From: an uncultured Paludibaculum sp.
Lineage (GTDB): Bacteria > Acidobacteriota > Terriglobia > Bryobacterales > Bryobacteraceae
Assembly (NCBI RefSeq): GCF_963665245.1
Contig: NZ_OY762267.1
Coordinates: 1 to 64,000, forward strand
DNA length: 64,000 nucleotides
Direction of reading: 5' to 3'
Part shown: one piece after another, positions 1 through 64,000 of the stretch
Position numbering within the stretch: position 1 is the stretch's first letter
Layout: every line of letters starts with the position of its first letter
Translations under genes and position numbers: made by a program
Notes under the pieces: generated by a model
Databases searched by the model: none
What the model saw: only the letters and a program-made list of their open reading frames with translations
Told to the model about the DNA's origin: nothing

Positions 1-818
1 TATGTTTTTGTACTGCACGTGAAAGGACAATTTTTCAAGATCCTTTCCTTATTAACCAAATCTTCAACTGTATCCTTGTGAGTGATACGAACCACATCCT
101 GTTCAATAATAGGACCGGCATCAAGCTCAGTAGTTACATAGTGACTTGTTGCACCAATAATTTTCACACCTCTTTCAAAAGCTGCATGATAAGGTTTAGC
201 ACCTACGAATGCCGGAAGGAAAGAGTGGTGTATATTGATAATTCTGTTAGGATAAGAATTGATCATGTTTTCAGAATATAACCTGCATATATCTCGCTAA
301 AACATAAAGTTCACTCTTATGTTTAGCAAGAAGCTCCATTTCTTTAGCTTCCTGTTCAGCTTTAGTTTCCTTAGTAAATAGGGAAAAGGTAGAACGGAAT
401 ACCAAATTTATCTGCCACATGTTGCAAGTTTGGGTGATTACTTATAATAAGAGGAATATCCACATTCCATTCACCGTTAGCATAACGTGCAAGCATGTCA
501 AACAAGCAATGAGACATTTTAGAAAAACAAATATCGCCATGCGTGGTTTAACATCCGAGAAATATAGACGGAAGTTCATTTCATATTTCTGAGCGTACAA
601 AGTATCGAAGTAATCTTCTATTTTTTCTCTTGGGATAAGAAAATCGCTTAGTTCCCACTCAATTCTCATAAAGAAAATGTTTTCAATATGATCAACGTAC
701 TGATCAAGATAAACAATATTTCCTTTATTAATCGTAATAAATCTGTTACCGCGGATATAATCCCCGGTTTATCGGGACAGTGAAGTAACAACTTTGCGGT
801 ATTTTTGTTTGCTTGCAT
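1..818 (-). pseudogene. purU: purU, formyltetrahydrofolate deformylase, broken by indels and cut by the window edge
   Basis: The product would hydrolyse 10-formyl-tetrahydrofolate to formate and tetrahydrofolate in one-carbon and purine metabolism. Reading the minus strand from ATG at 818 and jumping frames gives a continuous PurU: an N-terminal ACT-like part (LLLHCPDKPGIISAVTD), then IPREKIEDYFDTLYAQKYEM, then the catalytic formyltransferase part with [10 protein letters not shown] and [20 protein letters not shown]. At least five small indels break the frame, near 48, 276, 376, 524 and 740, all in or beside short homopolymers. About 10 C-terminal residues lie beyond position 1. The conserved sequence between the breaks suggests sequencing error rather than decay. 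Codon use and the Bacteroidetes-type promoter box upstream differ from the GC-rich remainder of the window. Identity is clear; whether the gene is truly broken is not. Confidence 0.85.
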
Positions 819-851
819 CTTATTTATCATTAGTTATCATTATGAGTTCGG

Positions 852-859
852 CAAAAATA
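852..859 (-). promoter_or_regulatory. Bacteroidetes-type -7 box upstream of purU
   Basis: On the minus strand the sequence TATTTTTG matches the TAnnTTTG -7 element used by the Bacteroidetes primary sigma factor. It lies 33 bp upstream of the purU ATG. A matching -33 TTG at 19-21 bp spacing is not clear, so only the -7 box is called. Confidence 0.45.
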
Positions 860-994
860 GCGAATTATTGCCAAAGAACGAATATTAAAGCAAGACGTTT
901 GTATTAAATGTTATTGTTTGTCACTTCGAACAGCATAAAAGATGCTTTTATGGAAATAAAATGAATAAAAAATGAGTTTTTTTTCTTTTAGTAC

Positions 995-1024
995 TTGCAG
1001 AATTAAAATAAATGTCTACCTTTG
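995..1024 (+). promoter_or_regulatory. Bacteroidetes-type -33/-7 promoter for the tRNA-Asp pair
   Basis: TTG at 995-997 and TACCTTTG at 1017-1024 are separated by 19 bp. This fits the Bacteroidetes consensus (TTG, 19-21 bp, TAnnTTTG) and sits 36 bp before the first tRNA-Asp. It is not a typical promoter of a GC-rich acidobacterium. Confidence 0.65.
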
Positions 1025-1060
1025 CATCCGCAATCAGAAATGGTAGCAATGCAAAAAACT

Positions 1061-1135
1061 GGTGCGTTAGTTCAGTTGGTTAGAATACATGCCTGTCACG
1101 CATGGGGGTCACGAGTTCGAGTCTCGTACGCACGC
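1061..1135 (+). tRNA. tRNA-Asp (GTC), copy 1
   Basis: The cloverleaf has acceptor 5' strand GGTGCGT, D-arm TTCAGTTGGTTAGAA, anticodon stem CATGC/GCATG with loop CTGTCAC (anticodon GTC) and T-arm ACGAG-TTCGAGT-CTCGT. Compared with the second copy it has one extra G in the variable region (five Gs instead of four) and a G where the last acceptor-stem C should pair. Both may be sequencing errors. It forms a tandem transcription unit with copy 2. Confidence 0.85.
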
Positions 1136-1186
1136 CCAACGAAATTTGCATTTGCAACCTTGATGAAAGTAATTTATTGAAATATT

Positions 1187-1260
1187 GGTGCGTTAGTTCA
1201 GTTGGTTAGAATACATGCCTGTCACGCATGGGGTCACGAGTTCGAGTCTCGTACGCACCG
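1187..1260 (+). tRNA. tRNA-Asp (GTC), copy 2
   Basis: This is a complete 74-nt cloverleaf. Acceptor GGTGCGT pairs with ACGCACC, the discriminator is G, the anticodon loop is CTGTCAC (anticodon GTC), and the T-arm is regular. It is nearly identical to copy 1, 52 nt upstream, and is followed directly by an intrinsic terminator. Confidence 0.93.
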
Positions 1261-1267
1261 CAAGAGA

Positions 1268-1300
1268 AGCTCTGAAAACTTTGTTTTCGGGGCTTTTTTT
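1268..1300 (+). terminator. Intrinsic terminator after the tRNA-Asp pair
   Basis: A 12-bp stem with G-U pairs (AGCTCTGAAAAC at 1268-1279 with GTTTTCGGGGCT at 1283-1294) has a 3-nt loop and runs into a T tract to 1300. It closes the two-tRNA unit. Confidence 0.8.
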
Positions 1301-1400
1301 ATGTCCGACCGCAAGTATATTCTAAAATAAGATTAAGCAATAAAATGAATCCCCACATAATATGGAATAGTGATATATTTAAATGTCTAAAGTGCGATTA

Positions 1401-2160
1401 TCACAAATGATTTTGTAGATATCTTGGATGACTGAATTTTAATGTTATCATTATGACATTAGTAACAATGTAATCGGCTAATTTTGCATATTTGTGTTCT
1501 AATTGTATTTGAGGAGCAAAAGTTTTGCTAAATAATCTATAGCCTAAATAGGCTCCAATAAAGTACATCTCAGATATTCCATATATTTTATTTAAGCTAC
1601 ATTGAGTTCTAAATCGAACATAATCAAAGAAATCATTTAATGAAAAAAGTAATGAAATAGCGTCTAAATCATATATAGACATTGCTACTAAGGTATTTGA
1701 TTTTGTTCTATTTCTGCAGACTTTATGTACGATATAGATGAAATAGTTGGATATTGATCTAATGTAATACATATATTATAAATGCTACTTACATTTGACA
1801 TAGCTTGAATCTTTTTTAAACTATAATAACCAGTATAGTTTTCAAGGCAATTGATACATAATTACTCCTTGTCCGTAAGCATCAGCGATAGCTTCTGTAA
1901 AATTCTTTATTTATTGCATCGTAGTCACCTTGTTTGGACATATAAGTCAGGCGTTTACTTTTATTTGAAATACCACAGCGCTTTCTTTATAACGAGTAAA
2001 ATATCTATGTCAGTTAGAATATTTGCCGATTTTGTCTTTTTGATTAATTGTCCCAAATGAATATCAACATCCTTCATATTTTTGTTTCAAAATAGAATAT
2101 ACAATTCTTTCCGCAGTTTTACCTCTTAAATCTCCAATATATTCTTTTTTGAAGCTTTCT
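1401..2160 (-). pseudogene. Unrecognised AT-rich gene, frameshifted and cut at the composition junction
   Basis: The readable C-terminal frame (about 1836 down to 1401) contains ENYTGYYSLKKI, MYYIRSISNYFIYIVHKVCR and, near the end, YLGYRLFSKTFAPQIQLEHK. Upstream, switching frames recovers plausible coding pieces as far as the junction, for example ESFKKEYIGDLRGKTAERIV, DIHLGQLIKKTKSANIL, DIDILLVIKKALWYF, SKRLTYMSKQGDYDAINKEF and EAIADAYGQGVIMYQLP. This suggests one gene of 250 residues or more with several indels whose 5' end is lost at about 2165. I do not recognise the family. Its base composition matches purU and the tRNAs, not the DNA to the right. Confidence 0.4.
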
Positions 2161-2180
2161 GATCTAAGGCCCCGGAGCGA
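2160..2180. other. Abrupt composition junction: AT-rich Bacteroidetes-like DNA to GC-rich Acidobacteria-like DNA
   Basis: Left of about 2165 the sequence is strongly AT-rich. Right of about 2170 it is strongly GC-rich for the remaining 61.8 kb. The change occurs inside a coding frame on the left. No integrase, IS end, direct repeat or tRNA end marks the point. Confidence 0.8.
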
Positions 2181-2200
2181 GTTGGTCGTCGTCTGACATG

Positions 2201-2603
2201 TCACGATTCTACTGGGCAGCAGGCGCGAGCAGCAGGCGGAGCGGAGACAGCGGCCCCAGCGGCATTGTAGTCAAACGTCACGTAATGCTCCTTGGCGAGC
2301 GGCAGCCCTTCGAGGACGGCTTTGGCTTCGTCCACCGTTTTGCAGTTCATCAGAAAGACGACGCCCTTCCCGTCGCCCCGGGCGTACCATTGCTGGATCT
2401 TGCCGTCGAGGTAGAGTTCGACCGTCTCGCGGACCTCGGTCTGCATCACCTTGGAAATCTGCTCTCTCGTGATGCCGGGGTTGACGGAGAGGGTTGCTAG
2501 AACATGGGTGACTTTGGGTGCGGCGGGGGGGTTGCGCCCACAGAGAGATTGAGGCGATGGCCGGAAGAAGGAAACGTCCCAGTCGTTTTAGTTGCATATA
2601 CAA
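2201..2603 (-). pseudogene. Small exported protein, one-base frameshift in a 7-G run
   Basis: The first frame begins MYMQLKRLGRFLLPAIASIS and ends in SLWAQ, a signal-peptide-like leader. If one base is removed from the G run at 2525-2531 it joins in frame to PPAAPKVTHVLATLSVNP, GITREQISKVMQTEVRETVE, LYLDGKIQQWYARGDGKGVV and FLMNCKTVDEAKAVLEGLPL, ending near 2201. The intact protein would be about 133 residues. The C-terminal part looks like a small dimeric alpha/beta-barrel (YCII or muconolactone-isomerase-like) fold, as an inference from pattern only. It lies next to the composition junction. Confidence 0.6.
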
Positions 2604-2763
2604 CCAATATCACGAAACTGAGAACGGTGAGAATCTTTTTTTCAAGATCCGACGGCCGCCTTGTCGATTTGGCCGGGCGAGTTCCGACTCTACAGTAGAA
2701 TCCGGGGAGCTTCTGAGGGCCGACGCGGAGATCAGTGACTTGTCATCGAAAGGAGAACATACA

Positions 2764-3206
2764 GTGACTCTGCCAGTTTCCAGAACCCGGAGGGCCGTCG
2801 CGATCTTCGCCGGCTTTCTCTTCGTCGTGGTGGCCTCCACCGCCACCGACATGGCGTTCCATACCACTGGGGTCTTCCCGCCCTTGGGCCAGCGAATGTC
2901 CGACGCCTTGTTCGCGTTCGCTCTCGCCTATCGCAGCGTGTTCGCCATCATGGGGACCTATTTGACGTCGCGACTGGCTCCGACGTGGGGTGATGCCGCA
3001 GGCGATGCTGATGGGCGCGATCGGCCTTGCGGTTTCCACGTTGGGGGCCGTGGTCACGTGGGACAAGGGGCCCGAGTTCGGACCGCATTGGTATCCCGTT
3101 CTGCTCGCGGTCAGCTCGGTGCCGTGTTCCTGGGCCGGCGCCAGGTTGTTCCTGATGCGAGGGCACGGACAGGAAAGCAGCGCCGCACGCCTCGATCCAC
3201 GTGTAG
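2764..3206 (+). pseudogene. Small polytopic membrane protein, frameshifted
   Basis: GTG at 2764 follows a good ribosome site (AAGGAGA, about 8 nt away). The first frame encodes a membrane segment (AVAIFAGFLFVVVASTATDM) and a second (MSDALFAFALAYRSVFAIMG). After an indel near 2985 the reading continues in another frame with MPQAMLMGAIGLAVSTLGAV and YPVLLAVSSVPCSWAGARLF, giving four membrane segments in about 145 residues. The expected stop lies near 3204 but is out of frame as sequenced. No family is recognised. The next gene starts 24 nt later. Confidence 0.5.
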
Positions 3207-3229
3207 TTTCCAAAAAAAGAGAGACTCAG

Positions 3230-3694
3230 ATGAACAACATCACACCCTTCCTATGGTTTGACGCGCAGGCCGAAGAGGCAGCCGCGTTCTACGTTTCCCT
3301 GTTCAAGAACTCGCGCATCGTGCATTGTATCGCGGTATGGAGAAGCCGGCCCCGGCCCGGCAGGCACGGCAATGACGGTCAGCTTCGAGTTGAACGGGCG
3401 GCCCTTCACCGCGTTGAACGGCGGCCCGTACTTCAAGTTCAACGAGTCGGTGTCCTTCGTCATCGACTGTGAATGGCAGGAGGAGGTGGACCGGGGTTCT
3501 GGTCGGCGCTCTCGGAGGGCGGCGCGGAGAGTCAATGCGGCTGGCTCAAGGACAAGTACGGACTGTCCTGGCAAGTGATCCCCAGCGCGCTGGGCAAACT
3601 GTTGAGCGACCCGGATCCGGCGAAGGCCAAGCGCGTGATGGGGGCGATCCTCAAGATGAAGAAGATCATCATCGCCGATCTGGAGGCAGCTTAG
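3230..3694 (+). pseudogene. VOC/PhnB-like protein, two frameshifts
   Basis: ATG at 3230 gives MNNITPFLWFDAQAEEAAAF and YVSLFKNSRI, the usual start of PhnB-like vicinal-oxygen-chelate proteins (often annotated 3-demethylubiquinone-9 3-methyltransferase-like). Frame breaks near 3338 and 3490 split the remainder: YGEAGPGPAGTAMTVSFELN, GRPFTALNGGPYFKFNESVS, then WSALSEGGAESQCGWLKDKY and GLSWQVIPSALGKLLSDPDP, ending at the TAG at 3692-3694. The second break looks like two extra Gs. The restored length of about 155 residues is normal for the family. The conservation of all segments argues for sequencing error rather than gene death. Confidence 0.75.
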
Positions 3695-3785
3695 GCGGAC
3701 GGGCGCTGGGATCTATGCTGTTCCTGGGCGCGCTGGCCCTGGCGCGGTTTCCTGCAATCGATGCTCTTCGCGACGTCGGCCCCTG

Positions 3786-3905
3786 GACACGCTCACGTTG
3801 TTTAGCGTGAGCACGTTGTTCGTGAGTGTTGCCTTGCTGGCCTGCTTCGTCCCGGCCTGGCGCGCCGCACGGGTGGATCCCATGACGGCGCTCAGACAGG
3901 AGTAA
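3786..3905 (+). pseudogene. C-terminal remnant of an FtsX/MacB-type ABC permease
   Basis: The frame ending at TAA 3903-3905 reads [20 protein letters not shown], then [19 protein letters not shown]. This is the last transmembrane helix and the conserved C-terminal tail of the macrolide-exporter-like or ADOP permeases that are abundant in Acidobacteria. No N-terminal part exists upstream: the space back to the VOC stop is under 100 bp and holds only a short out-of-frame stretch. It is a deletion remnant or a product of local misassembly. Confidence 0.65.
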
Positions 3906-3913
3906 GGCGGTCA

Positions 3914-5549
<1,636 letters not shown>

Positions 5550-5609
5550 GGCTGGTGGACCTCCTGCGTCTACGGCTACAACAACCGCCGTACGATTTCA
5601 AGCCTCCCG

Positions 5610-7490
5610 TTAGCGGAGAAGCGAGAACGCGACCACCGCCGCGATAGCGAGGACGAGGAGAATGCTCAGGCCGACGATGAGCGGCATCATCGAGCTGGAC
5701 TTGACGGCCGGCGCCACCTTGGCGGCCGCCGCGGCGGCTGCGGAAGCAGCGGAGGGAACGGCCGGGGCCGAAGGCATGGCGGGCCGGGGCGGCGCCGCCA
5801 TCATACGCGTAAAGTCTCCGGGACCGGCTTTCACCGTGGGCAGCGGAGGAGCTGACGGCGCGGTGGGCATCGAGGGCATGGCGCTCTGCAACTGACCGTA
5901 GGGGGTGCTGGGGACGCGCGGCGCTTCCGGCACCGCGGCGACACCGGGCGAGAAGATGCGTGTGAACTCGCCGGGGGCGGCCGGAGCCGCAGCGGGGGCC
6001 GACGGAACGGGCGCCGATGGGGCCGGACGGAAGGTCTGCCCGGTGTCGAACATGTTCATCAGATCGTCCTTCTTGGGTTCCTGCCAGCCACCCAGGGGTG
6101 ACTGCGCGGGCTTCGGCGTGAAGGGCGCACTGACGTCCGGCGGGAGCGCGGATGACTGCCCGGGTGTCGCGTCGCCCGGCTTCCAGGTCGCGCGCAGCAT
6201 GCGGGTGAATTCGCCGGGCTCAGTGGACTGAGTGGCCGGAGGCGGGGCGGGTTGGGGCGGCCAGGCGGGCATGGCGTCGGCGTGCGGTTCCGGCGCAGGC
6301 GCGGCCGGGCGGTCCCAGGAGGCAGTCGACGGCGGAACCGGGGGTTGGCTCGCCGGCGCGGGCGATTCGCCGAACTGAGACGCCCGGATCATGCGTGTGA
6401 ACTCGCCGGGTTGGGAATCGGACTGAGGGATGGGCGGAGGCACCACGGCGGCCGGGGTTGGCGGGGTGACCGGAGGTGGGATGTGTTCCTGCCGTATCAT
6501 GCTCGTAAACTCTCCGGCCTGGGGCGCGGCAGGCGGCGGAGGCAGAGGTGGTGGTGCCGCGGCAGCCGGGGCCGGCGTGGCCGGTGGTGGGACATACTCG
6601 TGCTGCCGGATCATGCGGGTGAACTCGCCCGGTTCGGAAGACGCCGGGGGCGGCGCGGGCGCGGCAGCCGGTGGAGGGAAGCTGGCGGTGGGCGGAGGGG
6701 CTGGCACAGGCTGCGCGGCGGGCGGCTCCGGTTTGTACTGGCTGGCCTGCATCAGCCGCGTGAATTCGCCGGGTTCCGACGCGGACGCCAGGGGTTGGGG
6801 CGTGTCGAACATCGAAGGTTCCACAACGACAGGCGCGGGTTCGACCACCGACGGCGGTGGAGGTGGGGGCGCCGGCTGGCTGGCACGCATCAGCCGGGTG
6901 AACTCCCCTGGCTCCGACGAGGATGGCGGCGCCGCGGGTTCCGGGGTGATGGGCGGCGGAGGGTTCTGCTGGGCGGTCTTGAACTCACCGGCGTCCCACT
7001 GGGGAATTCGCATTCTTGTCTTGCCGGAGGGCGACCCGGCCGGCATGGCCCACTGGCCAGCCTTGCCGAGGTCACCGGTGGCGGGCGGCGCGCTGACGGG
7101 CGGCGGAGGGGGTGGCGGAACTACCTCCACGGGCGGCGCGACCGGCGCCACCACAGGTGGAGGAGCAGCGACGGCCTCGGCGCGTGGCGCGATGAGACCC
7201 GTGGACGCGCCCAACCACGTGCGGAACAGAAGGGCGCCGGGCAGCAGCGATGTTACGACGAAGACCGCCCCCTGCCATTCTCCAATCTCGACGATGTGGC
7301 ACTGCTGCTCAGAGGGCAACTCGCCCGCCTGCCGCAGCAGCGGCTCATCCTCGGCACCTCGCCCGGCCGGGAAAAGGTGCAGCAGCAGGATGCGTCCTGA
7401 TGTGCGTTCCTGCACGGGTACCGTCTGTTCCACGCTCACCGTTGGGTCGGCTAGCGGCTGTAGAAATTCATACTTGCGGTTGAGATCCAT
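5610..7490 (-). CDS. Proline-rich protein with nine GEFTRM-type motifs and a C-terminal membrane anchor, next to T6SS genes
   Basis: Start MDLNRKYEFLQPLADPTVSV (ATG at 7488-7490) has a GGAGG site 5 nt upstream; a longer in-frame extension exists but lacks such a site. The first 110 residues (RTSGRILLLHLFPAG, HIVEIGEWQGAVFVVTSLLP) recall the small lobe and hinge of a protein kinase, but no HRD or DFG motif follows. The remaining 480 residues are Pro/Ala-rich and carry a motif of the form (S/A)xPGEFTR(L/M)(M/I/L)R: one degenerate copy (AGEFKTAQ), six close copies, PGEFTRIFSPG and PGDFTRMMA. A single membrane helix (MPLIVGLSILLVLAIAAVVA) ends the protein at about residue 626. It is divergent from tssK with 114 bp between them; on its strand a TATAAT box lies at 7534-7539. 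Function is unknown. I infer a T6SS accessory or signalling scaffold. Confidence 0.7.
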   Translation of the reverse strand: MDLNRKYEFLQPLADPTVSVEQTVPVQERTSGRILLLHLFPAGRGAEDEPLLRQAGELPSEQQCHIVEIGEWQGAVFVVTSLLPGALLFRTWLGASTGLIAPRAEAVAAPPPVVAPVAPPVEVVPPPPPPPVSAPPATGDLGKAGQWAMPAGSPSGKTRMRIPQWDAGEFKTAQQNPPPPITPEPAAPPSSSEPGEFTRLMRASQPAPPPPPPSVVEPAPVVVEPSMFDTPQPLASASEPGEFTRLMQASQYKPEPPAAQPVPAPPPTASFPPPAAAPAPPPASSEPGEFTRMIRQHEYVPPPATPAPAAAAPPPLPPPPAAPQAGEFTSMIRQEHIPPPVTPPTPAAVVPPPIPQSDSQPGEFTRMIRASQFGESPAPASQPPVPPSTASWDRPAAPAPEPHADAMPAWPPQPAPPPATQSTEPGEFTRMLRATWKPGDATPGQSSALPPDVSAPFTPKPAQSPLGGWQEPKKDDLMNMFDTGQTFRPAPSAPVPSAPAAAPAAPGEFTRIFSPGVAAVPEAPRVPSTPYGQLQSAMPSMPTAPSAPPLPTVKAGPGDFTRMMAAPPRPAMPSAPAVPSAASAAAAAAAKVAPAVKSSSMMPLIVGLSILLVLAIAAVVAFSLLR

Positions 7491-7604
7491 CGCCCCTCCG
7501 GACAATTCGTAGCAAACTACCAGATGCACGTTTATTATAAGTAGCGGACGCAATTTGCGCGCGGCCGCCTTTGGACTGCTGTGCATGGGGAGCATCGCCG
7601 GAAC

Positions 7605-8942
7605 ATGAGATTCCTTTCTAGGGTGGTGTGGTCGGAGGGCATGTACCTTGGTCCGCACCACTTTCAGGTACAGGGTCGATACTTCGAAGACTCGCTTCAT
7701 TTCGCGGCTTCGGCGCTGATGGGCCAGCCCTATGGGCTGATGGGCTGCCTGCTGGACCCTGACGCCCTTTCCAACGGGACGTTATCGGTCATCCACGCTC
7801 GAGGTATCTTTCGGGACGGACTGCAATTTCACATGCCGGAATGCGACGCCCCGCCACCTCCGCGGGCCATCGGCGACCTGTTTCCGCCCATCCGCAGTTC
7901 CGTTGTCGTACTTCTGGGCGTGCCGGAACGCCTGGAGAACGGCCCCAATTGCTCGATGAACCCGGAAGCATCCAGCACGCGCTACGTCGCCCGGACGCGG
8001 CCCTACGCCGATGAGACCACGGGGCGGGATGAGCGGTCCATCGAGGTGGGGGGCAAGGATTTCCGGCTGCTGCTGGACACTGAGCCGCAGGAAGGGCTGG
8101 TGTGTCTGCCTCTGGCCCGGGTGATGCGCGATGGCGCCGGGCAGTACGTATTCGATCCCAGTTTTGTCCCGCCCACCCTGCAGATTGGAGCCAGCGAGCA
8201 CCTGATGCTGCTGCTGCGGCGGCTGATCGAGATTCTCGGCGAAAAGAGCGCCACGCTGAGCCGCGCTCCGGCCGGTGGCGGCGACCGGTCGTCCCGCGAG
8301 GTCGCCAATTTCTGGCTGCTGCACGCGGTGAACAGCGCCCTGGCCGCCCTGCGGCACCAGTGGACGTCCAAACGCGGGCATCCCGAGGAAATTTTTCTGG
8401 AACTGTCCCGGCTGGCCGGCGCACTGTGCACGTTCAGCCTGGACTCCCATCCGCGCAATCTGCCGGCCTTTGACCACGACAATCCGGGGCCCTGCTTCGA
8501 TGCGCTCGACTATCACATTCGAACCCATCTGGAGATCACGGTGCCCACACGCTGCATCGAGATCCCTCTGGTGCAGACAGCGGCCAGTTTCTATGAGGGC
8601 GACATCACAGATACGCGGTGCCTCGACCGTTCATCGTGGGTGATCGCGCTGCACGCCACCACCGGCGATGCCGATCTCATCGAGAAGGCGCCGCGTCTGG
8701 TGAAGGTCTGTTCCGCCAAGTTCATTGGCGAACTGGTGAAGCGCGCGATGGGCGGCCTGCCGATGGCCTATCTGCCCATGCCGCCGCCCTCTGTTCCCTC
8801 GCGGGTGGAATCGCAGTATTTCGGGGTTTCGAAGTCCGGTCCCTTCTGGGACAACATCGTGGTGACGCGCCGGGTGGGCATCTATGTTCCGGCCGAATTG
8901 CCCGATCCTGATGTGAAGCTCTTTGTCGTTCTGGATGCGTGA
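7605..8942 (+). CDS. tssK: TssK, type VI secretion baseplate subunit
   Basis: TssK trimers join the T6SS baseplate to the TssJLM membrane complex in the cytoplasm. The protein (445 residues) starts MRFLSRVVWSEGMYLGPHHF, the highly conserved TssK N-terminus. It continues with FPPIRSSVVVLLGVPERLEN and ends with FWDNIVVTRRVGIYVPAELP. The length is normal. I prefer ATG 7605 over an in-frame GTG at 7581 because the family homology begins there. It is the first gene of the plus-strand tssK-tssL-tssM unit and is separated from tssL by 10 nt. Confidence 0.9.
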   Translation: MRFLSRVVWSEGMYLGPHHFQVQGRYFEDSLHFAASALMGQPYGLMGCLLDPDALSNGTLSVIHARGIFRDGLQFHMPECDAPPPPRAIGDLFPPIRSSVVVLLGVPERLENGPNCSMNPEASSTRYVARTRPYADETTGRDERSIEVGGKDFRLLLDTEPQEGLVCLPLARVMRDGAGQYVFDPSFVPPTLQIGASEHLMLLLRRLIEILGEKSATLSRAPAGGGDRSSREVANFWLLHAVNSALAALRHQWTSKRGHPEEIFLELSRLAGALCTFSLDSHPRNLPAFDHDNPGPCFDALDYHIRTHLEITVPTRCIEIPLVQTAASFYEGDITDTRCLDRSSWVIALHATTGDADLIEKAPRLVKVCSAKFIGELVKRAMGGLPMAYLPMPPPSVPSRVESQYFGVSKSGPFWDNIVVTRRVGIYVPAELPDPDVKLFVVLDA

Positions 8943-8952
8943 GGCCCAGCCT

Positions 8953-9669
8953 ATGTCACAGCCCTACACCGCGGAAACGGCCTCGCGCCGTCCTTCGAAT
9001 CTGGCCCTGATCCTGCAGGAAGCGCTCACAGCCACCGTGCGCATCCGTTCGATGCCGCAGGCCGTGTCGAGCGAAGAAGCGTTCCGGCAACAGATGCGCG
9101 AGGCTCTGAAGCTCGCCGCCCAGGAGGCGCGCAGTCCCGGCGGCTATTCCCCGGAAGACATCAAGATGGCGATCTTCGCCGTGGTGGGCTTCCTGGACGA
9201 ATCGATTCTCAAGGCCGGTAACCGAACCTTCTCGGAATGGCCGACCAAGCCGCTGCAGGAGGAGTTCTTTGGGACGCACCTGGCCGGCGAGCTCTTCTAT
9301 CAGAACCTGGAACGGTTGCTCAAAATGGAGGACTCCGCCGAGCTGGCCGACCTGCTGGAAGTGCATCAGCTCTGCATGCTGCTGGGCTTCCGGGGCCGCT
9401 ACATTGCACGCAGCCCCATGGAGTTCCAGGCCGTTCTCAACACCGTCGCCGACAAGATCGCACGCATCCGCGGAGAGTACGGCGCGCTGACAGAAGCCTG
9501 GCGCCTGCCCAACGAACGAATCGTGCAGGGCGCCGATCCCTGGAGCAAGCGGCTGCTGTATACGGCCATCGGCTGTCTGGCCTTCACTCTGCTACTCTAC
9601 GCCGGTTTCAAATGGTCGCTCGTCTCGGGGGTCTCGGAAGTGGCCGCCGTCCATGTCCGCAGCCGCTAG
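8953..9669 (+). CDS. tssL: TssL/DotU, type VI secretion inner-membrane protein (short form)
   Basis: TssL anchors the baseplate at the inner membrane together with TssM. The 238-residue protein has the DotU cytoplasmic helical domain (AIFAVVGFLDESIL, EEFFGTHLAGELFYQNLERL, LYQL-like LLGFRGRY) and one C-terminal membrane helix (AIGCLAFTLLLYAGFKWSLV). The chain then ends after a short periplasmic tail, so there is no OmpA-like peptidoglycan-binding domain. ATG 8953 is chosen over an upstream in-frame start because the latter overlaps tssK. It lies 9 nt from tssM. Confidence 0.9.
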   Translation: MSQPYTAETASRRPSNLALILQEALTATVRIRSMPQAVSSEEAFRQQMREALKLAAQEARSPGGYSPEDIKMAIFAVVGFLDESILKAGNRTFSEWPTKPLQEEFFGTHLAGELFYQNLERLLKMEDSAELADLLEVHQLCMLLGFRGRYIARSPMEFQAVLNTVADKIARIRGEYGALTEAWRLPNERIVQGADPWSKRLLYTAIGCLAFTLLLYAGFKWSLVSGVSEVAAVHVRSR

Positions 9670-9678
9670 GAGATCTCG

Positions 9679-12600
9679 ATGCGAAAAGTCATTCTCATTA
9701 CCGTCCTGATCCTGCTGCTATGGAAGGCGCTGGTTTGGTTCCTGGGCTCCGCGCTGGGGTTGCACGGCGGAATGCTGTGGGGCCTGCGGATTTCTCTGTG
9801 GTTCATCGGACTGCTCTCCGCCGGTCTCGTGATCTGGTTTTTCTGGCGCAAGGCCAAGCTGGAACGCGAGAACGAAGAGGGGATGGAGCAAAGCGGAGGC
9901 GATGAAATAGCGAATCTGCTGCATGAGGCAGAGAAGCGCCTGACGGCCGCCAGGAACGGTAAGGCCACGGGGCTGGCGACCACGCCGGTTGTGTTGATCG
10001 CGGGCGAACCCGGCAGCGCCAAATCGAGCGTGGTCTTGAATTCGGGCCTCGATCCGGAGCTAGTCGCGGGCCGCACCCATCAGGATGGCGTCGTCACGCC
10101 GACGCGCTCCGCCAACATCTGGTTTGCCAATGGCGTGGCGTTTGTTGAAGCCGGCGGCGCCCTGACGCAGGACAAGGCCCTGTGGAACCGCCTGATCCGC
10201 GGGCTGCGTCCGGCGCGTCTGGCCGGCATCTTCGGCAAGGGTGGAGCGGCGCCGAGGGCCGCCCTGGTCTGCTTCGATGCCGAGACCTTTGCGCAGCCGG
10301 GTGGAGTGGAGTTGGCTACGGCCACGGCGCGCAAACTGCGCCTGCGTCTCGCGGCTCTCAGCGAGGATCTGGGCATCAATCTGCCGGTGTACGCGCTGTT
10401 CACGCGCATGGACCGCATTCCGGGCTATCTGGAATATGTCCGCAACCTCACCAACGACGAGGTCTATCGGGCCTTGGGTGTGACGTTGCCGCTTTCAGCG
10501 GGCCAGCAGTCGAGAACTTACGGCGAAGACCAGACGGCCCGCCTGTCCTATGCCTTCGAGGGCCTGTTCAAGCAGCTCGCCCACTACCGGCCGCCGCTGC
10601 TGGGCCGGGAGAGCGATGCCAATTCCCTGGCTCCTACCTACGAGTTCCCGCGCGAGTTCCGCAAGATGCAGACGCCGCTGGTTCAGTTCCTGCTGGATCT
10701 CTGCCGGCCCAGCCAGCTTTCCACGGGGCCCTATCTGCGCGGATTCTACTTCTCCGGCGTGCGTCCGATGGTGGTGCAGGAGTACAGGAGCGCCCCCGAG
10801 GTCGCGGCGCCCCGTCCGGGGCAAGGCGGCGTCCCGCACGCCACCTCCATCTTCCGTGTCGGGCAGGAGGCCAACAGACCGGGCGCCCAGCAGGCTCCAA
10901 TGGTCACCAGCCGCCGCGTGCCTCAATGGACCTTCGTGGGCGGGCTGTTCCACGACGTCATGCTCGCCGATCAGTTGGCGCTGGGCGGCAGCACCTCGAG
11001 TACGAAGACCAACACACTACGGCGCCTGGGGCTGGCATTCGCCTGCTTCCTGTGCCTGGTGATGACCATCGGCATGATCGTCTCTTTTGTGCGCAACCGC
11101 GCGCTGGAGTCGCGCGTCCTGGAGGCGGCCAAAGGCATCAGTTCGGCGGAATCCACCGGAGCCGACCTGGCGTCGGCCGATGCGCTGCGCAAGCTGGATA
11201 CGCTGCGCAACTCGCTGATCACCCTGGATAGCTACAAGCGCGACGGCTCCCCCTGGAGCTTCCATTGGGGTCTGTACACCGGCGACGACCTGTATCAACC
11301 GGCGCGCAAGGTCTACTTCGACCGCTTCCGGCAACTGCTGTTCGGGCAAACGCAGGGCTCGATTCTGACATTCCTGCGAGGCCTTCCGCCGACGCCCGGT
11401 CCTGACTACAACCCGACCTATGACGCACTCAAGGCCTATCTGATCACGACCGCGCATCACGACAAGAGCAGTTCCAGCTTCCTGACACCAGTGCTGGTGA
11501 AGTTCTGGAGCGAGAATCGCGGCGTCGATCCGGAGCGCATGAAACTGGCCACGGATCAGTTCGACTACTACGCCCAGGCACTGCAGGCCGAGAATCCTTA
11601 TACGAACGAAAACGACGCGTCGACGATTGAGACGGCGCGCCACTACCTGGCCCAGTTCGGCGATACCCTGCGCGTCTATCGCGCCATGCTGGCCGACGCC
11701 GCCAAGAGCGGGCCGCCCATCAACTACCACAAACGATTCCCCGGCGCCGACGCGGCGATGACCGACACACGAGAAGTGCAGTCAGCGTTCACCAAACCCG
11801 GCTGGGAGTTCATGAAGGGCGCCATCAAGAACCCCGACCGCTACTTCAGCGGCGAGCAGTGGGTGCTGGGCGAACAGGTCACCTCCAAGATCGACCGCGC
11901 CAAGCTCATTGAAGAGCTGCAGAACAAGTACAACTCCGATTTCGTCGCCGAATGGCGGGCGTTCCTGCGCGCGGCTTCCGTGCAACGCTACGCGAGCATT
12001 GCCGATGCGTCGAAGAAGCTCACGCTGCAGACCGGCCCACAGTCGCCGCTGCTCGCTCTCATCTGGCTGATTTCCCAGAACACGGCTGTCGACGGCCCCG
12101 CAGTGGCGGAAGTCTTCCAGCCGGCGCAGGCGGTGGTGCCGCCGACCAGCACGGATCGCTACATTGCGGCTCCGAATCAGAACTATATGAATGCCCTGCT
12201 CGGCTTGGGCACTTCCCTGGAAAGCATCGTCGGCCAGCCTTCGCCGAGCGAGGCGGCGGCTTCCCAGATTCTCGGCAACGCCTCGACGGCGAAGCTCGCG
12301 GCCCGGCAATTGGCACAGACCTTCCGCCTCGACCCGGCCGGCCACGTAGAGGCGCAGATCCAGAAGCTGTTGGAAGATCCCATCACGAGCGTCGAAGGCC
12401 TGCTGCGGGGCCTCGGTCCGGCGGAACTGAACGGCAAGGGCAAGGGGCTTTGCGCCCAGATGAGCGCGGTGTGGAACAAGTACCCGTTCGACCCGAATGC
12501 CACCGCCGAAGCGACGCTGGCCGAGGTGAACGGACTGCTGCACCGGCCCGACGGTGCGCTGTGGGCGTTCTACGATTCCAGCCTGCAGAAGGTGCTGACG

Positions 12601-13143
12601 AAGCAAGGCCTACAGTACGTCCCGAATCCGTCGGGCGGCATCAACGTGAATCCCGCCTTCGTCGCGTTCTTCAACCAGGCATCGGCGTTGACGGATGCCC
12701 TGTATGCGGGCGACTCTAAGGATCCGCACGTAGCCTTCACCCTAAAGCCCGTGCCGAGTGAGGGGGTCCAGAGCCTCTCCCTGCGGCTGGACGGGCAGGC
12801 GGCCACGTTCGGCGCGAACGACAGTACGCCGAAACGGTTCACGTGGCAGGGAACTGGGCCGCATGAGGCGCGCGCTGGCGCGCGTTTTGGCGGCGACGTC
12901 ACCTGGTTCGACAGGGATGGCCTGTGGGCCCCTTTCCACTTTTTCACCGAGGCCGAGCAATTCCAGCCCTCAGGGTCGGGCTATAGCGTCTCGTGGATCA
13001 TCCGCGCCGGCAAGGAAGCCATGAAGCTGCCCAACGGCAAGCCGCTGACGGTGCGGTTTGACCTCAACATGGAGGGCGCGCCGCCCGTGTTCATGAAGGG
13101 CTATTGGCGCGGGCTGCGCTGTGTGGGAGAAGTGGCGAAGTAA
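9679..13143 (+). CDS. tssM: TssM/IcmF, type VI secretion membrane-complex protein
   Basis: TssM spans the inner membrane and reaches the outer-membrane lipoprotein TssJ. The 1154-residue protein has two N-terminal membrane segments (residues about 5-25 and 30-52). A cytoplasmic GTPase-like domain carries Walker A GEPGSAKSS near residue 113. A third membrane helix (LGLAFACFLCLVMTIGMIVS) lies near residue 450, followed by the long periplasmic IcmF-related and C-terminal domains. AGGAGATCTCG precedes the ATG. No tssJ, tssB/C, hcp, clpV or vgrG is in the window, so the locus is partial or split across the genome. Confidence 0.92.
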   Translation: MRKVILITVLILLLWKALVWFLGSALGLHGGMLWGLRISLWFIGLLSAGLVIWFFWRKAKLERENEEGMEQSGGDEIANLLHEAEKRLTAARNGKATGLATTPVVLIAGEPGSAKSSVVLNSGLDPELVAGRTHQDGVVTPTRSANIWFANGVAFVEAGGALTQDKALWNRLIRGLRPARLAGIFGKGGAAPRAALVCFDAETFAQPGGVELATATARKLRLRLAALSEDLGINLPVYALFTRMDRIPGYLEYVRNLTNDEVYRALGVTLPLSAGQQSRTYGEDQTARLSYAFEGLFKQLAHYRPPLLGRESDANSLAPTYEFPREFRKMQTPLVQFLLDLCRPSQLSTGPYLRGFYFSGVRPMVVQEYRSAPEVAAPRPGQGGVPHATSIFRVGQEANRPGAQQAPMVTSRRVPQWTFVGGLFHDVMLADQLALGGSTSSTKTNTLRRLGLAFACFLCLVMTIGMIVSFVRNRALESRVLEAAKGISSAESTGADLASADALRKLDTLRNSLITLDSYKRDGSPWSFHWGLYTGDDLYQPARKVYFDRFRQLLFGQTQGSILTFLRGLPPTPGPDYNPTYDALKAYLITTAHHDKSSSSFLTPVLVKFWSENRGVDPERMKLATDQFDYYAQALQAENPYTNENDASTIETARHYLAQFGDTLRVYRAMLADAAKSGPPINYHKRFPGADAAMTDTREVQSAFTKPGWEFMKGAIKNPDRYFSGEQWVLGEQVTSKIDRAKLIEELQNKYNSDFVAEWRAFLRAASVQRYASIADASKKLTLQTGPQSPLLALIWLISQNTAVDGPAVAEVFQPAQAVVPPTSTDRYIAAPNQNYMNALLGLGTSLESIVGQPSPSEAAASQILGNASTAKLAARQLAQTFRLDPAGHVEAQIQKLLEDPITSVEGLLRGLGPAELNGKGKGLCAQMSAVWNKYPFDPNATAEATLAEVNGLLHRPDGALWAFYDSSLQKVLTKQGLQYVPNPSGGINVNPAFVAFFNQASALTDALYAGDSKDPHVAFTLKPVPSEGVQSLSLRLDGQAATFGANDSTPKRFTWQGTGPHEARAGARFGGDVTWFDRDGLWAPFHFFTEAEQFQPSGSGYSVSWIIRAGKEAMKLPNGKPLTVRFDLNMEGAPPVFMKGYWRGLRCVGEVAK

Positions 13144-13191
13144 GACTCGCTTGCAGCCGGCGTGAAATCCTCGTAACATCGCCACAGCTTC

Positions 13192-13698
13192 ATGCCTGGC
13201 GGGAAAGCGAAGAAGTACCGCGCGCTGCTGCTGTGTTGCGGCCACATGGATCGTGGCGACGACGGCATAGGTCCGCTCTGTGCCTCGGCACTGCAGGAGC
13301 GAAAGATCCCGGCACGTACTCTGCAAGGCGAGACCTCGGAGTTGCTGGAGGCGTGGCAACAGGCGGAAGCCGTGATTGTCGTCGACGCTATCACCAGCGG
13401 CGAAGTCCCGCCGGGCACGCTGATCCGCATCGACTCGGCGGACGCCGCCTTCCAGCCAGAGGCGGCCCGCTGCTCCACCCACGGATTGGGCCTGGCGCAG
13501 GCCGTGAAGCTCGGTCGAGTGCTGAAGTGCCTGCCGGAGACGCTCATCCTCATGGGCCTGGAGGCCGCGAGTTTCGAATGGGCGTCCACACTGTCGCCGC
13601 CGGTTGCAGCCGGTATGCCGCTGCTGCTGGACGCAATTGAACTGGAGTGGAAGCGGCTCACCATCATAGCGCCGCGGGCGCGCCATCAACAGGCCTGA
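13192..13698 (+). CDS. Hydrogenase maturation protease-like protein (HycI/HybD family)
   Basis: Proteases of this family clip the C-terminus of the [NiFe]-hydrogenase large subunit after nickel insertion. The 168-residue protein shows the family pattern: CGHMDRGDDGIGPLC near the N-terminus, GETSELLEAW with the first acidic Ni ligand position, AVIVVDAI with a second acidic residue, then STHGLGLAQAVKLG with the conserved His, and GLEAASFEWASTLSP. No hydrogenase subunit or hyp gene is present in this window. It is flanked by tssM and a Gfo/Idh/MocA gene. Its substrate may be encoded elsewhere or may not be a hydrogenase. Confidence 0.75.
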   Translation: MPGGKAKKYRALLLCCGHMDRGDDGIGPLCASALQERKIPARTLQGETSELLEAWQQAEAVIVVDAITSGEVPPGTLIRIDSADAAFQPEAARCSTHGLGLAQAVKLGRVLKCLPETLILMGLEAASFEWASTLSPPVAAGMPLLLDAIELEWKRLTIIAPRARHQQA

Positions 13699-13735
13699 AT
13701 TCTGTTGCAGCGACGGGCTGCGCTATACTCCGCGA

Positions 13736-15037
13736 ATGGCGTCCAGACGCACGTTCTTGAACACCGCCGCCGCGGCCACAATCTATCGGCTGGTTGAATC
13801 GAGTGCCGCACGGGCCCAGACGGCCGCGCCCAGTGACACGGTGCAACTCGGTTTCGTCGGCGTGGGCATTCGCGGGTCCCAGTTGCTGGAAGAGTTCTCA
13901 CAGATCCCGGGCGTGAACCCAGTGATCGCGGCCGATCTGTACGACGGCCACCTGGAACATGCCAAGGAGTTCACGCAGGGCAAGATCCAGACGACGAAGC
14001 GGTATGAAGACGTGATCGGCCGCAAGGATCTCGACGCCATCGTCATCGCGGTGCCGGACCACTGGCACAAGCAAATGACGCTGGAGACGCTGTCCGCCGG
14101 CAAGCACGTGTACATAGAAAAGCCCATGACCTGGTCATTGCAGGAAGGGCCGGAGATCATCGCCGCCGAAAAGCGAGCCGGCAAGGTTCTGATGGTGGGC
14201 AGCGGCGGCAAGACCACGACCCTGGTGGCGAAGACGCGTGAGATTGTAGCCTCCGGTGAACTCGGAGCCATCCACCAGGTCCGCATGATGCAGTACCGGA
14301 ACTCGAAGGAGGGTGCCTGGGTCTATCCGATTCCGCCGGATGCGTCGCCTGCGACGATCGATTGGGACCGCTTCATCGGGCCGTCGCCCAAGCGGCCCTT
14401 CAGCCCCGAAGTCTTCTTCCGATGGCGCTGCTGGTGGGAGTATTCGGGTGGGGTCGCCACCGATCTCTTCGTGCACCTGTTGACCACGATGCACGAAGCC
14501 ATGAATGTGCAGGCACCTGTCTCCGCGGTGTCGCAGGGCGGGCTGTACCGCTGGAAAGACGGACGCACGGTGCCGGACGTGATGGAGTCGCTGTTTGAAT
14601 ACAAGGAAGGATTCATTGCTCAGATCAGCGTGAATCTGAACAATTCGTCACGCTCGCCCGCCATGCAGATCTTTGGCGAAAAGGGCACGCTCACGTTGGA
14701 GGCGTCTGGCATCACGATCGCTCCCGAGCCTGAGGATCTGGACATCCAGATGTACGGGTCGTCCGCGCTCTCCAAGGCGACTCGGGACGAGTATCTGAAG
14801 TCGCGCGGAGCCGACAAGCCCCATCCTCCGCGCCCGGAACCGAAGGTGATTCCAGTGGAAGCCGGGCCGGGCCACGCGTCCTACTTCATCCAGAGCATCC
14901 GCGACTCGAAGCCCAGCCGTGAGAACGCAACCGAGGGCCATGCCGCCGCCGGCGCGGCGCATCTGGCGAACATGGCTTACCGGCAGGGCCGCAAGATGAA
15001 GTGGGACTTTGCCACGAATCGAGTGAGCGAAGCTTAA
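13736..15037 (+). CDS. Gfo/Idh/MocA family oxidoreductase with Tat-like leader
   Basis: The 433-residue protein begins MASRRTFLNTAAAATIYRLV, a twin-arginine-type leader ending near ARAQT. The Rossmann domain follows (LGFVGVGIRGSQLL). Then come IVIAVPDHWHKQMTLETLSA and GKHVYIEKPMTWSLQEGPEI, where the EKP Lys is the usual catalytic/NAD-site residue. The C-terminal alpha/beta domain contains WEYSGGVATDLFVHLLTTMH. Exported members of this family are very common in Acidobacteria and Planctomycetes. The likely role is NAD(P)-dependent oxidation or epimerisation of a sugar or sugar-like substrate in the periplasm; the substrate is unknown. It stands alone, about 90 bp before the next gene. Confidence 0.85.
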   Translation: MASRRTFLNTAAAATIYRLVESSAARAQTAAPSDTVQLGFVGVGIRGSQLLEEFSQIPGVNPVIAADLYDGHLEHAKEFTQGKIQTTKRYEDVIGRKDLDAIVIAVPDHWHKQMTLETLSAGKHVYIEKPMTWSLQEGPEIIAAEKRAGKVLMVGSGGKTTTLVAKTREIVASGELGAIHQVRMMQYRNSKEGAWVYPIPPDASPATIDWDRFIGPSPKRPFSPEVFFRWRCWWEYSGGVATDLFVHLLTTMHEAMNVQAPVSAVSQGGLYRWKDGRTVPDVMESLFEYKEGFIAQISVNLNNSSRSPAMQIFGEKGTLTLEASGITIAPEPEDLDIQMYGSSALSKATRDEYLKSRGADKPHPPRPEPKVIPVEAGPGHASYFIQSIRDSKPSRENATEGHAAAGAAHLANMAYRQGRKMKWDFATNRVSEA

Positions 15038-15127
15038 CGAGACCGTTCGCCGTCGCCGCTCGATAATGCGGCCAGTCGCGGCCTCCTGGCCCTAAACCTC
15101 AGGGCACTGAATGCCGATAAATAAGTA

Positions 15128-15741
15128 TTGTTTCCCGAACGACAAGCCGATGCGCCTCCTCGCCGAGCCGGTAAAGCCCTTGTTTGGTCTGTAGTAGCCG
15201 CTTGGGCGCTGCTTGTCGTCCTCGGTATGGCCGTCATCGGGGCGCACCAGATCCTGCCCGGAAAGGCCGCCACAGCCGTCTCCTCATGGCCAGCCGCCGC
15301 GGGATTTCCCTTTGATCCATCTCGTCCGACGCTGGTTATGCTCGCCCATCCCGGGTGCCCATGTACGCTGGCCAGCCTTCGCGAATTGGAGCGAATCGAA
15401 GGCGAATCGCTCGGCCACCTTACCGCCCATGTCATCTTCCTGGACGTTGCGGGAACCCCGGAGAAGGATTCCGCCACCATTGCGCTGGCCCGCTCCATCC
15501 AAGGTGTTCACGTTCACACGGGTGCCGCTCCCAGCGTGGCCAGGATCTGGGGCGCCAGCACTTCAGGACAAGTCTTCCTTTACGATCCGCTGGGGCAGTT
15601 GCGCTTCAGCGGCGGCATTACCGCCGGCCGTGGCCATGAGGGCCTGAATGCCGGTCACAGTGCCATCGTGTCATTTCTCCGCACGGGCCGCCTTGCGACA
15701 AACCAGGCCCCCGTCTTTGGATGTTCGTTGCTGGGGAGCCT

Positions 15742-15745
<4 letters not shown>
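15128..15745 (+). CDS. Membrane-anchored thioredoxin-like protein (RedB-like)
   Basis: The 205-residue protein has one membrane helix at residues about 17-40 ([20 protein letters not shown]). A thioredoxin-fold-like domain follows with the sequence [20 protein letters not shown], so the redox site would be CPC rather than CxxC. Further on are [20 protein letters not shown] and [21 protein letters not shown] third Cys near the C-terminus (FGCSLLGSL) is conserved-looking. The start is a TTG at 15128, chosen because a stop lies two codons upstream and no ATG or GTG precedes the helix. Its stop overlaps the ATG of the hybrid kinase by 4 nt, which suggests translational coupling and a shared function. 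Its exact role is unknown. Confidence 0.6.
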
Positions 15746-18027
<2,282 letters not shown>

Positions 18028-18060
18028 AGCAACAGACCCGGTGCGGCTTCTACCACCTCA

Positions 18061-18082
18061 CCGGGCCCCATCGTCGGCCCGG
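18061..18082. terminator. GC hairpin between convergent genes
   Basis: A perfect 7-bp stem, CCGGGCC/GGCCCGG, with an 8-nt loop lies between the convergent hybrid kinase and Ser/Thr kinase genes. There is no T tract, so a terminator role is only suggested by position. Confidence 0.3.
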
Positions 18083-18132
18083 ACGCCCTCACCGAAGTGC
18101 CGCCCGTCACCTTCACCGTCTGGTAGCGCCGG

Positions 18133-20838
18133 TCACGGCTTCAGGCCGGCTGCCGCCTGCTCCGTCTGAATCTGCTGCCGCTTCGTTAGCATGCTCTTGT
18201 AAAACTGTGTCGGCGCCTCGCCTTCCTTTGGCGCATCCAACAACCCAATGGCGCGGTTGATCGCATCCAATGCTTCGTTGAAACGTCCCAGTTGCCGGCT
18301 GGCCTCGGCTACCGACTCCCAGGAGTTCAACGCTCCAGGCTCCAGCCTCGCCGCGGCTTGCGCGTAGGGCAGCGCCTCATCCGGCCGGGCCTTGCCGTCG
18401 ATGCCGAGATTGAGCAGCAGGTCCGCCAGATCCGCTTTCGGCCGGAAGCCCAGGCTGTCGTCGTTCGCAGCCTTTTTCAGCTCCTCATAGGCCTTGTGAA
18501 TCATGGCCGGAGCCTGTGGCGTCTTCAGCTTGTCGTGCGCATAGGCGAGGTTTCGCAGCGACGACAGGTAGTAAAGCCGAAACCGTTCCCCGGCGCTCGA
18601 CTTCACCAGCCGCTCATTCAGTGGCGTCGATTCCGAGTAGTCCGCCAGATACCCCTGGAAGTCGTCCACATTCCAGCGCATCAACGCACGGTTTTCCAGC
18701 ATCACCGCCAAATTGGCGCAGGCCTGCAGATCGTCCGGATCGCGCGCCAACTCGCGCACAATCACCAGAGGCTCCTCCATCATGGCCAGCGCCTGTTGCG
18801 CGTCGCCCTCCGCATGCGCCGCCGCCGACAGCGTCATCAGGTAGGACGCCCGGGCCTTCCTCGCGATGGAGCTGTTCTGCAACTCCGGAGGCAAGCCGCG
18901 CAGCAGCCGCAGTCCTCGCTCCAGCCATTGCCTCGACTCCGCCGGGTTCCTATCCGCGATCGCGCTGGCCCGCAGACGGTAGAGGTCCAGCAGCGCCAGT
19001 TGGAACGACGCCAGTCTCGGGCCGTGACGGTCCGCCCCCTCCGCCAACACCGCCTCACTCTTCCGGGCGATGTCCGCCGTGACGTCCTGGGTTCGATCCC
19101 GCGCCTCGGGCGAGCTGAAGATGGCGATCATGGCCCGGCCCAGCAGCAGCCGGCCGTCCTCATCGGCAGGGTTCGCCGCCACCTGCTTCTCCAGCGCCGC
19201 AATGATCGATTCGAGCTTTGGCAGCGAGCCAGCCGCTGGATTCGTCGAAAGCTCCGCGATGGCCGCGCTCGCCTCCAACGCCTGCTGGGCGCGCCGCGCC
19301 GCCTCACTCTTGTTCACCAGTGGCCGCAGCACGACCAAGCCCTTCTCGTACATCCGCGCCGCCAGCGCCGGATTCCCTAGCGTCGCCTTCGCGAAGTTGC
19401 CTTGCGTGTCGCCCAGCCTACGGTACCCCTGGGCAATCTCCACAGCCAGCCCCTCGTTCAGATCCTTCTGCGCAGCCAACCGGTCGAGATAATCGAGCGA
19501 CCGTTGCACCATCTCGGCGCGCATCCGCAGAGTGCCGGGGATCAGTTCCGCCCGGTCGTATAGCTCGAACATCTGGTAGTGCGCCAGCCGCCGCACTTCT
19601 TCGAAGCGCTGCTCCGCCAGCCGCTTCTGCTGCACGGTAGCGACGACGCCCGCCGTTGACGCCACCAGCACGGCCACCACGGCCGCCACCACATAGCGCC
19701 GGCGATAGAGGAACTTTCGCGCACGATAGGTGATGGTCAACGGTCGCGCATGCACCGGCCTGGATTCCAGGAACGCCGTCACGTCGTCGCGCAGTTCCTC
19801 GACACTCTGGTACCGCTCCCGCAGCGTGTAAGCCACAGCCTTGGCCGCAATCGCGTTGAGGTCGCCGCTCAACTCCGACTTCAGCTCATTCAGGCTCACG
19901 CCGCGCGCGCCAGCCGCCTGGGCCGTGGCCGCCGAGCCCAAAGCCGCCACCGGCATATCCTGCGTCGCTCGCGCGAACTCCTGAACCAGGTCGTTCGAGA
20001 TGGCGAACGGCCGGTGCCCACCCAGCAACTCGTGCAAGATAAGCCCCAGCGAATACACATCCGTCGCAATGTTCAGAGGGTCGTTCCGCAACTGCTCAGG
20101 ACTCGCATAGCGCGGCGTCAGCAACGGCAGCGTCGTCACGGCCGAACTCTCGCGCGAACCGATCAGTGTGGCCGTACCAAAATCCAGCAGCTTCACGGTG
20201 CCGGTCTTGTCCACGAGAATATTGGCCGGCTTCAGATCACGATGGATCACCAGGTTTCTGTGTGCGTGCGCCACCGCGTCGCAAACGTCGAGGAACAACC
20301 GGAGCCGGGCCCGCACATCCAGCCGCAGGCGGTCACAGTAGGTGTCCAGCGGCTCACCGTCGATATACTCCGTCACCAGGTACGGCTCACCCGACGCACT
20401 CACACCGCCGTCCAGCAGACGCACGATGTTCGGATGGTTCATCTGCGCCAGCAACTGGCGCTCCGTGCGGAACCGCGTCGCAAAGGCATCGTCCGCCAAG
20501 TGCGGAGCCAGGACCTTCAGCGCGACATTCTGCGTATACTCGCCGTCCGCCCGTTCCGCCAGATAGACCGCGCCCATACCGCCGCGGCCCAGCAACCGCA
20601 TGACACGATAGGCTCCAAATTGGGTAAGAACGGCCGCACCCGCCGCAACCAGGGCCGCCATCCCATCCTGCGTCTCGATCGGACCACCGGCTGAGCCGTT
20701 CGCCCGCAATAGTTCGCGGACCTCGTCCTGGAGCGGAGGATCGTCGTTAGCTTCCCGCGCCAAATACAAATCCCACTCGTCTCTGGGCAACCCGCGCGCT
20801 TTGTGGAACAGCGTCTCCAACCGTGCAAAACGGTCCAT
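18133..20838 (-). CDS. Transmembrane Ser/Thr protein kinase with C-terminal helical repeats
   Basis: This 901-residue protein is of the PknB-like type. A short N-terminal region is followed by the kinase domain at about residues 76-345, with the Gly loop LLGRGGMGAVYLAERADG, catalytic HRDLKPANILVDKTGTVKLL and DFGTATLIGS, and the APE-like region RYASPEQLRNDPL. One membrane helix follows (YVVAAVVAVLVASTAGVVAT, about 370-395). The remaining 500 residues are helical repeats of the TPR kind (for example LGDTQGNFAKATLGNPALAA), ending with RLEPGALNSWESVAEASRQL. Kinases with this layout are greatly expanded in Acidobacteria. The target is unknown. It is convergent with the hybrid kinase. Confidence 0.9.
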   Translation of the reverse strand: MDRFARLETLFHKARGLPRDEWDLYLAREANDDPPLQDEVRELLRANGSAGGPIETQDGMAALVAAGAAVLTQFGAYRVMRLLGRGGMGAVYLAERADGEYTQNVALKVLAPHLADDAFATRFRTERQLLAQMNHPNIVRLLDGGVSASGEPYLVTEYIDGEPLDTYCDRLRLDVRARLRLFLDVCDAVAHAHRNLVIHRDLKPANILVDKTGTVKLLDFGTATLIGSRESSAVTTLPLLTPRYASPEQLRNDPLNIATDVYSLGLILHELLGGHRPFAISNDLVQEFARATQDMPVAALGSAATAQAAGARGVSLNELKSELSGDLNAIAAKAVAYTLRERYQSVEELRDDVTAFLESRPVHARPLTITYRARKFLYRRRYVVAAVVAVLVASTAGVVATVQQKRLAEQRFEEVRRLAHYQMFELYDRAELIPGTLRMRAEMVQRSLDYLDRLAAQKDLNEGLAVEIAQGYRRLGDTQGNFAKATLGNPALAARMYEKGLVVLRPLVNKSEAARRAQQALEASAAIAELSTNPAAGSLPKLESIIAALEKQVAANPADEDGRLLLGRAMIAIFSSPEARDRTQDVTADIARKSEAVLAEGADRHGPRLASFQLALLDLYRLRASAIADRNPAESRQWLERGLRLLRGLPPELQNSSIARKARASYLMTLSAAAHAEGDAQQALAMMEEPLVIVRELARDPDDLQACANLAVMLENRALMRWNVDDFQGYLADYSESTPLNERLVKSSAGERFRLYYLSSLRNLAYAHDKLKTPQAPAMIHKAYEELKKAANDDSLGFRPKADLADLLLNLGIDGKARPDEALPYAQAAARLEPGALNSWESVAEASRQLGRFNEALDAINRAIGLLDAPKEGEAPTQFYKSMLTKRQQIQTEQAAAGLKP

Positions 20839-20907
20839 TTCGGACTAGTCTCGCATGATCGCCCGCCGAAGCGTCCCGGCAGGTGTGCCCGAGAAGTACC
20901 AGGACGC

Positions 20908-21933
20908 CTACGGCCGAAGCCACTCGTCCCGATGTTCCGCAACGAACACGTCGTCGTTCCACTCGGGGTACTGGCGGTACACGCGATCGATCTCCTCGGC
21001 TTGGCCGGGCGAGAGCTGCTCGTGCGGATCCCAACACCATGTGCCCGCCAGCAAACCCTGCCGGCGTAGCACCTCATGCAGACCGGCAATACAGCCGCGG
21101 AACCCATTGGCGGCATCGAAGAACGCCGCGTTCGCATCGGTCACCTGTTGGGCCCGAGCGAGCCACTTCGCCGGAATCGGCGCATCCTGGCGCGCCAAGT
21201 CATGGGACTCAGCCAGCAGGCGTACTGAGGACTTGGTCCATACAGACCAGTGGCCCAGCAACCCGCCGCGGATCCGGATGGTCCGGCCCTCTACCTCAAA
21301 TGCGGTGAGCAAATCCAATACAATGTTGTCGTCGTTGCCGGTGTAGAGGGCTATGTCGTTCTGACGGCCGGATAGCGCCAGCGCCCGCACTACATCCAGC
21401 GTCTGATACCGGTTGAACGGTGCGATCTTGATCGCAACGACGTTCTCGATTTCCAGAAAGCGCCGCCAGAACGCGTGAGACAGCACCCGCCCCCCGACGG
21501 CCGGCTGCAGATAGAACCCGAACACGGGAATCGCGCGCGACACCTGAGAGACATGCTCAATCAGTGCGTCCTCATCTCGTCCGGACAGCGCCGCGAGACT
21601 CACCAGCCCCGAGTGATACCCCAACCCCGCCGCGTACTCCGCCTCCGACACGGCTTGTCCGGTATCGCCGACAATGCCCGCAATCCCGATGGCGCCGCGA
21701 GCCCGCCACTCTTCCCGGGCCAGTTCCAGCACCGGCCGGTACAAGCCCACGTTCGCATCGTGAATCGCGAACTGCGTCGTGTGAACACCCACTGCCACGC
21801 CGCCCGCACCGGCGGCCAGGTAGTATCGGGTTAAGCCGCGCTGGCGCCGCTCGTCCAACTTCCGGTCGGCCGTCAGGGCCAACGGATGCGCGGGTATCGC
21901 CACACCTTCGAGCAGCGTCTGTTTCCAATCCAT
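20908..21933 (-). CDS. Dihydrodipicolinate synthase family protein (class I aldolase fold)
   Basis: This 341-residue TIM-barrel protein of the DapA/NanA superfamily starts MDWKQTLLEGVAIPAHPLAL. The region YLAAGAGGVAVGVHTTQFAI takes the place of the usual GTTGE segment. VVAIKIAPFNRYQTLDVVRA contains the candidate Schiff-base Lys. Family members split or form 2-oxo-acid aldols, such as 2-keto-3-deoxy sugar acids or N-acetylneuraminate. Its start is 2 nt after the epimerase-like stop, so it is in one operon with the two genes upstream. The neighbours point to sugar-acid breakdown rather than lysine synthesis; the divergent GTTGE region supports a non-DapA substrate. Confidence 0.8.
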   Translation of the reverse strand: MDWKQTLLEGVAIPAHPLALTADRKLDERRQRGLTRYYLAAGAGGVAVGVHTTQFAIHDANVGLYRPVLELAREEWRARGAIGIAGIVGDTGQAVSEAEYAAGLGYHSGLVSLAALSGRDEDALIEHVSQVSRAIPVFGFYLQPAVGGRVLSHAFWRRFLEIENVVAIKIAPFNRYQTLDVVRALALSGRQNDIALYTGNDDNIVLDLLTAFEVEGRTIRIRGGLLGHWSVWTKSSVRLLAESHDLARQDAPIPAKWLARAQQVTDANAAFFDAANGFRGCIAGLHEVLRRQGLLAGTWCWDPHEQLSPGQAEEIDRVYRQYPEWNDDVFVAEHRDEWLRP

Positions 21934-21935
21934 GA

Positions 21936-22961
21936 TCAGTACCGTCCATCCGGAATCTCGAAGTGCGTGGGTTTGTCCAGGCTGGCTCCGCCCTGTTGAA
22001 TCCACTCGGCCGTCCACTGCAGACATTGTTCAAAACTGACCGACGGATATCCGAACAACCTGTGGCACTGGGCCGCGTCGTTCAGCAGCGCCGTGCCGGA
22101 CTCCGTCCCAGCGAAGACAACCTGCTTCCCGAACATCGCACCAAACCGTTCCGCAATCCGCCGTACCGCAATTGTCTCGGGCCCCGCGATGTTCAGAAAC
22201 GCCGGCGGCGACGAAGCCAGCGCCAGCGACTGCAAGGCCACGGAGTTCGCGTCACCCTGCCAGATGACGTTCACAGCGGAGACACCCAACTCCACGGGCT
22301 CTCCCCGAAACACCTTGCCGCCAATATCCGCCAGCACGCCGTAGCGCAGTTCCACCGCGTAGTTCAGTCGCAGCAGGACAATCCGCGTGCCATACCGCTG
22401 CGACGCATACTCGAACACCCGCTCCCGGGCCAGAACCGACTGTGCGTACTCGCCCACCGGCGCGGGCGGCGTCGATTCGTCCGATCCACCCTGCACCAGG
22501 CTCCGGTGCGCATACACGTTGCCCGACGAAAAGACAGCGATCCGGGAGTTCTTGTATCGCTCGGCCACCAGCGCCGGCACCAATGCGTTCATCGCCCAGG
22601 TCAGGTGCGCCGAGCCCTCGGTCCCGAACTTGCGCCCCGCCATGAACACCACATCCGGAGCATCGGGCAGCCCGCTCACCGCCGCGCGGTCGAGCAAATC
22701 CGCACTGACGGTCTCGATTCCAGCCGCTTCCAGTCGCTGCTTTAGTCCACCTTCGCCGAACCGGGAGACCCCAATCACGCGCTTGCGAAGGCCCGCCTGT
22801 TCGATGGCGCGGCGTGCCCGCAGGGCCAGAGTCGGCCCCATCTTTCCGCCGACGCCGAGAATCACAAGGTCGCCCGTCAGCGCACGCACGGCCTCCACAT
22901 CGCCGGGCAGAGGCCGCGAGAGCAACTCCTCCAGTTGGTCATCCGTTTGAATGTTTGTCAT
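21936..22961 (-). CDS. NAD-dependent epimerase/dehydratase-like protein lacking the catalytic Lys
   Basis: This is a 341-residue extended-SDR-like protein. The nucleotide loop is LVILGVGGKMGPTLALRARR near residues 35-55. The strand VVFMAGRKFGTEGS and RIAVFSSGNVYAHRSL follow. Where epimerases have YxxxK, this protein reads EYAQSVLARERVFEYASQRY, so the Lys position is Val. C-terminal NIAGPETIAVRRIAERFGAM matches the family. It may bind NAD(P) without the usual proton relay, or use another residue. ATG 22961 was chosen because the upstream extension overlaps the preceding gene. It is the middle gene of a three-gene operon. Confidence 0.75.
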   Translation of the reverse strand: MTNIQTDDQLEELLSRPLPGDVEAVRALTGDLVILGVGGKMGPTLALRARRAIEQAGLRKRVIGVSRFGEGGLKQRLEAAGIETVSADLLDRAAVSGLPDAPDVVFMAGRKFGTEGSAHLTWAMNALVPALVAERYKNSRIAVFSSGNVYAHRSLVQGGSDESTPPAPVGEYAQSVLARERVFEYASQRYGTRIVLLRLNYAVELRYGVLADIGGKVFRGEPVELGVSAVNVIWQGDANSVALQSLALASSPPAFLNIAGPETIAVRRIAERFGAMFGKQVVFAGTESGTALLNDAAQCHRLFGYPSVSFEQCLQWTAEWIQQGGASLDKPTHFEIPDGRY

Positions 22962-22974
22962 GCGTAAGGCCGGA

Positions 22975-24177
22975 CTAAACGATCTCTTCCTTCTGCGCAT
23001 CCCACCGAACACTGTGGCCCTGCCGGTAACTCTCCACTGTCATGCGGCAGGCAATAGCCACGCGGAAGCCGAGGTCGAAGGGGCAATTCGGTTCCTTGCC
23101 GCTGCGGATCGACTCAATGAAGTTTCTCATATGACAGGCCGGCGTGGTGGGCGTCGAGCCGCGCAATATCGACGCGTCCTTGCGATTCACGGCCTGCGGC
23201 GTATACGTTACGCGCTCCGACCGCGACACCGTCCCATCCGTACCCAGCACGTCCTCCGTGAATCCCAGGTAGTCGTTGCCAAAGCCCGAATCCCACGACC
23301 ACAACAGCTCCTCCGGCTGCTCCAGCGCGACATTCATCGTATCCGGCACCTCACGCCCGTCCTTCCACAGGTAGATGCCCCCAGTCATCGTCGCCTTCTT
23401 CGGAATCTGGAGATTCAGGATCTTGTACCAGAAACAGAGCTGGTGGCACATGTTTTCGTAGATGTTGCCACCGGAGTAGTCCCAGAAGAATCGCCAGTTC
23501 ACATAACGATTCGCATCGAACGCTCGTTTCGGTGCGTCGCCAAGGAACGACTGCCACAACACACTCTCCGGCGTCATGTCCGGAACCACCGGGCGCGACC
23601 ACTGCGGGTGATCGTGCGGCGTATTGCGATACATGTGCGCGTGCACCGCCGTGATCTTGCCCATCGCCGCCGGCGTCGCAAACTGCGTCGCATCGGCCAC
23701 GTCGCCGAACGAGCACGACTGGTGTCCGATCTGCACGGTCAGGCCCTTCGACGCCCGGTAAGCCGCACGCATCTGCTTCGCATGCTCCACGGTGAACGCC
23801 ATTGTCTTTTCCTGGTATACGTGCTTGCCCGCCTGCAGGCTGGCCACGAAGTGCTGGCAATGCAGGTGCTGCGGCGTCGCGATTAGCACGGCGTCAACGT
23901 CCTTCATCTCCAGCAGCCGGCGGTAGTCCATTACCGTCTTCACTCCGGGTATGTTCTTCTTCACAGCCTCCAGACGGCCGGTGTAGATGTCGGCGGCGGC
24001 CACGAGCTCCGTGTTCGCGCACGCCTTCAGATCCCGAATCAGCTCGGTGCCGCGCGCCCCTGCCCCGATAATGCCAACGCGGATTCGCTCATTGGCTCCG
24101 AGCACCGTGGAAGGGATGGTCAAGGCGCCGCCGACACCCGCGGCCACGCTGTTCATGAACTCTCGTCGGGAAGACAT
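22975..24177 (-). CDS. Gfo/Idh/MocA family oxidoreductase with Tat leader
   Basis: The 400-residue protein starts MSSRREFMNSVAAGVGGALT (ATG 24175-24177, GGAG 9 nt upstream), a twin-arginine leader ending near VLGAN. The Rossmann motif is VGIIGAGARGTELI. The family signature AVLIATPQHLHCQHFVASLQ is followed by GKHVYQEKTMAFTVEHAKQM, where EKT replaces the usual EKP. The C-terminal domain has RFFWDYSGGNIYENMCHQLC. It is the first gene of the operon with the epimerase-like and DHDPS-family genes (13-nt and 2-nt gaps). It is separated from the TonB receptor gene upstream by a strong terminator, so it probably has its own promoter in the 40 bp after that. Confidence 0.85.
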   Translation of the reverse strand: MSSRREFMNSVAAGVGGALTIPSTVLGANERIRVGIIGAGARGTELIRDLKACANTELVAAADIYTGRLEAVKKNIPGVKTVMDYRRLLEMKDVDAVLIATPQHLHCQHFVASLQAGKHVYQEKTMAFTVEHAKQMRAAYRASKGLTVQIGHQSCSFGDVADATQFATPAAMGKITAVHAHMYRNTPHDHPQWSRPVVPDMTPESVLWQSFLGDAPKRAFDANRYVNWRFFWDYSGGNIYENMCHQLCFWYKILNLQIPKKATMTGGIYLWKDGREVPDTMNVALEQPEELLWSWDSGFGNDYLGFTEDVLGTDGTVSRSERVTYTPQAVNRKDASILRGSTPTTPACHMRNFIESIRSGKEPNCPFDLGFRVAIACRMTVESYRQGHSVRWDAQKEEIV

Positions 24178-24216
24178 ATCAGCATTCTCCAGATGGACAT
24201 GAGGACCGGCCGTTGA

Positions 24217-24261
24217 CAAAAAAGAGGCGCGCTCCGGGCCTATCATGTCCCGAAGCGCGCC
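24217..24261 (-). terminator. Intrinsic terminator downstream of the TonB receptor gene
   Basis: On the minus strand an 8-bp stem (GGCGCGCT with AGCGCGCC) is extended, after one mismatch, by four more pairs around a 10-nt loop. It is followed by TCTTTTTT. It lies 12-56 nt past the TonB receptor stop at 24273, so that gene is a separate transcription unit from the Gfo-epimerase-DHDPS operon. Confidence 0.8.
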
Positions 24262-24272
24262 CGCTCCCTGCG

Positions 24273-27200
24273 CTAGAACAACAGCTTGAGACCGAACTGG
24301 ATGGTTCGGGCATCCACCGTTGTGCTGCTGATGATACCCACCGTCGAGGGCACGGTAATGTCCGTCGCCGGCAGGCCGAAGCTCGGAGTGTTCGGCACAT
24401 TGAAGAACTCCGCTCGAAACTCCGTCTTGAACCGTTCATTGATCGGCGTAACCTTCATCAGGCTGGCGTCGATCGACTTCGACCCTGGCCCGAACAGCAT
24501 GTTGCGAGCGCTGTTGCCGAAGGTGAAGGCCTCCGGCGCCGCAAAGGCCGCCGGGTTGAACCAACGTGCGATCGACTGGCCGGATCCGTAGTAGTCGTTG
24601 CTCACCACATTGGCGCGGCTCGCATACCATCCACCCAACGCCGGAGTGAACGTCACGCTGAACGGCGCGCCCGACCGCAGTTGCAGCACGGAGGCAAGCT
24701 GCCAGCCGCTCACCAGGTACTTCGCCGGGTTGTCCCAGTTCGCCCACTTCTTGCCGGTCCCGAACGGCAGTGCATAGGTGCCAGTGGCGTAGAACGTCAA
24801 CCGGCGGATGCCCTCCGAATTCCCGCGGTCCAGCGAGGTGTTGTAAGGATTCTGCACCGTACCCGAGTACGGCACGTTATCCAGCGTCTTCGTCCAGTTG
24901 AAGCTGCTCTGGAAGAACAGCCCGTTGTTGAATCGCCGCGTCGCTTCCACCTGCATCTGATGCGTGAACATGTTGCCCGTCGGGCTCATCGTGTAGATGT
25001 TGGCCCAGGGCTGATACGGCCGCTGCGTCTGCAGGTTGCCCGACGACATAGTCGCCGGCAAGTTCATGTCGGAATTCACGTAGAGAACCCGGTTCGCCTT
25101 GTTGCCAAGATAGGCCACGCGCAAACCGATTTCGCCCGGCAGCACGCGCTCCACCGACAGGTTCCACTGCTGCGAGTAAGGATTCCTAAGTTGCCGGTTC
25201 ACCGCGTAGGCCACCGGGTTCGCCGACACCGAAGGCGTCACGCTAAACGGGCTCGCCAGGCTGATGGTCGGCGACGTCGCTCCACCGGTGAACGACTGCG
25301 CTAGCCGATAGGGGGTGTTGCTGATGCCCAACTGGTAGATGCCCTGGTAAACGGGGATCAGGTTGTAGAAGATACCGTAGCCGCCGCGCACCACGGTCTT
25401 GTTGTTGCCGAACGGCCGGTAGGCAACGCCGACGCGAGGAGCAAAGTTCTTGTGGTCCGGCAGTAGCAGGTCCGAACCCCAGCCCACGCTTTCCGACTTT
25501 ACGGACGGATAGGCGGCCAAAAGATCGGGAATCGCCGCCGCCGAATACTGCCCGCCGTCGGTAGTCCGCACCACCATCTGGCCGGAGCCGAAGTCGAAGT
25601 TCGACAGCGCGCCGCCGCGTTCCGTGAACTGCGTCTGCAGCTCATAGCGCAGGCCCACGTTCACGGTCAGGTTCCGGGTCGCCTTCCAGTCGTCCTGGAC
25701 GTAGAAGCCGTAGCGGTTCTGCCGCATCACATTCGGGGGAGTTGCGGTCGCCCGCGTGGCCGACGTCGGGTAGCCCAACAGCAGGTCGCCAATCACGTTG
25801 CCGGTGTAGCGGGCCAGGAAACTGAAGCTCCCCAGCACCGAGGCAGAGACCGATGGGTTCGTCGACACACGGCCAAACGACCCGTCCACACCGGCCTTGG
25901 TCACATGTGAGCCATGGACCCACGAGAACGTGTCACCAAACTGATTCGTGATCTGCGGGTTCGGCTGCGCGCCGCCCACGTCGCCAACCTTCGTGTAGCC
26001 CGAGATGTTGAACGTCGGCAGCCCACCCATGGGGATCGGCGTGAACAATCCGGGGAAGATCGACGCGGGGTTGAAGTCTTGATTCTGTCCGATGCGGATG
26101 TTCACCATCGTGAAGTAGGACGCCCGCAGCTCGTTGGTGATGTTGGCCGAGAGGATCCGCGTGTACGTGGCGCTGGCTGACTTGGTCAGGAAGCCCGCGT
26201 TCGAGTAATTGCCATACATACTCGGCGAATAGAGGTTCGTCGAGTAGGGGTCGCCCTTGGCATAGGCCAGCGAAACGCCCAGCATGTTCGACTGGTTGAA
26301 GTTGTGATCTACCCTGGCCGAGTAGCGCTGTACGCCAATCTCCACCGGCAGGTTCTCCACATAGTTATAGGTGTTGCCCGCCTTCGTCGGCAGCGGGATA
26401 AATCCGATCATCGTCTTCGAGCGCGAGTCGATCCGGTCGGCCGGAATCTGGTTGTTCGGAAAGGCGGCCCCACCGTTGAGAGGGTCTTTCACCGCGGTCG
26501 TGAACGTGCCATCGCGCAGCGCTTGGATTGGCACCGAGAACGTACCCACATTCGACTGCCGCAGCGTGAGCGCTTCCACCGCTCCGAAGAAGAAGGTTCT
26601 ATTCTTGATCACCGGACCGCCCACCGATCCCCCAAACTCATTGCGGTTGTACGGAGGCCGGGCCTTGCCCGCGGCATTCGAGAAGAACTGGTTCGCGGCC
26701 AGCTTCGCATTGCGGTTGAACTCGAACAGCGAGCCGTGCACGGTATTGCTGCCGCGCTTCGTGATCGTCGAGACCGCAACCGAGCCCGAGTACTCGGCCT
26801 TTGCGCTGTTGCTCTCGATCTTCATCTCGTCGATGGTTTCCAACGACGGCTGCGTGGCGAGAGAGGTCGCGTAGGAATACGTGCCGCCGCCATTGCCGAG
26901 ATCGTCGGTGGACACGCCGTCCACCGTGAACTTGCTGCCGCCCCAGTGCTGCGCGCCGCCGATGTTCGGGTTGGACGCCCAGTCGCTCGCGTTGCCGGGC
27001 GCGATCAGAATGAACGTCGCCGTCGTCCGGCCATTCACCGGCAGAGCCTGCACGGCGTGCGTGTCTATGATGCTGGAAATCGACGAGGTCTCCGACTGCA
27101 CCAGTGGAGCCTCCGCCGTGACGGAGACGCGCTGGTCGAGCGAGCCCGGCTCCAGCCGGATATCAGTGCGCACGGTCTGGTTCAACAGCACCGTGACATG

Positions 27201-27461
27201 CTTCACGTCCACGGGCCGGAAGCCGGCCTGCGACACCTGCACGCGGTACTCGCCCGCGAGAAGATTCGGCACAGTGTAGTCGCCGTTGTTATTGGTAGTG
27301 GTGTTGAAGGCGGCCCCTGAGCCTTCGCTAGTTACGTTGACCTTGGCGCCAAGAACGACGGCGCCGGAAGAGTCTGTGACAGTGCCTACTATGGTGCCGG
27401 TGATACTCTGCGCGGAGAGACCGGCGGCAGTCAAGACCAATATGAGGATTGTTCGCAGCAT
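24273..27461 (-). CDS. TonB-dependent receptor, Oar-like, with carboxypeptidase-regulatory N-terminal domain
   Basis: This outer-membrane barrel of 1062 residues starts at MLRTILILVLTAAGLSAQ, a signal peptide with GGGAGG 9 nt upstream. Residues about 20-105 form the Ig-like carboxypeptidase regulatory domain (GTIVGTVTDSSGAVVLGAKV, NGDYTVPNLLAGEYRVQVSQ). The plug follows (QALPVNGRTTATFILIAPGN, FTVDGVSTDDLGN), then a long beta-barrel ending in an aromatic residue (DARTIQFGLKLLF). Acidobacteria use large sets of these for import of glycan fragments or peptides. A TCCAG-N4-CTGGA palindrome lies 81 bp upstream. It is divergent from a secreted glycan-active candidate, which supports a carbohydrate ligand. 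Confidence 0.88.
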   Translation of the reverse strand: MLRTILILVLTAAGLSAQSITGTIVGTVTDSSGAVVLGAKVNVTSEGSGAAFNTTTNNNGDYTVPNLLAGEYRVQVSQAGFRPVDVKHVTVLLNQTVRTDIRLEPGSLDQRVSVTAEAPLVQSETSSISSIIDTHAVQALPVNGRTTATFILIAPGNASDWASNPNIGGAQHWGGSKFTVDGVSTDDLGNGGGTYSYATSLATQPSLETIDEMKIESNSAKAEYSGSVAVSTITKRGSNTVHGSLFEFNRNAKLAANQFFSNAAGKARPPYNRNEFGGSVGGPVIKNRTFFFGAVEALTLRQSNVGTFSVPIQALRDGTFTTAVKDPLNGGAAFPNNQIPADRIDSRSKTMIGFIPLPTKAGNTYNYVENLPVEIGVQRYSARVDHNFNQSNMLGVSLAYAKGDPYSTNLYSPSMYGNYSNAGFLTKSASATYTRILSANITNELRASYFTMVNIRIGQNQDFNPASIFPGLFTPIPMGGLPTFNISGYTKVGDVGGAQPNPQITNQFGDTFSWVHGSHVTKAGVDGSFGRVSTNPSVSASVLGSFSFLARYTGNVIGDLLLGYPTSATRATATPPNVMRQNRYGFYVQDDWKATRNLTVNVGLRYELQTQFTERGGALSNFDFGSGQMVVRTTDGGQYSAAAIPDLLAAYPSVKSESVGWGSDLLLPDHKNFAPRVGVAYRPFGNNKTVVRGGYGIFYNLIPVYQGIYQLGISNTPYRLAQSFTGGATSPTISLASPFSVTPSVSANPVAYAVNRQLRNPYSQQWNLSVERVLPGEIGLRVAYLGNKANRVLYVNSDMNLPATMSSGNLQTQRPYQPWANIYTMSPTGNMFTHQMQVEATRRFNNGLFFQSSFNWTKTLDNVPYSGTVQNPYNTSLDRGNSEGIRRLTFYATGTYALPFGTGKKWANWDNPAKYLVSGWQLASVLQLRSGAPFSVTFTPALGGWYASRANVVSNDYYGSGQSIARWFNPAAFAAPEAFTFGNSARNMLFGPGSKSIDASLMKVTPINERFKTEFRAEFFNVPNTPSFGLPATDITVPSTVGIISSTTVDARTIQFGLKLLF

Positions 27462-27541
27462 GGTGAGCGACCTCCCGAGAAATCTTCTGATTCGCAGTAT
27501 GGGTGCCAGCGAAGATCCTCTCAATCGAAATAAAACGTTCA

Positions 27542-27555
27542 TCCAGAATCCTGGA
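27542..27555. promoter_or_regulatory. Candidate operator A: TCCAG-AATC-CTGGA
   Basis: This perfect 5+5 palindrome lies in the 184-bp gap between the divergent TonB receptor (minus) and the secreted protein gene at 27646 (plus). The same pattern recurs at 35227, 35251 and, with mismatches, at 37872 and 37889. It is extended by CGAAAACCC, as at 37903. It is probably bound by the IclR regulator of the region; that assignment is inference. Confidence 0.55.
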
Positions 27556-27645
27556 CGAAAACCCCTGGCATGCAACGGTGGATGGATTGACTGAATCTCT
27601 CAAGATCCGGTACTCTGACGCCGCGGTACCTTTGGATTCCTACGA

Positions 27646-29385
27646 ATGCGCCAACCTTCGATCTGCCTGATTTTATTGTCTCTCGGATGCTGCAGCACAG
27701 CCAGTGCCCAGTATCTTCCGGGCCGCTACTACACGTGGCTGGATGAAGGCGCGCGACGTATTCAGGAGCATCTGCGGGCCGCGCCCGGGGCGGATCTGAA
27801 ACAACTGGAACAGCCAGCCGGCTGGAACCACTTCCCGTATGCGGTGCTGACGCCCGCCGTCCTCTACAAACAGAAGCATGCCGCCAATCCGCACTTCGGC
27901 GATAAGCACATGCTGTCATTGGCCTTACAGATTGGCGACCTGTTGGTGAAGGAGAACGAGAAGGGAGACTTCGAGTCGCGCATCGATAGTTGGTGGGACA
28001 CCTACATGTGGCTCGAAGCCTACCGCTTGCTGAAGGACGATCTGGGCGAACCGCGCCGCGCCCGCTGGCAATGGGCGTTGGAGAAGAATATCGCCACCAT
28101 CGTGGACGAGAGCCGGGCGTGGCGCGATGTGCCCTGGTACACGTCCGCGTTCATCGGCACATCGACCAACCACTACTCGCTGTGGGCCGTGAACCTGATG
28201 ATCGCCGGGCCACTCTTCCACAAGCAGGAGTGGACGACGCTCGGGAAGCAGATCCTTCAGCGCTATGTCCGCCAGCAGCACGAAGATGGCTTCTGGGGCG
28301 AGCGCAGCCGCCTGACGCCCACGATAGGCTATGACCATTTGACGATGAGCGCCGTGGCGCTCTACTACGAGAACACGAAGGATCCAGCGGCCCTGCAGGC
28401 CCTGCGCCGCTCCACCGACTTCCACAAGTACTTCACCTATCCCGACGGCCAGCCGGTAGAGACGCTGAACGATCGCAACCGCTACTGGCACGTGATGGAC
28501 TGGGGGCAGTTCGCGTTTTCCTATTTCCCGGACGGCCGCGGCTATGCCGAGTTCCTGGCGAAGCATTTGCCGGAACACGATCTCGACATGGACGCGCTGG
28601 GCCGCATCGCCCAGAACGCCGTCTACTATCACGAAGGGCCCACGGCTCCGCCGCCGCAACTCCAAACGGCTTACTCGCGCCAGTTGCGGATCCCGGCCGG
28701 TATCCGCAAGACGGGCCCGTGGGTCGTGAACCTCTCCGCCCTGCGCGACACGCCGCTGCCGCTGAGCCAGTGGTTCCTGGAGCGGCAAGCGCACGTCAGC
28801 GTGTGGAACCAGAAGACGGGGCTCATCCTCACGGCCGCCAACTCGAAGAATCAGCCAGAGCTCGCGACCTTCAACGAGAAGATCGGCGGCAAGGTGGACT
28901 ACTTGCCCATCGACGGAAAGCTGTCGATGGACACGGCCGGAGACCGCCTGTCGCTGGGCTACCAGCGCTTCTTCGCGGATCTCACCACCACGCCGCCCAC
29001 CGGCAATGAGCTCGCCCTGCACTGGAGCATCACGGGTATGGGCCGCGCGCCGGAAGAGGCGCAACTGGCGCTGCAGGTGATCATCCAGCCCGGCCAGCCG
29101 CTCGACTCCGCCGCGAAACATGCGACCGCCGGCAAGGATCCAATCCTCTGGACGTCCGCTGACCTCGGTGGAGTCCTGAAACATAACGGTTGGACGATGC
29201 TGCTGCCACCCGAGGCGCGCTTCCAATGGCCGGTCTATCCCTACAATCCGTATCGCAATGGCCCGGAGTACCGTCTGGAACACGCGGTGGGTGTCGTCAC
29301 GATCCCGTTTACCCTGAAGGGTGGAACACACCCGTGGCTCCGCCCCGCCGAGCAGCAGTTCGACATCCGGATCCGCGTCGACTAA
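27646..29385 (+). CDS. Secreted protein, probable (alpha/alpha) toroid glycan-active enzyme
   Basis: This 579-residue protein has a signal peptide (MRQPSICLILLSLGCCSTAS, then AQ). Residues about 25-340 are helical and rich in Trp, Tyr and His, with DSWWDTYMWLEAYRLLKDDL, SAFIGTSTNHYSLWAVNLMI, RQQHEDGFWGERSRLTPTIG and DGQPVETLNDRNRYWHVMDW. This pattern is seen in alpha/alpha-toroid polysaccharide lyases and glycoside hydrolases. The C-terminal 230 residues look like a beta-sandwich. I cannot name the family. The location, divergent from a TonB receptor and beside sugar-acid genes, suggests it cuts a glycan outside the cytoplasm. Its 3' end overlaps the SDR gene by 4 nt on the opposite strand. 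Confidence 0.55.
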   Translation: MRQPSICLILLSLGCCSTASAQYLPGRYYTWLDEGARRIQEHLRAAPGADLKQLEQPAGWNHFPYAVLTPAVLYKQKHAANPHFGDKHMLSLALQIGDLLVKENEKGDFESRIDSWWDTYMWLEAYRLLKDDLGEPRRARWQWALEKNIATIVDESRAWRDVPWYTSAFIGTSTNHYSLWAVNLMIAGPLFHKQEWTTLGKQILQRYVRQQHEDGFWGERSRLTPTIGYDHLTMSAVALYYENTKDPAALQALRRSTDFHKYFTYPDGQPVETLNDRNRYWHVMDWGQFAFSYFPDGRGYAEFLAKHLPEHDLDMDALGRIAQNAVYYHEGPTAPPPQLQTAYSRQLRIPAGIRKTGPWVVNLSALRDTPLPLSQWFLERQAHVSVWNQKTGLILTAANSKNQPELATFNEKIGGKVDYLPIDGKLSMDTAGDRLSLGYQRFFADLTTTPPTGNELALHWSITGMGRAPEEAQLALQVIIQPGQPLDSAAKHATAGKDPILWTSADLGGVLKHNGWTMLLPPEARFQWPVYPYNPYRNGPEYRLEHAVGVVTIPFTLKGGTHPWLRPAEQQFDIRIRVD

Positions 29386-30140
29386 TGGGTGATGGCGTAG
29401 CCGCCGTCCACCCGCAGCACCGACCCTGTCACATACGAGGCGTCGTCGGAGACCAGGAACGCCGCCGTCTTCGCCACCTCTTGCGACGTAGCCAGGCGGC
29501 CCAGCAGCAGGTCCTTGCCCTTCGCCATAATCTGGTCTTCGGAATAGTAGACCCGCTCACCCGGAGTATCGGTCCAGCCGGGCTCCAGCACGTTCACGCG
29601 GATCTTGTACTGCGCCAGTTCCACGGCCCACGTGAGAGCCATCTGGTTCATGGCTGCCTTGGCTCCGTTGTAGGCGCTGCAGTTCGGATAGGGCCGCGAC
29701 GCGTGGACCGAACTGATCATCAGGATCGAGCCGCCGCCGCGCTCGGCCATGATGCGCGCCGCGAACTGGCTGCAATGGAACGCGCCCCACAGCGAGACCG
29801 CCCAGGTACGTTCCATATCCGCCGGATCCATCTCCAGCAGAGGCTTGCGCACGCTGTAGGCGGCGTTGTTGACGAGGATGTCCAACCGGCCGAACTCTTC
29901 GAGCACGGATCGGACCATCACCTCGTCTTCCGCCCGCTGCCCGACATCGGCCTGGATCACCATGGCGTCGCAACCCATGCGCTCGATCTCCGCCGCCACG
30001 TCCATGGCCTCTCCGCGATGCCTCGCGTAGTTGATCGCGACATTGGCTCCCAGCCGCGCCAACTCTACCGCGATGGCCCGCCCTATCCCACGCGACGCCC
30101 CAGTTACGAGCGCCGCGCGTCCCGCCAGTTTGCCTTCCAT
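29382..30140 (-). CDS. SDR family oxidoreductase
   Basis: This is a 252-residue classical short-chain dehydrogenase/reductase. It has the cofactor loop ALVTGASRGIGRAIAVELAR, the NNAA motif in LDILVNNAAYSV, the catalytic Ser in ILMISSVHASRP, and Tyr/Lys in CSAYNGAKAAMNQMALTWAV. The C-terminus is VTGSVLRVDGGYAITH. It resembles gluconate or glucose dehydrogenase-type SDRs. It is the last gene of the minus-strand run symporter-IclR-ceramidase-dehydratase-SDR, 4 nt after the dehydratase stop. Its likely role is NAD(P)-dependent oxidation of a sugar or sugar acid. Confidence 0.88.
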   Translation of the reverse strand: MEGKLAGRAALVTGASRGIGRAIAVELARLGANVAINYARHRGEAMDVAAEIERMGCDAMVIQADVGQRAEDEVMVRSVLEEFGRLDILVNNAAYSVRKPLLEMDPADMERTWAVSLWGAFHCSQFAARIMAERGGGSILMISSVHASRPYPNCSAYNGAKAAMNQMALTWAVELAQYKIRVNVLEPGWTDTPGERVYYSEDQIMAKGKDLLLGRLATSQEVAKTAAFLVSDDASYVTGSVLRVDGGYAITH

Positions 30141-30144
30141 GTGT

Positions 30145-31308
30145 CTACCAATCCGCTACAGATCCGTCGCGGTGATTGTAGGCCATCAGGACTTCCGGCT
30201 GGAAGGGATATTTGGCCGCCTCGGTTTCGTTGATGTCGATGCCCAACCCCGGCCGGGTGGGCGCCGTACAGATGCCTGCTTCCAGCGGGATGAACTCGCT
30301 GACGACATCGTTGCGCCACGGCACATCGGCGCGCACCATCTCCTGGATCAGGTAGTTCGGAGTGGCGAAGCCGACATGCGTCGAAGCCGCCGTGCTCACC
30401 GGCCCCTGCGGGTTGTGGCACGCCACGGACATCTGGTAGGTCTCGGCCATCGCCGCAATGCGCCGAGCTTCACTGATGCCGCCGCAATGCGAAACATCAG
30501 GCTGGATGATGGAGCACGCGCGTTTCTCGAAGAGTTCGCGGAACTCCCAACGGCCGACGAGACGCTCGCCGGTCGCAATGGGATAAGGCAGCGCCCGCGC
30601 CACCTCCACCAGGGCTTCCGTATGCTCCGGCCAGCAGGGCTCCTCATACCAGTAGAGGTTGTAGTCCACCAGCATGCGTCCGAACTGGATGGCTGCCGCC
30701 GGAGTCGTGCGCGCATGCAGATCGAGCATGATGTCGATGTCGTCGCCGGCCGACAGGCGCATGGCCTCCACGCACTTGGCCGCGCGCTTCAGGGTCGATG
30801 CGCTCTCGATGTATTCCGACACGGGAATCGGCATCGCCTTCACGGCCGTAAAGCCGCGCGACAGGCTGTCCTGGATCCGGGCGCCGAACTCCTCGGGCTC
30901 CACGGTCTTGTACATGCCTTCCAGCGTGCCGCCGCCCAGATGGTCGTAGAATCGCAGGGTGTCCCGCACCGGGCCGCCCAGCAGGTCGCATACAGGCTTG
31001 CCGCACTCCTTGCCCTTGATGTCCCACAAAGCCTGGTCGATACCGCTGATGGCGGAGAAGTTCGTGATGCCGCCGCGCCAGAAATACTGGCGGTGCATCA
31101 CCTGCCATAGATGCTCCACTCGCAGCGGATTCTGACCGATCAGCAGCACCGACAGGTCTTCAATCGCGCCCACCACGCCCTTGGTCTTCCATTCAAGCGT
31201 CGACTCGCCCCAGCCATACAAGCCGGGCTGATCCGTCTCGACCTTCACAAACACCCAGTTGCGCATCCGGGCATTCACCACCATCGTGGAGATCTTTGTG
31301 ATTTTCAC
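30145..31308 (-). CDS. Mandelate racemase / muconate lactonizing family dehydratase (galactonate-dehydratase-like)
   Basis: This 387-residue enolase-superfamily protein probably dehydrates an aldonate to its 2-keto-3-deoxy form. The N-terminal capping domain is MKITKISTMVVNARMRNWVF. In the barrel, IDIMLDLHARTTPAAA holds a metal Asp and the catalytic His. YWYEEPCWPEHTEAL holds the second ligand, TGERLVGRWEFRELFEKRAC the third, and VACHNPQGPVSTAA the general-base His. These match the DgoD-type arrangement. The start is a GTG overlapping the stop of the ceramidase-like gene (GTGA). Galactonate is a guess; other C5 or C6 acids are possible. Confidence 0.82.
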   Translation of the reverse strand: MKITKISTMVVNARMRNWVFVKVETDQPGLYGWGESTLEWKTKGVVGAIEDLSVLLIGQNPLRVEHLWQVMHRQYFWRGGITNFSAISGIDQALWDIKGKECGKPVCDLLGGPVRDTLRFYDHLGGGTLEGMYKTVEPEEFGARIQDSLSRGFTAVKAMPIPVSEYIESASTLKRAAKCVEAMRLSAGDDIDIMLDLHARTTPAAAIQFGRMLVDYNLYWYEEPCWPEHTEALVEVARALPYPIATGERLVGRWEFRELFEKRACSIIQPDVSHCGGISEARRIAAMAETYQMSVACHNPQGPVSTAASTHVGFATPNYLIQEMVRADVPWRNDVVSEFIPLEAGICTAPTRPGLGIDINETEAAKYPFQPEVLMAYNHRDGSVADW

Positions 31309-32708
31309 GCGTGCTCCTTCTCGTGCAATTCATTCAATACCCGCAGGGCCTCGGCGACCACCACGTCGCTGGCGTCCGCGGAAAACGGAGTGGCTTCGAT
31401 CTCGTAGCCGCCCTCGTCATAGGCGCTCCGGTCCGGAATGTAGCCGAACCCGCCATTGGAATAACCCGACATCAAAGTGAACGGAAACGGTGAGGCATCC
31501 GCTACGCGCTGGCCGATCGATGAGAACGGCTCGCCCGCCACACTCACCAGCGCCACGGGCCCGACGCGGATCACTTGCAGCGGCCAGGGCGTCTCCGTCT
31601 TTCCGTGGAACAGCCGCGCATTGTTCGCGCGCCAACCCATCTGCGTCGCCAGGCCGTTGGCCACGCTGAACTCCTCCATCCTTCCGGACTCGCGCAGACG
31701 GGCAGCCTCGGCTCGTAGCCGCGCCAGTTCCGCGTCTTCGGAATCAGGATCAGGGAATGCCTTCAGCGGCAGCGCCATCACGTGCGTCTCCATCTGGAGC
31801 ACTGGTGCCGCGTGCTCAACAGGCTCATACGCGTACTGCGCAATGTTGGCGCCGCTACGCACAATACCCGTCAATCGCCGCCGCGTGGGCTGCATCTCGA
31901 TGGCGGACGCCACGCCCGCCGCCGTCAAGCCCAACGTGCGGCCCATCCGCCGGTATACTTCCAAGTCACCTGTGAATCCGCGGCGAGGACCCAGGTCGCC
32001 GGCCGCTCCCTGCAGGAACAGGCAGAGCCCGCCCAGTGCCCGCTCCATCACTTGACGAGCCGGTCCCGGGAAATCCGGCGTGAAGCTCTGACTCTGCCAC
32101 GCGATAGTCGTACCGTGACAGGCATAGTGCAACAGGTGCGCCACCGGCTCACCATCCAGCGCCTCCAGGCGCACCACGTGCAGCGAGTGATCGCACTCCG
32201 AGTCCGCATCCTCGCCCACCACGGTGAGCCCATCTTCCGCCGTCACGCGACGCCTGCAGTTGATGCCGCATTGCCCTGCCCCGGCGCCTACCCTGACAGG
32301 CTTCATATCCTGCAACGCCTGCCACGCCGCCCCGGCGATGCGATCCGGCAGGCTCTCCAGGTAGCTCAACGCCATGTCGAGCCCTTCACTGATATTCGCC
32401 AGACGGAACGTGTTCGGGCCCGAATGCGTATGTGAGCACGAGAAGCGAATCCGCTCCTCCGCCAAACCCGTGGTCTTCGCAATCGCCCGCGCAATCTTGC
32501 CTGTCCACACGGCGTCGAATCCAATGGCGTCGGCTTCGACAATCACCACGCGCTCTCCGCCCTGTGCCAACGCCAGCGCCGTAGCGTAGAACGGCATATC
32601 CGCGCGATCACCACGCGCATGCGTCTGTGCGCCCCATCCACCCTGCGGCGTACCCGGCGCCGGAGTGATATCGCTCCGGCCCACGCCCGCCGTCAACTCC
32701 ATGGTCAT
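31305..32708 (-). CDS. Neutral/alkaline ceramidase N-terminal domain-like protein
   Basis: This 467-residue protein starts MTMELTAGVGRSDITPAPGT with PQGGWGAQ following, the usual opening of ceramidase-N-domain proteins. FSCSHTHSGPNTF supplies the His-rich metal site, and HLLHYACHGTTIAWQSQSFT and PDFPGPARQVMERA follow as in the family. No signal peptide is seen, so it is probably cytoplasmic. The fold is found in ceramidases, but members in sugar-acid loci have unknown substrates and could be amide hydrolases or lactonases. It overlaps both neighbours by 4 nt (IclR upstream, dehydratase downstream), so it is translated in the same operon. Confidence 0.78.
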   Translation of the reverse strand: MTMELTAGVGRSDITPAPGTPQGGWGAQTHARGDRADMPFYATALALAQGGERVVIVEADAIGFDAVWTGKIARAIAKTTGLAEERIRFSCSHTHSGPNTFRLANISEGLDMALSYLESLPDRIAGAAWQALQDMKPVRVGAGAGQCGINCRRRVTAEDGLTVVGEDADSECDHSLHVVRLEALDGEPVAHLLHYACHGTTIAWQSQSFTPDFPGPARQVMERALGGLCLFLQGAAGDLGPRRGFTGDLEVYRRMGRTLGLTAAGVASAIEMQPTRRRLTGIVRSGANIAQYAYEPVEHAAPVLQMETHVMALPLKAFPDPDSEDAELARLRAEAARLRESGRMEEFSVANGLATQMGWRANNARLFHGKTETPWPLQVIRVGPVALVSVAGEPFSSIGQRVADASPFPFTLMSGYSNGGFGYIPDRSAYDEGGYEIEATPFSADASDVVVAEALRVLNELHEKEHA

Positions 32709-33505
32709 GCCTTCATCTCCGGCTCCATCCGTTCATGTTCTTCCCGCGCCTCCGCGTAATTGCAGATGCGCGCCGAGGCCCGCTGCAGCAGATTCACAAA
32801 GGGCGGGATGCTCTGGTCCACCACCGTCCCCACCGTGCCCGTCACGCTCAGCGCCGCCACCACCTCGCCGCGCGGATTGAAGACCGGCACCGCCAGGCAG
32901 CGCACCTCCAGCTCCTCTTCCTCATCGTCGATGGCATAGCCACGCTCCACCGTCTTCGCCAGCTCGGCCCTCAACCCGGCCGCCGTCGTGATCGTCTTCC
33001 GCGTGTACCGCGCGTACGTCATCTTCGACAGAAACTCCTTGCGGTGCGCCTCCTGGCAATACGCCAGCAGAACCTTGCCCACCGACGTGCAATGCAGGTT
33101 CGTCCGCTTCCCCACCGTGGTATCGAACCGGATGAACCCCGGCCCTTCCACCTTCTGCACATATACCGCCTGATCGTTTTCCAGCACCGCCAGATGGCAC
33201 GTCAACCGCGCCTGCGCCGCCAGCCACTTCATCGGCTCCAGCGCAATCTCAGAGAGCTTCTGGTTCTGCACCATCTCCCGCCCGAGATTGAACACCTTCA
33301 TCGACAACATGTAGTTCCGGCTATTGGCCGACTTCGTCACATACCCGCAGCGCTCCAGTGTCAGCACCAACACATGGGCCGTACTCCGCGGAATATCCAG
33401 TCGACGGCCCAACTCGGCAATATTCATGCCGCGCCGCGACGAGTCCAGCACTTCGAGAATCTGCAGCGCCCGCTCAACGGAAGGAACAGTAGTTGTTGTC
33501 GGCAT
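32705..33505 (-). CDS. IclR family transcriptional regulator
   Basis: This 266-residue protein has an N-terminal winged helix-turn-helix (ALQILEVLDSSRRGMNIAEL, GRRLDIPRSTAHVLVLTLER) and a C-terminal effector domain with TTVGKRTNLHCTSVGKVLLA and VRCLAVPVFNPRGEVVAALS. IclR proteins usually bind short palindromes as dimers or tetramers and sense small organic acids. Here the gene lies inside the catabolic operon, 19 nt after the symporter and overlapping the ceramidase-like gene by 4 nt. It is thus likely to be the local regulator and the best candidate to bind the TCCAG-N4-CTGGA sites at 27.5, 35.2 and 37.9 kb. Confidence 0.9.
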   Translation of the reverse strand: MPTTTTVPSVERALQILEVLDSSRRGMNIAELGRRLDIPRSTAHVLVLTLERCGYVTKSANSRNYMLSMKVFNLGREMVQNQKLSEIALEPMKWLAAQARLTCHLAVLENDQAVYVQKVEGPGFIRFDTTVGKRTNLHCTSVGKVLLAYCQEAHRKEFLSKMTYARYTRKTITTAAGLRAELAKTVERGYAIDDEEEELEVRCLAVPVFNPRGEVVAALSVTGTVGTVVDQSIPPFVNLLQRASARICNYAEAREEHERMEPEMKA

Positions 33506-33524
33506 CTCGACTCCCTCTCAACTC

Positions 33525-35141
33525 CTACGACCGGCCTGGCCCCCAGAACTGGAACCAGATCACATACGCATACAGCGCCCCGGCCAGCCCCACCATCAAC
33601 CCCCACCACAGCAGCAGGCTGCGCGCGCCTTTCGCATAGGCCCGCTCGGACTCGGGCAAATCCAGATACTTCCGCGACCACAGGATTCCATCCACACTCG
33701 CTGCCGGAGGCGCCGGCGTCAGGTACGAAACCACCACCATCACCACCATGCACGTCGCCCACACCAGAAACGTGCGGTTCAGCCAGTTGTCGAACGGCTG
33801 CAGGAACCAGACGTGCTTGAACAACACATACTCCACCAGCGCCGTGTAGGGGAATCCGAAGATCAGCACAAACGTGGCCGCCTCGGCCGTGGCCCGCTTC
33901 CACAACACACCCAGCAGGAACACCACCGCAATCGGAGCCGCCACCCAGGCGCCCACATTCTGGATTACCAGAAACACACTGTGCTGACCATGCGTGAACC
34001 AGATCGCCAACCCCATGGCCAGCATCAGAATCAGGAAGCCACTCCAGCGCCCCACGCTCACCAGGTGCCCGTCACCCTTGCCTTGGCCGAAGAACGGCCG
34101 GTAAAGGTCCATCGTGAACACCGTGCTGCACGAGTTCAGAACAGAGCTCAGGTGCGACAGTAGAGCGCTGGCGATGCCGGCCATCACCACGCCGCCCAGG
34201 CCCAGCGGCACCAGTTCTTTCACCAGCCGCGGATACGCCTGATCCGGATCCACCAACCCCGGGAACAACTGGAACGCCACAATGCCCGGAATCACCACCA
34301 GGAACGGAAGCAGCAGCTTCATGAAGCCCGCGAAGATCACGCCCATCCGCGCGTCCCACTCCGATCGCGCCCCCAGGCACCGTTGCACAATGAACTGGTT
34401 CGTGCAGTTGTACCAGATGCCGATGGAGAGGAACAGCGTGAACACCCCGAACCACGGGTAGTTCGGATCCGTGATCGGGTAGATGATCTTGAACTTCGCC
34501 GGAAACTGGTGCATCAGGTTGACGATGCCGCCGGCCCGCTGCAGCCCCAGGTACGACACGATCAGCCCGCCCAGCATCAGAACGACGAACTGCAGGAAGT
34601 CGGTCCAGGCCACCGCGATCAACCCGCCATAGATCGTGTAGCTGCCCGCCAGCACCGTGAGCAGAACAATCGTCACGATCGGATCCAGTCCGAACATCCC
34701 CTCCAGCGCCTTCGCCCCCGCCAGCAGCACCACCGCCATTTGCGCCACAATCCACAGCACCAGCGAACAGACGGCAAACATGTACCTGCATGATTTGTTA
34801 TACCGGCGCTCCAGGAACTCCGGCATCGTGTAGATGCCACCGCGCAGGTAGTAGGGCAGGAAGATCCAGACCAGAGCCGAGAACGTGAACCAGTTCCCCC
34901 ACTCCCACTGGGCCACCACGAAGCCCACCGCGTAAGCGGCGCCCACCATGCCGATGAAATGCTCCGTGCTGATGTTGGCGGCAATGATCGAGCCGCCGAT
35001 GGCGTACCACGGCAGTTGCTCCCCCGCCAGGAAGTAGTCCTTCACGCTGGCCTTGCGCCGCCGCGACACCCACAGGCCGAGGCATATGTTCGCTACCAGA
35101 TACAGCGCGAACAGCAGTTGATCCAGTCGGCCGCCAAACAT
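33525..35141 (-). CDS. Sodium:solute symporter (SSS/SGLT family)
   Basis: This 538-residue membrane protein has 13 or 14 predicted helices. Typical segments are IGGSIIAANISTEHFIGMVG, the conserved YTIYGGLIAVAWTDFLQFVV and LSHLSSVLNSCSTVFTMDLY. The family imports sugars, sugar acids or other small solutes with Na+. It is the first gene of the minus-strand run ending with the SDR gene, so it likely imports the substrate of the dehydratase pathway. GGAG lies about 10 nt before the ATG. Two candidate operators lie 86 and 110 bp upstream. Confidence 0.88.
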   Translation of the reverse strand: MFGGRLDQLLFALYLVANICLGLWVSRRRKASVKDYFLAGEQLPWYAIGGSIIAANISTEHFIGMVGAAYAVGFVVAQWEWGNWFTFSALVWIFLPYYLRGGIYTMPEFLERRYNKSCRYMFAVCSLVLWIVAQMAVVLLAGAKALEGMFGLDPIVTIVLLTVLAGSYTIYGGLIAVAWTDFLQFVVLMLGGLIVSYLGLQRAGGIVNLMHQFPAKFKIIYPITDPNYPWFGVFTLFLSIGIWYNCTNQFIVQRCLGARSEWDARMGVIFAGFMKLLLPFLVVIPGIVAFQLFPGLVDPDQAYPRLVKELVPLGLGGVVMAGIASALLSHLSSVLNSCSTVFTMDLYRPFFGQGKGDGHLVSVGRWSGFLILMLAMGLAIWFTHGQHSVFLVIQNVGAWVAAPIAVVFLLGVLWKRATAEAATFVLIFGFPYTALVEYVLFKHVWFLQPFDNWLNRTFLVWATCMVVMVVVSYLTPAPPAASVDGILWSRKYLDLPESERAYAKGARSLLLWWGLMVGLAGALYAYVIWFQFWGPGRS

Positions 35142-35226
35142 ATGGATATCCGTCTCCAGGGTCCAGCTCAGGGAAACCCTATTGTCCGGGCTGGGTCCCC
35201 TGGAAACAAGGATTTACGTCCCAATG

Positions 35227-35264
35227 TCCAGAATACTGGACAGAACCAAATCCAGCATCCTGGA
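35227..35264. promoter_or_regulatory. Candidate operator pair B: TCCAG-AATA-CTGGA and TCCAG-CATC-CTGGA
   Basis: Two perfect palindromes at 35227-35240 and 35251-35264 have starts 24 bp apart. They sit in the 123-bp gap upstream of the symporter operon and touch the stop codon of the preceding Gfo gene at 35265. Two sites at this spacing suit an IclR-type dimer of dimers. The short stems might also act as hairpins, but no T tract follows. Confidence 0.6.
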
Positions 35265-36482
35265 TCAGGCGGGCGCTTGGCCGTAATCGTGGATCTTCAT
35301 CGATTCACCGCCGCGCAGTGCCGACTGGTGCGCAACGATGCCCGGCAACGTATACGCGATGGCCTCCCACACGTTCACCGTGGGGTGCCGGTCCTCCAGC
35401 ACCGCGCGCACAAACTCGTGCGTCAGGAACGTGTGCGAATCACCGTGTCCGCTCTTCACCCGCAGCGGTTCCGGCAGCCGTTCCAGATAGTTGGCCTTCT
35501 TGTCCGCCAACATCTCCGTCTCGCCTTCCGGATACCCGTTGGAGTCGAGCACCGTCTTGCCCTGCGACGAGATCCGCACGAAGGTGTCCTGCGTACCCTC
35601 CGGCCGCTCCATCAGGTAGGACATGCGGTCGCCGTAGAACTGGCCGCGCTCGCTGCCCGCCGCCGCCACATGCCAGTAGACCGCCACGCGCGCCGAATGC
35701 CCCTTCGACGTCTTGAAGAACGCCGTCTCGTTCCAGAATGGATTCTTATACTGATTCGTCCGCAGCACCTCGTGCCCGTCGCCCCAGCCGACGGCCGTCA
35801 CCTCCGACATCCGCTCGCGGATCACCGGAATAATCAGCCCCGTGCAGTGCGTCGGATACAGCATCGGCGGCAGACCGTGCCGCCACGTGGGTAGCCCCCG
35901 GTCGTCGAACATCACCTTCATCAGACCCTCGTGGTGATACTCGGCCTCCGAGTGGAAGATCGTACCGAACTTCCCTTCCCCCGCCAGCTCCCGGCACGTG
36001 ATCACGGGCTGCCGGTAGTAGCTGGTCTCCGCCATCATGTACCGCAACCCAGTCTTCTTCACAGTGTCAAGGATCTCCTCCAATTCCTCGACACTCAACC
36101 CGGCCGGCACGGCGCTGATCACGTGCTTGCCCGCCTTCATCGCCTCCACCGCCATGAACGCATGCAGCGGAGCCGGCGTGAACACGGCCACGGCATCCAG
36201 ATCCGGATGCTTCAGAAACTCGCGGAAGTTCTTGTAGGTGTTCGTGCAGCGATACCGCTCGGCCAGCGCCTTCTGCTTCTCCGGCAGCAGGTCACAAACC
36301 GCCACCACCTTGCAGTCCGGGTCCAGGTGCCAGAAGAAGGTGTTCCCGAATCCTCCACCGATCACACCAATACGCAGTTGCTTGCCGGTCCGCGGACCAG
36401 GAGCCGACTGCAGCAGGGGCGCGGCGCCGGCCGCTGCGGCGACACCCAGAAATCCGCGGCGCGAAACGGTAGGCTGGCTCAT
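35265..36482 (-). CDS. Gfo/Idh/MocA family oxidoreductase with Tat leader
   Basis: This 405-residue protein starts MSQPTVSRRGFLGVAAAAGA, a twin-arginine leader ending near QSAPG. The Rossmann loop is RIGVIGGGFGNTFF, where a longer loop replaces the usual GxGxxG. Then come AVAVFTPAPLHAFMAVEAMK and GKHVISAVPAGLSVEELEEI, where the EKP motif of the family is AVP, so the catalytic Lys is absent. C-terminal CTGLIIPVIRERMSEVTAVG follows. The gene overlaps the aminotransferase stop by 4 nt. The lost Lys suggests an altered reaction or a binding role. Confidence 0.82.
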   Translation of the reverse strand: MSQPTVSRRGFLGVAAAAGAAPLLQSAPGPRTGKQLRIGVIGGGFGNTFFWHLDPDCKVVAVCDLLPEKQKALAERYRCTNTYKNFREFLKHPDLDAVAVFTPAPLHAFMAVEAMKAGKHVISAVPAGLSVEELEEILDTVKKTGLRYMMAETSYYRQPVITCRELAGEGKFGTIFHSEAEYHHEGLMKVMFDDRGLPTWRHGLPPMLYPTHCTGLIIPVIRERMSEVTAVGWGDGHEVLRTNQYKNPFWNETAFFKTSKGHSARVAVYWHVAAAGSERGQFYGDRMSYLMERPEGTQDTFVRISSQGKTVLDSNGYPEGETEMLADKKANYLERLPEPLRVKSGHGDSHTFLTHEFVRAVLEDRHPTVNVWEAIAYTLPGIVAHQSALRGGESMKIHDYGQAPA

Positions 36483-37810
36483 TTCTTTTTCAACTCCCCA
36501 ATCACGGCATCGCACGCTTCCAGCGTACGGTCGACATCGGCCTGCGTGTGGCTCAGGCTCAGATGGTTGCGCTTCAGATTCATGGGCAGCTTGAAGATGC
36601 CCTTCGATACCAGACGCCGCCGGTACTCGACAAAGAACGCCGCGTCATTGCGGTACAGGTCAGTGAAGCTGCGAATCGGCCCTTCCATGAAGTAGGTAAG
36701 GAACACCGAACCAAAACCGGCCACCGTCGCGGGCACTCCATGCCGCGACACAATCTCGCGCAACCCGGACCGCATCCGGTCGCCCAACGCAAACAGATAC
36801 TGGTGCGACTCCGGCTTCTCCAACACTTCAATGGTAGCCAACGCCGCCGCCGCGCCCACCGGATGACCGTTGAACGTGCCGGCCCAGAAGACGTCGCCCC
36901 CGGCGCGCGTATTGAATCTGTCCATCAGATCCCGCCGCCCGGCCAGCGCCGCAATGGGATACCCGTTCGCAATTGCCTTGCCCAACGTCGTCAGATCCGG
37001 AATCACTCCGCAAATCTTCTGGTATCCGCCTAGACTGTGCCGGAAGCCCGTGATGACTTCATCGAAGATCAGAATCGTGCCATGCTTCTGCGTCAGTGCC
37101 CGCAGGCCTTCCAGAAACGCCTGCTCCGGCATCACGCAGCCGATATTGTGAGGAATCGGCTCCAGAATCACCGCCGCGATGTTCTCCGGATTCTCCGCGA
37201 ACACCTGCTTCACCTCTTCCAGGTTATTGAACTCGCAAACGAACGTGTCCGCGACCACAGCCGCGTGCGCGCCCGCCGACAACGGATCGCGCCGCCCCAG
37301 TTTCTCCTTCGGCGTAATCACGTTCATCGCCAAAGAGTCGTGGAAGCCGTGATAGCACCCCTGGAACTTGATCACCTTCGTCCGCCCGGTCACGGCGCGC
37401 GACAACCGGATGGCGTGATACGTCGCCTCGCTGCCGGAGTTGCAGAGCAATGCCTTATCGCCCGACGGGATGTGCTGGACGATCTTCTTCGCCAGCTCGA
37501 TCTCCAGCGGCCCGATGCCGACCCCCACCTGATCGGTCTCGGCAATGGCGGCCTTCACCCGCCGCGTCACCGCCGGATGACTGTGCCCTAGAATCGGAGG
37601 CCCGAACGCCCCGTGATAATCCAGATACCGGGTCCCGTCCATGTCATGGAAATAGGCGCCCTCCGCGCGAACCGGCACCAGCCGTGGTTCCACGGCTCGC
37701 AGCGAACTATTCACCCCACCGGGAATGAACTCCATCGCCTGCTCCAGGTGCTGCTGTTTCGCAATGATGCAATCTGTTTCCGTCAATTGGTCCATGTTGC
37801 TGGTCGACAC
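36479..37810 (-). CDS. Class III aminotransferase, glutamate-1-semialdehyde aminomutase-like
   Basis: This 443-residue PLP enzyme has the HemL-type layout: GGVNSSLRAVEPRLVPVRAE at the start, CNSGSEATYHAIRLSRAVTG, KVIKFQGCYHGFHD, ILIFDEVITGFRHSLGGYQK with the PLP Asp, and TTLGKAIANGYPIAALAG with the PLP Lys. The start is a GTG (37810) with GAGG upstream. A true haem-synthesis gene would be expected elsewhere; here it is coupled to a Gfo/Idh/MocA gene within a sugar-acid region, so an amino-sugar or omega-amino-acid substrate is more likely. A pair of operator-like sites lies 62-92 bp upstream. Confidence 0.82.
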   Translation of the reverse strand: MSTSNMDQLTETDCIIAKQQHLEQAMEFIPGGVNSSLRAVEPRLVPVRAEGAYFHDMDGTRYLDYHGAFGPPILGHSHPAVTRRVKAAIAETDQVGVGIGPLEIELAKKIVQHIPSGDKALLCNSGSEATYHAIRLSRAVTGRTKVIKFQGCYHGFHDSLAMNVITPKEKLGRRDPLSAGAHAAVVADTFVCEFNNLEEVKQVFAENPENIAAVILEPIPHNIGCVMPEQAFLEGLRALTQKHGTILIFDEVITGFRHSLGGYQKICGVIPDLTTLGKAIANGYPIAALAGRRDLMDRFNTRAGGDVFWAGTFNGHPVGAAAALATIEVLEKPESHQYLFALGDRMRSGLREIVSRHGVPATVAGFGSVFLTYFMEGPIRSFTDLYRNDAAFFVEYRRRLVSKGIFKLPMNLKRNHLSLSHTQADVDRTLEACDAVIGELKKK

Positions 37811-37871
37811 GATGCTGGTTCCCTCACTTGAGAATCACGTTGATTATCAAGCGCATTCACCGCGCCATCAA

Positions 37872-37902
37872 ACCAGCATTTTGGATTGTCCATATTCCTG
37901 GA
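37872..37902. promoter_or_regulatory. Candidate operator pair C (imperfect): ACCAG-CATT-TTGGA and TCCAT-ATTC-CTGGA
   Basis: Two imperfect copies of the TCCAG-N4-CTGGA pattern lie at 37872-37885 and 37889-37902, in the 219-bp gap between the aminotransferase (minus) and the second TonB receptor (plus). The second copy is followed by CGAAAACCC exactly as at site A, giving a shared 16-mer. It is probably part of the same regulon. Confidence 0.45.
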
Positions 37903-38029
37903 CGAAAACCCGTCACCCCCCGCAAGGCCCGTCCCACCGCGCCATGATAGAATCCGGCTTCAGGGATCCATCGCCGCGCGTCAGCCCTGAAGCCGTCCCG
38001 TCATTTGGCAGAAAGGTTCCGTCGCAGCC

Positions 38030-41000
38030 GTGTTCCACCCCCGTTGGCATCTCGCCGCTCTCTTCCTCACCGGCACTCTTCTATGCGCCCAATCCGGATC
38101 CACCGGAGCATTGGAAGGCACGGTCCTCGACGCCGCCGGCGCGCCCGTCCCCAACGCCTCCGTCACCCTCCACAACCCTGCCACCGATCAGGCACACACC
38201 GCCACCACCGACGACAAAGGCGCCTTCCGCTTCTCGCTGCTCGAACCCGCCACCTACCAACTCACCTTCTCGACGGCAGGCTTCAAAACCGCGCACATGC
38301 CCGAAGTCGCCATCAGCGTCTCGGAGATACCCGTTCTCGAAGCGACACTCGAAGCGGGTAACCCGTCCGACTCCACCGACTGCCACTGCAAGGTCACCGC
38401 CACCGCGCCCTCCACCGGAACCCTGATCGACCGCAAGACCATCACCGCCGTTCCCCTGAATACCCGCAACTTCACCCAGATCCTCTCCATGTCCTCCGGT
38501 TCCGCCGCCGACGTCAACAACGCCGGCACCCTCGGACGCGGCACCTCCAGCGTGAACATCAACGGCAATACGACCTCCGGCTCCTACACCATCGACGGCG
38601 CCTACTCGCCCAGCACGGTCCCGAACCCGGACACCATTTCCGAGTTCAAAATCCAAACCTCTCAATACGACGCCGGCTTCGGAGCCATGGTGCCCAACAC
38701 CAACCTCGTCACGCGCCGCGGCGAAAACGAGTACCACGGCAACCTGTGGGAGTTCCTCCGCAACGACATCTTCAACGCCAACGCCTTCTTCCGCAACTCC
38801 ACCGGCCAGCCCAAGCCCAACCTCAAGCAGAACCAATTCGGCGCCACGCTCGGCGGACCCATCCTCCACAACAAGTGGTTTTTCTTCGGCTCTTACCAGG
38901 GCACTCGCCAGATCAACGGCCTCGACCCCACCTCCGTCGCCAACCTGATCCTGCCCGCTCTCGGTAACGACCGCTCCGCCGCCACCATCGCCTCGCAGTT
39001 CTGTCCCGGCAATCACACCAACTCCGCGGCCTACTCCACCTTCGCCGGCGGCAAGCAGCTCGACTGCAACAACCAGAACACCGCCACCACCGCCGCCATC
39101 AACCCCGTCGCCCTCCGCCTGCTGCAGGCCAAGGCCGCCGACGGGACTTACCTCATTCCCATCCCGCAGACCATCATCTCCTCCGGAGCCAACACCGGCC
39201 TGGGCTTCTCCGCCTACAGCATGCCGTCGAAGTACAACGAGAACCACTTCCTCGGCAACACCGACTACGTTCTCTCCCCCAAACACACGTTCTCCGGCCG
39301 CCTCTTCGCCGCCACCGTCGATCAGTTGCGCAGCTTCGGCTCACCCGGAGGCTATCCCGGAGCCCCCGTCGTCCCGGGTTGGGGCGCCAATCAGATTCTG
39401 AAGGCGACCGACGTCGCCACCAGCGGCCGCCTCACCTCGAACCTCACCGCCAACGTCGTGAACGAGGCCACCATGGCGTTCACCCGCAACAACACCGACG
39501 CCGTCGGCGGCGGCTTCCCACAAGCCTCCGACTTCGGCATGACCGCCGTCGACGCCCTCTTCCCGCATCCCCCCGAGATCACCGTGCTCGGCGGCCTGGG
39601 CACGTTCCGCCTGTTCGGAACGAACCCGAACGACAACCATTTCCAGACCGTCACTTACTCTCTCGCCGACAACCTCTCCTGGGTTCGCGGCCGTCAACGC
39701 ATCCGCATGGGTGGGTCCTACCTGAACCAATACAATGGCCGCGCCGACACCGGAGGCGCCCGAGGCAAGATCACCTTCCAGAACTTCACTGACTTCCTAC
39801 TGGGCCTCAGCGCCGCCGACAACCTCAGCCCCGCCGGCCGCAGCAACATCCAGACCGTCCAGGCCAGTGAAGGCGTCGGAGCCAATGGCGAAGTCGAATA
39901 CCGCTACCGCCGCCACTACGCCTCCGGCTACGTCCAGGACGACATCAAGTTCGGCCCGCGTTTCACCCTCAACGCTGGCCTCCGCTGGGAGTTCATCGGC
40001 CCCTCCTACGACACCGCCGGCACCGTAGGCAACATCTCCATGGCCGCCCTGCGCACCATGCCCGTGCCTCCGCTCTCCGGAACCCTGGTAGGCAACACCG
40101 TCGCCGCCAACTACGACGCCAACCTGACCAACCCCTACACCGGCCAGCCCTTCGGAGCCCCGCCGCAGGGCGTCACCATCCGCGCCAACAGCAGCTTCTA
40201 CGACAACGGCACCCCGCGCGACCGCTTTGCCCCGCGCCTTGGCTTCGCCTGGCAGCCCCTCGGTTCTTCCGGACGCCTGGTGCTGGGCGGAGGCTACGGC
40301 TGGTTCTATCAGACACCCACGTTCAGCGGCAACGCCGGCTCCGCACCGCTCTTCACCGCGCCGCCGTTCGCTCAGAGCTTCACGAATACCGACGCCAGCA
40401 ACAGTCAATCCACTTTCCAGCAGCCCTTCCCGCAAGCGACCCTCGGCTACGTCCTGCGCACACCCACCTCACAGCTCTCTGACCGTGTGGCGGGCCCCGA
40501 GTACAAACTCCCCCGGCTGCAGCAGTGGAACACCAGCCTCAAGCTGAAGCTGAACCAGGCCATGTCCCTCGATCTCGCCTATGTCGGCTCCCAGGCGGGC
40601 GACGTCCTCTTTGCCCATGGCCTGAACCAACCCGTGCTGGCCACTGCCGCCCATCCGGTGAACTGTGGCTACGACGGCGACCCGTCACACTGCATCACCA
40701 CCAACACTTCGCGCAACGCCAAACAGCGTGTGCCGATCCTCGGCGAAACACCCACAGCTCTCCTGTCCAGCGAGTTCGGGGCCAAATCCTGGTACCACAG
40801 CATGCAGGCCACCGTCCGCGGCCGCACCGCCCACGGCCTCAACTTCCAAGCCGCCTACACGCTTTCCAAGGCTCTCAGCAACACCACGGTCTTCAACGAC
40901 CAGAGCGGCCTGGAGCAATCCAAGGCCCGTACCTCCTTCGACCGCACTCACCGTCTCATCGGCAACTTCGAGTACACCCTACCGTCCCCAGCCCAGGCGC

Positions 41001-41515
41001 ACGGCCTGCGCGGCGTGCTCGCCAACGGCTGGTCGCTGTCTGGCATCATCATCGTGCAGAGCGGGCTCCCCATGACCTTGACCGACCCCAGCGGCGGAGC
41101 CGTCTACGGACGCGCCGGCACGTCCACCGTAACCCTCTGCCCTGGAGCCACCTATGCCCAACTCGTCACCGACGGCGGCATCACCCAGCGGCTGGGCCAT
41201 TGGATCAACTCCAGCGCTATCTGTCCGGCGGCAGTGGTCGGCGATGATGGCGCGACCGGCTACGGCACCACGGGCCAGAGCATCATGAACGGCCCCAGCC
41301 AGGTCAATACGGACTTTTCGTTAGGAAAGCGCACCCGGGTGGGCGGCCTGCGGGAAGATGGCGAACTGGCCTTCCGGGTGGAGTTCTACAACGCGATGAA
41401 TCACCCGCAATTTTCCAATCCCGGTACGACCCTGGGCACGGCGAGTTTTGGAGTAATCACGCAAACCTCGGTGGCCCCCAGGCTCATCCAATTCGGTCTG
41501 AAGTATCTTTTCTAG
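38030..41515 (+). CDS. TonB-dependent receptor, Oar-like
   Basis: This is a 1161-residue outer-membrane receptor. The GTG start gives a signal peptide (MFHPRWHLAALFLTGTLLCA). A carboxypeptidase-regulatory Ig-like domain follows (GALEGTVLDAAGAPVPNASV, FRFSLLEPATYQLTFSTAGF), then the plug (VPLNTRNFTQILSMSSG, NINGNTTSGSYTIDGA) and the barrel, with GFAWQPLGSSGRLVLGGGYG late in the chain and RLIQFGLKYLF at the end. It is divergent from the aminotransferase-Gfo pair, with operator-like sites in between, and is the second receptor of this region. It may bring in the same glycan as the receptor at 24.3 kb, or a companion. Confidence 0.88.
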   Translation: MFHPRWHLAALFLTGTLLCAQSGSTGALEGTVLDAAGAPVPNASVTLHNPATDQAHTATTDDKGAFRFSLLEPATYQLTFSTAGFKTAHMPEVAISVSEIPVLEATLEAGNPSDSTDCHCKVTATAPSTGTLIDRKTITAVPLNTRNFTQILSMSSGSAADVNNAGTLGRGTSSVNINGNTTSGSYTIDGAYSPSTVPNPDTISEFKIQTSQYDAGFGAMVPNTNLVTRRGENEYHGNLWEFLRNDIFNANAFFRNSTGQPKPNLKQNQFGATLGGPILHNKWFFFGSYQGTRQINGLDPTSVANLILPALGNDRSAATIASQFCPGNHTNSAAYSTFAGGKQLDCNNQNTATTAAINPVALRLLQAKAADGTYLIPIPQTIISSGANTGLGFSAYSMPSKYNENHFLGNTDYVLSPKHTFSGRLFAATVDQLRSFGSPGGYPGAPVVPGWGANQILKATDVATSGRLTSNLTANVVNEATMAFTRNNTDAVGGGFPQASDFGMTAVDALFPHPPEITVLGGLGTFRLFGTNPNDNHFQTVTYSLADNLSWVRGRQRIRMGGSYLNQYNGRADTGGARGKITFQNFTDFLLGLSAADNLSPAGRSNIQTVQASEGVGANGEVEYRYRRHYASGYVQDDIKFGPRFTLNAGLRWEFIGPSYDTAGTVGNISMAALRTMPVPPLSGTLVGNTVAANYDANLTNPYTGQPFGAPPQGVTIRANSSFYDNGTPRDRFAPRLGFAWQPLGSSGRLVLGGGYGWFYQTPTFSGNAGSAPLFTAPPFAQSFTNTDASNSQSTFQQPFPQATLGYVLRTPTSQLSDRVAGPEYKLPRLQQWNTSLKLKLNQAMSLDLAYVGSQAGDVLFAHGLNQPVLATAAHPVNCGYDGDPSHCITTNTSRNAKQRVPILGETPTALLSSEFGAKSWYHSMQATVRGRTAHGLNFQAAYTLSKALSNTTVFNDQSGLEQSKARTSFDRTHRLIGNFEYTLPSPAQAHGLRGVLANGWSLSGIIIVQSGLPMTLTDPSGGAVYGRAGTSTVTLCPGATYAQLVTDGGITQRLGHWINSSAICPAAVVGDDGATGYGTTGQSIMNGPSQVNTDFSLGKRTRVGGLREDGELAFRVEFYNAMNHPQFSNPGTTLGTASFGVITQTSVAPRLIQFGLKYLF

Positions 41516-41550
41516 CCGAACCGGGAAACGGTGCCAGGAACGCCCCGCCC

Positions 41551-41877
41551 CTACGTCGCAGGCTCAAGAATCGCGGACATTGACCCCTGCGACGACTCCA
41601 TCCGCCAATCCGCGCCGTACCCGTGAATCTGGTCGCGGGCAAACTCAGCCGCCTGCAGGTCGCAGGTCATCACGATGGTCCTTCCCGACGAATCCACCTC
41701 GACGGCGTGTTGATAGGACTCATCAACCGTCTTGAAGAACAGCCGGCAAAGCATCTCGATGACGTAGTCGTAGGTGTGGTAGTCATCGTCCAGTAGGACG
41801 ACGTTCCACAGAGGGACCAAATCCTGTTTTTCTTTTTCGCTCGACTCCGTCCCCGGAGTGGGCGCCGCGAAAGCCAT
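41551..41877 (-). CDS. clpS: ClpS, ATP-dependent Clp protease adaptor
   Basis: ClpS delivers N-degron substrates to ClpA(P/C). The 108-residue protein has an acidic, disordered N-terminus and then the conserved core LWNVVLLDDDYHTYDYVIEM, LCRLFFKTVDESYQHAVEVD and SSGRTIVMTCDLQAAEFARD. The substrate-pocket DD pair and the following His are present in LLDDDYHTY. It is monocistronic here; the neighbours are the TonB receptor and tmRNA, both on the plus strand. Its closeness to tmRNA places two protein quality-control functions side by side. Confidence 0.93.
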   Translation of the reverse strand: MAFAAPTPGTESSEKEKQDLVPLWNVVLLDDDYHTYDYVIEMLCRLFFKTVDESYQHAVEVDSSGRTIVMTCDLQAAEFARDQIHGYGADWRMESSQGSMSAILEPAT

Positions 41878-42034
41878 GTCGACTAACTAGTCTCGCACGC
41901 CTGGGTCATTCTCGCGAGCGTCCGGCGCACTCTCACGCTGTTCAGCCGCTCACCAGCAGCGAGCGGACCCGTTCGACGGTGGCATGGACGCCGCCGCTTG
42001 ACCCCGATGGTATCCTGGAGTCGTAGTGAAAGGA

Positions 42035-42384
42035 GGGGGCGTAACGGCTTCGACGGGATGATTTCGTTGTGATGAGGCGTGCCGGGTTCCGAGCTCCCGT
42101 AAAACGATCGGAAAACCAAAATTGCCAATCAGCAATTTGCATACGCTGCCTAAGATTTAGGTAGCCGCTCGCCGCAATGAGCCTGCGCGTTGCGGGCCGA
42201 GCGTCATTTTGCAGGATAGGCTGTAAGCCGCCACCTGAGGCTGTAAGTCGAGATCAATCAGGCTGGGCCGTGTCTCTTCTTGCCGGTTCTGAGAGTACGG
42301 TCGAGAAACTGAATCGGAAACGCACGTAGTTCTTGTCATCGCGGGCCATTTCGGACGCGGGTTCAACTCCCGCCGCCTCCACCA
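42035..42384 (+). ncRNA. ssrA: tmRNA (ssrA), predicted tag ANQQFAYAA
   Basis: tmRNA rescues stalled ribosomes and tags the product for proteolysis. The 5' end GGGGGCGTAACGGCTTCGAC is the tmRNA hallmark. Its first seven bases pair, with one G-U, with CGCCTCC before ACCA at 42381-42384. The 3' T-arm GCGGGTTCAACTCCCGC is intact. The tag frame starts at GCC 42124 and ends at TAA 42151-42153, giving ANQQFAYAA. A possible -35 (TTGACC, 41998-42003) lies upstream but the -10 is poor. The minus-strand frame across this region is a shadow. Confidence 0.95.
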
Positions 42385-42407
42385 ACCTTCGCCAAAGGGC
42401 GAAGGTT
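42384..42407 (+). terminator. Hairpin directly after tmRNA
   Basis: A perfect 10-bp stem (AACCTTCGCC with GGCGAAGGTT) with a 4-nt loop starts at the last base of tmRNA. There is no long T tract, so it is a non-canonical terminator or a processing structure. The loop-side segment AAAGGGCGAAGG recurs once about 28 bp downstream. Confidence 0.5.
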
Positions 42408-42513
42408 GCCCGCCATAGCCCAAAGGGCGAAGGCGGGCCACAAACTCAAGCCGCTCACCCCTCGCGCTGAACCGGCCCAGCACCTCGCCGTAGTGTCATC
42501 CAAGGAACCATTC

Positions 42514-42759
42514 ATGCACTACGTCTATCTCCTCCAAAGCCAATCCGACGCCACCCATCGCTACACCGGCCTAACCGCCGACCTAAAGGCGCGTCTAGCC
42601 AGGCACAACGAAGGCGGAGTCCCCAGCACCGCAGCCCACCGCCCCTGGTCCCTGCAAACCTACATCGCCTTCCAAACACGAGCGCAAGCGGGAGTCTTCG
42701 AACGCTACCTGAAGTCCGGCTCCGGCCGAGCCTTCGCCAACCGGCACCTCTGGAGCTAG
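42514..42759 (+). CDS. GIY-YIG superfamily nuclease-like protein
   Basis: This 81-residue protein starts MHYVYLLQSQSDATHRYTGL (ATG 42514, AAGGA 8 nt upstream). The YVYLL and YTGL segments correspond to the GIY and YIG strands. LKARLARHNEGGVPSTAAHR has the conserved Arg, and GVFERYLKSGSGRAFANRHL has the conserved Glu. It is the single-domain UPF0213/YhbQ-like type, of unclear cellular role, perhaps DNA repair or recombination. It lies downstream of tmRNA. Confidence 0.85.
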   Translation: MHYVYLLQSQSDATHRYTGLTADLKARLARHNEGGVPSTAAHRPWSLQTYIAFQTRAQAGVFERYLKSGSGRAFANRHLWS

Positions 42760-42861
42760 CCCGCGGCTACCTGACTGCGCTGTCGCGCAGTTCTCCGCAA
42801 CATGTGGTCCCTGATTGTCACTGGATGAGAACTACGTGACAGCGCGGAATATCCAACCGCC

Positions 42862-44052
42862 CTACCCTAAATGCGCGTTGACTTCCGCCAGCAGCACCGC
42901 CGCATGCACCGGCTTATTCAAAAAAGCCGCCATGCCCTTCTGCCGGCACTGTGCCCGCACCTGGTCGGACACCTCGGCCGTCAGCGCCAGAATAGGCACG
43001 TCCTGGTAGTTCGGGATGGTACGAATGTGATCGGTCGTCTCCAGTCCATCCATGCCGGGCATCTGCAAGTCCATCAGGATGAGCTGGTATTGCTGAGCCT
43101 TGGCAGCCGCAATGGCGGCTGGTCCGTCACTCGCACAGTCAAACTCGAAGCCGCCTTTGTTGAGGATGGCGCTGAGCACTTGCTGGGAAATACGATTGTC
43201 TTCCACTACCAGCAGCCGGCAGGCGCTCACCTTGGCCTGACTGCCCCGAACACTGGCGGTCACCAGCACGGGCTTCGGCAGCTGTAGGGGAATCTCGGCG
43301 ATCAACAGACTACCGCCCGCCCCGCTCTCCAGCACCATGTCTCCGCCCAGCAACTGGACGACGCGGCGCGTCAGCGCCAGGCCAAGACCGACCCCGTTGA
43401 AGCGGCGCATGGCTCCATCTTCCACATGGTCGAACGTCTCAAAGATCTCGCGTACGTTCTCGGGTGTCACCGAGTTGTTCGTGCAACGCGCGGACAGATG
43501 AAGGGTGAACTGGCGGCCGACCACGCCTTCCGACTTCGCTTGGAGAACAATCTCGCCGCTGTCAGAAGTCTGGATGGCGTGCTGCGTGAGCAGCGTCAGC
43601 ACCTGGCGGACCCGGTACGCGTCTCCGATCGCGGTGCGCGGCAGACTCTCATCCGCTTGGTAACGCAGCGCCAGCCCCTTAGCTCGAGCCCTCGGCATGT
43701 GTTCAGCCGCCGCGTTGTTCAACGTGTCCTCAAGGTGAAACTCCGCTTCGTCGAGTTGCACGCAACCCGAGGCCAGCGAGGTGTACTCCAGTGTGTCGTT
43801 CAGCAGGTCGAACAGGCCGTCGGCGCATTGGCGGGCCGCGGTGACATAGTCGCGCTGCTCGTCGTCCAATTGCGTTTCCAGCAGCAGATCCGCCATGCCC
43901 AGGATGCCGCTGAGCGGCGTCCGGATCTCATGGTTCAGGCTCGCCAGAAACTGCAACTTGGGGGTGGAACTGCCTTCCGCCGCGCGAATGGCCGCGGCCG
44001 CAGTGGACGTCTGCGTCGAAAGCGTCGATAGTCTGAGCCGATTCGGACCCAT
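42862..44052 (-). CDS. Hybrid histidine kinase-like protein with degenerate ATP-binding domain and a receiver
   Basis: This 396-residue protein has no membrane segment. HisKA has the phospho-acceptor in [20 protein letters not shown]. In the HATPase part the N box reads [17 protein letters not shown], where the usual Asn is not present at its place, and the DxGxG box is missing ([20 protein letters not shown]). Only the late Gly-rich box [14 protein letters not shown] is clear. The receiver is normal: [18 protein letters not shown] and [13 protein letters not shown], with Lys in FLNKPVH. It may be a phosphorelay or scaffold protein rather than an active kinase. The short N-terminus lacks a sensor domain. 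Confidence 0.8.
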
Positions 44053-44181
44053 TGGTACCTGAATGAGTCATCGGCGTTGGCGGCTTGGAAGTTTAGGAAA
44101 AAGTCAGACTTCAAGTCCTATCCCGTTCACGATCCGAAGGAAAACCGATACTGCAAAGGAGGTTTCCAGTGCGGCTCAAGA

Positions 44182-44206
44182 GCCGGCGGCGGGCCCCGTC
44201 GCCGGC
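44182..44206 (-). terminator. GC hairpin downstream of the AIM24-like gene
   Basis: A 7-bp perfect stem GCCGGCG/CGCCGGC with an 11-nt loop lies 20 nt past the AIM24-like stop on the minus strand. It has no T tract. Confidence 0.3.
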
Positions 44207-44225
44207 GTCTCCTGGCAGTAGTGTT

Positions 44226-45092
44226 TTAGTCGTCGCTATTGAACAATCCAGTCAACGATTCCAATGGGTTGCGTTCGTCACCACCGGAGCGGCCCGGAGC
44301 CAGTTCCCGCCGCATCTTCTCCAGCGTCATGCTCTGGATGATGACACGCCCAGGCCCTGTCAAAGTGGCCAGGAATAGACCTTCTCCACCGAAGATCGCG
44401 GTCTTGATCCCGCCGGCAAACTGGATGTCATAGTCGACACCCTCGTCAAAGGCCACAATGCAGCCGGTGTCGATCTGGAGCATCTCCCCAGGGCCCAGGT
44501 TGAACTCGATGAAATCCCCACCGGCGTGGATGAACGCCACCCCGGGACCAGTGACCTTCTCCAGAATGAAGCCCTCGCCGCCGAAGAATCCGGAACCCAG
44601 TTTCTTGACGAGGGCGATGTCGACCGACACCGACCTCTGCGCGCAGATGAAACTGTCGCGCTGCACCATCACCGCTTGCCCCGCCTTGAGGTCAAATGAT
44701 TGAATACGCCCGGGGTAAGAACCGGCAAAGCCCACTTCCCCGCCCGCTCCGCCGGCCCGGAAATGCGTCCAGAACAGCGACTCGCCCATCAGCTTGCGCT
44801 TCACCGCGCCCCAGATCTTCTGGCCCAGGCTCTCGCCCGTCATCCGCGATTCCCATTGCACGCTGGTGGTCTTGTAGAGCATCTTGCCGGCTTCGGCAAA
44901 GACCTCCTGACCCGGCTTCAGCTTCAGCCTGGCCACCTGCAGATTATCGCCCTGGATCGTGTAGTCCAGCGGCTCGTCGACAACCGGCGTGAATTGAGCA
45001 CTTTGCGCGCCGCCTGGCATAATCGCGCCGCAACGCGCGCAGAACCTGCTGGCGTCGGGCGCCTCGGCTCCGCAACTGGTGCAAAAGGGCAT
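44226..45092 (-). CDS. AIM24 family protein with N-terminal zinc ribbon
   Basis: This 288-residue protein begins MPFCTSCGAEAPDASRFCAR followed by CGAI: two CxxC knuckles of a zinc ribbon. The AIM24/TIGR00266 beta-helix-like domain follows (LQVARLKLKPGQEVFAEAGK, AGSYPGRIQSFDLKAGQAVM, GFFGGEGFILEKVTGPGVAF, IHAGGDFIEFNLGPGEMLQI and FGGEGLFLATLTGPGRVIIQ). The bacterial role is unknown; the mitochondrial relative affects inner-membrane organisation. The gene stands alone on the minus strand, divergent from the secreted HExxH protein. Confidence 0.85.
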   Translation of the reverse strand: MPFCTSCGAEAPDASRFCARCGAIMPGGAQSAQFTPVVDEPLDYTIQGDNLQVARLKLKPGQEVFAEAGKMLYKTTSVQWESRMTGESLGQKIWGAVKRKLMGESLFWTHFRAGGAGGEVGFAGSYPGRIQSFDLKAGQAVMVQRDSFICAQRSVSVDIALVKKLGSGFFGGEGFILEKVTGPGVAFIHAGGDFIEFNLGPGEMLQIDTGCIVAFDEGVDYDIQFAGGIKTAIFGGEGLFLATLTGPGRVIIQSMTLEKMRRELAPGRSGGDERNPLESLTGLFNSDD

Positions 45093-45234
45093 GGAAACTC
45101 TTCCTCCGTCTCAGGGTTACCTGACTTAGGGAGCCTTGCGACTCCTTCGCTGGCGCTCACCGCCTCTGGGGTGACATTCTACTACTGAGAGCAGTACCCC
45201 GCATGGGGAGCGACATCGATAAAAGGAACGCAGA

Positions 45235-47481
45235 ATGTACCGTATTTGTTCAGTCTTGTGTTGCTGGCTCCTGCTGGCGCTGCCCATGGGCGCCGTAACC
45301 ATCCCCGTGACGTGCGGTACGCAGCGTGGCAACTGGCTGGAAAAGCAGAACTTACACCGCACCAGCACACGCCGGCTGAAGACCCAGGCAGCACGCCAGG
45401 CAACCACCTTCCAACAGGACTACGGCAACATCGCCGTGATGGATGATTCCGATGGTGTCGTCGCCAGTCCCAATCCGTTCGATCTCCAGGGGAAAACACT
45501 AGAATTCCTTCCACTCATCGGAACATCGTCCCCCTACGGGTTCACGGTCCGCGCGGCGGAGTACGACACGACGGCCGCCACGGACGGGCAGATTCTTGAC
45601 GGTTTAGCAGACGATGATGCCCGGGCGGTCGACCTGCCATTCACCGTGCCGTTCTATGGCACGTCGCGCAACCGCATTTTTGTGCATTCCGACGGCAATG
45701 TGACGGTGGAACAGCCGGACTTCACCAGCGCCTCACGCAGCCTGGGCCGACTGTCCTCGGGACCACCCCGAATGGCGGCTCTGTTCGACGACCTCGACCC
45801 CACCCAGTCGAACTGTGACATTCGAGTGTGGACCGGCAGCGATCGTGTGGTGATCACCTGGCGGAACGTACCCGAGTTCAGCGACTTCGGCGTCGGCCCG
45901 CGTCAGACCTTCCAAATGACGCTTTGGACCGACGGCCGCATTGCCTTTACCTATCAGCAGGTTTCCGCCAATCAAGTGGTGACCGGAATCTCGCCCGGCT
46001 ATCTCGCCGGAGAGACAGAAGTGGTGTCTTTTCTCAACGATACCAGCACCTTCTACGGAGCCACGGTGGCCGAACGCTTCGGCACCGCGGCCGAAGTGGA
46101 CATCGTGCGGGTGGCCCAGCGGTTCTACGAAACCCACGAAGACGCCTACGATTACCTGGCGATCTTCAATACCTCCGGCATCGCAGCCGCCTCGGGCGCT
46201 CTGGCGTACGAGACCACGGTGCGTAGCCTGCGGCAGGGGATCGGCGACACACCGGTGTGGTCGGGCGACAGCTACGGCTCTAAGTATCGCCTGCAAGCTG
46301 TTCTAAACATGGGACCTCTGCGACAGTATCCGACGGACCCCTATGCCCGCGTGGGCAACCGCGGCGCCATCACCGGCGACACCACCATGACCCTGATCGG
46401 TCATGAGTCGGGCCACCTGTTCCTGGCCCTGGCCAGCATCCGGGACCCGCTGAATCCACTGGCCCGTCCTATGTTGGGCACTCAGAACGCCCACTGGAGC
46501 TTCAACTTCAACTCCGAGGCGTCGCTGCTGGAAGGCAACCGCATCCTGGACAACGGCCCGGGGGCTACAAACCGTTTTCTCACCGTGGCCACGGTAGAGG
46601 GCTATTCTCCTTTGGATCAATACCTTATGGGATTTCGCCCACCGTCGGAGGTTCCGTCGACGTTCCTGGTGAAAGGAAGCCAATACGCCAACGCGTCGTT
46701 CCCGCAGGTGGGTATCTCCATTCGGGGCGAACGGCAGGACATCAGCGTGGACGACATCATTGCCGCCGAGGGCCAGCGGGTGCCCGACTACACCGTCGCC
46801 CAGCGCAAGTTCCGGACGGCGTTCATCATGGTGATTCCGGCGGGTTCGACGGCCTCGGCCGAGGATCTCGCCAAATTGGAGACCTTCCGGGCCGAGTTTG
46901 AGCGGTACTACCCGGTGGCCGCCACCCAGAACGCGTCTCTGGACGCCAGGCTGTTGAAAATGCTGCGGCTTTCCGTTTGGCCGGCGGCAGGCTTGGTGCA
47001 GGGCCAGGACGGCACGGCGACCGTCTCGATTGCAACCCCGGCCACTGAGAACCTGACGGTGACTCTCACACGATCGGCCGACGTGGTCGAGGCACCGGAT
47101 ACAGTGGTGATTCCACAGGGCGCGACGTCAGTGGAGTTCCCCATCCGCGGCGTGGCCGCGGGCGTGGCGGACCTGGGCGCCAAGGCCGGCAATAGCCTGT
47201 ACGAGTCGGCCGCAGCTCGCGTGGCCGTGCAGTCGTCGCCCGCCGACGTGCGGCTCGTTAAGTATTATCAGGAAGATACGCTGCTGGTCTTGAAGGTGAC
47301 GGACCGCAATGAACTGCCCTACGTCGGCGTGAAAGTGACTGTCGATGGCCTGGACCAGGACCTGCGGAGCGACCGCGACGGCTGGATCTGGCTTACCTGG
47401 GATCCGGCGAAGGAACTGGTGGCGCAGGTGGTCGGGGCTCCGTCGACACGCTTAGTGGTTGCGGGCGCGACAACGCCATAA
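45235..47481 (+). CDS. Secreted protein with nidogen-like region and HExxH metallopeptidase-like motif
   Basis: This 748-residue protein has a signal peptide (MYRICSVLCCWLLLALPMGA). Residues about 75-275 have a nidogen/NIDO-like beta pattern (VPFYGTSRNRIFVHSDGNVT, AALFDDLDPTQSNCDIRVW, RQTFQMTLWTDGRIAFTYQQ). A second domain contains TTMTLIGHESGHLFLALASI, an HExxH zinc-peptidase motif, with NSEASLLEGN downstream offering an acidic third ligand and VEGYSPLDQYLMGF after it. The C-terminal 200 residues look like two Ig-like beta domains (SVWPAAGLVQGQDGTATVSI). It is probably an extracellular metalloprotease of unknown substrate. Its 3' end overlaps the Cas6-like gene by 89 nt on opposite strands. 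Confidence 0.65.
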   Translation: MYRICSVLCCWLLLALPMGAVTIPVTCGTQRGNWLEKQNLHRTSTRRLKTQAARQATTFQQDYGNIAVMDDSDGVVASPNPFDLQGKTLEFLPLIGTSSPYGFTVRAAEYDTTAATDGQILDGLADDDARAVDLPFTVPFYGTSRNRIFVHSDGNVTVEQPDFTSASRSLGRLSSGPPRMAALFDDLDPTQSNCDIRVWTGSDRVVITWRNVPEFSDFGVGPRQTFQMTLWTDGRIAFTYQQVSANQVVTGISPGYLAGETEVVSFLNDTSTFYGATVAERFGTAAEVDIVRVAQRFYETHEDAYDYLAIFNTSGIAAASGALAYETTVRSLRQGIGDTPVWSGDSYGSKYRLQAVLNMGPLRQYPTDPYARVGNRGAITGDTTMTLIGHESGHLFLALASIRDPLNPLARPMLGTQNAHWSFNFNSEASLLEGNRILDNGPGATNRFLTVATVEGYSPLDQYLMGFRPPSEVPSTFLVKGSQYANASFPQVGISIRGERQDISVDDIIAAEGQRVPDYTVAQRKFRTAFIMVIPAGSTASAEDLAKLETFRAEFERYYPVAATQNASLDARLLKMLRLSVWPAAGLVQGQDGTATVSIATPATENLTVTLTRSADVVEAPDTVVIPQGATSVEFPIRGVAAGVADLGAKAGNSLYESAAARVAVQSSPADVRLVKYYQEDTLLVLKVTDRNELPYVGVKVTVDGLDQDLRSDRDGWIWLTWDPAKELVAQVVGAPSTRLVVAGATTP

Positions 47482-48259
47482 GGCCTTTGCCCCAAACCGT
47501 TTGGCGGCCGACGCCGGTCCACGTGGCCGCCTCCAGCCACGGCTGGAAGGGACCCAGTTCGCCCTCATACTCGGCATAGCCTGTAAACCCGCCCAACGGA
47601 TGGGTTTGGCCGGAACGGCCGCTGCGCCTTTCGGCGGCCTGCCAATCGATTTGCCCGCCCACACAGCGTACGGCGGCGGCCTGGGCTGCGAGCGCGCGGA
47701 AGTCGAACTCCAGCGGACCCGCCCCGTAGAATGAGCGTAAGGCGGAGATGCGCTCACAGGCTCGAGCCAGGAGGATGGCAAAGGGTGGAGGCTCGCCTCC
47801 GGCGTGCGGTTTCAGCTCCGTTGGAGTCAAAAACGACACTTGTTGTTTAGCGGCGAATGAGCCGGAATCGCAAAACGACACTTGTTGGTTAGCGGCCCAG
47901 TCGAGCTCCAGGCGGTGCGGAACCACGGTCCAGCCGATCAATTCGGCCCAATCCAGCCGGTCGAACGCGGTTTGGAACGGCGCGGCATCCGCACTAAAGA
48001 CATGGAGATTCAGGTGAACGTCAGCCCCCGCAGGCAACTCCGCGCCGTCGAGGTGGTGGCAGCGCAGGACGAAGGGCCGGGGCCTATCACGTAGGCCACT
48101 GGGCCCGGAAGGGGCAGAGGGGCGGAACAGTTCTTCGGGGAGTTGAAAGCCAAGCGCGCCGCGAAAGCGATTGGAGGCAGGTATGGGCAAGTGGAGCGGA
48201 CAGCGAGCCCGCAAATGAATGCGGCAGGCGAGGACATGAAGATCCAAGCCTGCCGCCAT
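47393..48259 (-). CDS. cas6: Cas6-like CRISPR RNA endoribonuclease family protein, solitary
   Basis: Cas6 cuts CRISPR precursor RNA within repeats. The 288-residue protein has the C-terminal RAMP pattern of the Cas6 C-domain: QQVSFLTPTELKPH, FAILLARACERISALRSFYG, RSGRSGQTHPLGGFTGYAEY, and finally EATWTG-type TGVGRQTVWGKG, the Gly-rich RNA-contact loop. The N-terminal half is less conserved. No other cas gene and no CRISPR array is in this window. It follows the NHL-protein gene by 7 nt on the same strand. An internal 42-bp duplication adds a second QQVSF segment. The family assignment is likely; function without partners is uncertain. Confidence 0.68.
   Translation of the reverse strand: MAAGLDLHVLACRIHLRARCPLHLPIPASNRFRGALGFQLPEELFRPSAPSGPSGLRDRPRPFVLRCHHLDGAELPAGADVHLNLHVFSADAAPFQTAFDRLDWAELIGWTVVPHRLELDWAANQQVSFCDSGSFAAKQQVSFLTPTELKPHAGGEPPPFAILLARACERISALRSFYGAGPLEFDFRALAAQAAAVRCVGGQIDWQAAERRSGRSGQTHPLGGFTGYAEYEGELGPFQPWLEAATWTGVGRQTVWGKGLMALSRPQPLSVSTEPRPPAPPVPSPDPR
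47830..47896. repeat. Two 25-bp direct repeats, 42-bp period, inside the Cas6-like gene
   Basis: AAAACGACACTTGTTGTTTA plus GCGGC at 47830-47854 recurs at 47872-47896 with one mismatch. The period of 42 bp keeps the reading frame and encodes AAKQQVSF and AANQQVSF on the minus strand. The Cas6 family pattern needs only one such segment, so the other is probably a duplication or an inserted short repeat. Confidence 0.85.
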
Positions 48260-48266
48260 ACTGCAG

Positions 48267-51200
48267 TTACCGGCTAATTGCGACTGTAGGCCTTACCACC
48301 GAGGTCCCTACCGCACTTAGCGAATTCCAGCTCCTATATCCAATGTTCACGGTGTACGTGCCCGCCGGGAGGGTATCTGGCGGTTTGATCCGCACACGCC
48401 AGACTCCTGGCTCATCTGGGTCGAGCGTTGAGGACACAACCGGCGCTAAGAATGCTGACGTGGTTGTACCCACCAGGAGGGCTGCGACGACATCCCCTGG
48501 AACCGGCAGGTCGGCCGTGCCCGGCGCGACTCCATCGTCAGGCATCCCGTCGAACGCCCCATAGCCGGTCAAGAAGATCGTCAATTCGTCGTTGATTTTC
48601 GCTGGATTGCTGACGGAGTTTGCCGTTCCATCTTGATTCAGCGCCCGGGCTTGGCCGGTGGCCTGTGGAGTACCACTTTGGAAAAAAACGCCCGGAGCGA
48701 CTGCCCAGATGCCCGTGCTGGTCGTGTCGTAGCCAAGAATTTGGCCAGTACTGACCCTACGAACCAGAATCTTGGGCGTGCTCGACGTTGTCGTCGACCT
48801 GGGCATCTGGAACTTCACCTCCTCACTACCAACCTTGAGGAGAGGAGCCGGAATCCCATTGACGATCACCTCTACATCGGCGAGGACAGTTGGGAGTTGC
48901 GGTCCAGTTCCAATTCCTTCTTCAGAGGCCACTGTCACCCCAGGAATCCTCAGTTTGGCGATCGCGGCAGGCGCGACTCGGTAGTACCCATTGGCTCCAT
49001 TCACGACGTGAATATTAGTGGGGAAGTGCATGGTGAGCCGGCCGGCAGCATCTGCAACAATCGGGAATCCCATCGGGTCGAGAGCAACACTGGACGGCCC
49101 TTTCGTCCCAATGACAACTTCATACTTGAAATTGTTAGATTGACTCATCTCATTGAAGCTGGGAAAACGAACAACGTAGGTGCCGCCATCCGCAACCCAG
49201 ATCTTTTCGGTGGCGGGGTCAATTGTGATGCTGAATGGACTGACAGCAGCCCCGACCAGTTCCTGATTCAGAGAGAGAGTGGAAGCGGCGCCGTCGCTCA
49301 GGCTGTTGATGTCGTCCCAGATCTGGATGCGGCTGTTGGAGTTGTCCGCGACATAGAGGCGCCCATAGCTGTCGACCGCGAGACCACGCGGGTACGCCAG
49401 GCCGGAACTCGTGTTGTTTGGACCCGCAACGGTGTCGCTGGCTTGTCCCAACACAAGGTCGGCCGCTTGGCCGTACGACTGAGGATTGCGGAAATAAAGG
49501 ACCCGACTCTGCAGCAAGTCCGACACGACAAGACCTCCCTCGGGCGAGAGTGCGAGCCCCGTGGGCGTATACAGCCGGTCTCGCGTGGTGCTGTCCGTCA
49601 CGTTCCCGGTCGGACGTGTGTCAAAGTCGGGTTGGCCTAGCACCAAGTCAGGGGTGAGAGCACCATCCTCGCCAGCGAATGGATTCGGGAACCGGAGCAC
49701 TCGTCCATTTCCTGTGTCGGCGACCCACAGCTTCCCATCTTTATCGACAAGGACGGCACTTGGCGACGACAAGCCAGGAAGGGTCGCCACTTTGGGGTCA
49801 TTGTACGGCGAGTTTACCAAGCCTCGCGTCAGGCCGACTTGTCCAAGTACAAAGTCCGCCACTGTGTTTAAGTCCAAATGAAGTGCGTCGGCAAAGCAGA
49901 GTACCCGGTTGTTCCCGGGGTCCGCGATGTACAGACGCGGGGGGGTCGAAGATCGGTCAATGGCAACACTTGGTGCAAGATATATCGACCCTTCGGACTT
50001 GGTCAGATACGTCGTGGAGAACTCGCTGCCTTTCAGCATGTTTGCAACTCGTAGTGCAAACTCAGTTTGGCCCAGCACCCGCGATGCCGCGAGCAGACTA
50101 TAATCCTGCTCAATCAACTGCTGGACGACGACCCGATTGTTCCCATTGTCAGCGACATACAGTTCGCCGCCAGCGAACGTGGCAGAAACCGGATGGCCGT
50201 AAGTTGTGGGCGACGGCTCGAAGGTCGAGCCCGCATTGGGTTCTCCGGAATTGAAATTGGGTTGGCCATACACGGCAACCATCCGCGGTGAATAGTTACC
50301 GGTGCTGGCGTCCTCAGTTGGCCACGAGGAGTACGGGGCAAACCGGACCAATCGACTGTTGATAGTGTCGACTACGAAAAGGGAGTCGTTGACGCAGAAT
50401 AGCCCGCGTGGGCCCCCTGTGTACGTAATATTCGCGGTAGTAGTTCCGGCGACGGTCGCTCCAAACGTGACGTCATTGACCAGGGGAGGCGTCGTTGCGC
50501 CAGCGGCCAGGGAGAGCACTCCGACAATGCGGTCGGCAGGCCGCCCGCTGCTTTCGACAGGCCCACTCCATACCAGCACTCGAGCCAGATCATCGGCGAA
50601 ATATAGGGTGCCCTTGGAATCAAAAGCGATAGAACTGCCGAATCTGATCGCCGACTTATTGCGAATGTCCGTACTGTAGGCACGCCCTGGGTTCGCCGTC
50701 GCAGTGGAGAAGTCCACCTGCCCCAGCACAAGGTGAGCGGCGATCGGATCGCTGCCGGGAGAATCCGCCATGACTTCGTCACGAAGATACTGTAGTACCC
50801 GATGGTTGCCCGCATCAGTGAACCAGAGGTTGCCGCTCGGATCGAAAGCTAGGCCCGCCGATTGGATTTGTTGGGCCCCCATGTTGGTGCGAATCGATGT
50901 TGCACTTGGAACGGTGGCAGACGCACCGAGGCTATTCGCACCATTTGATAGTTGGTCTGGTTGACCAATTACCAGGTCGGCAACAATATTCGCGTCCGGG
51001 TTCGTGTCCCACTGGGTGAATGGTTGGCGGTACCGGAGGATCCGATTGTTCCCAGCATCGGCCACGAAGAGGTATCCGTCCCTAAAGGCAACGGAGCTTG
51101 GACTGTTTAGTCCGCTGGGAAATTCCTTTAGGGTTTGGAGGTCAATCATCGCCGAGCCGGTATCCACGCGCACCCGCGCAGTTAGGCCCCAAGGAACCGC

Positions 51201-51551
51201 CGAAGTGAGTTTGCGGTCCTTCTGTCCAATGACTAGATCGGCCGGCGCCCCGTTGGTGAAGCTGACGGCATCACGCCAGGCGAGCACGCGATTGTTGCCC
51301 GTATCCGCCACGTACACGGAAACCGGGGACGAGGTCACGTCAACTGCGACGGAGTTCGGCGAGTAGAGCGATTCCGGCTTCGTCCGATTCGGAGCCGTAC
51401 TCAGCGGTGCATACATCTCCGCCATTCGAGCGGGAACGTCCGTCTGACCGAATACCTTGGCCGGTCTAGGGTTGAAAACGACCTGGGCCGAAGCCTGTAC
51501 TCCGAGGCAGACCAGCAGGCCTGATACTGCTAGCAAGTATTTGTTTTTCAT
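48267..51551 (-). CDS. Secreted NHL-repeat beta-propeller protein with TIGR03437-like C-terminal domain
   Basis: This 1094-residue protein has a signal peptide (MKNKYLLAVSGLLVCLGVQA, then SAQ). The body is built of many NHL-type repeats of the form VAVDxxxxxxYVADTGNNRVL, for example VAFRDGYLFVADAGNNRILR, LAFDPSGNLWFTDAGNHRVL and LAVDSYGRLYVADNSNSRIQ. The C-terminal 200 residues (PTVLADVEVIVNGIPAPLLK, IFLTGYGAFDGMPDDGVAPG, AGTYTVNIGYRSW) look like the Solibacter-expanded TIGR03437 domain. It is likely extracellular, perhaps for binding. Base composition is noticeably less GC-rich than in neighbouring genes. It is divergent from mqnA. Confidence 0.8.
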   Translation of the reverse strand: MKNKYLLAVSGLLVCLGVQASAQVVFNPRPAKVFGQTDVPARMAEMYAPLSTAPNRTKPESLYSPNSVAVDVTSSPVSVYVADTGNNRVLAWRDAVSFTNGAPADLVIGQKDRKLTSAVPWGLTARVRVDTGSAMIDLQTLKEFPSGLNSPSSVAFRDGYLFVADAGNNRILRYRQPFTQWDTNPDANIVADLVIGQPDQLSNGANSLGASATVPSATSIRTNMGAQQIQSAGLAFDPSGNLWFTDAGNHRVLQYLRDEVMADSPGSDPIAAHLVLGQVDFSTATANPGRAYSTDIRNKSAIRFGSSIAFDSKGTLYFADDLARVLVWSGPVESSGRPADRIVGVLSLAAGATTPPLVNDVTFGATVAGTTTANITYTGGPRGLFCVNDSLFVVDTINSRLVRFAPYSSWPTEDASTGNYSPRMVAVYGQPNFNSGEPNAGSTFEPSPTTYGHPVSATFAGGELYVADNGNNRVVVQQLIEQDYSLLAASRVLGQTEFALRVANMLKGSEFSTTYLTKSEGSIYLAPSVAIDRSSTPPRLYIADPGNNRVLCFADALHLDLNTVADFVLGQVGLTRGLVNSPYNDPKVATLPGLSSPSAVLVDKDGKLWVADTGNGRVLRFPNPFAGEDGALTPDLVLGQPDFDTRPTGNVTDSTTRDRLYTPTGLALSPEGGLVVSDLLQSRVLYFRNPQSYGQAADLVLGQASDTVAGPNNTSSGLAYPRGLAVDSYGRLYVADNSNSRIQIWDDINSLSDGAASTLSLNQELVGAAVSPFSITIDPATEKIWVADGGTYVVRFPSFNEMSQSNNFKYEVVIGTKGPSSVALDPMGFPIVADAAGRLTMHFPTNIHVVNGANGYYRVAPAAIAKLRIPGVTVASEEGIGTGPQLPTVLADVEVIVNGIPAPLLKVGSEEVKFQMPRSTTTSSTPKILVRRVSTGQILGYDTTSTGIWAVAPGVFFQSGTPQATGQARALNQDGTANSVSNPAKINDELTIFLTGYGAFDGMPDDGVAPGTADLPVPGDVVAALLVGTTTSAFLAPVVSSTLDPDEPGVWRVRIKPPDTLPAGTYTVNIGYRSWNSLSAVGTSVVRPTVAISR

Positions 51552-51664
51552 GACCTTAATGGCGAAGTCGCGGCGTCGCCTTTGTCCACGATAACATGCA
51601 GACCCTGACTTCGCCAGTACCTATAGACCTCGGCACCCAGGGCTTAGTCCCGTCTCGCCTCGTG

Positions 51665-52516
51665 ATGGTAAACTCTGATTTGATCCTCCGTCCCGAAATC
51701 CGGCGCAAACCGAGAGTATGCGCCGTAAGTTACTTAAACACGGCCCCCTTAGTCTGGGGTGCGGTCCACGGCCCGCAAAAAGGGTTGATGGACATGACGT
51801 TTGCGGTGCCCTCCATCTGCGCGGATCGGGTGGTGGAAGGCGATGCGGACATCGGCCTGGTGCCGGCCATCGAAATGGCACGCAACCATTTGGATTGGAT
51901 CCCGCTCGGCATCGCTTGCCGTGGGCCGGTACGCAGCATTCTGCTGATTTCGGACAGGCCGTTCGAGCAGATTCGGACGCTGGCCGTCGACTCGGGCTCC
52001 CGCACTTCCGTTCAACTGGCGCGGATTATTCTGGCCCGCAAGTACGGGGTGATGCCCCGGATTGTGACCATGGATCCGGACCTGTTGGGCATGCTCGACG
52101 TCGCCGATGCGGCGCTGATCATCGGCGATGCGGCTCTGGCCCTGGATCCGGCTGAGATCGACATGCCTTGCCTGGACTTGGGCGAGGAATGGGTGGAGAT
52201 GACGGGGCGGCCGTTTGTCTTTGCGGCGTGGTCAGGGCGCAAGGAGAACCTGACCGCTGAGATCACCGAGACTTTAAAGGCATCTTGTTTGTACGGATTG
52301 GGCGAGCTGGACGCTATCATTAAAGACGAGGCGGACCGGCGGGGCTTTTCGGAAGATTTGGTCCACCAATACCTGACGAGGAACATCTGTTTCCTTTTCG
52401 GTGAGGAGGAGGCCGCCGGCCTGGAGCTTTACCTGGAATATGCGCGAGCGTTGAACGGCGCGCTGGAGACCGTGACGGAGACTCGAGTCCATGATCAAAC
52501 CGCGGGAAGCCGTTGA
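51665..52516 (+). CDS. mqnA: MqnA, chorismate dehydratase (futalosine menaquinone pathway)
   Basis: MqnA removes water from chorismate to give 3-(1-carboxyvinyloxy)benzoate. The 283-residue protein has the family opening RKPRVCAVSYLNTAPLVWGA, then ADIGLVPAIEMARNHLDWIP, RSILLISDRPFEQIRTLAVD, SGSRTSVQLARIILARKYGV and ALIIGDAALALDPAEID. ATG 51665 is chosen because homology begins just after it; an in-frame upstream extension to 51596 is possible. Its end overlaps mqnC by 26 nt, so the two are co-translated. It shows that the host makes menaquinone by the futalosine route. Confidence 0.9.
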   Translation: MVNSDLILRPEIRRKPRVCAVSYLNTAPLVWGAVHGPQKGLMDMTFAVPSICADRVVEGDADIGLVPAIEMARNHLDWIPLGIACRGPVRSILLISDRPFEQIRTLAVDSGSRTSVQLARIILARKYGVMPRIVTMDPDLLGMLDVADAALIIGDAALALDPAEIDMPCLDLGEEWVEMTGRPFVFAAWSGRKENLTAEITETLKASCLYGLGELDAIIKDEADRRGFSEDLVHQYLTRNICFLFGEEEAAGLELYLEYARALNGALETVTETRVHDQTAGSR

Positions 52517-53525
52517 CCTTTTCGAGAGCGACGACCTGATTGGGATCGGCATGGCAGCCGATGCCGTGCGGCGCAAGCTGCATCCCGAAGGCGTCGTGAC
52601 GTACATCATCGACCGCAATATTAACTACACGAATTTCTGTACGGAGTACTGTAGTTTCTGCGCGTTCTACCGGCCGATGGGGCACAACGAAGGCTACGTG
52701 CTGCCGATCGAGACGATTCTAGATAAGATCCAGGAGACGGTGGATCTGGGCGGGACGGGTGTCCTGATGCAGGGCGGGCTGAATCCGGACCTCAAGATCG
52801 AGTGGTATGAGGACATGCTGCGGGCGATCAAGGTGCGCTTCCCGCAGGTGTGGCTGCACTGCTTCTCCGCGCCGGAGATCACGTGCATCGCCGAAGTGAG
52901 TTCGTTGAGTCTGCGGGACACGATTGCCCGGCTGCGCGATGCGGGGCTCGACTCGATTCCGGGCGGCGGCGCCGAGATTCTGCACGATGACGTACGGAAA
53001 CGGATCAGCCGGTTGAAGTGCGGCGTGGACGAGTGGGTGGCGGTTCACAAGACGGCGCACCAGTTGGGGATGCGGACGACGGCCACGATGATGTTCGGCT
53101 GCGGCGAGACGCTGGAGCAGCGGGTACACCATCTGGAGATCGTGCGGCAGATTCAAGACGAGACGGGCGGGTTCACGGCGTTCATCCCATGGTCGTTCCA
53201 ACGGGAGAACACGTCGCTGGGCCGGTTTGTGAAGGAAGAGGCGACCGGTGTCGAGTATCTCAAGACGCTGGCGATTTCGCGGCTCTACCTGGAGAACATC
53301 CTGAACGTGCAGTCGTCGTGGGTGACGCAAGGACTGAAGACCTGCCAGGTGGGCTTGAAGTTCGGCGGCAACGACGTGGGCAGCATCATGATCGAAGAGA
53401 ACGTGGTGAGCGCGGCCGGGGCGCGGAACAAGGCGTCGGAAGAAGAGCTGCGGCGGATTATCCGCGGGGCTGGGTTTGTTCCGAAACAGCGGGATACGTT
53501 GTACCGGACGTATTTCCTGAATTAG
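52491..53525 (+). CDS. mqnC: MqnC, cyclic dehypoxanthine futalosine synthase (radical SAM)
   Basis: MqnC cyclises dehypoxanthine futalosine by radical chemistry. The 344-residue protein has the CxxxCxxC iron-sulfur motif in NYTNFCTEYCSFCAFYRPMG, the SAM-site segment VLMQGGLNPDLKIEWYEDML, and family signatures GLDSIPGGGAEILHDDVRKR, TTATMMFGCGETLEQRVHHL and FIPWSFQRENTSLG, with GGNDVGSIMIEENVVSAAG near the end. Length is normal. It follows mqnA with overlapping ends and is closed by a clear intrinsic terminator, so mqnA-mqnC is a two-gene operon here. The other mqn genes lie outside the window. Confidence 0.93.
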   Translation: MIKPREAVDLFESDDLIGIGMAADAVRRKLHPEGVVTYIIDRNINYTNFCTEYCSFCAFYRPMGHNEGYVLPIETILDKIQETVDLGGTGVLMQGGLNPDLKIEWYEDMLRAIKVRFPQVWLHCFSAPEITCIAEVSSLSLRDTIARLRDAGLDSIPGGGAEILHDDVRKRISRLKCGVDEWVAVHKTAHQLGMRTTATMMFGCGETLEQRVHHLEIVRQIQDETGGFTAFIPWSFQRENTSLGRFVKEEATGVEYLKTLAISRLYLENILNVQSSWVTQGLKTCQVGLKFGGNDVGSIMIEENVVSAAGARNKASEEELRRIIRGAGFVPKQRDTLYRTYFLN

Positions 53526-53550
53526 CGGATTCCTGATTGTTGGGAAGAGG

Positions 53551-53579
53551 GGGCGGCCGCTCAGCGCGCCGCCCTTTTT
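53551..53579 (+). terminator. Intrinsic terminator of mqnA-mqnC
   Basis: A perfect 7-bp stem (GGGCGGC at 53551-53557 with GCCGCCC at 53568-53574) with a 10-nt loop is followed by TTTTT. It starts 25 nt after the mqnC stop. Confidence 0.85.
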
Positions 53580-53639
53580 GCGTCTCGGGGGTTGGAGGAC
53601 GGGACGGGTGGACAGGCGACCTCTCTGTTGGGGGTGGCG

Positions 53640-54122
53640 CGTAGCCCGTCACTTACGTTCCGGGACTGGGACGGGGTGCAGCTTCGTCGGCTTTGGGGGT
53701 CCGGGGGCGGTGCGGGACTTCGTTGAAGACGCCGGGGCACGACAGGCTTCCGCTCCCTGACGGTCACGGCTCGGTCCGATTGCGTCTTCCTGGCGGCTGG
53801 CGGCCCGCTGGGGCACTCGGGGTTCCTTCCCGGTCGCCGTGTCGCTCGCGGCGGAGGAACGCTCCGTTGAGGACACGCCGCGCGCCGGTGCCCACTTACT
53901 GACGTGCTCGGTTCGCAGCGCGGCTTCGTCCGCTTTGGCGGTCCGGCGGGCCATGGTTGACTCCGTTGAAGACGCGCTCGTAACGGGTGCCCGCTTCTTG
54001 CCAGTCGCGGTTCGCAGCGGGCGGAGGACCACTTCCTTACGGTCGTGGTTCGTTGCGCGGCGGCTGGCTGGGGCAGGCGGGACTTCCTTGTGGTCGCGGT
54101 GCGCGGCGCGCACATCGGGAAG
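53640..54122. repeat. Gene-free region of degenerate direct repeats
   Basis: This 480-bp gap has open frames on both strands but no credible protein. It contains a degenerate large repeat: GCTTCGTCGGCTTTGGGGGT at 53681 and GCTTCGTCCGCTTTGGCGGT at 53923, each followed about 30 bp later by CGTTGAAGACGC, with a 242-bp period. Shorter variants of the form ACTTCCTTACGGTCGTGGTT recur about five times (for example near 53750, 53820, 53995, 54030 and 54085). Such short dispersed elements are familiar in Solibacter-type intergenic DNA, but that link is from memory and not computed. Confidence 0.6.
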
Positions 54123-54126
54123 CGGG

Positions 54127-56502
54127 TTAGTAGTTGATCTCGAAGGTGGCGCTGAGGCCACCGTCGGGATTGAAGATGCGGAACCGGTAGATGCCGCGGT
54201 CGGCCAGGGTCACAGGGAGAGCCAGCGTGCAGCGGCTCTGACCTTCGGCATCATCGGCACAGTCCGGCGTCAACCCGTTCAGTTGGTAAGGCGCGTTCGT
54301 CGGCGTCCAGATGCTCGCGCTGAGGCCGTCCAGGAAGTTCACGCCCGTCAGGTAGAAGGTGGGCGTGGCCACGTAACCATCAATGATCGGGATGCTCATC
54401 TCCGGCAGCACACTGAACGAGAAGACGTTGGATTGGGTGCCGTCCGGGTTGTCCACCTGCAGGTCGTAGGTCCACGGGTTGGGCAGGCTGATCGTGACCA
54501 GGACATTGGAGGCGCTGACGTGGCGGACCTGTCCGGGGTCGACCGCAAAGGTCGACGGCGTACCCATGGGTGGATGCACAGTGACGTGAACCGCGAGGCC
54601 GGGCAGGAACCCGCTGCCGCCCACGGACAAGGTCTGTCCCTGCGGGGCGATCCGAATAGGATCCGGAGCGACGGAGGAGACGGTGGGCGAGGGTGGCGGG
54701 GGATCCACGGTGAAGGTGTAGACGTTCGACGGAATGCCATCCGGATTCTGGATCTGGAGAGTGTAGTCGCCAGGCTGCGCGAAATCGGTATTGATAATGA
54801 ACGATGAGAACGTCGTGCCCTGAATCTGATCGGGCGAGAACGAGACCGGTGTGGTGTCGGGCAGGATCAGAGTCGCGCTGAGGCCCGAGATGAAATCGCC
54901 GCCCCGCACGAGGAGTGCACGGACGTTGGGGCTGGCGGCAATGGGACTGGGCGAGTGACCGGTGATGACCGGCGAAGACGGCCCCGGCGTGGTGACGCGA
55001 ATGGGGAAGTAGTCGGATTTCGACAGATCCGGATTGATGACCTGCAGCAGGTAGGTGCCTGGCTCGCCGAAGGCTCCGGTGACCGGGAAGGTGGTGGGCA
55101 GGACCGAGGCTGCATCAATACTGTCGGCGGGCACGGTGGCTCCGTGTGGCGTGGTCCAAACGGCCTTGAGCCCCGGCTGGAAGTTCTGGCCCTGCACGGA
55201 CAGTGTCTGCAGTTGGGCGGTCTGCGGGAGGACCAGCGGAGAGTAAGCCTGGATGATGGGCGCCGTCGACACGGAGGAGACGTGGAGGGTGTACACCTTC
55301 GACCTGGCACCGGAGAGGTTCTCGACCTGTAGTGTGTAGTCGCCGGGCGTGGTGAAGCTGTAGACGGCCTTGAATTCGGAATCGCTGGAGGAGACGATCT
55401 GGGAGTTTGTGAGTACCGACAGCCCTCCGTCGGGGCGCAGGATGTACAGGATGACGCCATCGCCAAAGCCGCTGCCCAGGACGTCCAGAGTGACGCTCTC
55501 GGGTGAGGCTACGGTGGGTGAAGGCAGGGTGCCGGTGATCTCCGGTATCGGAGCTGAACCCACTTCGAAGGCGAAGGCCGCGGACTGGCCGCCATCGGGA
55601 TTCGCCACCTTGAGGAAGTAGATACCGGGCTCAGGGAACGTCGCGAACATATCGAACCCGGAGGAGGTTACGGCCTGCACGCGGCCCGCGCCGGCCAACA
55701 CCACGGTGCCGGCGGAGGGTTTGGTGAGAGTGGCGGCCAGACCGGGTTGGAACCCAACACCAACGACGTGAATGAGCTGCAGATCGGCGCTCATCACGGG
55801 GGTGTTCGGTTTGGTGTCGGTGATCTGCACGGCGCCCTGCTGGCGGGTGACGTTGAAGGTGACGGACTTCGACTGAACACCATCCGGGTCGGTCACCCAC
55901 AGGCTGTATTGGCCGAGGCGATCCAGCACCAGTTGCATATCGAACTGCGTAGCGGTGAGGTTGGTCACGCGCAGATTCTGGGCGAAGTCATTGCCACCGC
56001 CCGGCAGGGAGACGTAGACCGAAAGGCCCGCACGGAAGCCGGAGCCGACGATGGTGAGCGTCTGCTCCTTGCTTCCCACGAAGATTGTGGCCGGACTCAC
56101 GGCGGTGATGGTGGGCTCGGGCCGTTCCGTGACCTGCACATTGAAGGGCTCGGAGGACGCGCCGTCCGGATTGGTCACCTGCATCTGATACGCCCCGGGC
56201 GCCGGGAATCGGGACTGAAATTGAAAGCTGTTGGCCGTAACCTGGGTGACGCGGCTGGGATTGACTGTGGAGGTGCGGCCGGACGGATCAGATAGCTTGA
56301 CGGTGAGACCGCGTTGGAAGCCGGACCCGAGCACTGTCGTGGTCTGGAGATCGACCACCGAGACCGTGGCGGCCGGAGCATAGCCACTGATGACCGGCGG
56401 GGTTGCACCGGACAGGAATTGCGGTGCGCCGAACAGGGCCGCGCAGGCCAGGGCCAATGAGAGAGTCGAAGTTCCCGATCGCCGTTCGTGTTGCCGAATC
56501 AT
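54127..56502 (-). CDS. Secreted IPT/TIG-repeat protein
   Basis: This 791-residue protein has a signal peptide (RSGTSTLSLALACAALFGAP) and about eight tandem Ig-like IPT/TIG domains of 90-100 residues. Each has a pattern like ITAVSPATIFVGSKEQTLTI followed by GSGFRAGLSVYVSLP and, at the end, a loop of the form NPDGxxSxxxxFxV (TNPDGASSEPFNVQV, TDPDGVQSKSVTFNV, ANPDGGQSAAFAFEV). There is no anchor or catalytic motif. It is probably an extracellular adhesive or structural protein. Just downstream lies the repeat-rich gap. Repeats are diverged enough to be old duplications. Confidence 0.78.
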   Translation of the reverse strand: MIRQHERRSGTSTLSLALACAALFGAPQFLSGATPPVISGYAPAATVSVVDLQTTTVLGSGFQRGLTVKLSDPSGRTSTVNPSRVTQVTANSFQFQSRFPAPGAYQMQVTNPDGASSEPFNVQVTERPEPTITAVSPATIFVGSKEQTLTIVGSGFRAGLSVYVSLPGGGNDFAQNLRVTNLTATQFDMQLVLDRLGQYSLWVTDPDGVQSKSVTFNVTRQQGAVQITDTKPNTPVMSADLQLIHVVGVGFQPGLAATLTKPSAGTVVLAGAGRVQAVTSSGFDMFATFPEPGIYFLKVANPDGGQSAAFAFEVGSAPIPEITGTLPSPTVASPESVTLDVLGSGFGDGVILYILRPDGGLSVLTNSQIVSSSDSEFKAVYSFTTPGDYTLQVENLSGARSKVYTLHVSSVSTAPIIQAYSPLVLPQTAQLQTLSVQGQNFQPGLKAVWTTPHGATVPADSIDAASVLPTTFPVTGAFGEPGTYLLQVINPDLSKSDYFPIRVTTPGPSSPVITGHSPSPIAASPNVRALLVRGGDFISGLSATLILPDTTPVSFSPDQIQGTTFSSFIINTDFAQPGDYTLQIQNPDGIPSNVYTFTVDPPPPSPTVSSVAPDPIRIAPQGQTLSVGGSGFLPGLAVHVTVHPPMGTPSTFAVDPGQVRHVSASNVLVTISLPNPWTYDLQVDNPDGTQSNVFSFSVLPEMSIPIIDGYVATPTFYLTGVNFLDGLSASIWTPTNAPYQLNGLTPDCADDAEGQSRCTLALPVTLADRGIYRFRIFNPDGGLSATFEINY

Positions 56503-56631
56503 GACAGTCCTCCAGCGGGCTAAGACGTCGCGCCGTCGAGACGCGACTCAGCGCAGGGCGTGAGACACGCCCTTGTCTACGGTTCATCGGCACCTGGATG
56601 GGAACACTATAGTGGCGAACGAGGGTCTAGG

Positions 56632-56859
56632 TTAAAACTCGGAGTGAAGCACGGCAAACGCCTGTTCCGTCTTGGCGGCGAGGCGGTTGCGGAGCAGAGC
56701 CCGGCGCTCGCTCCTGGTGACGAGCTCGAAGAAACGATGGGTGCAGTGGCGGCAGCGGAAGGGGTGGAGGAAGAGGAGTGTCAGGGCACGCTCGGCGAGG
56801 GACTTGTAGCTGGAGGGCTGGACCGCGCAACTGGAGCAGTTTGGACACTGAATGGTCAT
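56632..56859 (-). CDS. Small zinc-ribbon protein
   Basis: This 75-residue protein contains CPNCSSC near the N-terminus and FRCRHCTHRFF in the middle, two Cys pairs typical of a zinc ribbon. A basic helical tail follows (RSERRALLRNRLAAKTEQAF). It resembles many small uncharacterised zinc-ribbon proteins. It is alone on the minus strand between the IPT protein and the M16 pair. Confidence 0.6.
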   Translation of the reverse strand: MTIQCPNCSSCAVQPSSYKSLAERALTLLFLHPFRCRHCTHRFFELVTRSERRALLRNRLAAKTEQAFAVLHSEF

Positions 56860-56984
56860 GCTGTCCTCAAGTTACGAAGTGGGGACGAAGGCGGCAAGAA
56901 CCGGGAGTACCTGAATGGGTGGAGGATGTACTGGTACGGGGTGGGCGCTGTTGAGGCTTCGAGTTTTGTTGGAGTTGCGATGGG

Positions 56985-57076
56985 CCCCCAGCGATGCTGG
57001 GGGGAATGGTGGGGGCGCAGTTCCGGCCGTTGCGGCGGGCTGGAGGGGGGCCGATGGCCGACTCCACATCGGCCCC
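56985..57076. other. Two perfect hairpins in a 300-bp gene-free gap
   Basis: CCCCCAGC-GAT-GCTGGGGG at 56985-57003 and GGGGCCGATG with CATCGGCCCC (57047-57056 and 57067-57076) are perfect stems of 8 and 10 bp. The second lies 85 nt past the M16 operon stop on the minus strand and could end its transcript, although no T tract follows. I see nothing else in 56860-57160. Confidence 0.45.
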
Positions 57077-57160
57077 AAATGTGGACGCTTACCGTACCTT
57101 GCGATGATCGCTCGGCGGCCGGTGCCTAGCCATATCCTGGCGGACACCGGCGCCGTGCGC

Positions 57161-58555
57161 CTAGAACGCGGGCGCTTCGAAGCCGGAGTCCTTGATGGCC
57201 ACGACTTTCAGCTTGGGGGCGTACTTCTTGACCCCATCCTGAATCTTCGAAGCGTTGCCTAGCAGGCAGAACTGCAGGTTCGCATCGCGGTAGTACTTCT
57301 TCGCGATGGTGTTGGCCTCTTCCAGAGTGATGGCGTCGATGCGGGAGAAGTAGTCGTCGATTTCGCCCTTGTTCAGGCCGTAGAGTTCCAGGTCGCCCAG
57401 GACGCTGGCCAACTGATCGGCCGTTTCCAGGCGCTGGGTGGGGAAGCCGCCCTTGATGTAGGCCTTGGCGGAGGCGAGTTGGTCGGCGTCAATGCCCTGC
57501 TCGGAGAGCTTCTTCAGGACCTCCAGAGACATGTCGATGGCCTGCCCGGTCGTATCCGTACGGGTGTAGGTGCTGATGACGATGGCTCCGGTGTGGCGGT
57601 CCTGCTCCAGGACGCAGCGCGCGCCGTAGGTGAGGCCGGAGTTCACGCGCAGCGCATCGTTCAGCATGGACGTGAAGCGGCCGCCGAACAGGGTGTTGAT
57701 GACCATGAGAGGGACACGGTCACGATTGGTGCGGTCGATGCCGGGCATGCCGATTTCGAAGTAGGTTTGGGTGGCGTCGGGCTTGTCGACCAGCAGCAGG
57801 CGGGCTGAATCGAACTTCGGCGCGGTCACCTTGGCCGGTTGGAATTCGGTACCAGCGGGCAGTTGCGAGGCCAGGTTGGTGAGGACCGGGCCTAGTTTGG
57901 CGGGATCGAAGTCTCCGGCGGCGATGAGGATCAGGTTCTTGCCGGTGTAGGCCTGTTTGTGGAAGGCGACGATCTGGTCGCGGCCGATCTGGGCGAGCGA
58001 GCCCTCGGTGACGGTGCCGGAGCGGTGGTACGGATGAGAAGCCGGGTAGTAGAAGGCCTCGAAGTAGCGACCGATGGCGGCGCCGGGATTGTCCTTGATC
58101 GACCGGAGGCGGTCGGCGGCCTGGGCCAGCACCTTTTTCACCTCGGGTTCAGGAAACGATGGGTGCAGCAGGACGTCGGAGAAGATCTCGAGGGCGCGAT
58201 CCTGGGTGCGGGCCATGAACTCAGTGGCCAGGTAGGAGGCCTGGCGATCGCTGCCTCCGGTGAGCGTGGCACCGATGGAGTCGAGGTCGAGAGAGACTTG
58301 CTCAGAGGTGCGGGTGGGGGTGCCGCGACGCACGAGTTCGGCGGTCAGGGCGGCCACGCCGGAGAGGGCAGCGGGCTCGGATTCCACGCCGCCTCGGAAG
58401 ATGGCCCGCAGGGAGACGAGGGGGACGTCCGGCTTCTTCAGCAGGATGAGCGTGGCGCCATTGGGCAGAGTCTGCTTCGTGTAGGGCGGCAGTTTGGCCT
58501 GACCGAGGAGGCTGGAAGCCAGCAGGACGGATGCGAGGATGACGCGGCGGTTCAC
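57161..58555 (-). CDS. M16 peptidase family protein lacking the HxxEH motif (partner subunit)
   Basis: This 464-residue exported protein has the leader ASVLLASSLLGQAKLPPYTK. Its two-lobed M16 fold starts with TLPNGATLILLKKPDVPLVS. The position of HxxEH reads GVAALTAELVRRGTPTRT, so zinc ligands are absent. The R/Y pair of non-catalytic M16B subunits is seen in LRVNSGLTYGARCVLEQDRH. It overlaps the catalytic gene by 4 nt (ATGA), matching known M16B heterodimers in which one chain holds zinc and the other the R/Y pair. It is probably a periplasmic or extracellular oligopeptidase with its neighbour. Confidence 0.85.
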   Translation of the reverse strand: MNRRVILASVLLASSLLGQAKLPPYTKQTLPNGATLILLKKPDVPLVSLRAIFRGGVESEPAALSGVAALTAELVRRGTPTRTSEQVSLDLDSIGATLTGGSDRQASYLATEFMARTQDRALEIFSDVLLHPSFPEPEVKKVLAQAADRLRSIKDNPGAAIGRYFEAFYYPASHPYHRSGTVTEGSLAQIGRDQIVAFHKQAYTGKNLILIAAGDFDPAKLGPVLTNLASQLPAGTEFQPAKVTAPKFDSARLLLVDKPDATQTYFEIGMPGIDRTNRDRVPLMVINTLFGGRFTSMLNDALRVNSGLTYGARCVLEQDRHTGAIVISTYTRTDTTGQAIDMSLEVLKKLSEQGIDADQLASAKAYIKGGFPTQRLETADQLASVLGDLELYGLNKGEIDDYFSRIDAITLEEANTIAKKYYRDANLQFCLLGNASKIQDGVKKYAPKLKVVAIKDSGFEAPAF

Positions 58556-59874
58556 TTGGTTGACTCCTGGGCGGGCGTGTTGTCGGGGATGAGGGTGGCT
58601 ACCGTGCGGTTCTTTTCCTGGAAGTATTTGGCGGCAGCGCGCTGGATGTCGGCGGGTTTGACGGCGTCGAGCCCGGAGGCTACGGAGTTGACCTTCTCCC
58701 AGCCGCCGCGGAAGACCTCATAGGTGCCAAGCAGATTGGACTTGCCGGCGATGGTCTTCAAGCCGCGGTAGAACTCGGCCAGGATCTGGTTGCGAGCCTT
58801 GTCGAGTTCCTCTGGCGTGACGCCACTGGCGGCGAGTTGAGCGAGTTCCTCATAGAGCGCCTTTTCGACGTCGGCCGGGGCCTTACCGCTGCGGACCTGC
58901 ATAGTGAACAGGAAGACGTTGGGGTCGAGCGAATCCTCGATGCCACCGCCGACGTTGAGGACGAGTTGGTCTTTCTCGACCATGCGGCGGTAGAGACGCG
59001 AGCTGCGGCCGGTGGTAAGGATCGCTTCCAGCAGCTGGAGAACGGGCTGGTCGGCGTCGCGTGAATTGGGGACGTGATAGGCCATCATGAGCATCGGCAA
59101 CTGGCCGGGGCGGCGCACCGTAAGGCGGCGTTCGCCCAGTTGCTCGGGTTCCTTGGTGCGGACCTCGGGGGGAGGCGCCTGCCGGGGGATGGGTTCGATG
59201 TACTTCTTGGCGAGGGCGACGATTTCGGCGGGCGTGACATCGCCGCTGGCGACCATCACGCAGTTGTTGGGCGCGTAGCCCATCTTGAAGTGGGCCTTGA
59301 GGTCGTCCATGGTCCAGGCCTCGATGTCGGAGGCCCAGCCGACGACGGGCCAGTGATAGGGATGAGCGATGATGGCGGCGGCGTTGAGTTGTTCGTAGAG
59401 GACACCGAAGGGATTGTTGTCGACCGAGGTGCGGCGTTCCGAGTAGACAACGCCGCGCTCGCTTTCGATGATCTTGGGGTCGAAGGCAAGGTCGCGGATG
59501 CGGTCGGACTCCATGTCGAACATGAGTTCGAGAGCGGACTTGGGGAACCAATCGGTGTAGACGGTGACGTCCTTGGAGGTGTAGGCGTTGTTGTTGCCGC
59601 CGTTCTTCTCCATCATGTTGTCGAACTGCTTGGGGCCGTATTTTTTGGCTCCGTTGAACATCATGTGTTCAAAGAAGTGGCTGATGCCGGTGGTGCCGGG
59701 GCGCTCGTTGCGCGACCCGATTTTGTAGAAGAAGTAGAGGGCGACGTTGGGGACGTCGTGGTCCTCGTGAACAAGGATCTTCATGCCATTGTCCAGGGTG
59801 TGGGTGGTGACCTTGACGTCCTGGGCGGCCAGTGAGCAGGCGAGAAGCGCGCAAAGCGAGGCAAGACGGCGCAT
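58552..59874 (-). CDS. M16 family zinc peptidase, catalytic subunit
   Basis: This 440-residue protein has a signal peptide (MRRLASLCALLACSLAAQDV). The inverted zinc motif HxxEH is present in GISHFFEHMMFNGAKKYGPK, with the third ligand Glu expected in the helix near FDPKIIESERGVVYSERRTS. It also has AHPYHWPVVGWASDIEAWTM, and the second lobe includes MLMMAYHVPNSRDADQPVLQ. It is the first gene of the M16 pair and is divergent from the amidohydrolase pair with 69 bp between starts, so both pairs may share a control region. Confidence 0.9.
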   Translation of the reverse strand: MRRLASLCALLACSLAAQDVKVTTHTLDNGMKILVHEDHDVPNVALYFFYKIGSRNERPGTTGISHFFEHMMFNGAKKYGPKQFDNMMEKNGGNNNAYTSKDVTVYTDWFPKSALELMFDMESDRIRDLAFDPKIIESERGVVYSERRTSVDNNPFGVLYEQLNAAAIIAHPYHWPVVGWASDIEAWTMDDLKAHFKMGYAPNNCVMVASGDVTPAEIVALAKKYIEPIPRQAPPPEVRTKEPEQLGERRLTVRRPGQLPMLMMAYHVPNSRDADQPVLQLLEAILTTGRSSRLYRRMVEKDQLVLNVGGGIEDSLDPNVFLFTMQVRSGKAPADVEKALYEELAQLAASGVTPEELDKARNQILAEFYRGLKTIAGKSNLLGTYEVFRGGWEKVNSVASGLDAVKPADIQRAAAKYFQEKNRTVATLIPDNTPAQESTK

Positions 59875-59943
59875 ATTCCACTAAGGTAGCAGCACTCGTG
59901 GGAGGTGTTGCATGTTACCTTAATCTCATTCCTTTGGATGCTT

Positions 59944-61236
59944 ATGAAACTCGCTATCCCCTTGGGATTTCTGCTGGCGTGCGGCCTGTATGGCCAGACC
60001 ACGCCGCTTGCGTTTACCGGCGCGCACATCATCCCGATTGCCGGCAATGAGATTGACAATGGCGTGCTGGTGGTGCAGGACGGCAAGATTGTGGCCGTGG
60101 GGCCGGCGTCGTCCGTGACCATCCCGGCCAATGCCAAACGCGTGAATGCGTCGGGCAAAGTGATCATGGCCGGGATTGTGGATTCGCACAGCCACATCGG
60201 ATCAGTGGAAGGCGGCGACGGGAGTGCTCCGATCCAGCCGGAAGTGCGGGTGCTGGACGCGGTGAACGTTCGGGCCACGACGATGCAGAAGGCTCGGGCG
60301 GGTGGAGTGACTACGGTGAACGTGATGCCGGGGTCGGGTCATCTATCGAGTGGGCAGACGCTGTACCTGAAGCTGCGGGCCGGCAACACGATCGACGATC
60401 TGCTGATCAAGCTGCCGGACGGGCGCATTGCAGGCGGACTGAAGATGGCGAATGGAACGAACCCGCGGCGGGCGGCTCCATTTCCGGGGACGCGGGCCAA
60501 GTCGGCCGCGCTGGTGCGCGAGCAGTTCATCAAGGCGCAGGAGTACAAGGCCAAGATCGCGGCGGCGGGTACGGATGCGTCGAAGATGCCGGCCCGGGAT
60601 CTGAAGCTGGAGACACTGGTGGAGGTGCTGGACGGCAAGCGCGTGGTGCAGTTCCACACGCACCGGCACGACGATATTCTCACCGTGCTCCGGCTGGCAC
60701 AGGAGTTCAAGTTCCGAGTGGTGCTGCATCATGCCAGCGACGGATGGATGGTGGCGGACGAGATCGCGAAGGCGAAGGTGCCGGTGTCGCTCATTGTCGT
60801 GGACTCGCCGGGTGGCAAGCTGGAAGCGAAGGACATGAACATCGCCAGCGGCGGGATTTTGGAGAAGGCCGGTGTGGTGGTCGGCTTCCACACAGATGAT
60901 GGCGTGACCGATTCGCGACTGTTCCTGCGCGAAGCGGCGCTGTCGGTGCGGGCCGGGATGTCGCGGCAGAAAGCGCTGTACGGCATGACCATGGCAAACG
61001 CGGGGTTTCTCGACCTGGACAGCCGCGTGGGTACCCTGGAGAAGGGCAAGGACGCGGATTTCATTGTGCTGAGCGGCGATCCGCTGAGCGTGTACTCGCA
61101 TGTGCTGGAGACGTGGGTGGAGGGCGTGAAGGTGTTCGACCGCACGGATCCGAAGGATCATCTCCTGGCGGTGGGCGGCTATGGCGCCAGCAAGAACGAT
61201 GACATCTACGTGGACGAAGGCGAGGTGGATCAGTGA
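59944..61236 (+). CDS. Secreted amidohydrolase (imidazolonepropionase-like), metal motifs intact
   Basis: This 430-residue protein has a signal peptide (MKLAIPLGFLLACGLYGQTT). The amidohydrolase barrel has the HxH motif in AGIVDSHSHIG, further His in VVQFHTHRHDDILTVLRLAQ and FRVVLHHASDGWMVADEIAK, and the Asp in VVVGFHTDDGVTDSRLFLRE. The C-terminal strand VGTLEKGKDADFIVLSGDPL is typical. Likely substrates are peptides or cyclic amides. ATG 59944 is chosen because the leader begins there. It overlaps the next gene by 4 nt. Confidence 0.87.
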   Translation: MKLAIPLGFLLACGLYGQTTPLAFTGAHIIPIAGNEIDNGVLVVQDGKIVAVGPASSVTIPANAKRVNASGKVIMAGIVDSHSHIGSVEGGDGSAPIQPEVRVLDAVNVRATTMQKARAGGVTTVNVMPGSGHLSSGQTLYLKLRAGNTIDDLLIKLPDGRIAGGLKMANGTNPRRAAPFPGTRAKSAALVREQFIKAQEYKAKIAAAGTDASKMPARDLKLETLVEVLDGKRVVQFHTHRHDDILTVLRLAQEFKFRVVLHHASDGWMVADEIAKAKVPVSLIVVDSPGGKLEAKDMNIASGGILEKAGVVVGFHTDDGVTDSRLFLREAALSVRAGMSRQKALYGMTMANAGFLDLDSRVGTLEKGKDADFIVLSGDPLSVYSHVLETWVEGVKVFDRTDPKDHLLAVGGYGASKNDDIYVDEGEVDQ

Positions 61237-62420
61237 GACGGATTCTGATGTTGCTGGCGGCGCTCGCGCCCATGGCGAGCGCGCAGATCGCGATTCAGGG
61301 CGAGACGGTGTACACGATGGCCGGGGCTCCGCTGAAGAACGGCGTGGTGTTGGTGCGGGATGGCAAGATTGAGCGGGTGACGACGGGCGTGGCGCCTTCC
61401 GGGTACAAGGTAATGAAGGCCAAGGTGGTGACTCCGGGCCTGATCGATGCGCACGCGACGCTGGGCCTGAGCGGGTATCTGAATCAGCCGCAGGATCAGG
61501 ACCAGGTGGAGAGCAGTTCGCCCATGCAGCCGGAACTGCGGGCGATTGACGCGTACGACCCGAAGGAGCGTCTGCTGGAGTGGGTGCGCGGGTTCGGCGT
61601 GACGACCATCCACACGGGCCATGGCCAGGGGATCCTCATCTCCGGCCAGACGATGATCATCAAGACGAATGCGGAGACGGCGGACGCGGCGATGGTGCCG
61701 GCAGCGATGATCGCGGCGACGCTGGGCAACGAAGCGCGAGCGGAGCGGGGCAAGTCGCCGGGTACGCGGTCGAAGATGATCGCGATGCTGCGGGCGGAGT
61801 TGATCAAGGCCCAAGAGGCTCTTAAGAAGGCCGGAGACAAGGACAAGAAGGACGCGGCGCGGGACCTGCGGGTGGAGGCTTTTGAGAAGCTGATCAAGGG
61901 CGAGATGCCGCTGCTGATCACGGTGCACAAGGACAATGACATCCTGACGGCGCTGCGGCTGGCCAAGGAGTTCAATCTCAAAGTGGTGCTGGATGGGGTG
62001 GCCGATGCGCCGGAGGTGCTGACGCAGATCAAGGCGTCGGGGTATCCGGTGATCCTGCATCCGACGATGCAGCGGTCGTCGGGCGACGCGGAGGACCTGA
62101 GCATGGAGACCGCCGGCAAACTGGCGGCGGCGGGGATTCCCTTTGCGCTGCAGAGCGGGTTTGAGGGGTATGTTCCGAAGACGCGCGTGGTGTTGTGGGA
62201 AGCCGCCATCGCGGCGGCCAACGGGCTGGCGTTCGAGAAGGCGCTGGGCAGCATCACGATTGACGCGGCGCGATTGTTGGGCGTCGACAAGCGGGTGGGT
62301 TCCCTGGATGCCGGCAAAGATGCGGATGTGGCGCTCTATGACGGAGATCCTTTCGAGTACACGTCGCACTGCATCGGAGTTTTGATCGACGGTAAGGTGG
62401 TTTCGAACACGGCGCGGTAG
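61233..62420 (+). CDS. Amidohydrolase-like protein with most metal ligands lost
   Basis: This 395-residue protein (GTG start overlapping the previous TGA) has a signal peptide (MRRILMLLAALAPMASAQ) and the same fold and tail (VGSLDAGKDADVALYDGDPF). Compared with its neighbour, HSH is HAT (GLIDAHATLGLSGY), the HH strand is VVLDGVADAPEVL, and the HTDDG segment is ALQSGFEGYVP. One His remains in LLITVHKDNDILTALRLAKE. It is probably a non-catalytic partner, by inference, or it uses a different site. Confidence 0.82.
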   Translation: MRRILMLLAALAPMASAQIAIQGETVYTMAGAPLKNGVVLVRDGKIERVTTGVAPSGYKVMKAKVVTPGLIDAHATLGLSGYLNQPQDQDQVESSSPMQPELRAIDAYDPKERLLEWVRGFGVTTIHTGHGQGILISGQTMIIKTNAETADAAMVPAAMIAATLGNEARAERGKSPGTRSKMIAMLRAELIKAQEALKKAGDKDKKDAARDLRVEAFEKLIKGEMPLLITVHKDNDILTALRLAKEFNLKVVLDGVADAPEVLTQIKASGYPVILHPTMQRSSGDAEDLSMETAGKLAAAGIPFALQSGFEGYVPKTRVVLWEAAIAAANGLAFEKALGSITIDAARLLGVDKRVGSLDAGKDADVALYDGDPFEYTSHCIGVLIDGKVVSNTAR

Positions 62421-62457
62421 GCGGCCTGGGAGGCCGGGCTACAGACTGAGACGCCGC

Positions 62458-63870
62458 GTGCCGATGGAGAGAGAGCACATGCCTCCGGCCCCATCCGACC
62501 CGGTGTCGAACCGGTATACCCGCCTCACGCTGTTTACCGTGGCGGCGCTGGCCCTGCATCAGGCAATGCGGGTTGAGCTCGGCCAGTATCATCCGCGGGC
62601 CATGGTGTGGCTCACGGTCGCGGTGGTGGCCTGTTGGGTCGCGGTCGTGTCTCCGGGCATCGCCTTTCTGGAAGTTCGTGGGCGCAGGCTGTTCTTCCAG
62701 GTGCTCTGCGGCGGGCTGGCGATTCAGTTCCTCCAGGCAATGAAGTTGCCGCCCGGGTTTGTTCCGCCTGGTGGTAGTTCGTCGGTACCGCCGGTGTTCC
62801 TGGGTGGAGTGGTGGTAGCCGCCGCACTTGTTTTCTGGGCCGTACGCAGACCTGAAGGTGGAGCGCACCGCTGGTTTCTGGCCTTGGCGCTGGTCCATTT
62901 TGCTCTGGGGGTGTGGTTCCTGCGCACGTCGCCACCGGTGGACATCGATGTCCTGAAGTTCCAGAACGAATCGGCCGACGCCCTACTCCGAGGCATCAAT
63001 CCTTACACGATCACGTTTGCCGATCCGTCCGGTGGCACGTCGGCCTTCTATGGTCCTGGGGTGTCGGTGAATGGCCGCCTACTGTTCGGGTTCCCCTATC
63101 CTCCGCTGGATTTGCTGTTCTGCGTGCCGGCACGTGCCTTTTTTGGCGATGTCCGCTTTGCGCACCTGCTGTGCGTCACACTGGCGGGGCTGTTCATCGG
63201 TTACTCGACGTCCGGGCTCGTTTCGCGCCTGGCCGCGGCATTCTTCTGGTTTGCGCCGTGCACTTATTTCGTGATCCAGATGAGTTGGACGGAGTCGTTC
63301 GGCGTCCTGCTGCTGAGCCTTACGGTGTTTCTGACCGGCCGGCAATCGCGCGGCACCGCGGCGGTCTTTGGGCTGCTGCTGGCCGTGAAGCAGTATATGA
63401 TCTTTGCTCCGTTCGCGATCTGGAGCCTGCTGCGGGGGCAGTCCCGCCAACAGATTGTCCACTTCTGTTCCATAGCAGCGGGTGTAGCGGCCGCGGTCAC
63501 GTTGCCGCTTGCCTTGTGGAACTGGCAGGCCTTCTTCCACTCGGTGGTGACGCTACAGATGTTCCAACCCTTCCGCGAAGATGCGTTGAGCTACCTCGCA
63601 TGGCTGGTTCACATGGGCTTTGGCCAGCCTCCGCAATGGTTCCCGTTCTTGCCGGCATTGGTGGCGGCCTGGATCACGGTGAAGCGCGGAGGCACATCGG
63701 CGTCTTCCTTCGCGGGCGGGATGGCGCTGATCTACATTACGTTCTTCTGCTTCAGTAAGCAGGCGTTCTGCAATTACTATTTCCTGGTGAGCGGCGCGCT
63801 GTGCGCGGCGATCGCGGCAGGCTCGGGCAGAGCGAGCGAAGATGAGCACGCGCCGGGTGCTGAGCGCTGA
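62458..63870 (+). CDS. Polytopic membrane protein, glycosyltransferase-87/GT-C-like
   Basis: This 470-residue protein has 10 or more membrane helices. After the third region a large loop contains PPVDIDVLKFQNESADALLR and GINPYTITF, a feature of GT-C or mannosyltransferase-like proteins (acidic motif after a membrane helix, followed by NPY). FGFPYPPLDLLFCVPARAFF and MSWTESFGVLLLSLTVFL follow. Members use polyprenyl-phosphate sugars to build envelope glycans. The start is GTG 62458 or ATG 62464. The neighbours give no further hint. Confidence 0.6.
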   Translation: MPMEREHMPPAPSDPVSNRYTRLTLFTVAALALHQAMRVELGQYHPRAMVWLTVAVVACWVAVVSPGIAFLEVRGRRLFFQVLCGGLAIQFLQAMKLPPGFVPPGGSSSVPPVFLGGVVVAAALVFWAVRRPEGGAHRWFLALALVHFALGVWFLRTSPPVDIDVLKFQNESADALLRGINPYTITFADPSGGTSAFYGPGVSVNGRLLFGFPYPPLDLLFCVPARAFFGDVRFAHLLCVTLAGLFIGYSTSGLVSRLAAAFFWFAPCTYFVIQMSWTESFGVLLLSLTVFLTGRQSRGTAAVFGLLLAVKQYMIFAPFAIWSLLRGQSRQQIVHFCSIAAGVAAAVTLPLALWNWQAFFHSVVTLQMFQPFREDALSYLAWLVHMGFGQPPQWFPFLPALVAAWITVKRGGTSASSFAGGMALIYITFFCFSKQAFCNYYFLVSGALCAAIAAGSGRASEDEHAPGAER

Positions 63871-63911
63871 GCGCTTCGGGTAGATCCACGTGTGAGCTGC
63901 TGAACCCGGTA

Positions 63912-64000
63912 CTAGACGCCCGCCCAGTTCCGGCGTTCGATGAACGTTTCGGGCTCGTAGGTGACACCGCGATCGAGACGTTTCTCCTCACGGCGGGTGA
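63912..64000 (-). CDS. C-terminal end of a gene running past the window edge
   Basis: On the minus strand the frame ending at TAG 63912-63914 reads TRREEKRLDRGVTYEPETFI and then ERRNWAGV. It is coding-like and open to the edge. Only 28 residues are visible and I do not recognise the family. Confidence 0.4.
   Translation of the reverse strand, partial: TRREEKRLDRGVTYEPETFIERRNWAGV

Follow-up and report, generated by a model that had tools for sequence, protein, structure and literature searches.

Acidobacteria are abundant in soil and, to our knowledge, the control of their genes has been little mapped. The window analysed here (the whole 64-kb stretch of DNA) contains a gene cluster of a predicted sugar-acid type, in which copies of one mirror-image word, TCCAG-N4-CTGGA, lie in the gaps ahead of several operons, one of them including the gene for an IclR-family regulator (Table 1). 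Which protein reads this word, and does it thereby switch the neighbouring operons on or off?

Copies of the palindrome in the window, the genome and its relatives

On rescanning the window, the five palindrome positions given in an earlier note on this DNA all proved correct, three being perfect (O1, O2 and O3), one (O4) carrying a single mismatch, and the fifth, at 37872, two. All five are intergenic according to a simple codon-usage gene caller written for this analysis; in the mechanical list of open reading frames, longer or antisense frames do cross 27542 and 37889. Two extra one-mismatch copies (27813 and 29139), absent from that note, are both within the secreted-enzyme gene. With up to two mismatches, the window has 47 places against a shuffle mean of 30.3 (sd 5.5), and 0 of 100 shuffles reached 47; against this background, a lone two-mismatch copy means little. 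The site at 37872, formerly counted as a near-copy, deviates at two positions in the window as well as in the relative G006, and is too weak to count.

Table 1. Coordinates of the proposed operators, predicted promoter boxes and genes of the cluster
Feature	Positions	Strand	Basis or remark
Operator O1	27542..27555	-	Perfect; TCCAGGATTCTGGA in the direction of the TonB-receptor gene; kept in four relatives, altered in three more distant genomes
Operator O2 (proximal, symporter-IclR operon)	35227..35240	-	Perfect; kept in G002 and G006
Operator O3 (distal)	35251..35264	-	Perfect; abuts Gfo/Idh stop codon; kept in G002 and G006
Operator O4 (aminotransferase operon)	37889..37902	-	Plus strand reads TCCATATTCCTGGA; G006 has the perfect 14-mer
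Weak two-mismatch copy	37872..37885	.	Touches -35 of aminotransferase operon; significance doubtful
Predicted -35 TTGAGA, TonB-receptor operon	27519..27524	-	17 nt after O1; top of 75 offsets in family mean; aligned in relatives
Predicted -10 CATACT, TonB-receptor operon	27496..27501	-	17 nt after -35
Predicted -35 TTGTTT, symporter-IclR operon	35204..35209	-	17 nt after O2
Predicted -10 GACAAT, symporter-IclR operon	35181..35186	-	17 nt after -35
Predicted -35 TTGATG, aminotransferase operon	37866..37871	-	17 nt after O4
Predicted -10 GATAAT, aminotransferase operon	37843..37848	-	17 nt after -35
Predicted -35 TTGACT, secreted-enzyme gene	27587..27592	+	Distance to O1 varies among relatives
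Predicted -10 TACTCT, secreted-enzyme gene	27611..27616	+	Alignment and promoter scoring
-10-like TAGAAT, second TonB-receptor gene	37948..37953	+	Without -35; common to G006
DHDPS-like aldolase	20908..21933	-	21.2 bits, just under Pfam cut-off of 22.1; probably in operon of receptor 24273..27461
NAD-dependent epimerase family	21936..22961	-	Probably in operon of receptor 24273..27461
Gfo/Idh oxidoreductase	22975..24246	-	Probably in operon of receptor 24273..27461
TonB-dependent receptor, first gene after O1	24273..27461	-	Domain search (outer-membrane barrel and CarboxypepD_reg)
Secreted protein, polysaccharide-lyase-like predicted fold	27646..29385	+	AF2 model pLDDT 82; Foldseek; regulon membership doubtful
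SDR dehydrogenase	29382..30140	-	Pfam adh_short_C2
Enolase-superfamily dehydratase, D-galactonate dehydratase type (predicted substrate)	30145..31308	-	NCBIfam NF010624, 354.5 bits, above equivalog cut-off of 311
Ceramidase-like protein	31305..32708	-	Pfam Ceramidase_alk
IclR-family regulator, proposed binder	32705..33505	-	Pfam HTH_IclR and IclR_C above cut-offs; recognition helix PRSTAHV, residues 39-45
Sodium:solute symporter, first gene of IclR operon	33525..35141	-	Pfam SSF
Gfo/Idh oxidoreductase, downstream of aminotransferase	35265..36482	-	Weak Tat-signal match
Class-III aminotransferase (glutamate-1-semialdehyde aminomutase type)	36479..37810	-	Pfam and NCBIfam
Second TonB-dependent receptor, candidate regulon member	38030..41515	+	Domain search

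Across the 9.54-Mb genome, the bare 14-mer occurs 18 times, against three for its reversed control; 15 of these perfect copies are inside called genes and three are intergenic, a genic share near the coding fraction of 0.88 (same gene caller; the window and 11 other stretches). Enrichment of the bare motif in promoters, the lack of which had been named beforehand as a refuting outcome, is thus absent genome-wide, and we dropped it as support. Because the genic share approximates the coding fraction, the excess over the reversed control is probably an effect of coding composition. These counts would also suit a functionless palindrome thrown up by chance in a GC-rich genome, where CTGG and CCAG words are common; we consider this most improbable, as the palindrome is conserved within diverged intergenic DNA, is picked out by palindrome enumeration in two sets of loci, and stands at a fixed distance from promoters (see below).

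With a central AT (TCCAGNATNCTGGA), four copies are found in the genome, three of which are the intergenic ones of the window; the pattern was matched in 12 of the 41 scanned genomes, and its reversed control in none of the 41. When one mismatch to this AT-core form is allowed, five of 31 places are intergenic genome-wide, which is near the 12% non-coding share and shows no enrichment; moreover, perfect AT-core copies elsewhere in the relatives' genomes are mostly genic, where examined. For GTCCAG-N4-CTGG, seven intergenic places were counted among the 30 with loci, out of 43 listed (13 being left out of the count); two of the seven are the O2 palindrome on both strands, and one lies where the caller found zero genes. 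Elsewhere in the genome, one further conserved copy precedes an FAA-hydrolase gene, and the regulon may reach past the cluster; the FAA-hydrolase and aldolase-like genes score below NCBIfam cut-offs.

Perfect copies of TCCAG-N4-CTGGA are present in the corresponding gaps of four relatives, namely G002 and G006 (94% identity in IclR) and G007 and G008 (64%). In the five-genome alignment of the receptor/enzyme gap, the sole variable position in TCCAGNATCCTGGAC is its free base. The centres of O2 and O3 are 24 bp apart, a spacing kept in G002 and G006. No copy was found in the gap between Gfo/Idh and symporter of G007 and G008, and in three further loci (L134, L135 and L215) no operator lies directly before the symporter, which there seems to be inside a longer gene run.

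The IclR-type protein as the likely reader of the palindrome

Membership of the regulator in the IclR family is clear from its scores for HTH_IclR (58.8 bits; cut-off 22) and IclR_C (158.3 bits; cut-off 24). One set comprised the upstream regions of 21 more IclR homologues (47-57% identity), mostly without the other cluster genes in their vicinity; here TCCAG-N4-CTGGA heads the ranking of 13,312 palindromes, and 13 of the 21 loci have it with no more than one mismatch, three of them perfectly. In a set of 24 homologues of 40-60% identity that omits close relatives, first place among the 13,312 goes to GTCCA-N6-TGGAC (9/24 with at most one mismatch, four perfect), which is the same motif moved by one base; TCCAG-N4-CTGGA itself is sixth (6/24), as it is again for 17 homologues of 36-40% identity (5/17). 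Below 36% identity, it was seen upstream of none of 19 homologues. Loci without any copy at up to one mismatch number 15 of the 24 (18 of the 24 for TCCAG-N4) and eight of the 21.

In the recognition helix, homologues with a strong upstream site have His44 in 22 of 22 cases and Val45 in 18 of 22; for those with a weak site or none, the figures are 28/47 and 7/47, respectively (86 rows, from which 12 with intermediate scores and five close relatives were left out).

Its conservation in relatives, together with its recurrence next to related IclR-type genes of other genomes, makes the palindrome very likely the landing site of the cluster's own IclR-type regulator; the proposal that this gene encodes the regulator gains support from loci where the other cluster genes are mostly absent. 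Five more IclR homologues are encoded in the genome, and specificity can change within a family, such that another DNA-binding protein, for example one of these paralogues, might be the true binder and iclR merely a neighbour; this we judge very improbable, given that the motif adjoins this particular iclR clade where other cluster genes are mostly unseen, and is lacking in all 19 upstream regions of the most distant homologues.

Promoter geometry and the direction of control

Three promoters share one layout, those of the TonB-receptor, symporter-IclR and aminotransferase operons: a gap of exactly 17 nt separates the end of the operator from a conserved predicted -35, and the -10 follows after another 17 nt, which places the operator centre at about -60 from the predicted start. 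The starts would then lie near 27489, 35174 and 37836, respectively, on the minus strand. With hand-entered E. coli-type scoring matrices, the family-mean top -35 offset among the 75 tried is 17 in four of six operator-promoter pairings (receptor, symporter, aminotransferase, and Gfo/Idh of G007/G008); column shuffling gives P = 2.4e-6 for four pairings with one common offset, a value that is partly post hoc, because inspection of the alignments by eye had already suggested the 17-nt layout. In one symporter and two receptor sequences, another offset ranks above 17. Looked at afterwards, the more distant receptor promoters of L134, L135 and L215 likewise have 17 as the top offset; these are mutually homologous, two having 18- or 19-nt spacing between -35 and -10, and two a degraded right half-site. 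Over 50 site facings in 20 loci, 17 is on top in only four, two of them being among these same receptor promoters.

The two remaining pairings depart from 17: the second receptor is at 22, without a -35, and the enzyme promoter at 31-58. The distance from O1 to the latter is 31, 31, 31, 40 and 58 nt in the five genomes, and thus drifts, unlike that on the receptor side, which makes control of the secreted enzyme by O1, as claimed earlier, doubtful. No Pfam or NCBIfam name was obtained for this protein, and the PF25840 label borne by some of its homologues was not reproduced in the four proteins scanned; its counterpart in the cultivable relative Paludibaculum fermentans is 88% identical. The earlier interpretation is supported in part: conservation in the gaps and recurrence beside IclR homologues speak for a compact local regulon with a common operator, with the enzyme a doubtful member, the second receptor a candidate one and the site at 37872 a weak one.

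Judged by the predicted promoter boxes, the layout is of class-I type, with the operator upstream of the -35 in a fixed helical phase. MhpR of E. coli is an IclR-family activator with a site near -58, and so has a similar upstream, class-I-like position; its motif (GGTGCACCTGGTGCACA; PMC8222616), however, is unrelated.

From sequence evidence, we think it probable that the palindrome (written out more fully, GTCCAGNATNCTGGAC) is a promoter element under conservation and very likely serves as operator for the IclR protein encoded at 32705-33505, and that this protein is the likely activator of three operons, those of the TonB receptor, the symporter and IclR, and the aminotransferase. An IclR dimer would sit on each palindrome and, centred near -60, would contact RNA polymerase always from the same side of the helix, in a class-I-like manner. 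The inducer would be a sugar acid or a 2-keto-3-deoxy sugar acid formed by the dehydratase of the operon, and induction would feed forward on iclR, because the regulator gene sits in one of its own target operons. In many related genomes, a copy just ahead of the iclR start codon would bring about autorepression.

The same protein could instead repress, a dimer, or a tetramer bridging, for example, O2 and O3, blocking or trapping RNA polymerase until released by a sugar-acid ligand. Repressors, activators and dual regulators are all known in the IclR family (PMC8222616), and a tetramer could use the pair of copies at the symporter promoter; moreover, 17 of 23 related loci have a copy 11-40 nt ahead of the iclR start codon, where a block to transcription is possible. 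Nonetheless, the operator is wholly upstream of the -35 at one exact distance in three promoters of the window, and the offsets found elsewhere fall into classes about one helical turn apart, a phasing that steric repression does not need. The fixed distance thus speaks for activation through contact with RNA polymerase rather than for a repressor that blocks it, and we regard repression as rather unlikely.

In other IclR subclades, the operator to -35 offsets differ (7-8, 19-20 and 29-30 nt). Of the divergent promoters scored (17 of 34 loci passed both thresholds, with a matrix derived partly from sites of the same loci), 15 are in the classes 7-8, 17-20 and 29-30, and two, in L065 and L229, are at 56, where a different promoter scored higher. 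The phasing test gives P = 0.001 when all 17 are used; merging by genus, done by hand, leaves ten values and gives 9.5e-05, or 0.004 if the L065/L229 genus is entered as 56, and the figure is 1e-05 once the four 17s of the window-type promoters are added. If the divergent promoters are paired instead with the copy beside the iclR start, many offsets come out near 70, and a circular test on nine distinct offsets of this kind gave P = 0.0046; a nearer copy is present, and it is the one used above.

Relation to known IclR systems

The palindrome resembles the even-length sites of IclR operator group 1, in particular the subgroup NGT-12-ACN, NGTYCRAW4TYGRACN (Suvorova and Gelfand 2021, PMC8222616), for which an abundance of sugar-acid regulons and of COG1028 dehydrogenases is reported. 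Like these, it is an 18-bp palindrome of even length with NGTYCR/YGRACN arms, its outer parts being GTCCA/TGGAC, and has an A/T-type centre; additionally, the cluster contains an SDR gene. Both outer arms are present at O2 and O4 and one at O1, and O3 is without the outer G/C on either side. It differs in that the inner base is G/C rather than A/T (29 of 30 half-sites), the centre is NATN rather than W4, and the tandem spacing is 24 bp (35227/35251), or 17 bp for 37889 and the weak site at 37872, rather than the 18-22 nt reported for tandem palindromes of IclR tetramers (PMC8222616). The same source gives, for IclR proteins with even-length sites, preferences for Pro at HTH position 1, Ser/Glu at 30 and Ala/Asn without Arg at 33; aligned with 1mkm, our protein has Pro8, Thr42 and Val45, i.e. 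one of the three, and Pro8 is not kept in the clade. Acidobacteria appear neither in Table 2 nor elsewhere in the text of PMC8222616, and a search with the operator strings as typed gave no match in the papers covered.

PobR of Acinetobacter (TTGTCCGATSATCGGACAR; Table 1 of PMC8222616) has very similar outer half-sites, TTGTCC/GGACA, but its site is odd-length, its substrate is aromatic, and the likeness between the proteins is at the family level only; PDB entry 5hpf carries the name p-hydroxybenzoate hydroxylase transcriptional activator. KdgR-type regulators share the setting of an IclR protein in a sugar-acid cluster, and KdgR (1ysp) is the third-best PDB match; its motif (RWWGAAACGNCGTTTCAKKA; PMC8222616) is, however, a different palindrome, and the window IclR scores 170 bits for the KdgR equivalog NF011671, below the cut-off of 275. 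In mat bacteria, IclR-family regulators have been predicted in D-galactonate/De Ley-Doudoroff loci, with D-galactonate proposed as the effector of one (text of PMC5507952). These loci likewise place an IclR gene beside D-galactonate genes, but come from other phyla and have other transporters, and the comparison made here is one of gene content. The operator thus appears to be of a known kind, with the strict layout as the new element.

A wider reading, possible and put forward tentatively, is that the whole acidobacterial IclR clade consists of class-I activators with operators locked to one helix face, about 7, 17-20 and 29-30 nt from the -35, and that residues 44-45 set the operator letters, His-Val going with TCCAG and Ser-Tyr with TTCA-type palindromes. 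If true, operator, promoter and start site would be readable from the regulator sequence alone, in a phylum with few mapped promoters. For this sugar-acid-type cluster, a regulator can now be put together with a predicted operator and with predicted promoter boxes, and the fixed spacing suggests that related clusters may be annotated from sequence; it would add a strict positional rule to the IclR family, which holds repressors and activators alike.

Palindrome copies and promoter layout

The palindrome TCCAG-N4-CTGGA was recovered at all five positions given in the earlier note, and a simple, custom-written codon-usage gene caller places every copy between genes, as had been claimed; in a mechanical ORF list, some copies are crossed by longer or antisense frames. 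Lone two-mismatch copies lie near background, since copies with up to two mismatches number 47 in the 64 kb, compared with a mean of 30.3 in shuffles. Two further one-mismatch copies (27813 and 29139) fall inside the secreted-enzyme gene; the latter has an identical counterpart in the related genome G002 (L057 9463), which is probably a coding effect.

Coordinates and predicted promoters of the cluster, and operator copies at FAA-hydrolase genes
Feature	Position	Predicted -35/-10	Remark
Perfect copies	27542; 35227; 35251		
One-mismatch copy	37889		
Two-mismatch copy	37872		
Receptor gene	24273..27461 (-)		TonB receptor
Receptor operon		TTGAGA/CATACT	17-nt layout; TonB receptor, then Gfo/Idh, epimerase and aldolase-like genes
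Secreted-protein gene	27646..29385 (+)		
Symporter–IclR operon		TTGTTT/GACAAT	17-nt layout; symporter, IclR, ceramidase-like protein, galactonate-dehydratase-type enzyme, SDR
IclR gene	32705..33505 (-)		
Aminotransferase operon		TTGATG/GATAAT	17-nt layout; third gene set, aminotransferase and Gfo/Idh
Second TonB receptor gene	38030..41515 (+)		
Gfo/Idh, G007 and G008		TTTCCG/CATCAT or CATGAT	17-nt layout
Copy before FAA-hydrolase gene	C1:1657614 (L019), own genome		One mismatch, intergenic
FAA-hydrolase counterparts	G002 C32:168655 (L129); G006 C1:8073009 (L126)		Operator perfect in both

Alignments predict conserved sigma-70-like boxes in the order operator, 17 nt, -35, 17 nt, -10. When offsets of 0 to 74 nt from the operator end to the -35 box were scored with E. 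coli-type promoter matrices (the host being an acidobacterium), 17 topped the family mean in four of six operator–promoter pairings; a column shuffle gives P 2.4e-6 for four families sharing one top offset, a value that is partly post hoc, because the 17-nt pattern was first noticed by eye. It is also top in the more distant receptor promoters of L134, L135 and L215 (48–55% receptor identity), examined later, where the -35/-10 spacings are 19, 18 and 17, respectively. Among the 15 individual sequences of all these promoters, the later three included, 17 is the best offset in 12 and second or third in three. Over 50 site facings at 20 other or more distant loci, 17 is top in only four, of which two are the L134 and L135 receptor promoters.

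The earlier note had set the palindrome upstream of both receptors and the secreted enzyme. At the first receptor, the offset is fixed at 17; the enzyme promoter, which faces the opposite way from the 27542 copy and is itself conserved, lies at a variable distance (31, 31, 31, 40 and 58 nt), and the second receptor lacks the 17-nt layout, having just a -10-like box at offset 22. The flank away from the promoter (e.g. 27556–27563) tends to TTCG or TTTG ahead of TCCAG, which may mean that the site in use is asymmetric.

A class-I activator needs its operator to lie entirely upstream of the -35 box at a single fixed distance, as in these predicted promoters, and we therefore commit to the reading that IclR likely activates its predicted target promoters, the main rival being repression by the same protein. 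In other IclR subclades (34 loci, 17 past thresholds), the divergent promoter has an operator copy at 7–8, 17–20 or 29–30 nt in 15 of 17 loci; in two, the offset is 56, because a different promoter scored higher there. A circular test at 10.5 bp on all 17 offsets gives P 0.001. A copy also lies 11–40 nt ahead of the iclR start codon in 17 of 23 loci, where it could serve to repress the regulator's own gene.

Distribution in relatives and across the genome

The cluster-bearing relatives are G002 and G006 (IclR 94% identical) and G007 and G008 (64%). All four carry a perfect copy in the receptor/enzyme gap, and in the five-genome alignment of this gap TCCAGNATCCTGGAC forms an unbroken conserved block, bar its free base, with diverging flanks. 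Upstream of the symporter, G002 and G006 have two perfect copies 24 bp apart, and G007 and G008 have no such perfect copies. In G006, a perfect copy precedes the aminotransferase; the G002 contig stops short of this gene, which was not found in G007 and G008 within the 20 kb searched, and in these two a perfect copy lies upstream of Gfo/Idh.

The perfect 14-mer occurs 18 times in the genome, as against three for the reversed pattern. Three copies are intergenic, all in the window, and 15 lie inside called genes; as the coding fraction by the same gene caller is 0.88 (window and 11 other stretches), the promoter enrichment that the earlier note had proposed to look for is absent, and the bare 14-mer is no genome-wide promoter word. 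All three perfect window copies have a central AT, and with AT the pattern has four genomic copies, these three included; it is matched in 12 of 41 genomes scanned, its reversed control in none of the 41. Allowing one mismatch yields 31 places in the genome, five of them intergenic. Of these five, the copy before an FAA-hydrolase gene matches perfect copies in G002 and G006, making that gene a plausible distant member of the regulon; a -10-like TACACT lies 29 nt past the operator, 11 nt nearer than at the window promoters. In G012, a same-family genome, a perfect TCCAGTATACTGGA (C11:31231; L133 5232) stands 20 nt upstream of an L-threonine 3-dehydrogenase gene.

Association with the IclR clade

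Upstream of IclR homologues from other genomes, counts were made for every palindrome whose arms are 5 letters long and whose gap is 0–12 (13,312 in total). Among 24 homologues of 40–60% identity (the window's own IclR and close relatives excluded), GTCCA-N6-TGGAC, the same motif moved by one base, ranks top (9/24 with at most one mismatch) and TCCAG-N4-CTGGA sixth (6/24). The latter is again sixth among 17 homologues of 36–40% identity (5/17), where ATCCA-N6-TGGAT leads with six, and occurs upstream of none of 19 homologues below 36%. Two family-wide searches supplied a further 21 loci (four earlier-seen loci and one internal-stop hit left out); here TCCAG-N4-CTGGA ranks top at 13 of 21, which are not all independent because only five genera are represented. 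Since 18 of these 21 loci, some of them short, show no other window gene above 38% identity, we infer that the palindrome follows the regulator gene.

The recognition helix agrees with this link: His44 and Val45 are found in 22/22 and 18/22 homologues with a strong upstream site, and in 28/47 and 7/47 of those with a weak site or none (86 rows, of which 12 of intermediate score and five close relatives were not counted). Members of a sister group carrying Ser-Tyr at 44–45 often have TTCA-type palindromes instead; the combination of helix PKSSASY with TTCA...TGAA in the IclR upstream regions of L097, L103, L104 and L113 suggests that residues 44–45 alter the operator sequence. At L134 (3762) and L135 (3451), which belong to two more distant genomes, a second IclR-like gene, only ~25% identical, adjoins the TonB receptor in place of the secreted enzyme.

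Known IclR sites and proposed role of the cluster

Suvorova and Gelfand tied even-length IclR sites, NGTYCRAW4TYGRACN, to sugar-acid genes and COG1028 dehydrogenases (PMC8222616); the text of that paper does not mention Acidobacteria. The present palindrome has the length and outer arms of those sites, whereas it has inner G/C, a centre NATN and a tandem spacing of 24 rather than 18–22 bp. Exact-string searches of the literature covered gave no match for the probable operator, and we class it as the same kind as known IclR sites, with a strict promoter layout in addition.

The secreted 579-aa protein matches no Pfam or NCBIfam family and has 952 homologues at E <= 0.001; among the 120 listed, few are named, and those from Acidobacteriota groups. 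Its predicted fold, a polysaccharide-lyase-like toroid plus β-sandwich, resembles dermatan-sulfate epimerase and chondroitin, hyaluronate, heparan and alginate lyases (Foldseek best E 4e-11; TM by query mostly 0.45–0.65; sequence identity ~10%), and an Asn-His-Tyr run is invariant across 20 aligned sequences. D-galactonate has been proposed as the effector of another IclR-family regulator, at a galactonate locus (PMC5507952). Together, the operon genes and the fold of the neighbouring secreted protein suggest that the cluster takes up and degrades sugar acids derived from polyuronides, a substrate that we infer, and the inducer would likely be a sugar acid or a 2-keto-3-deoxy sugar acid.
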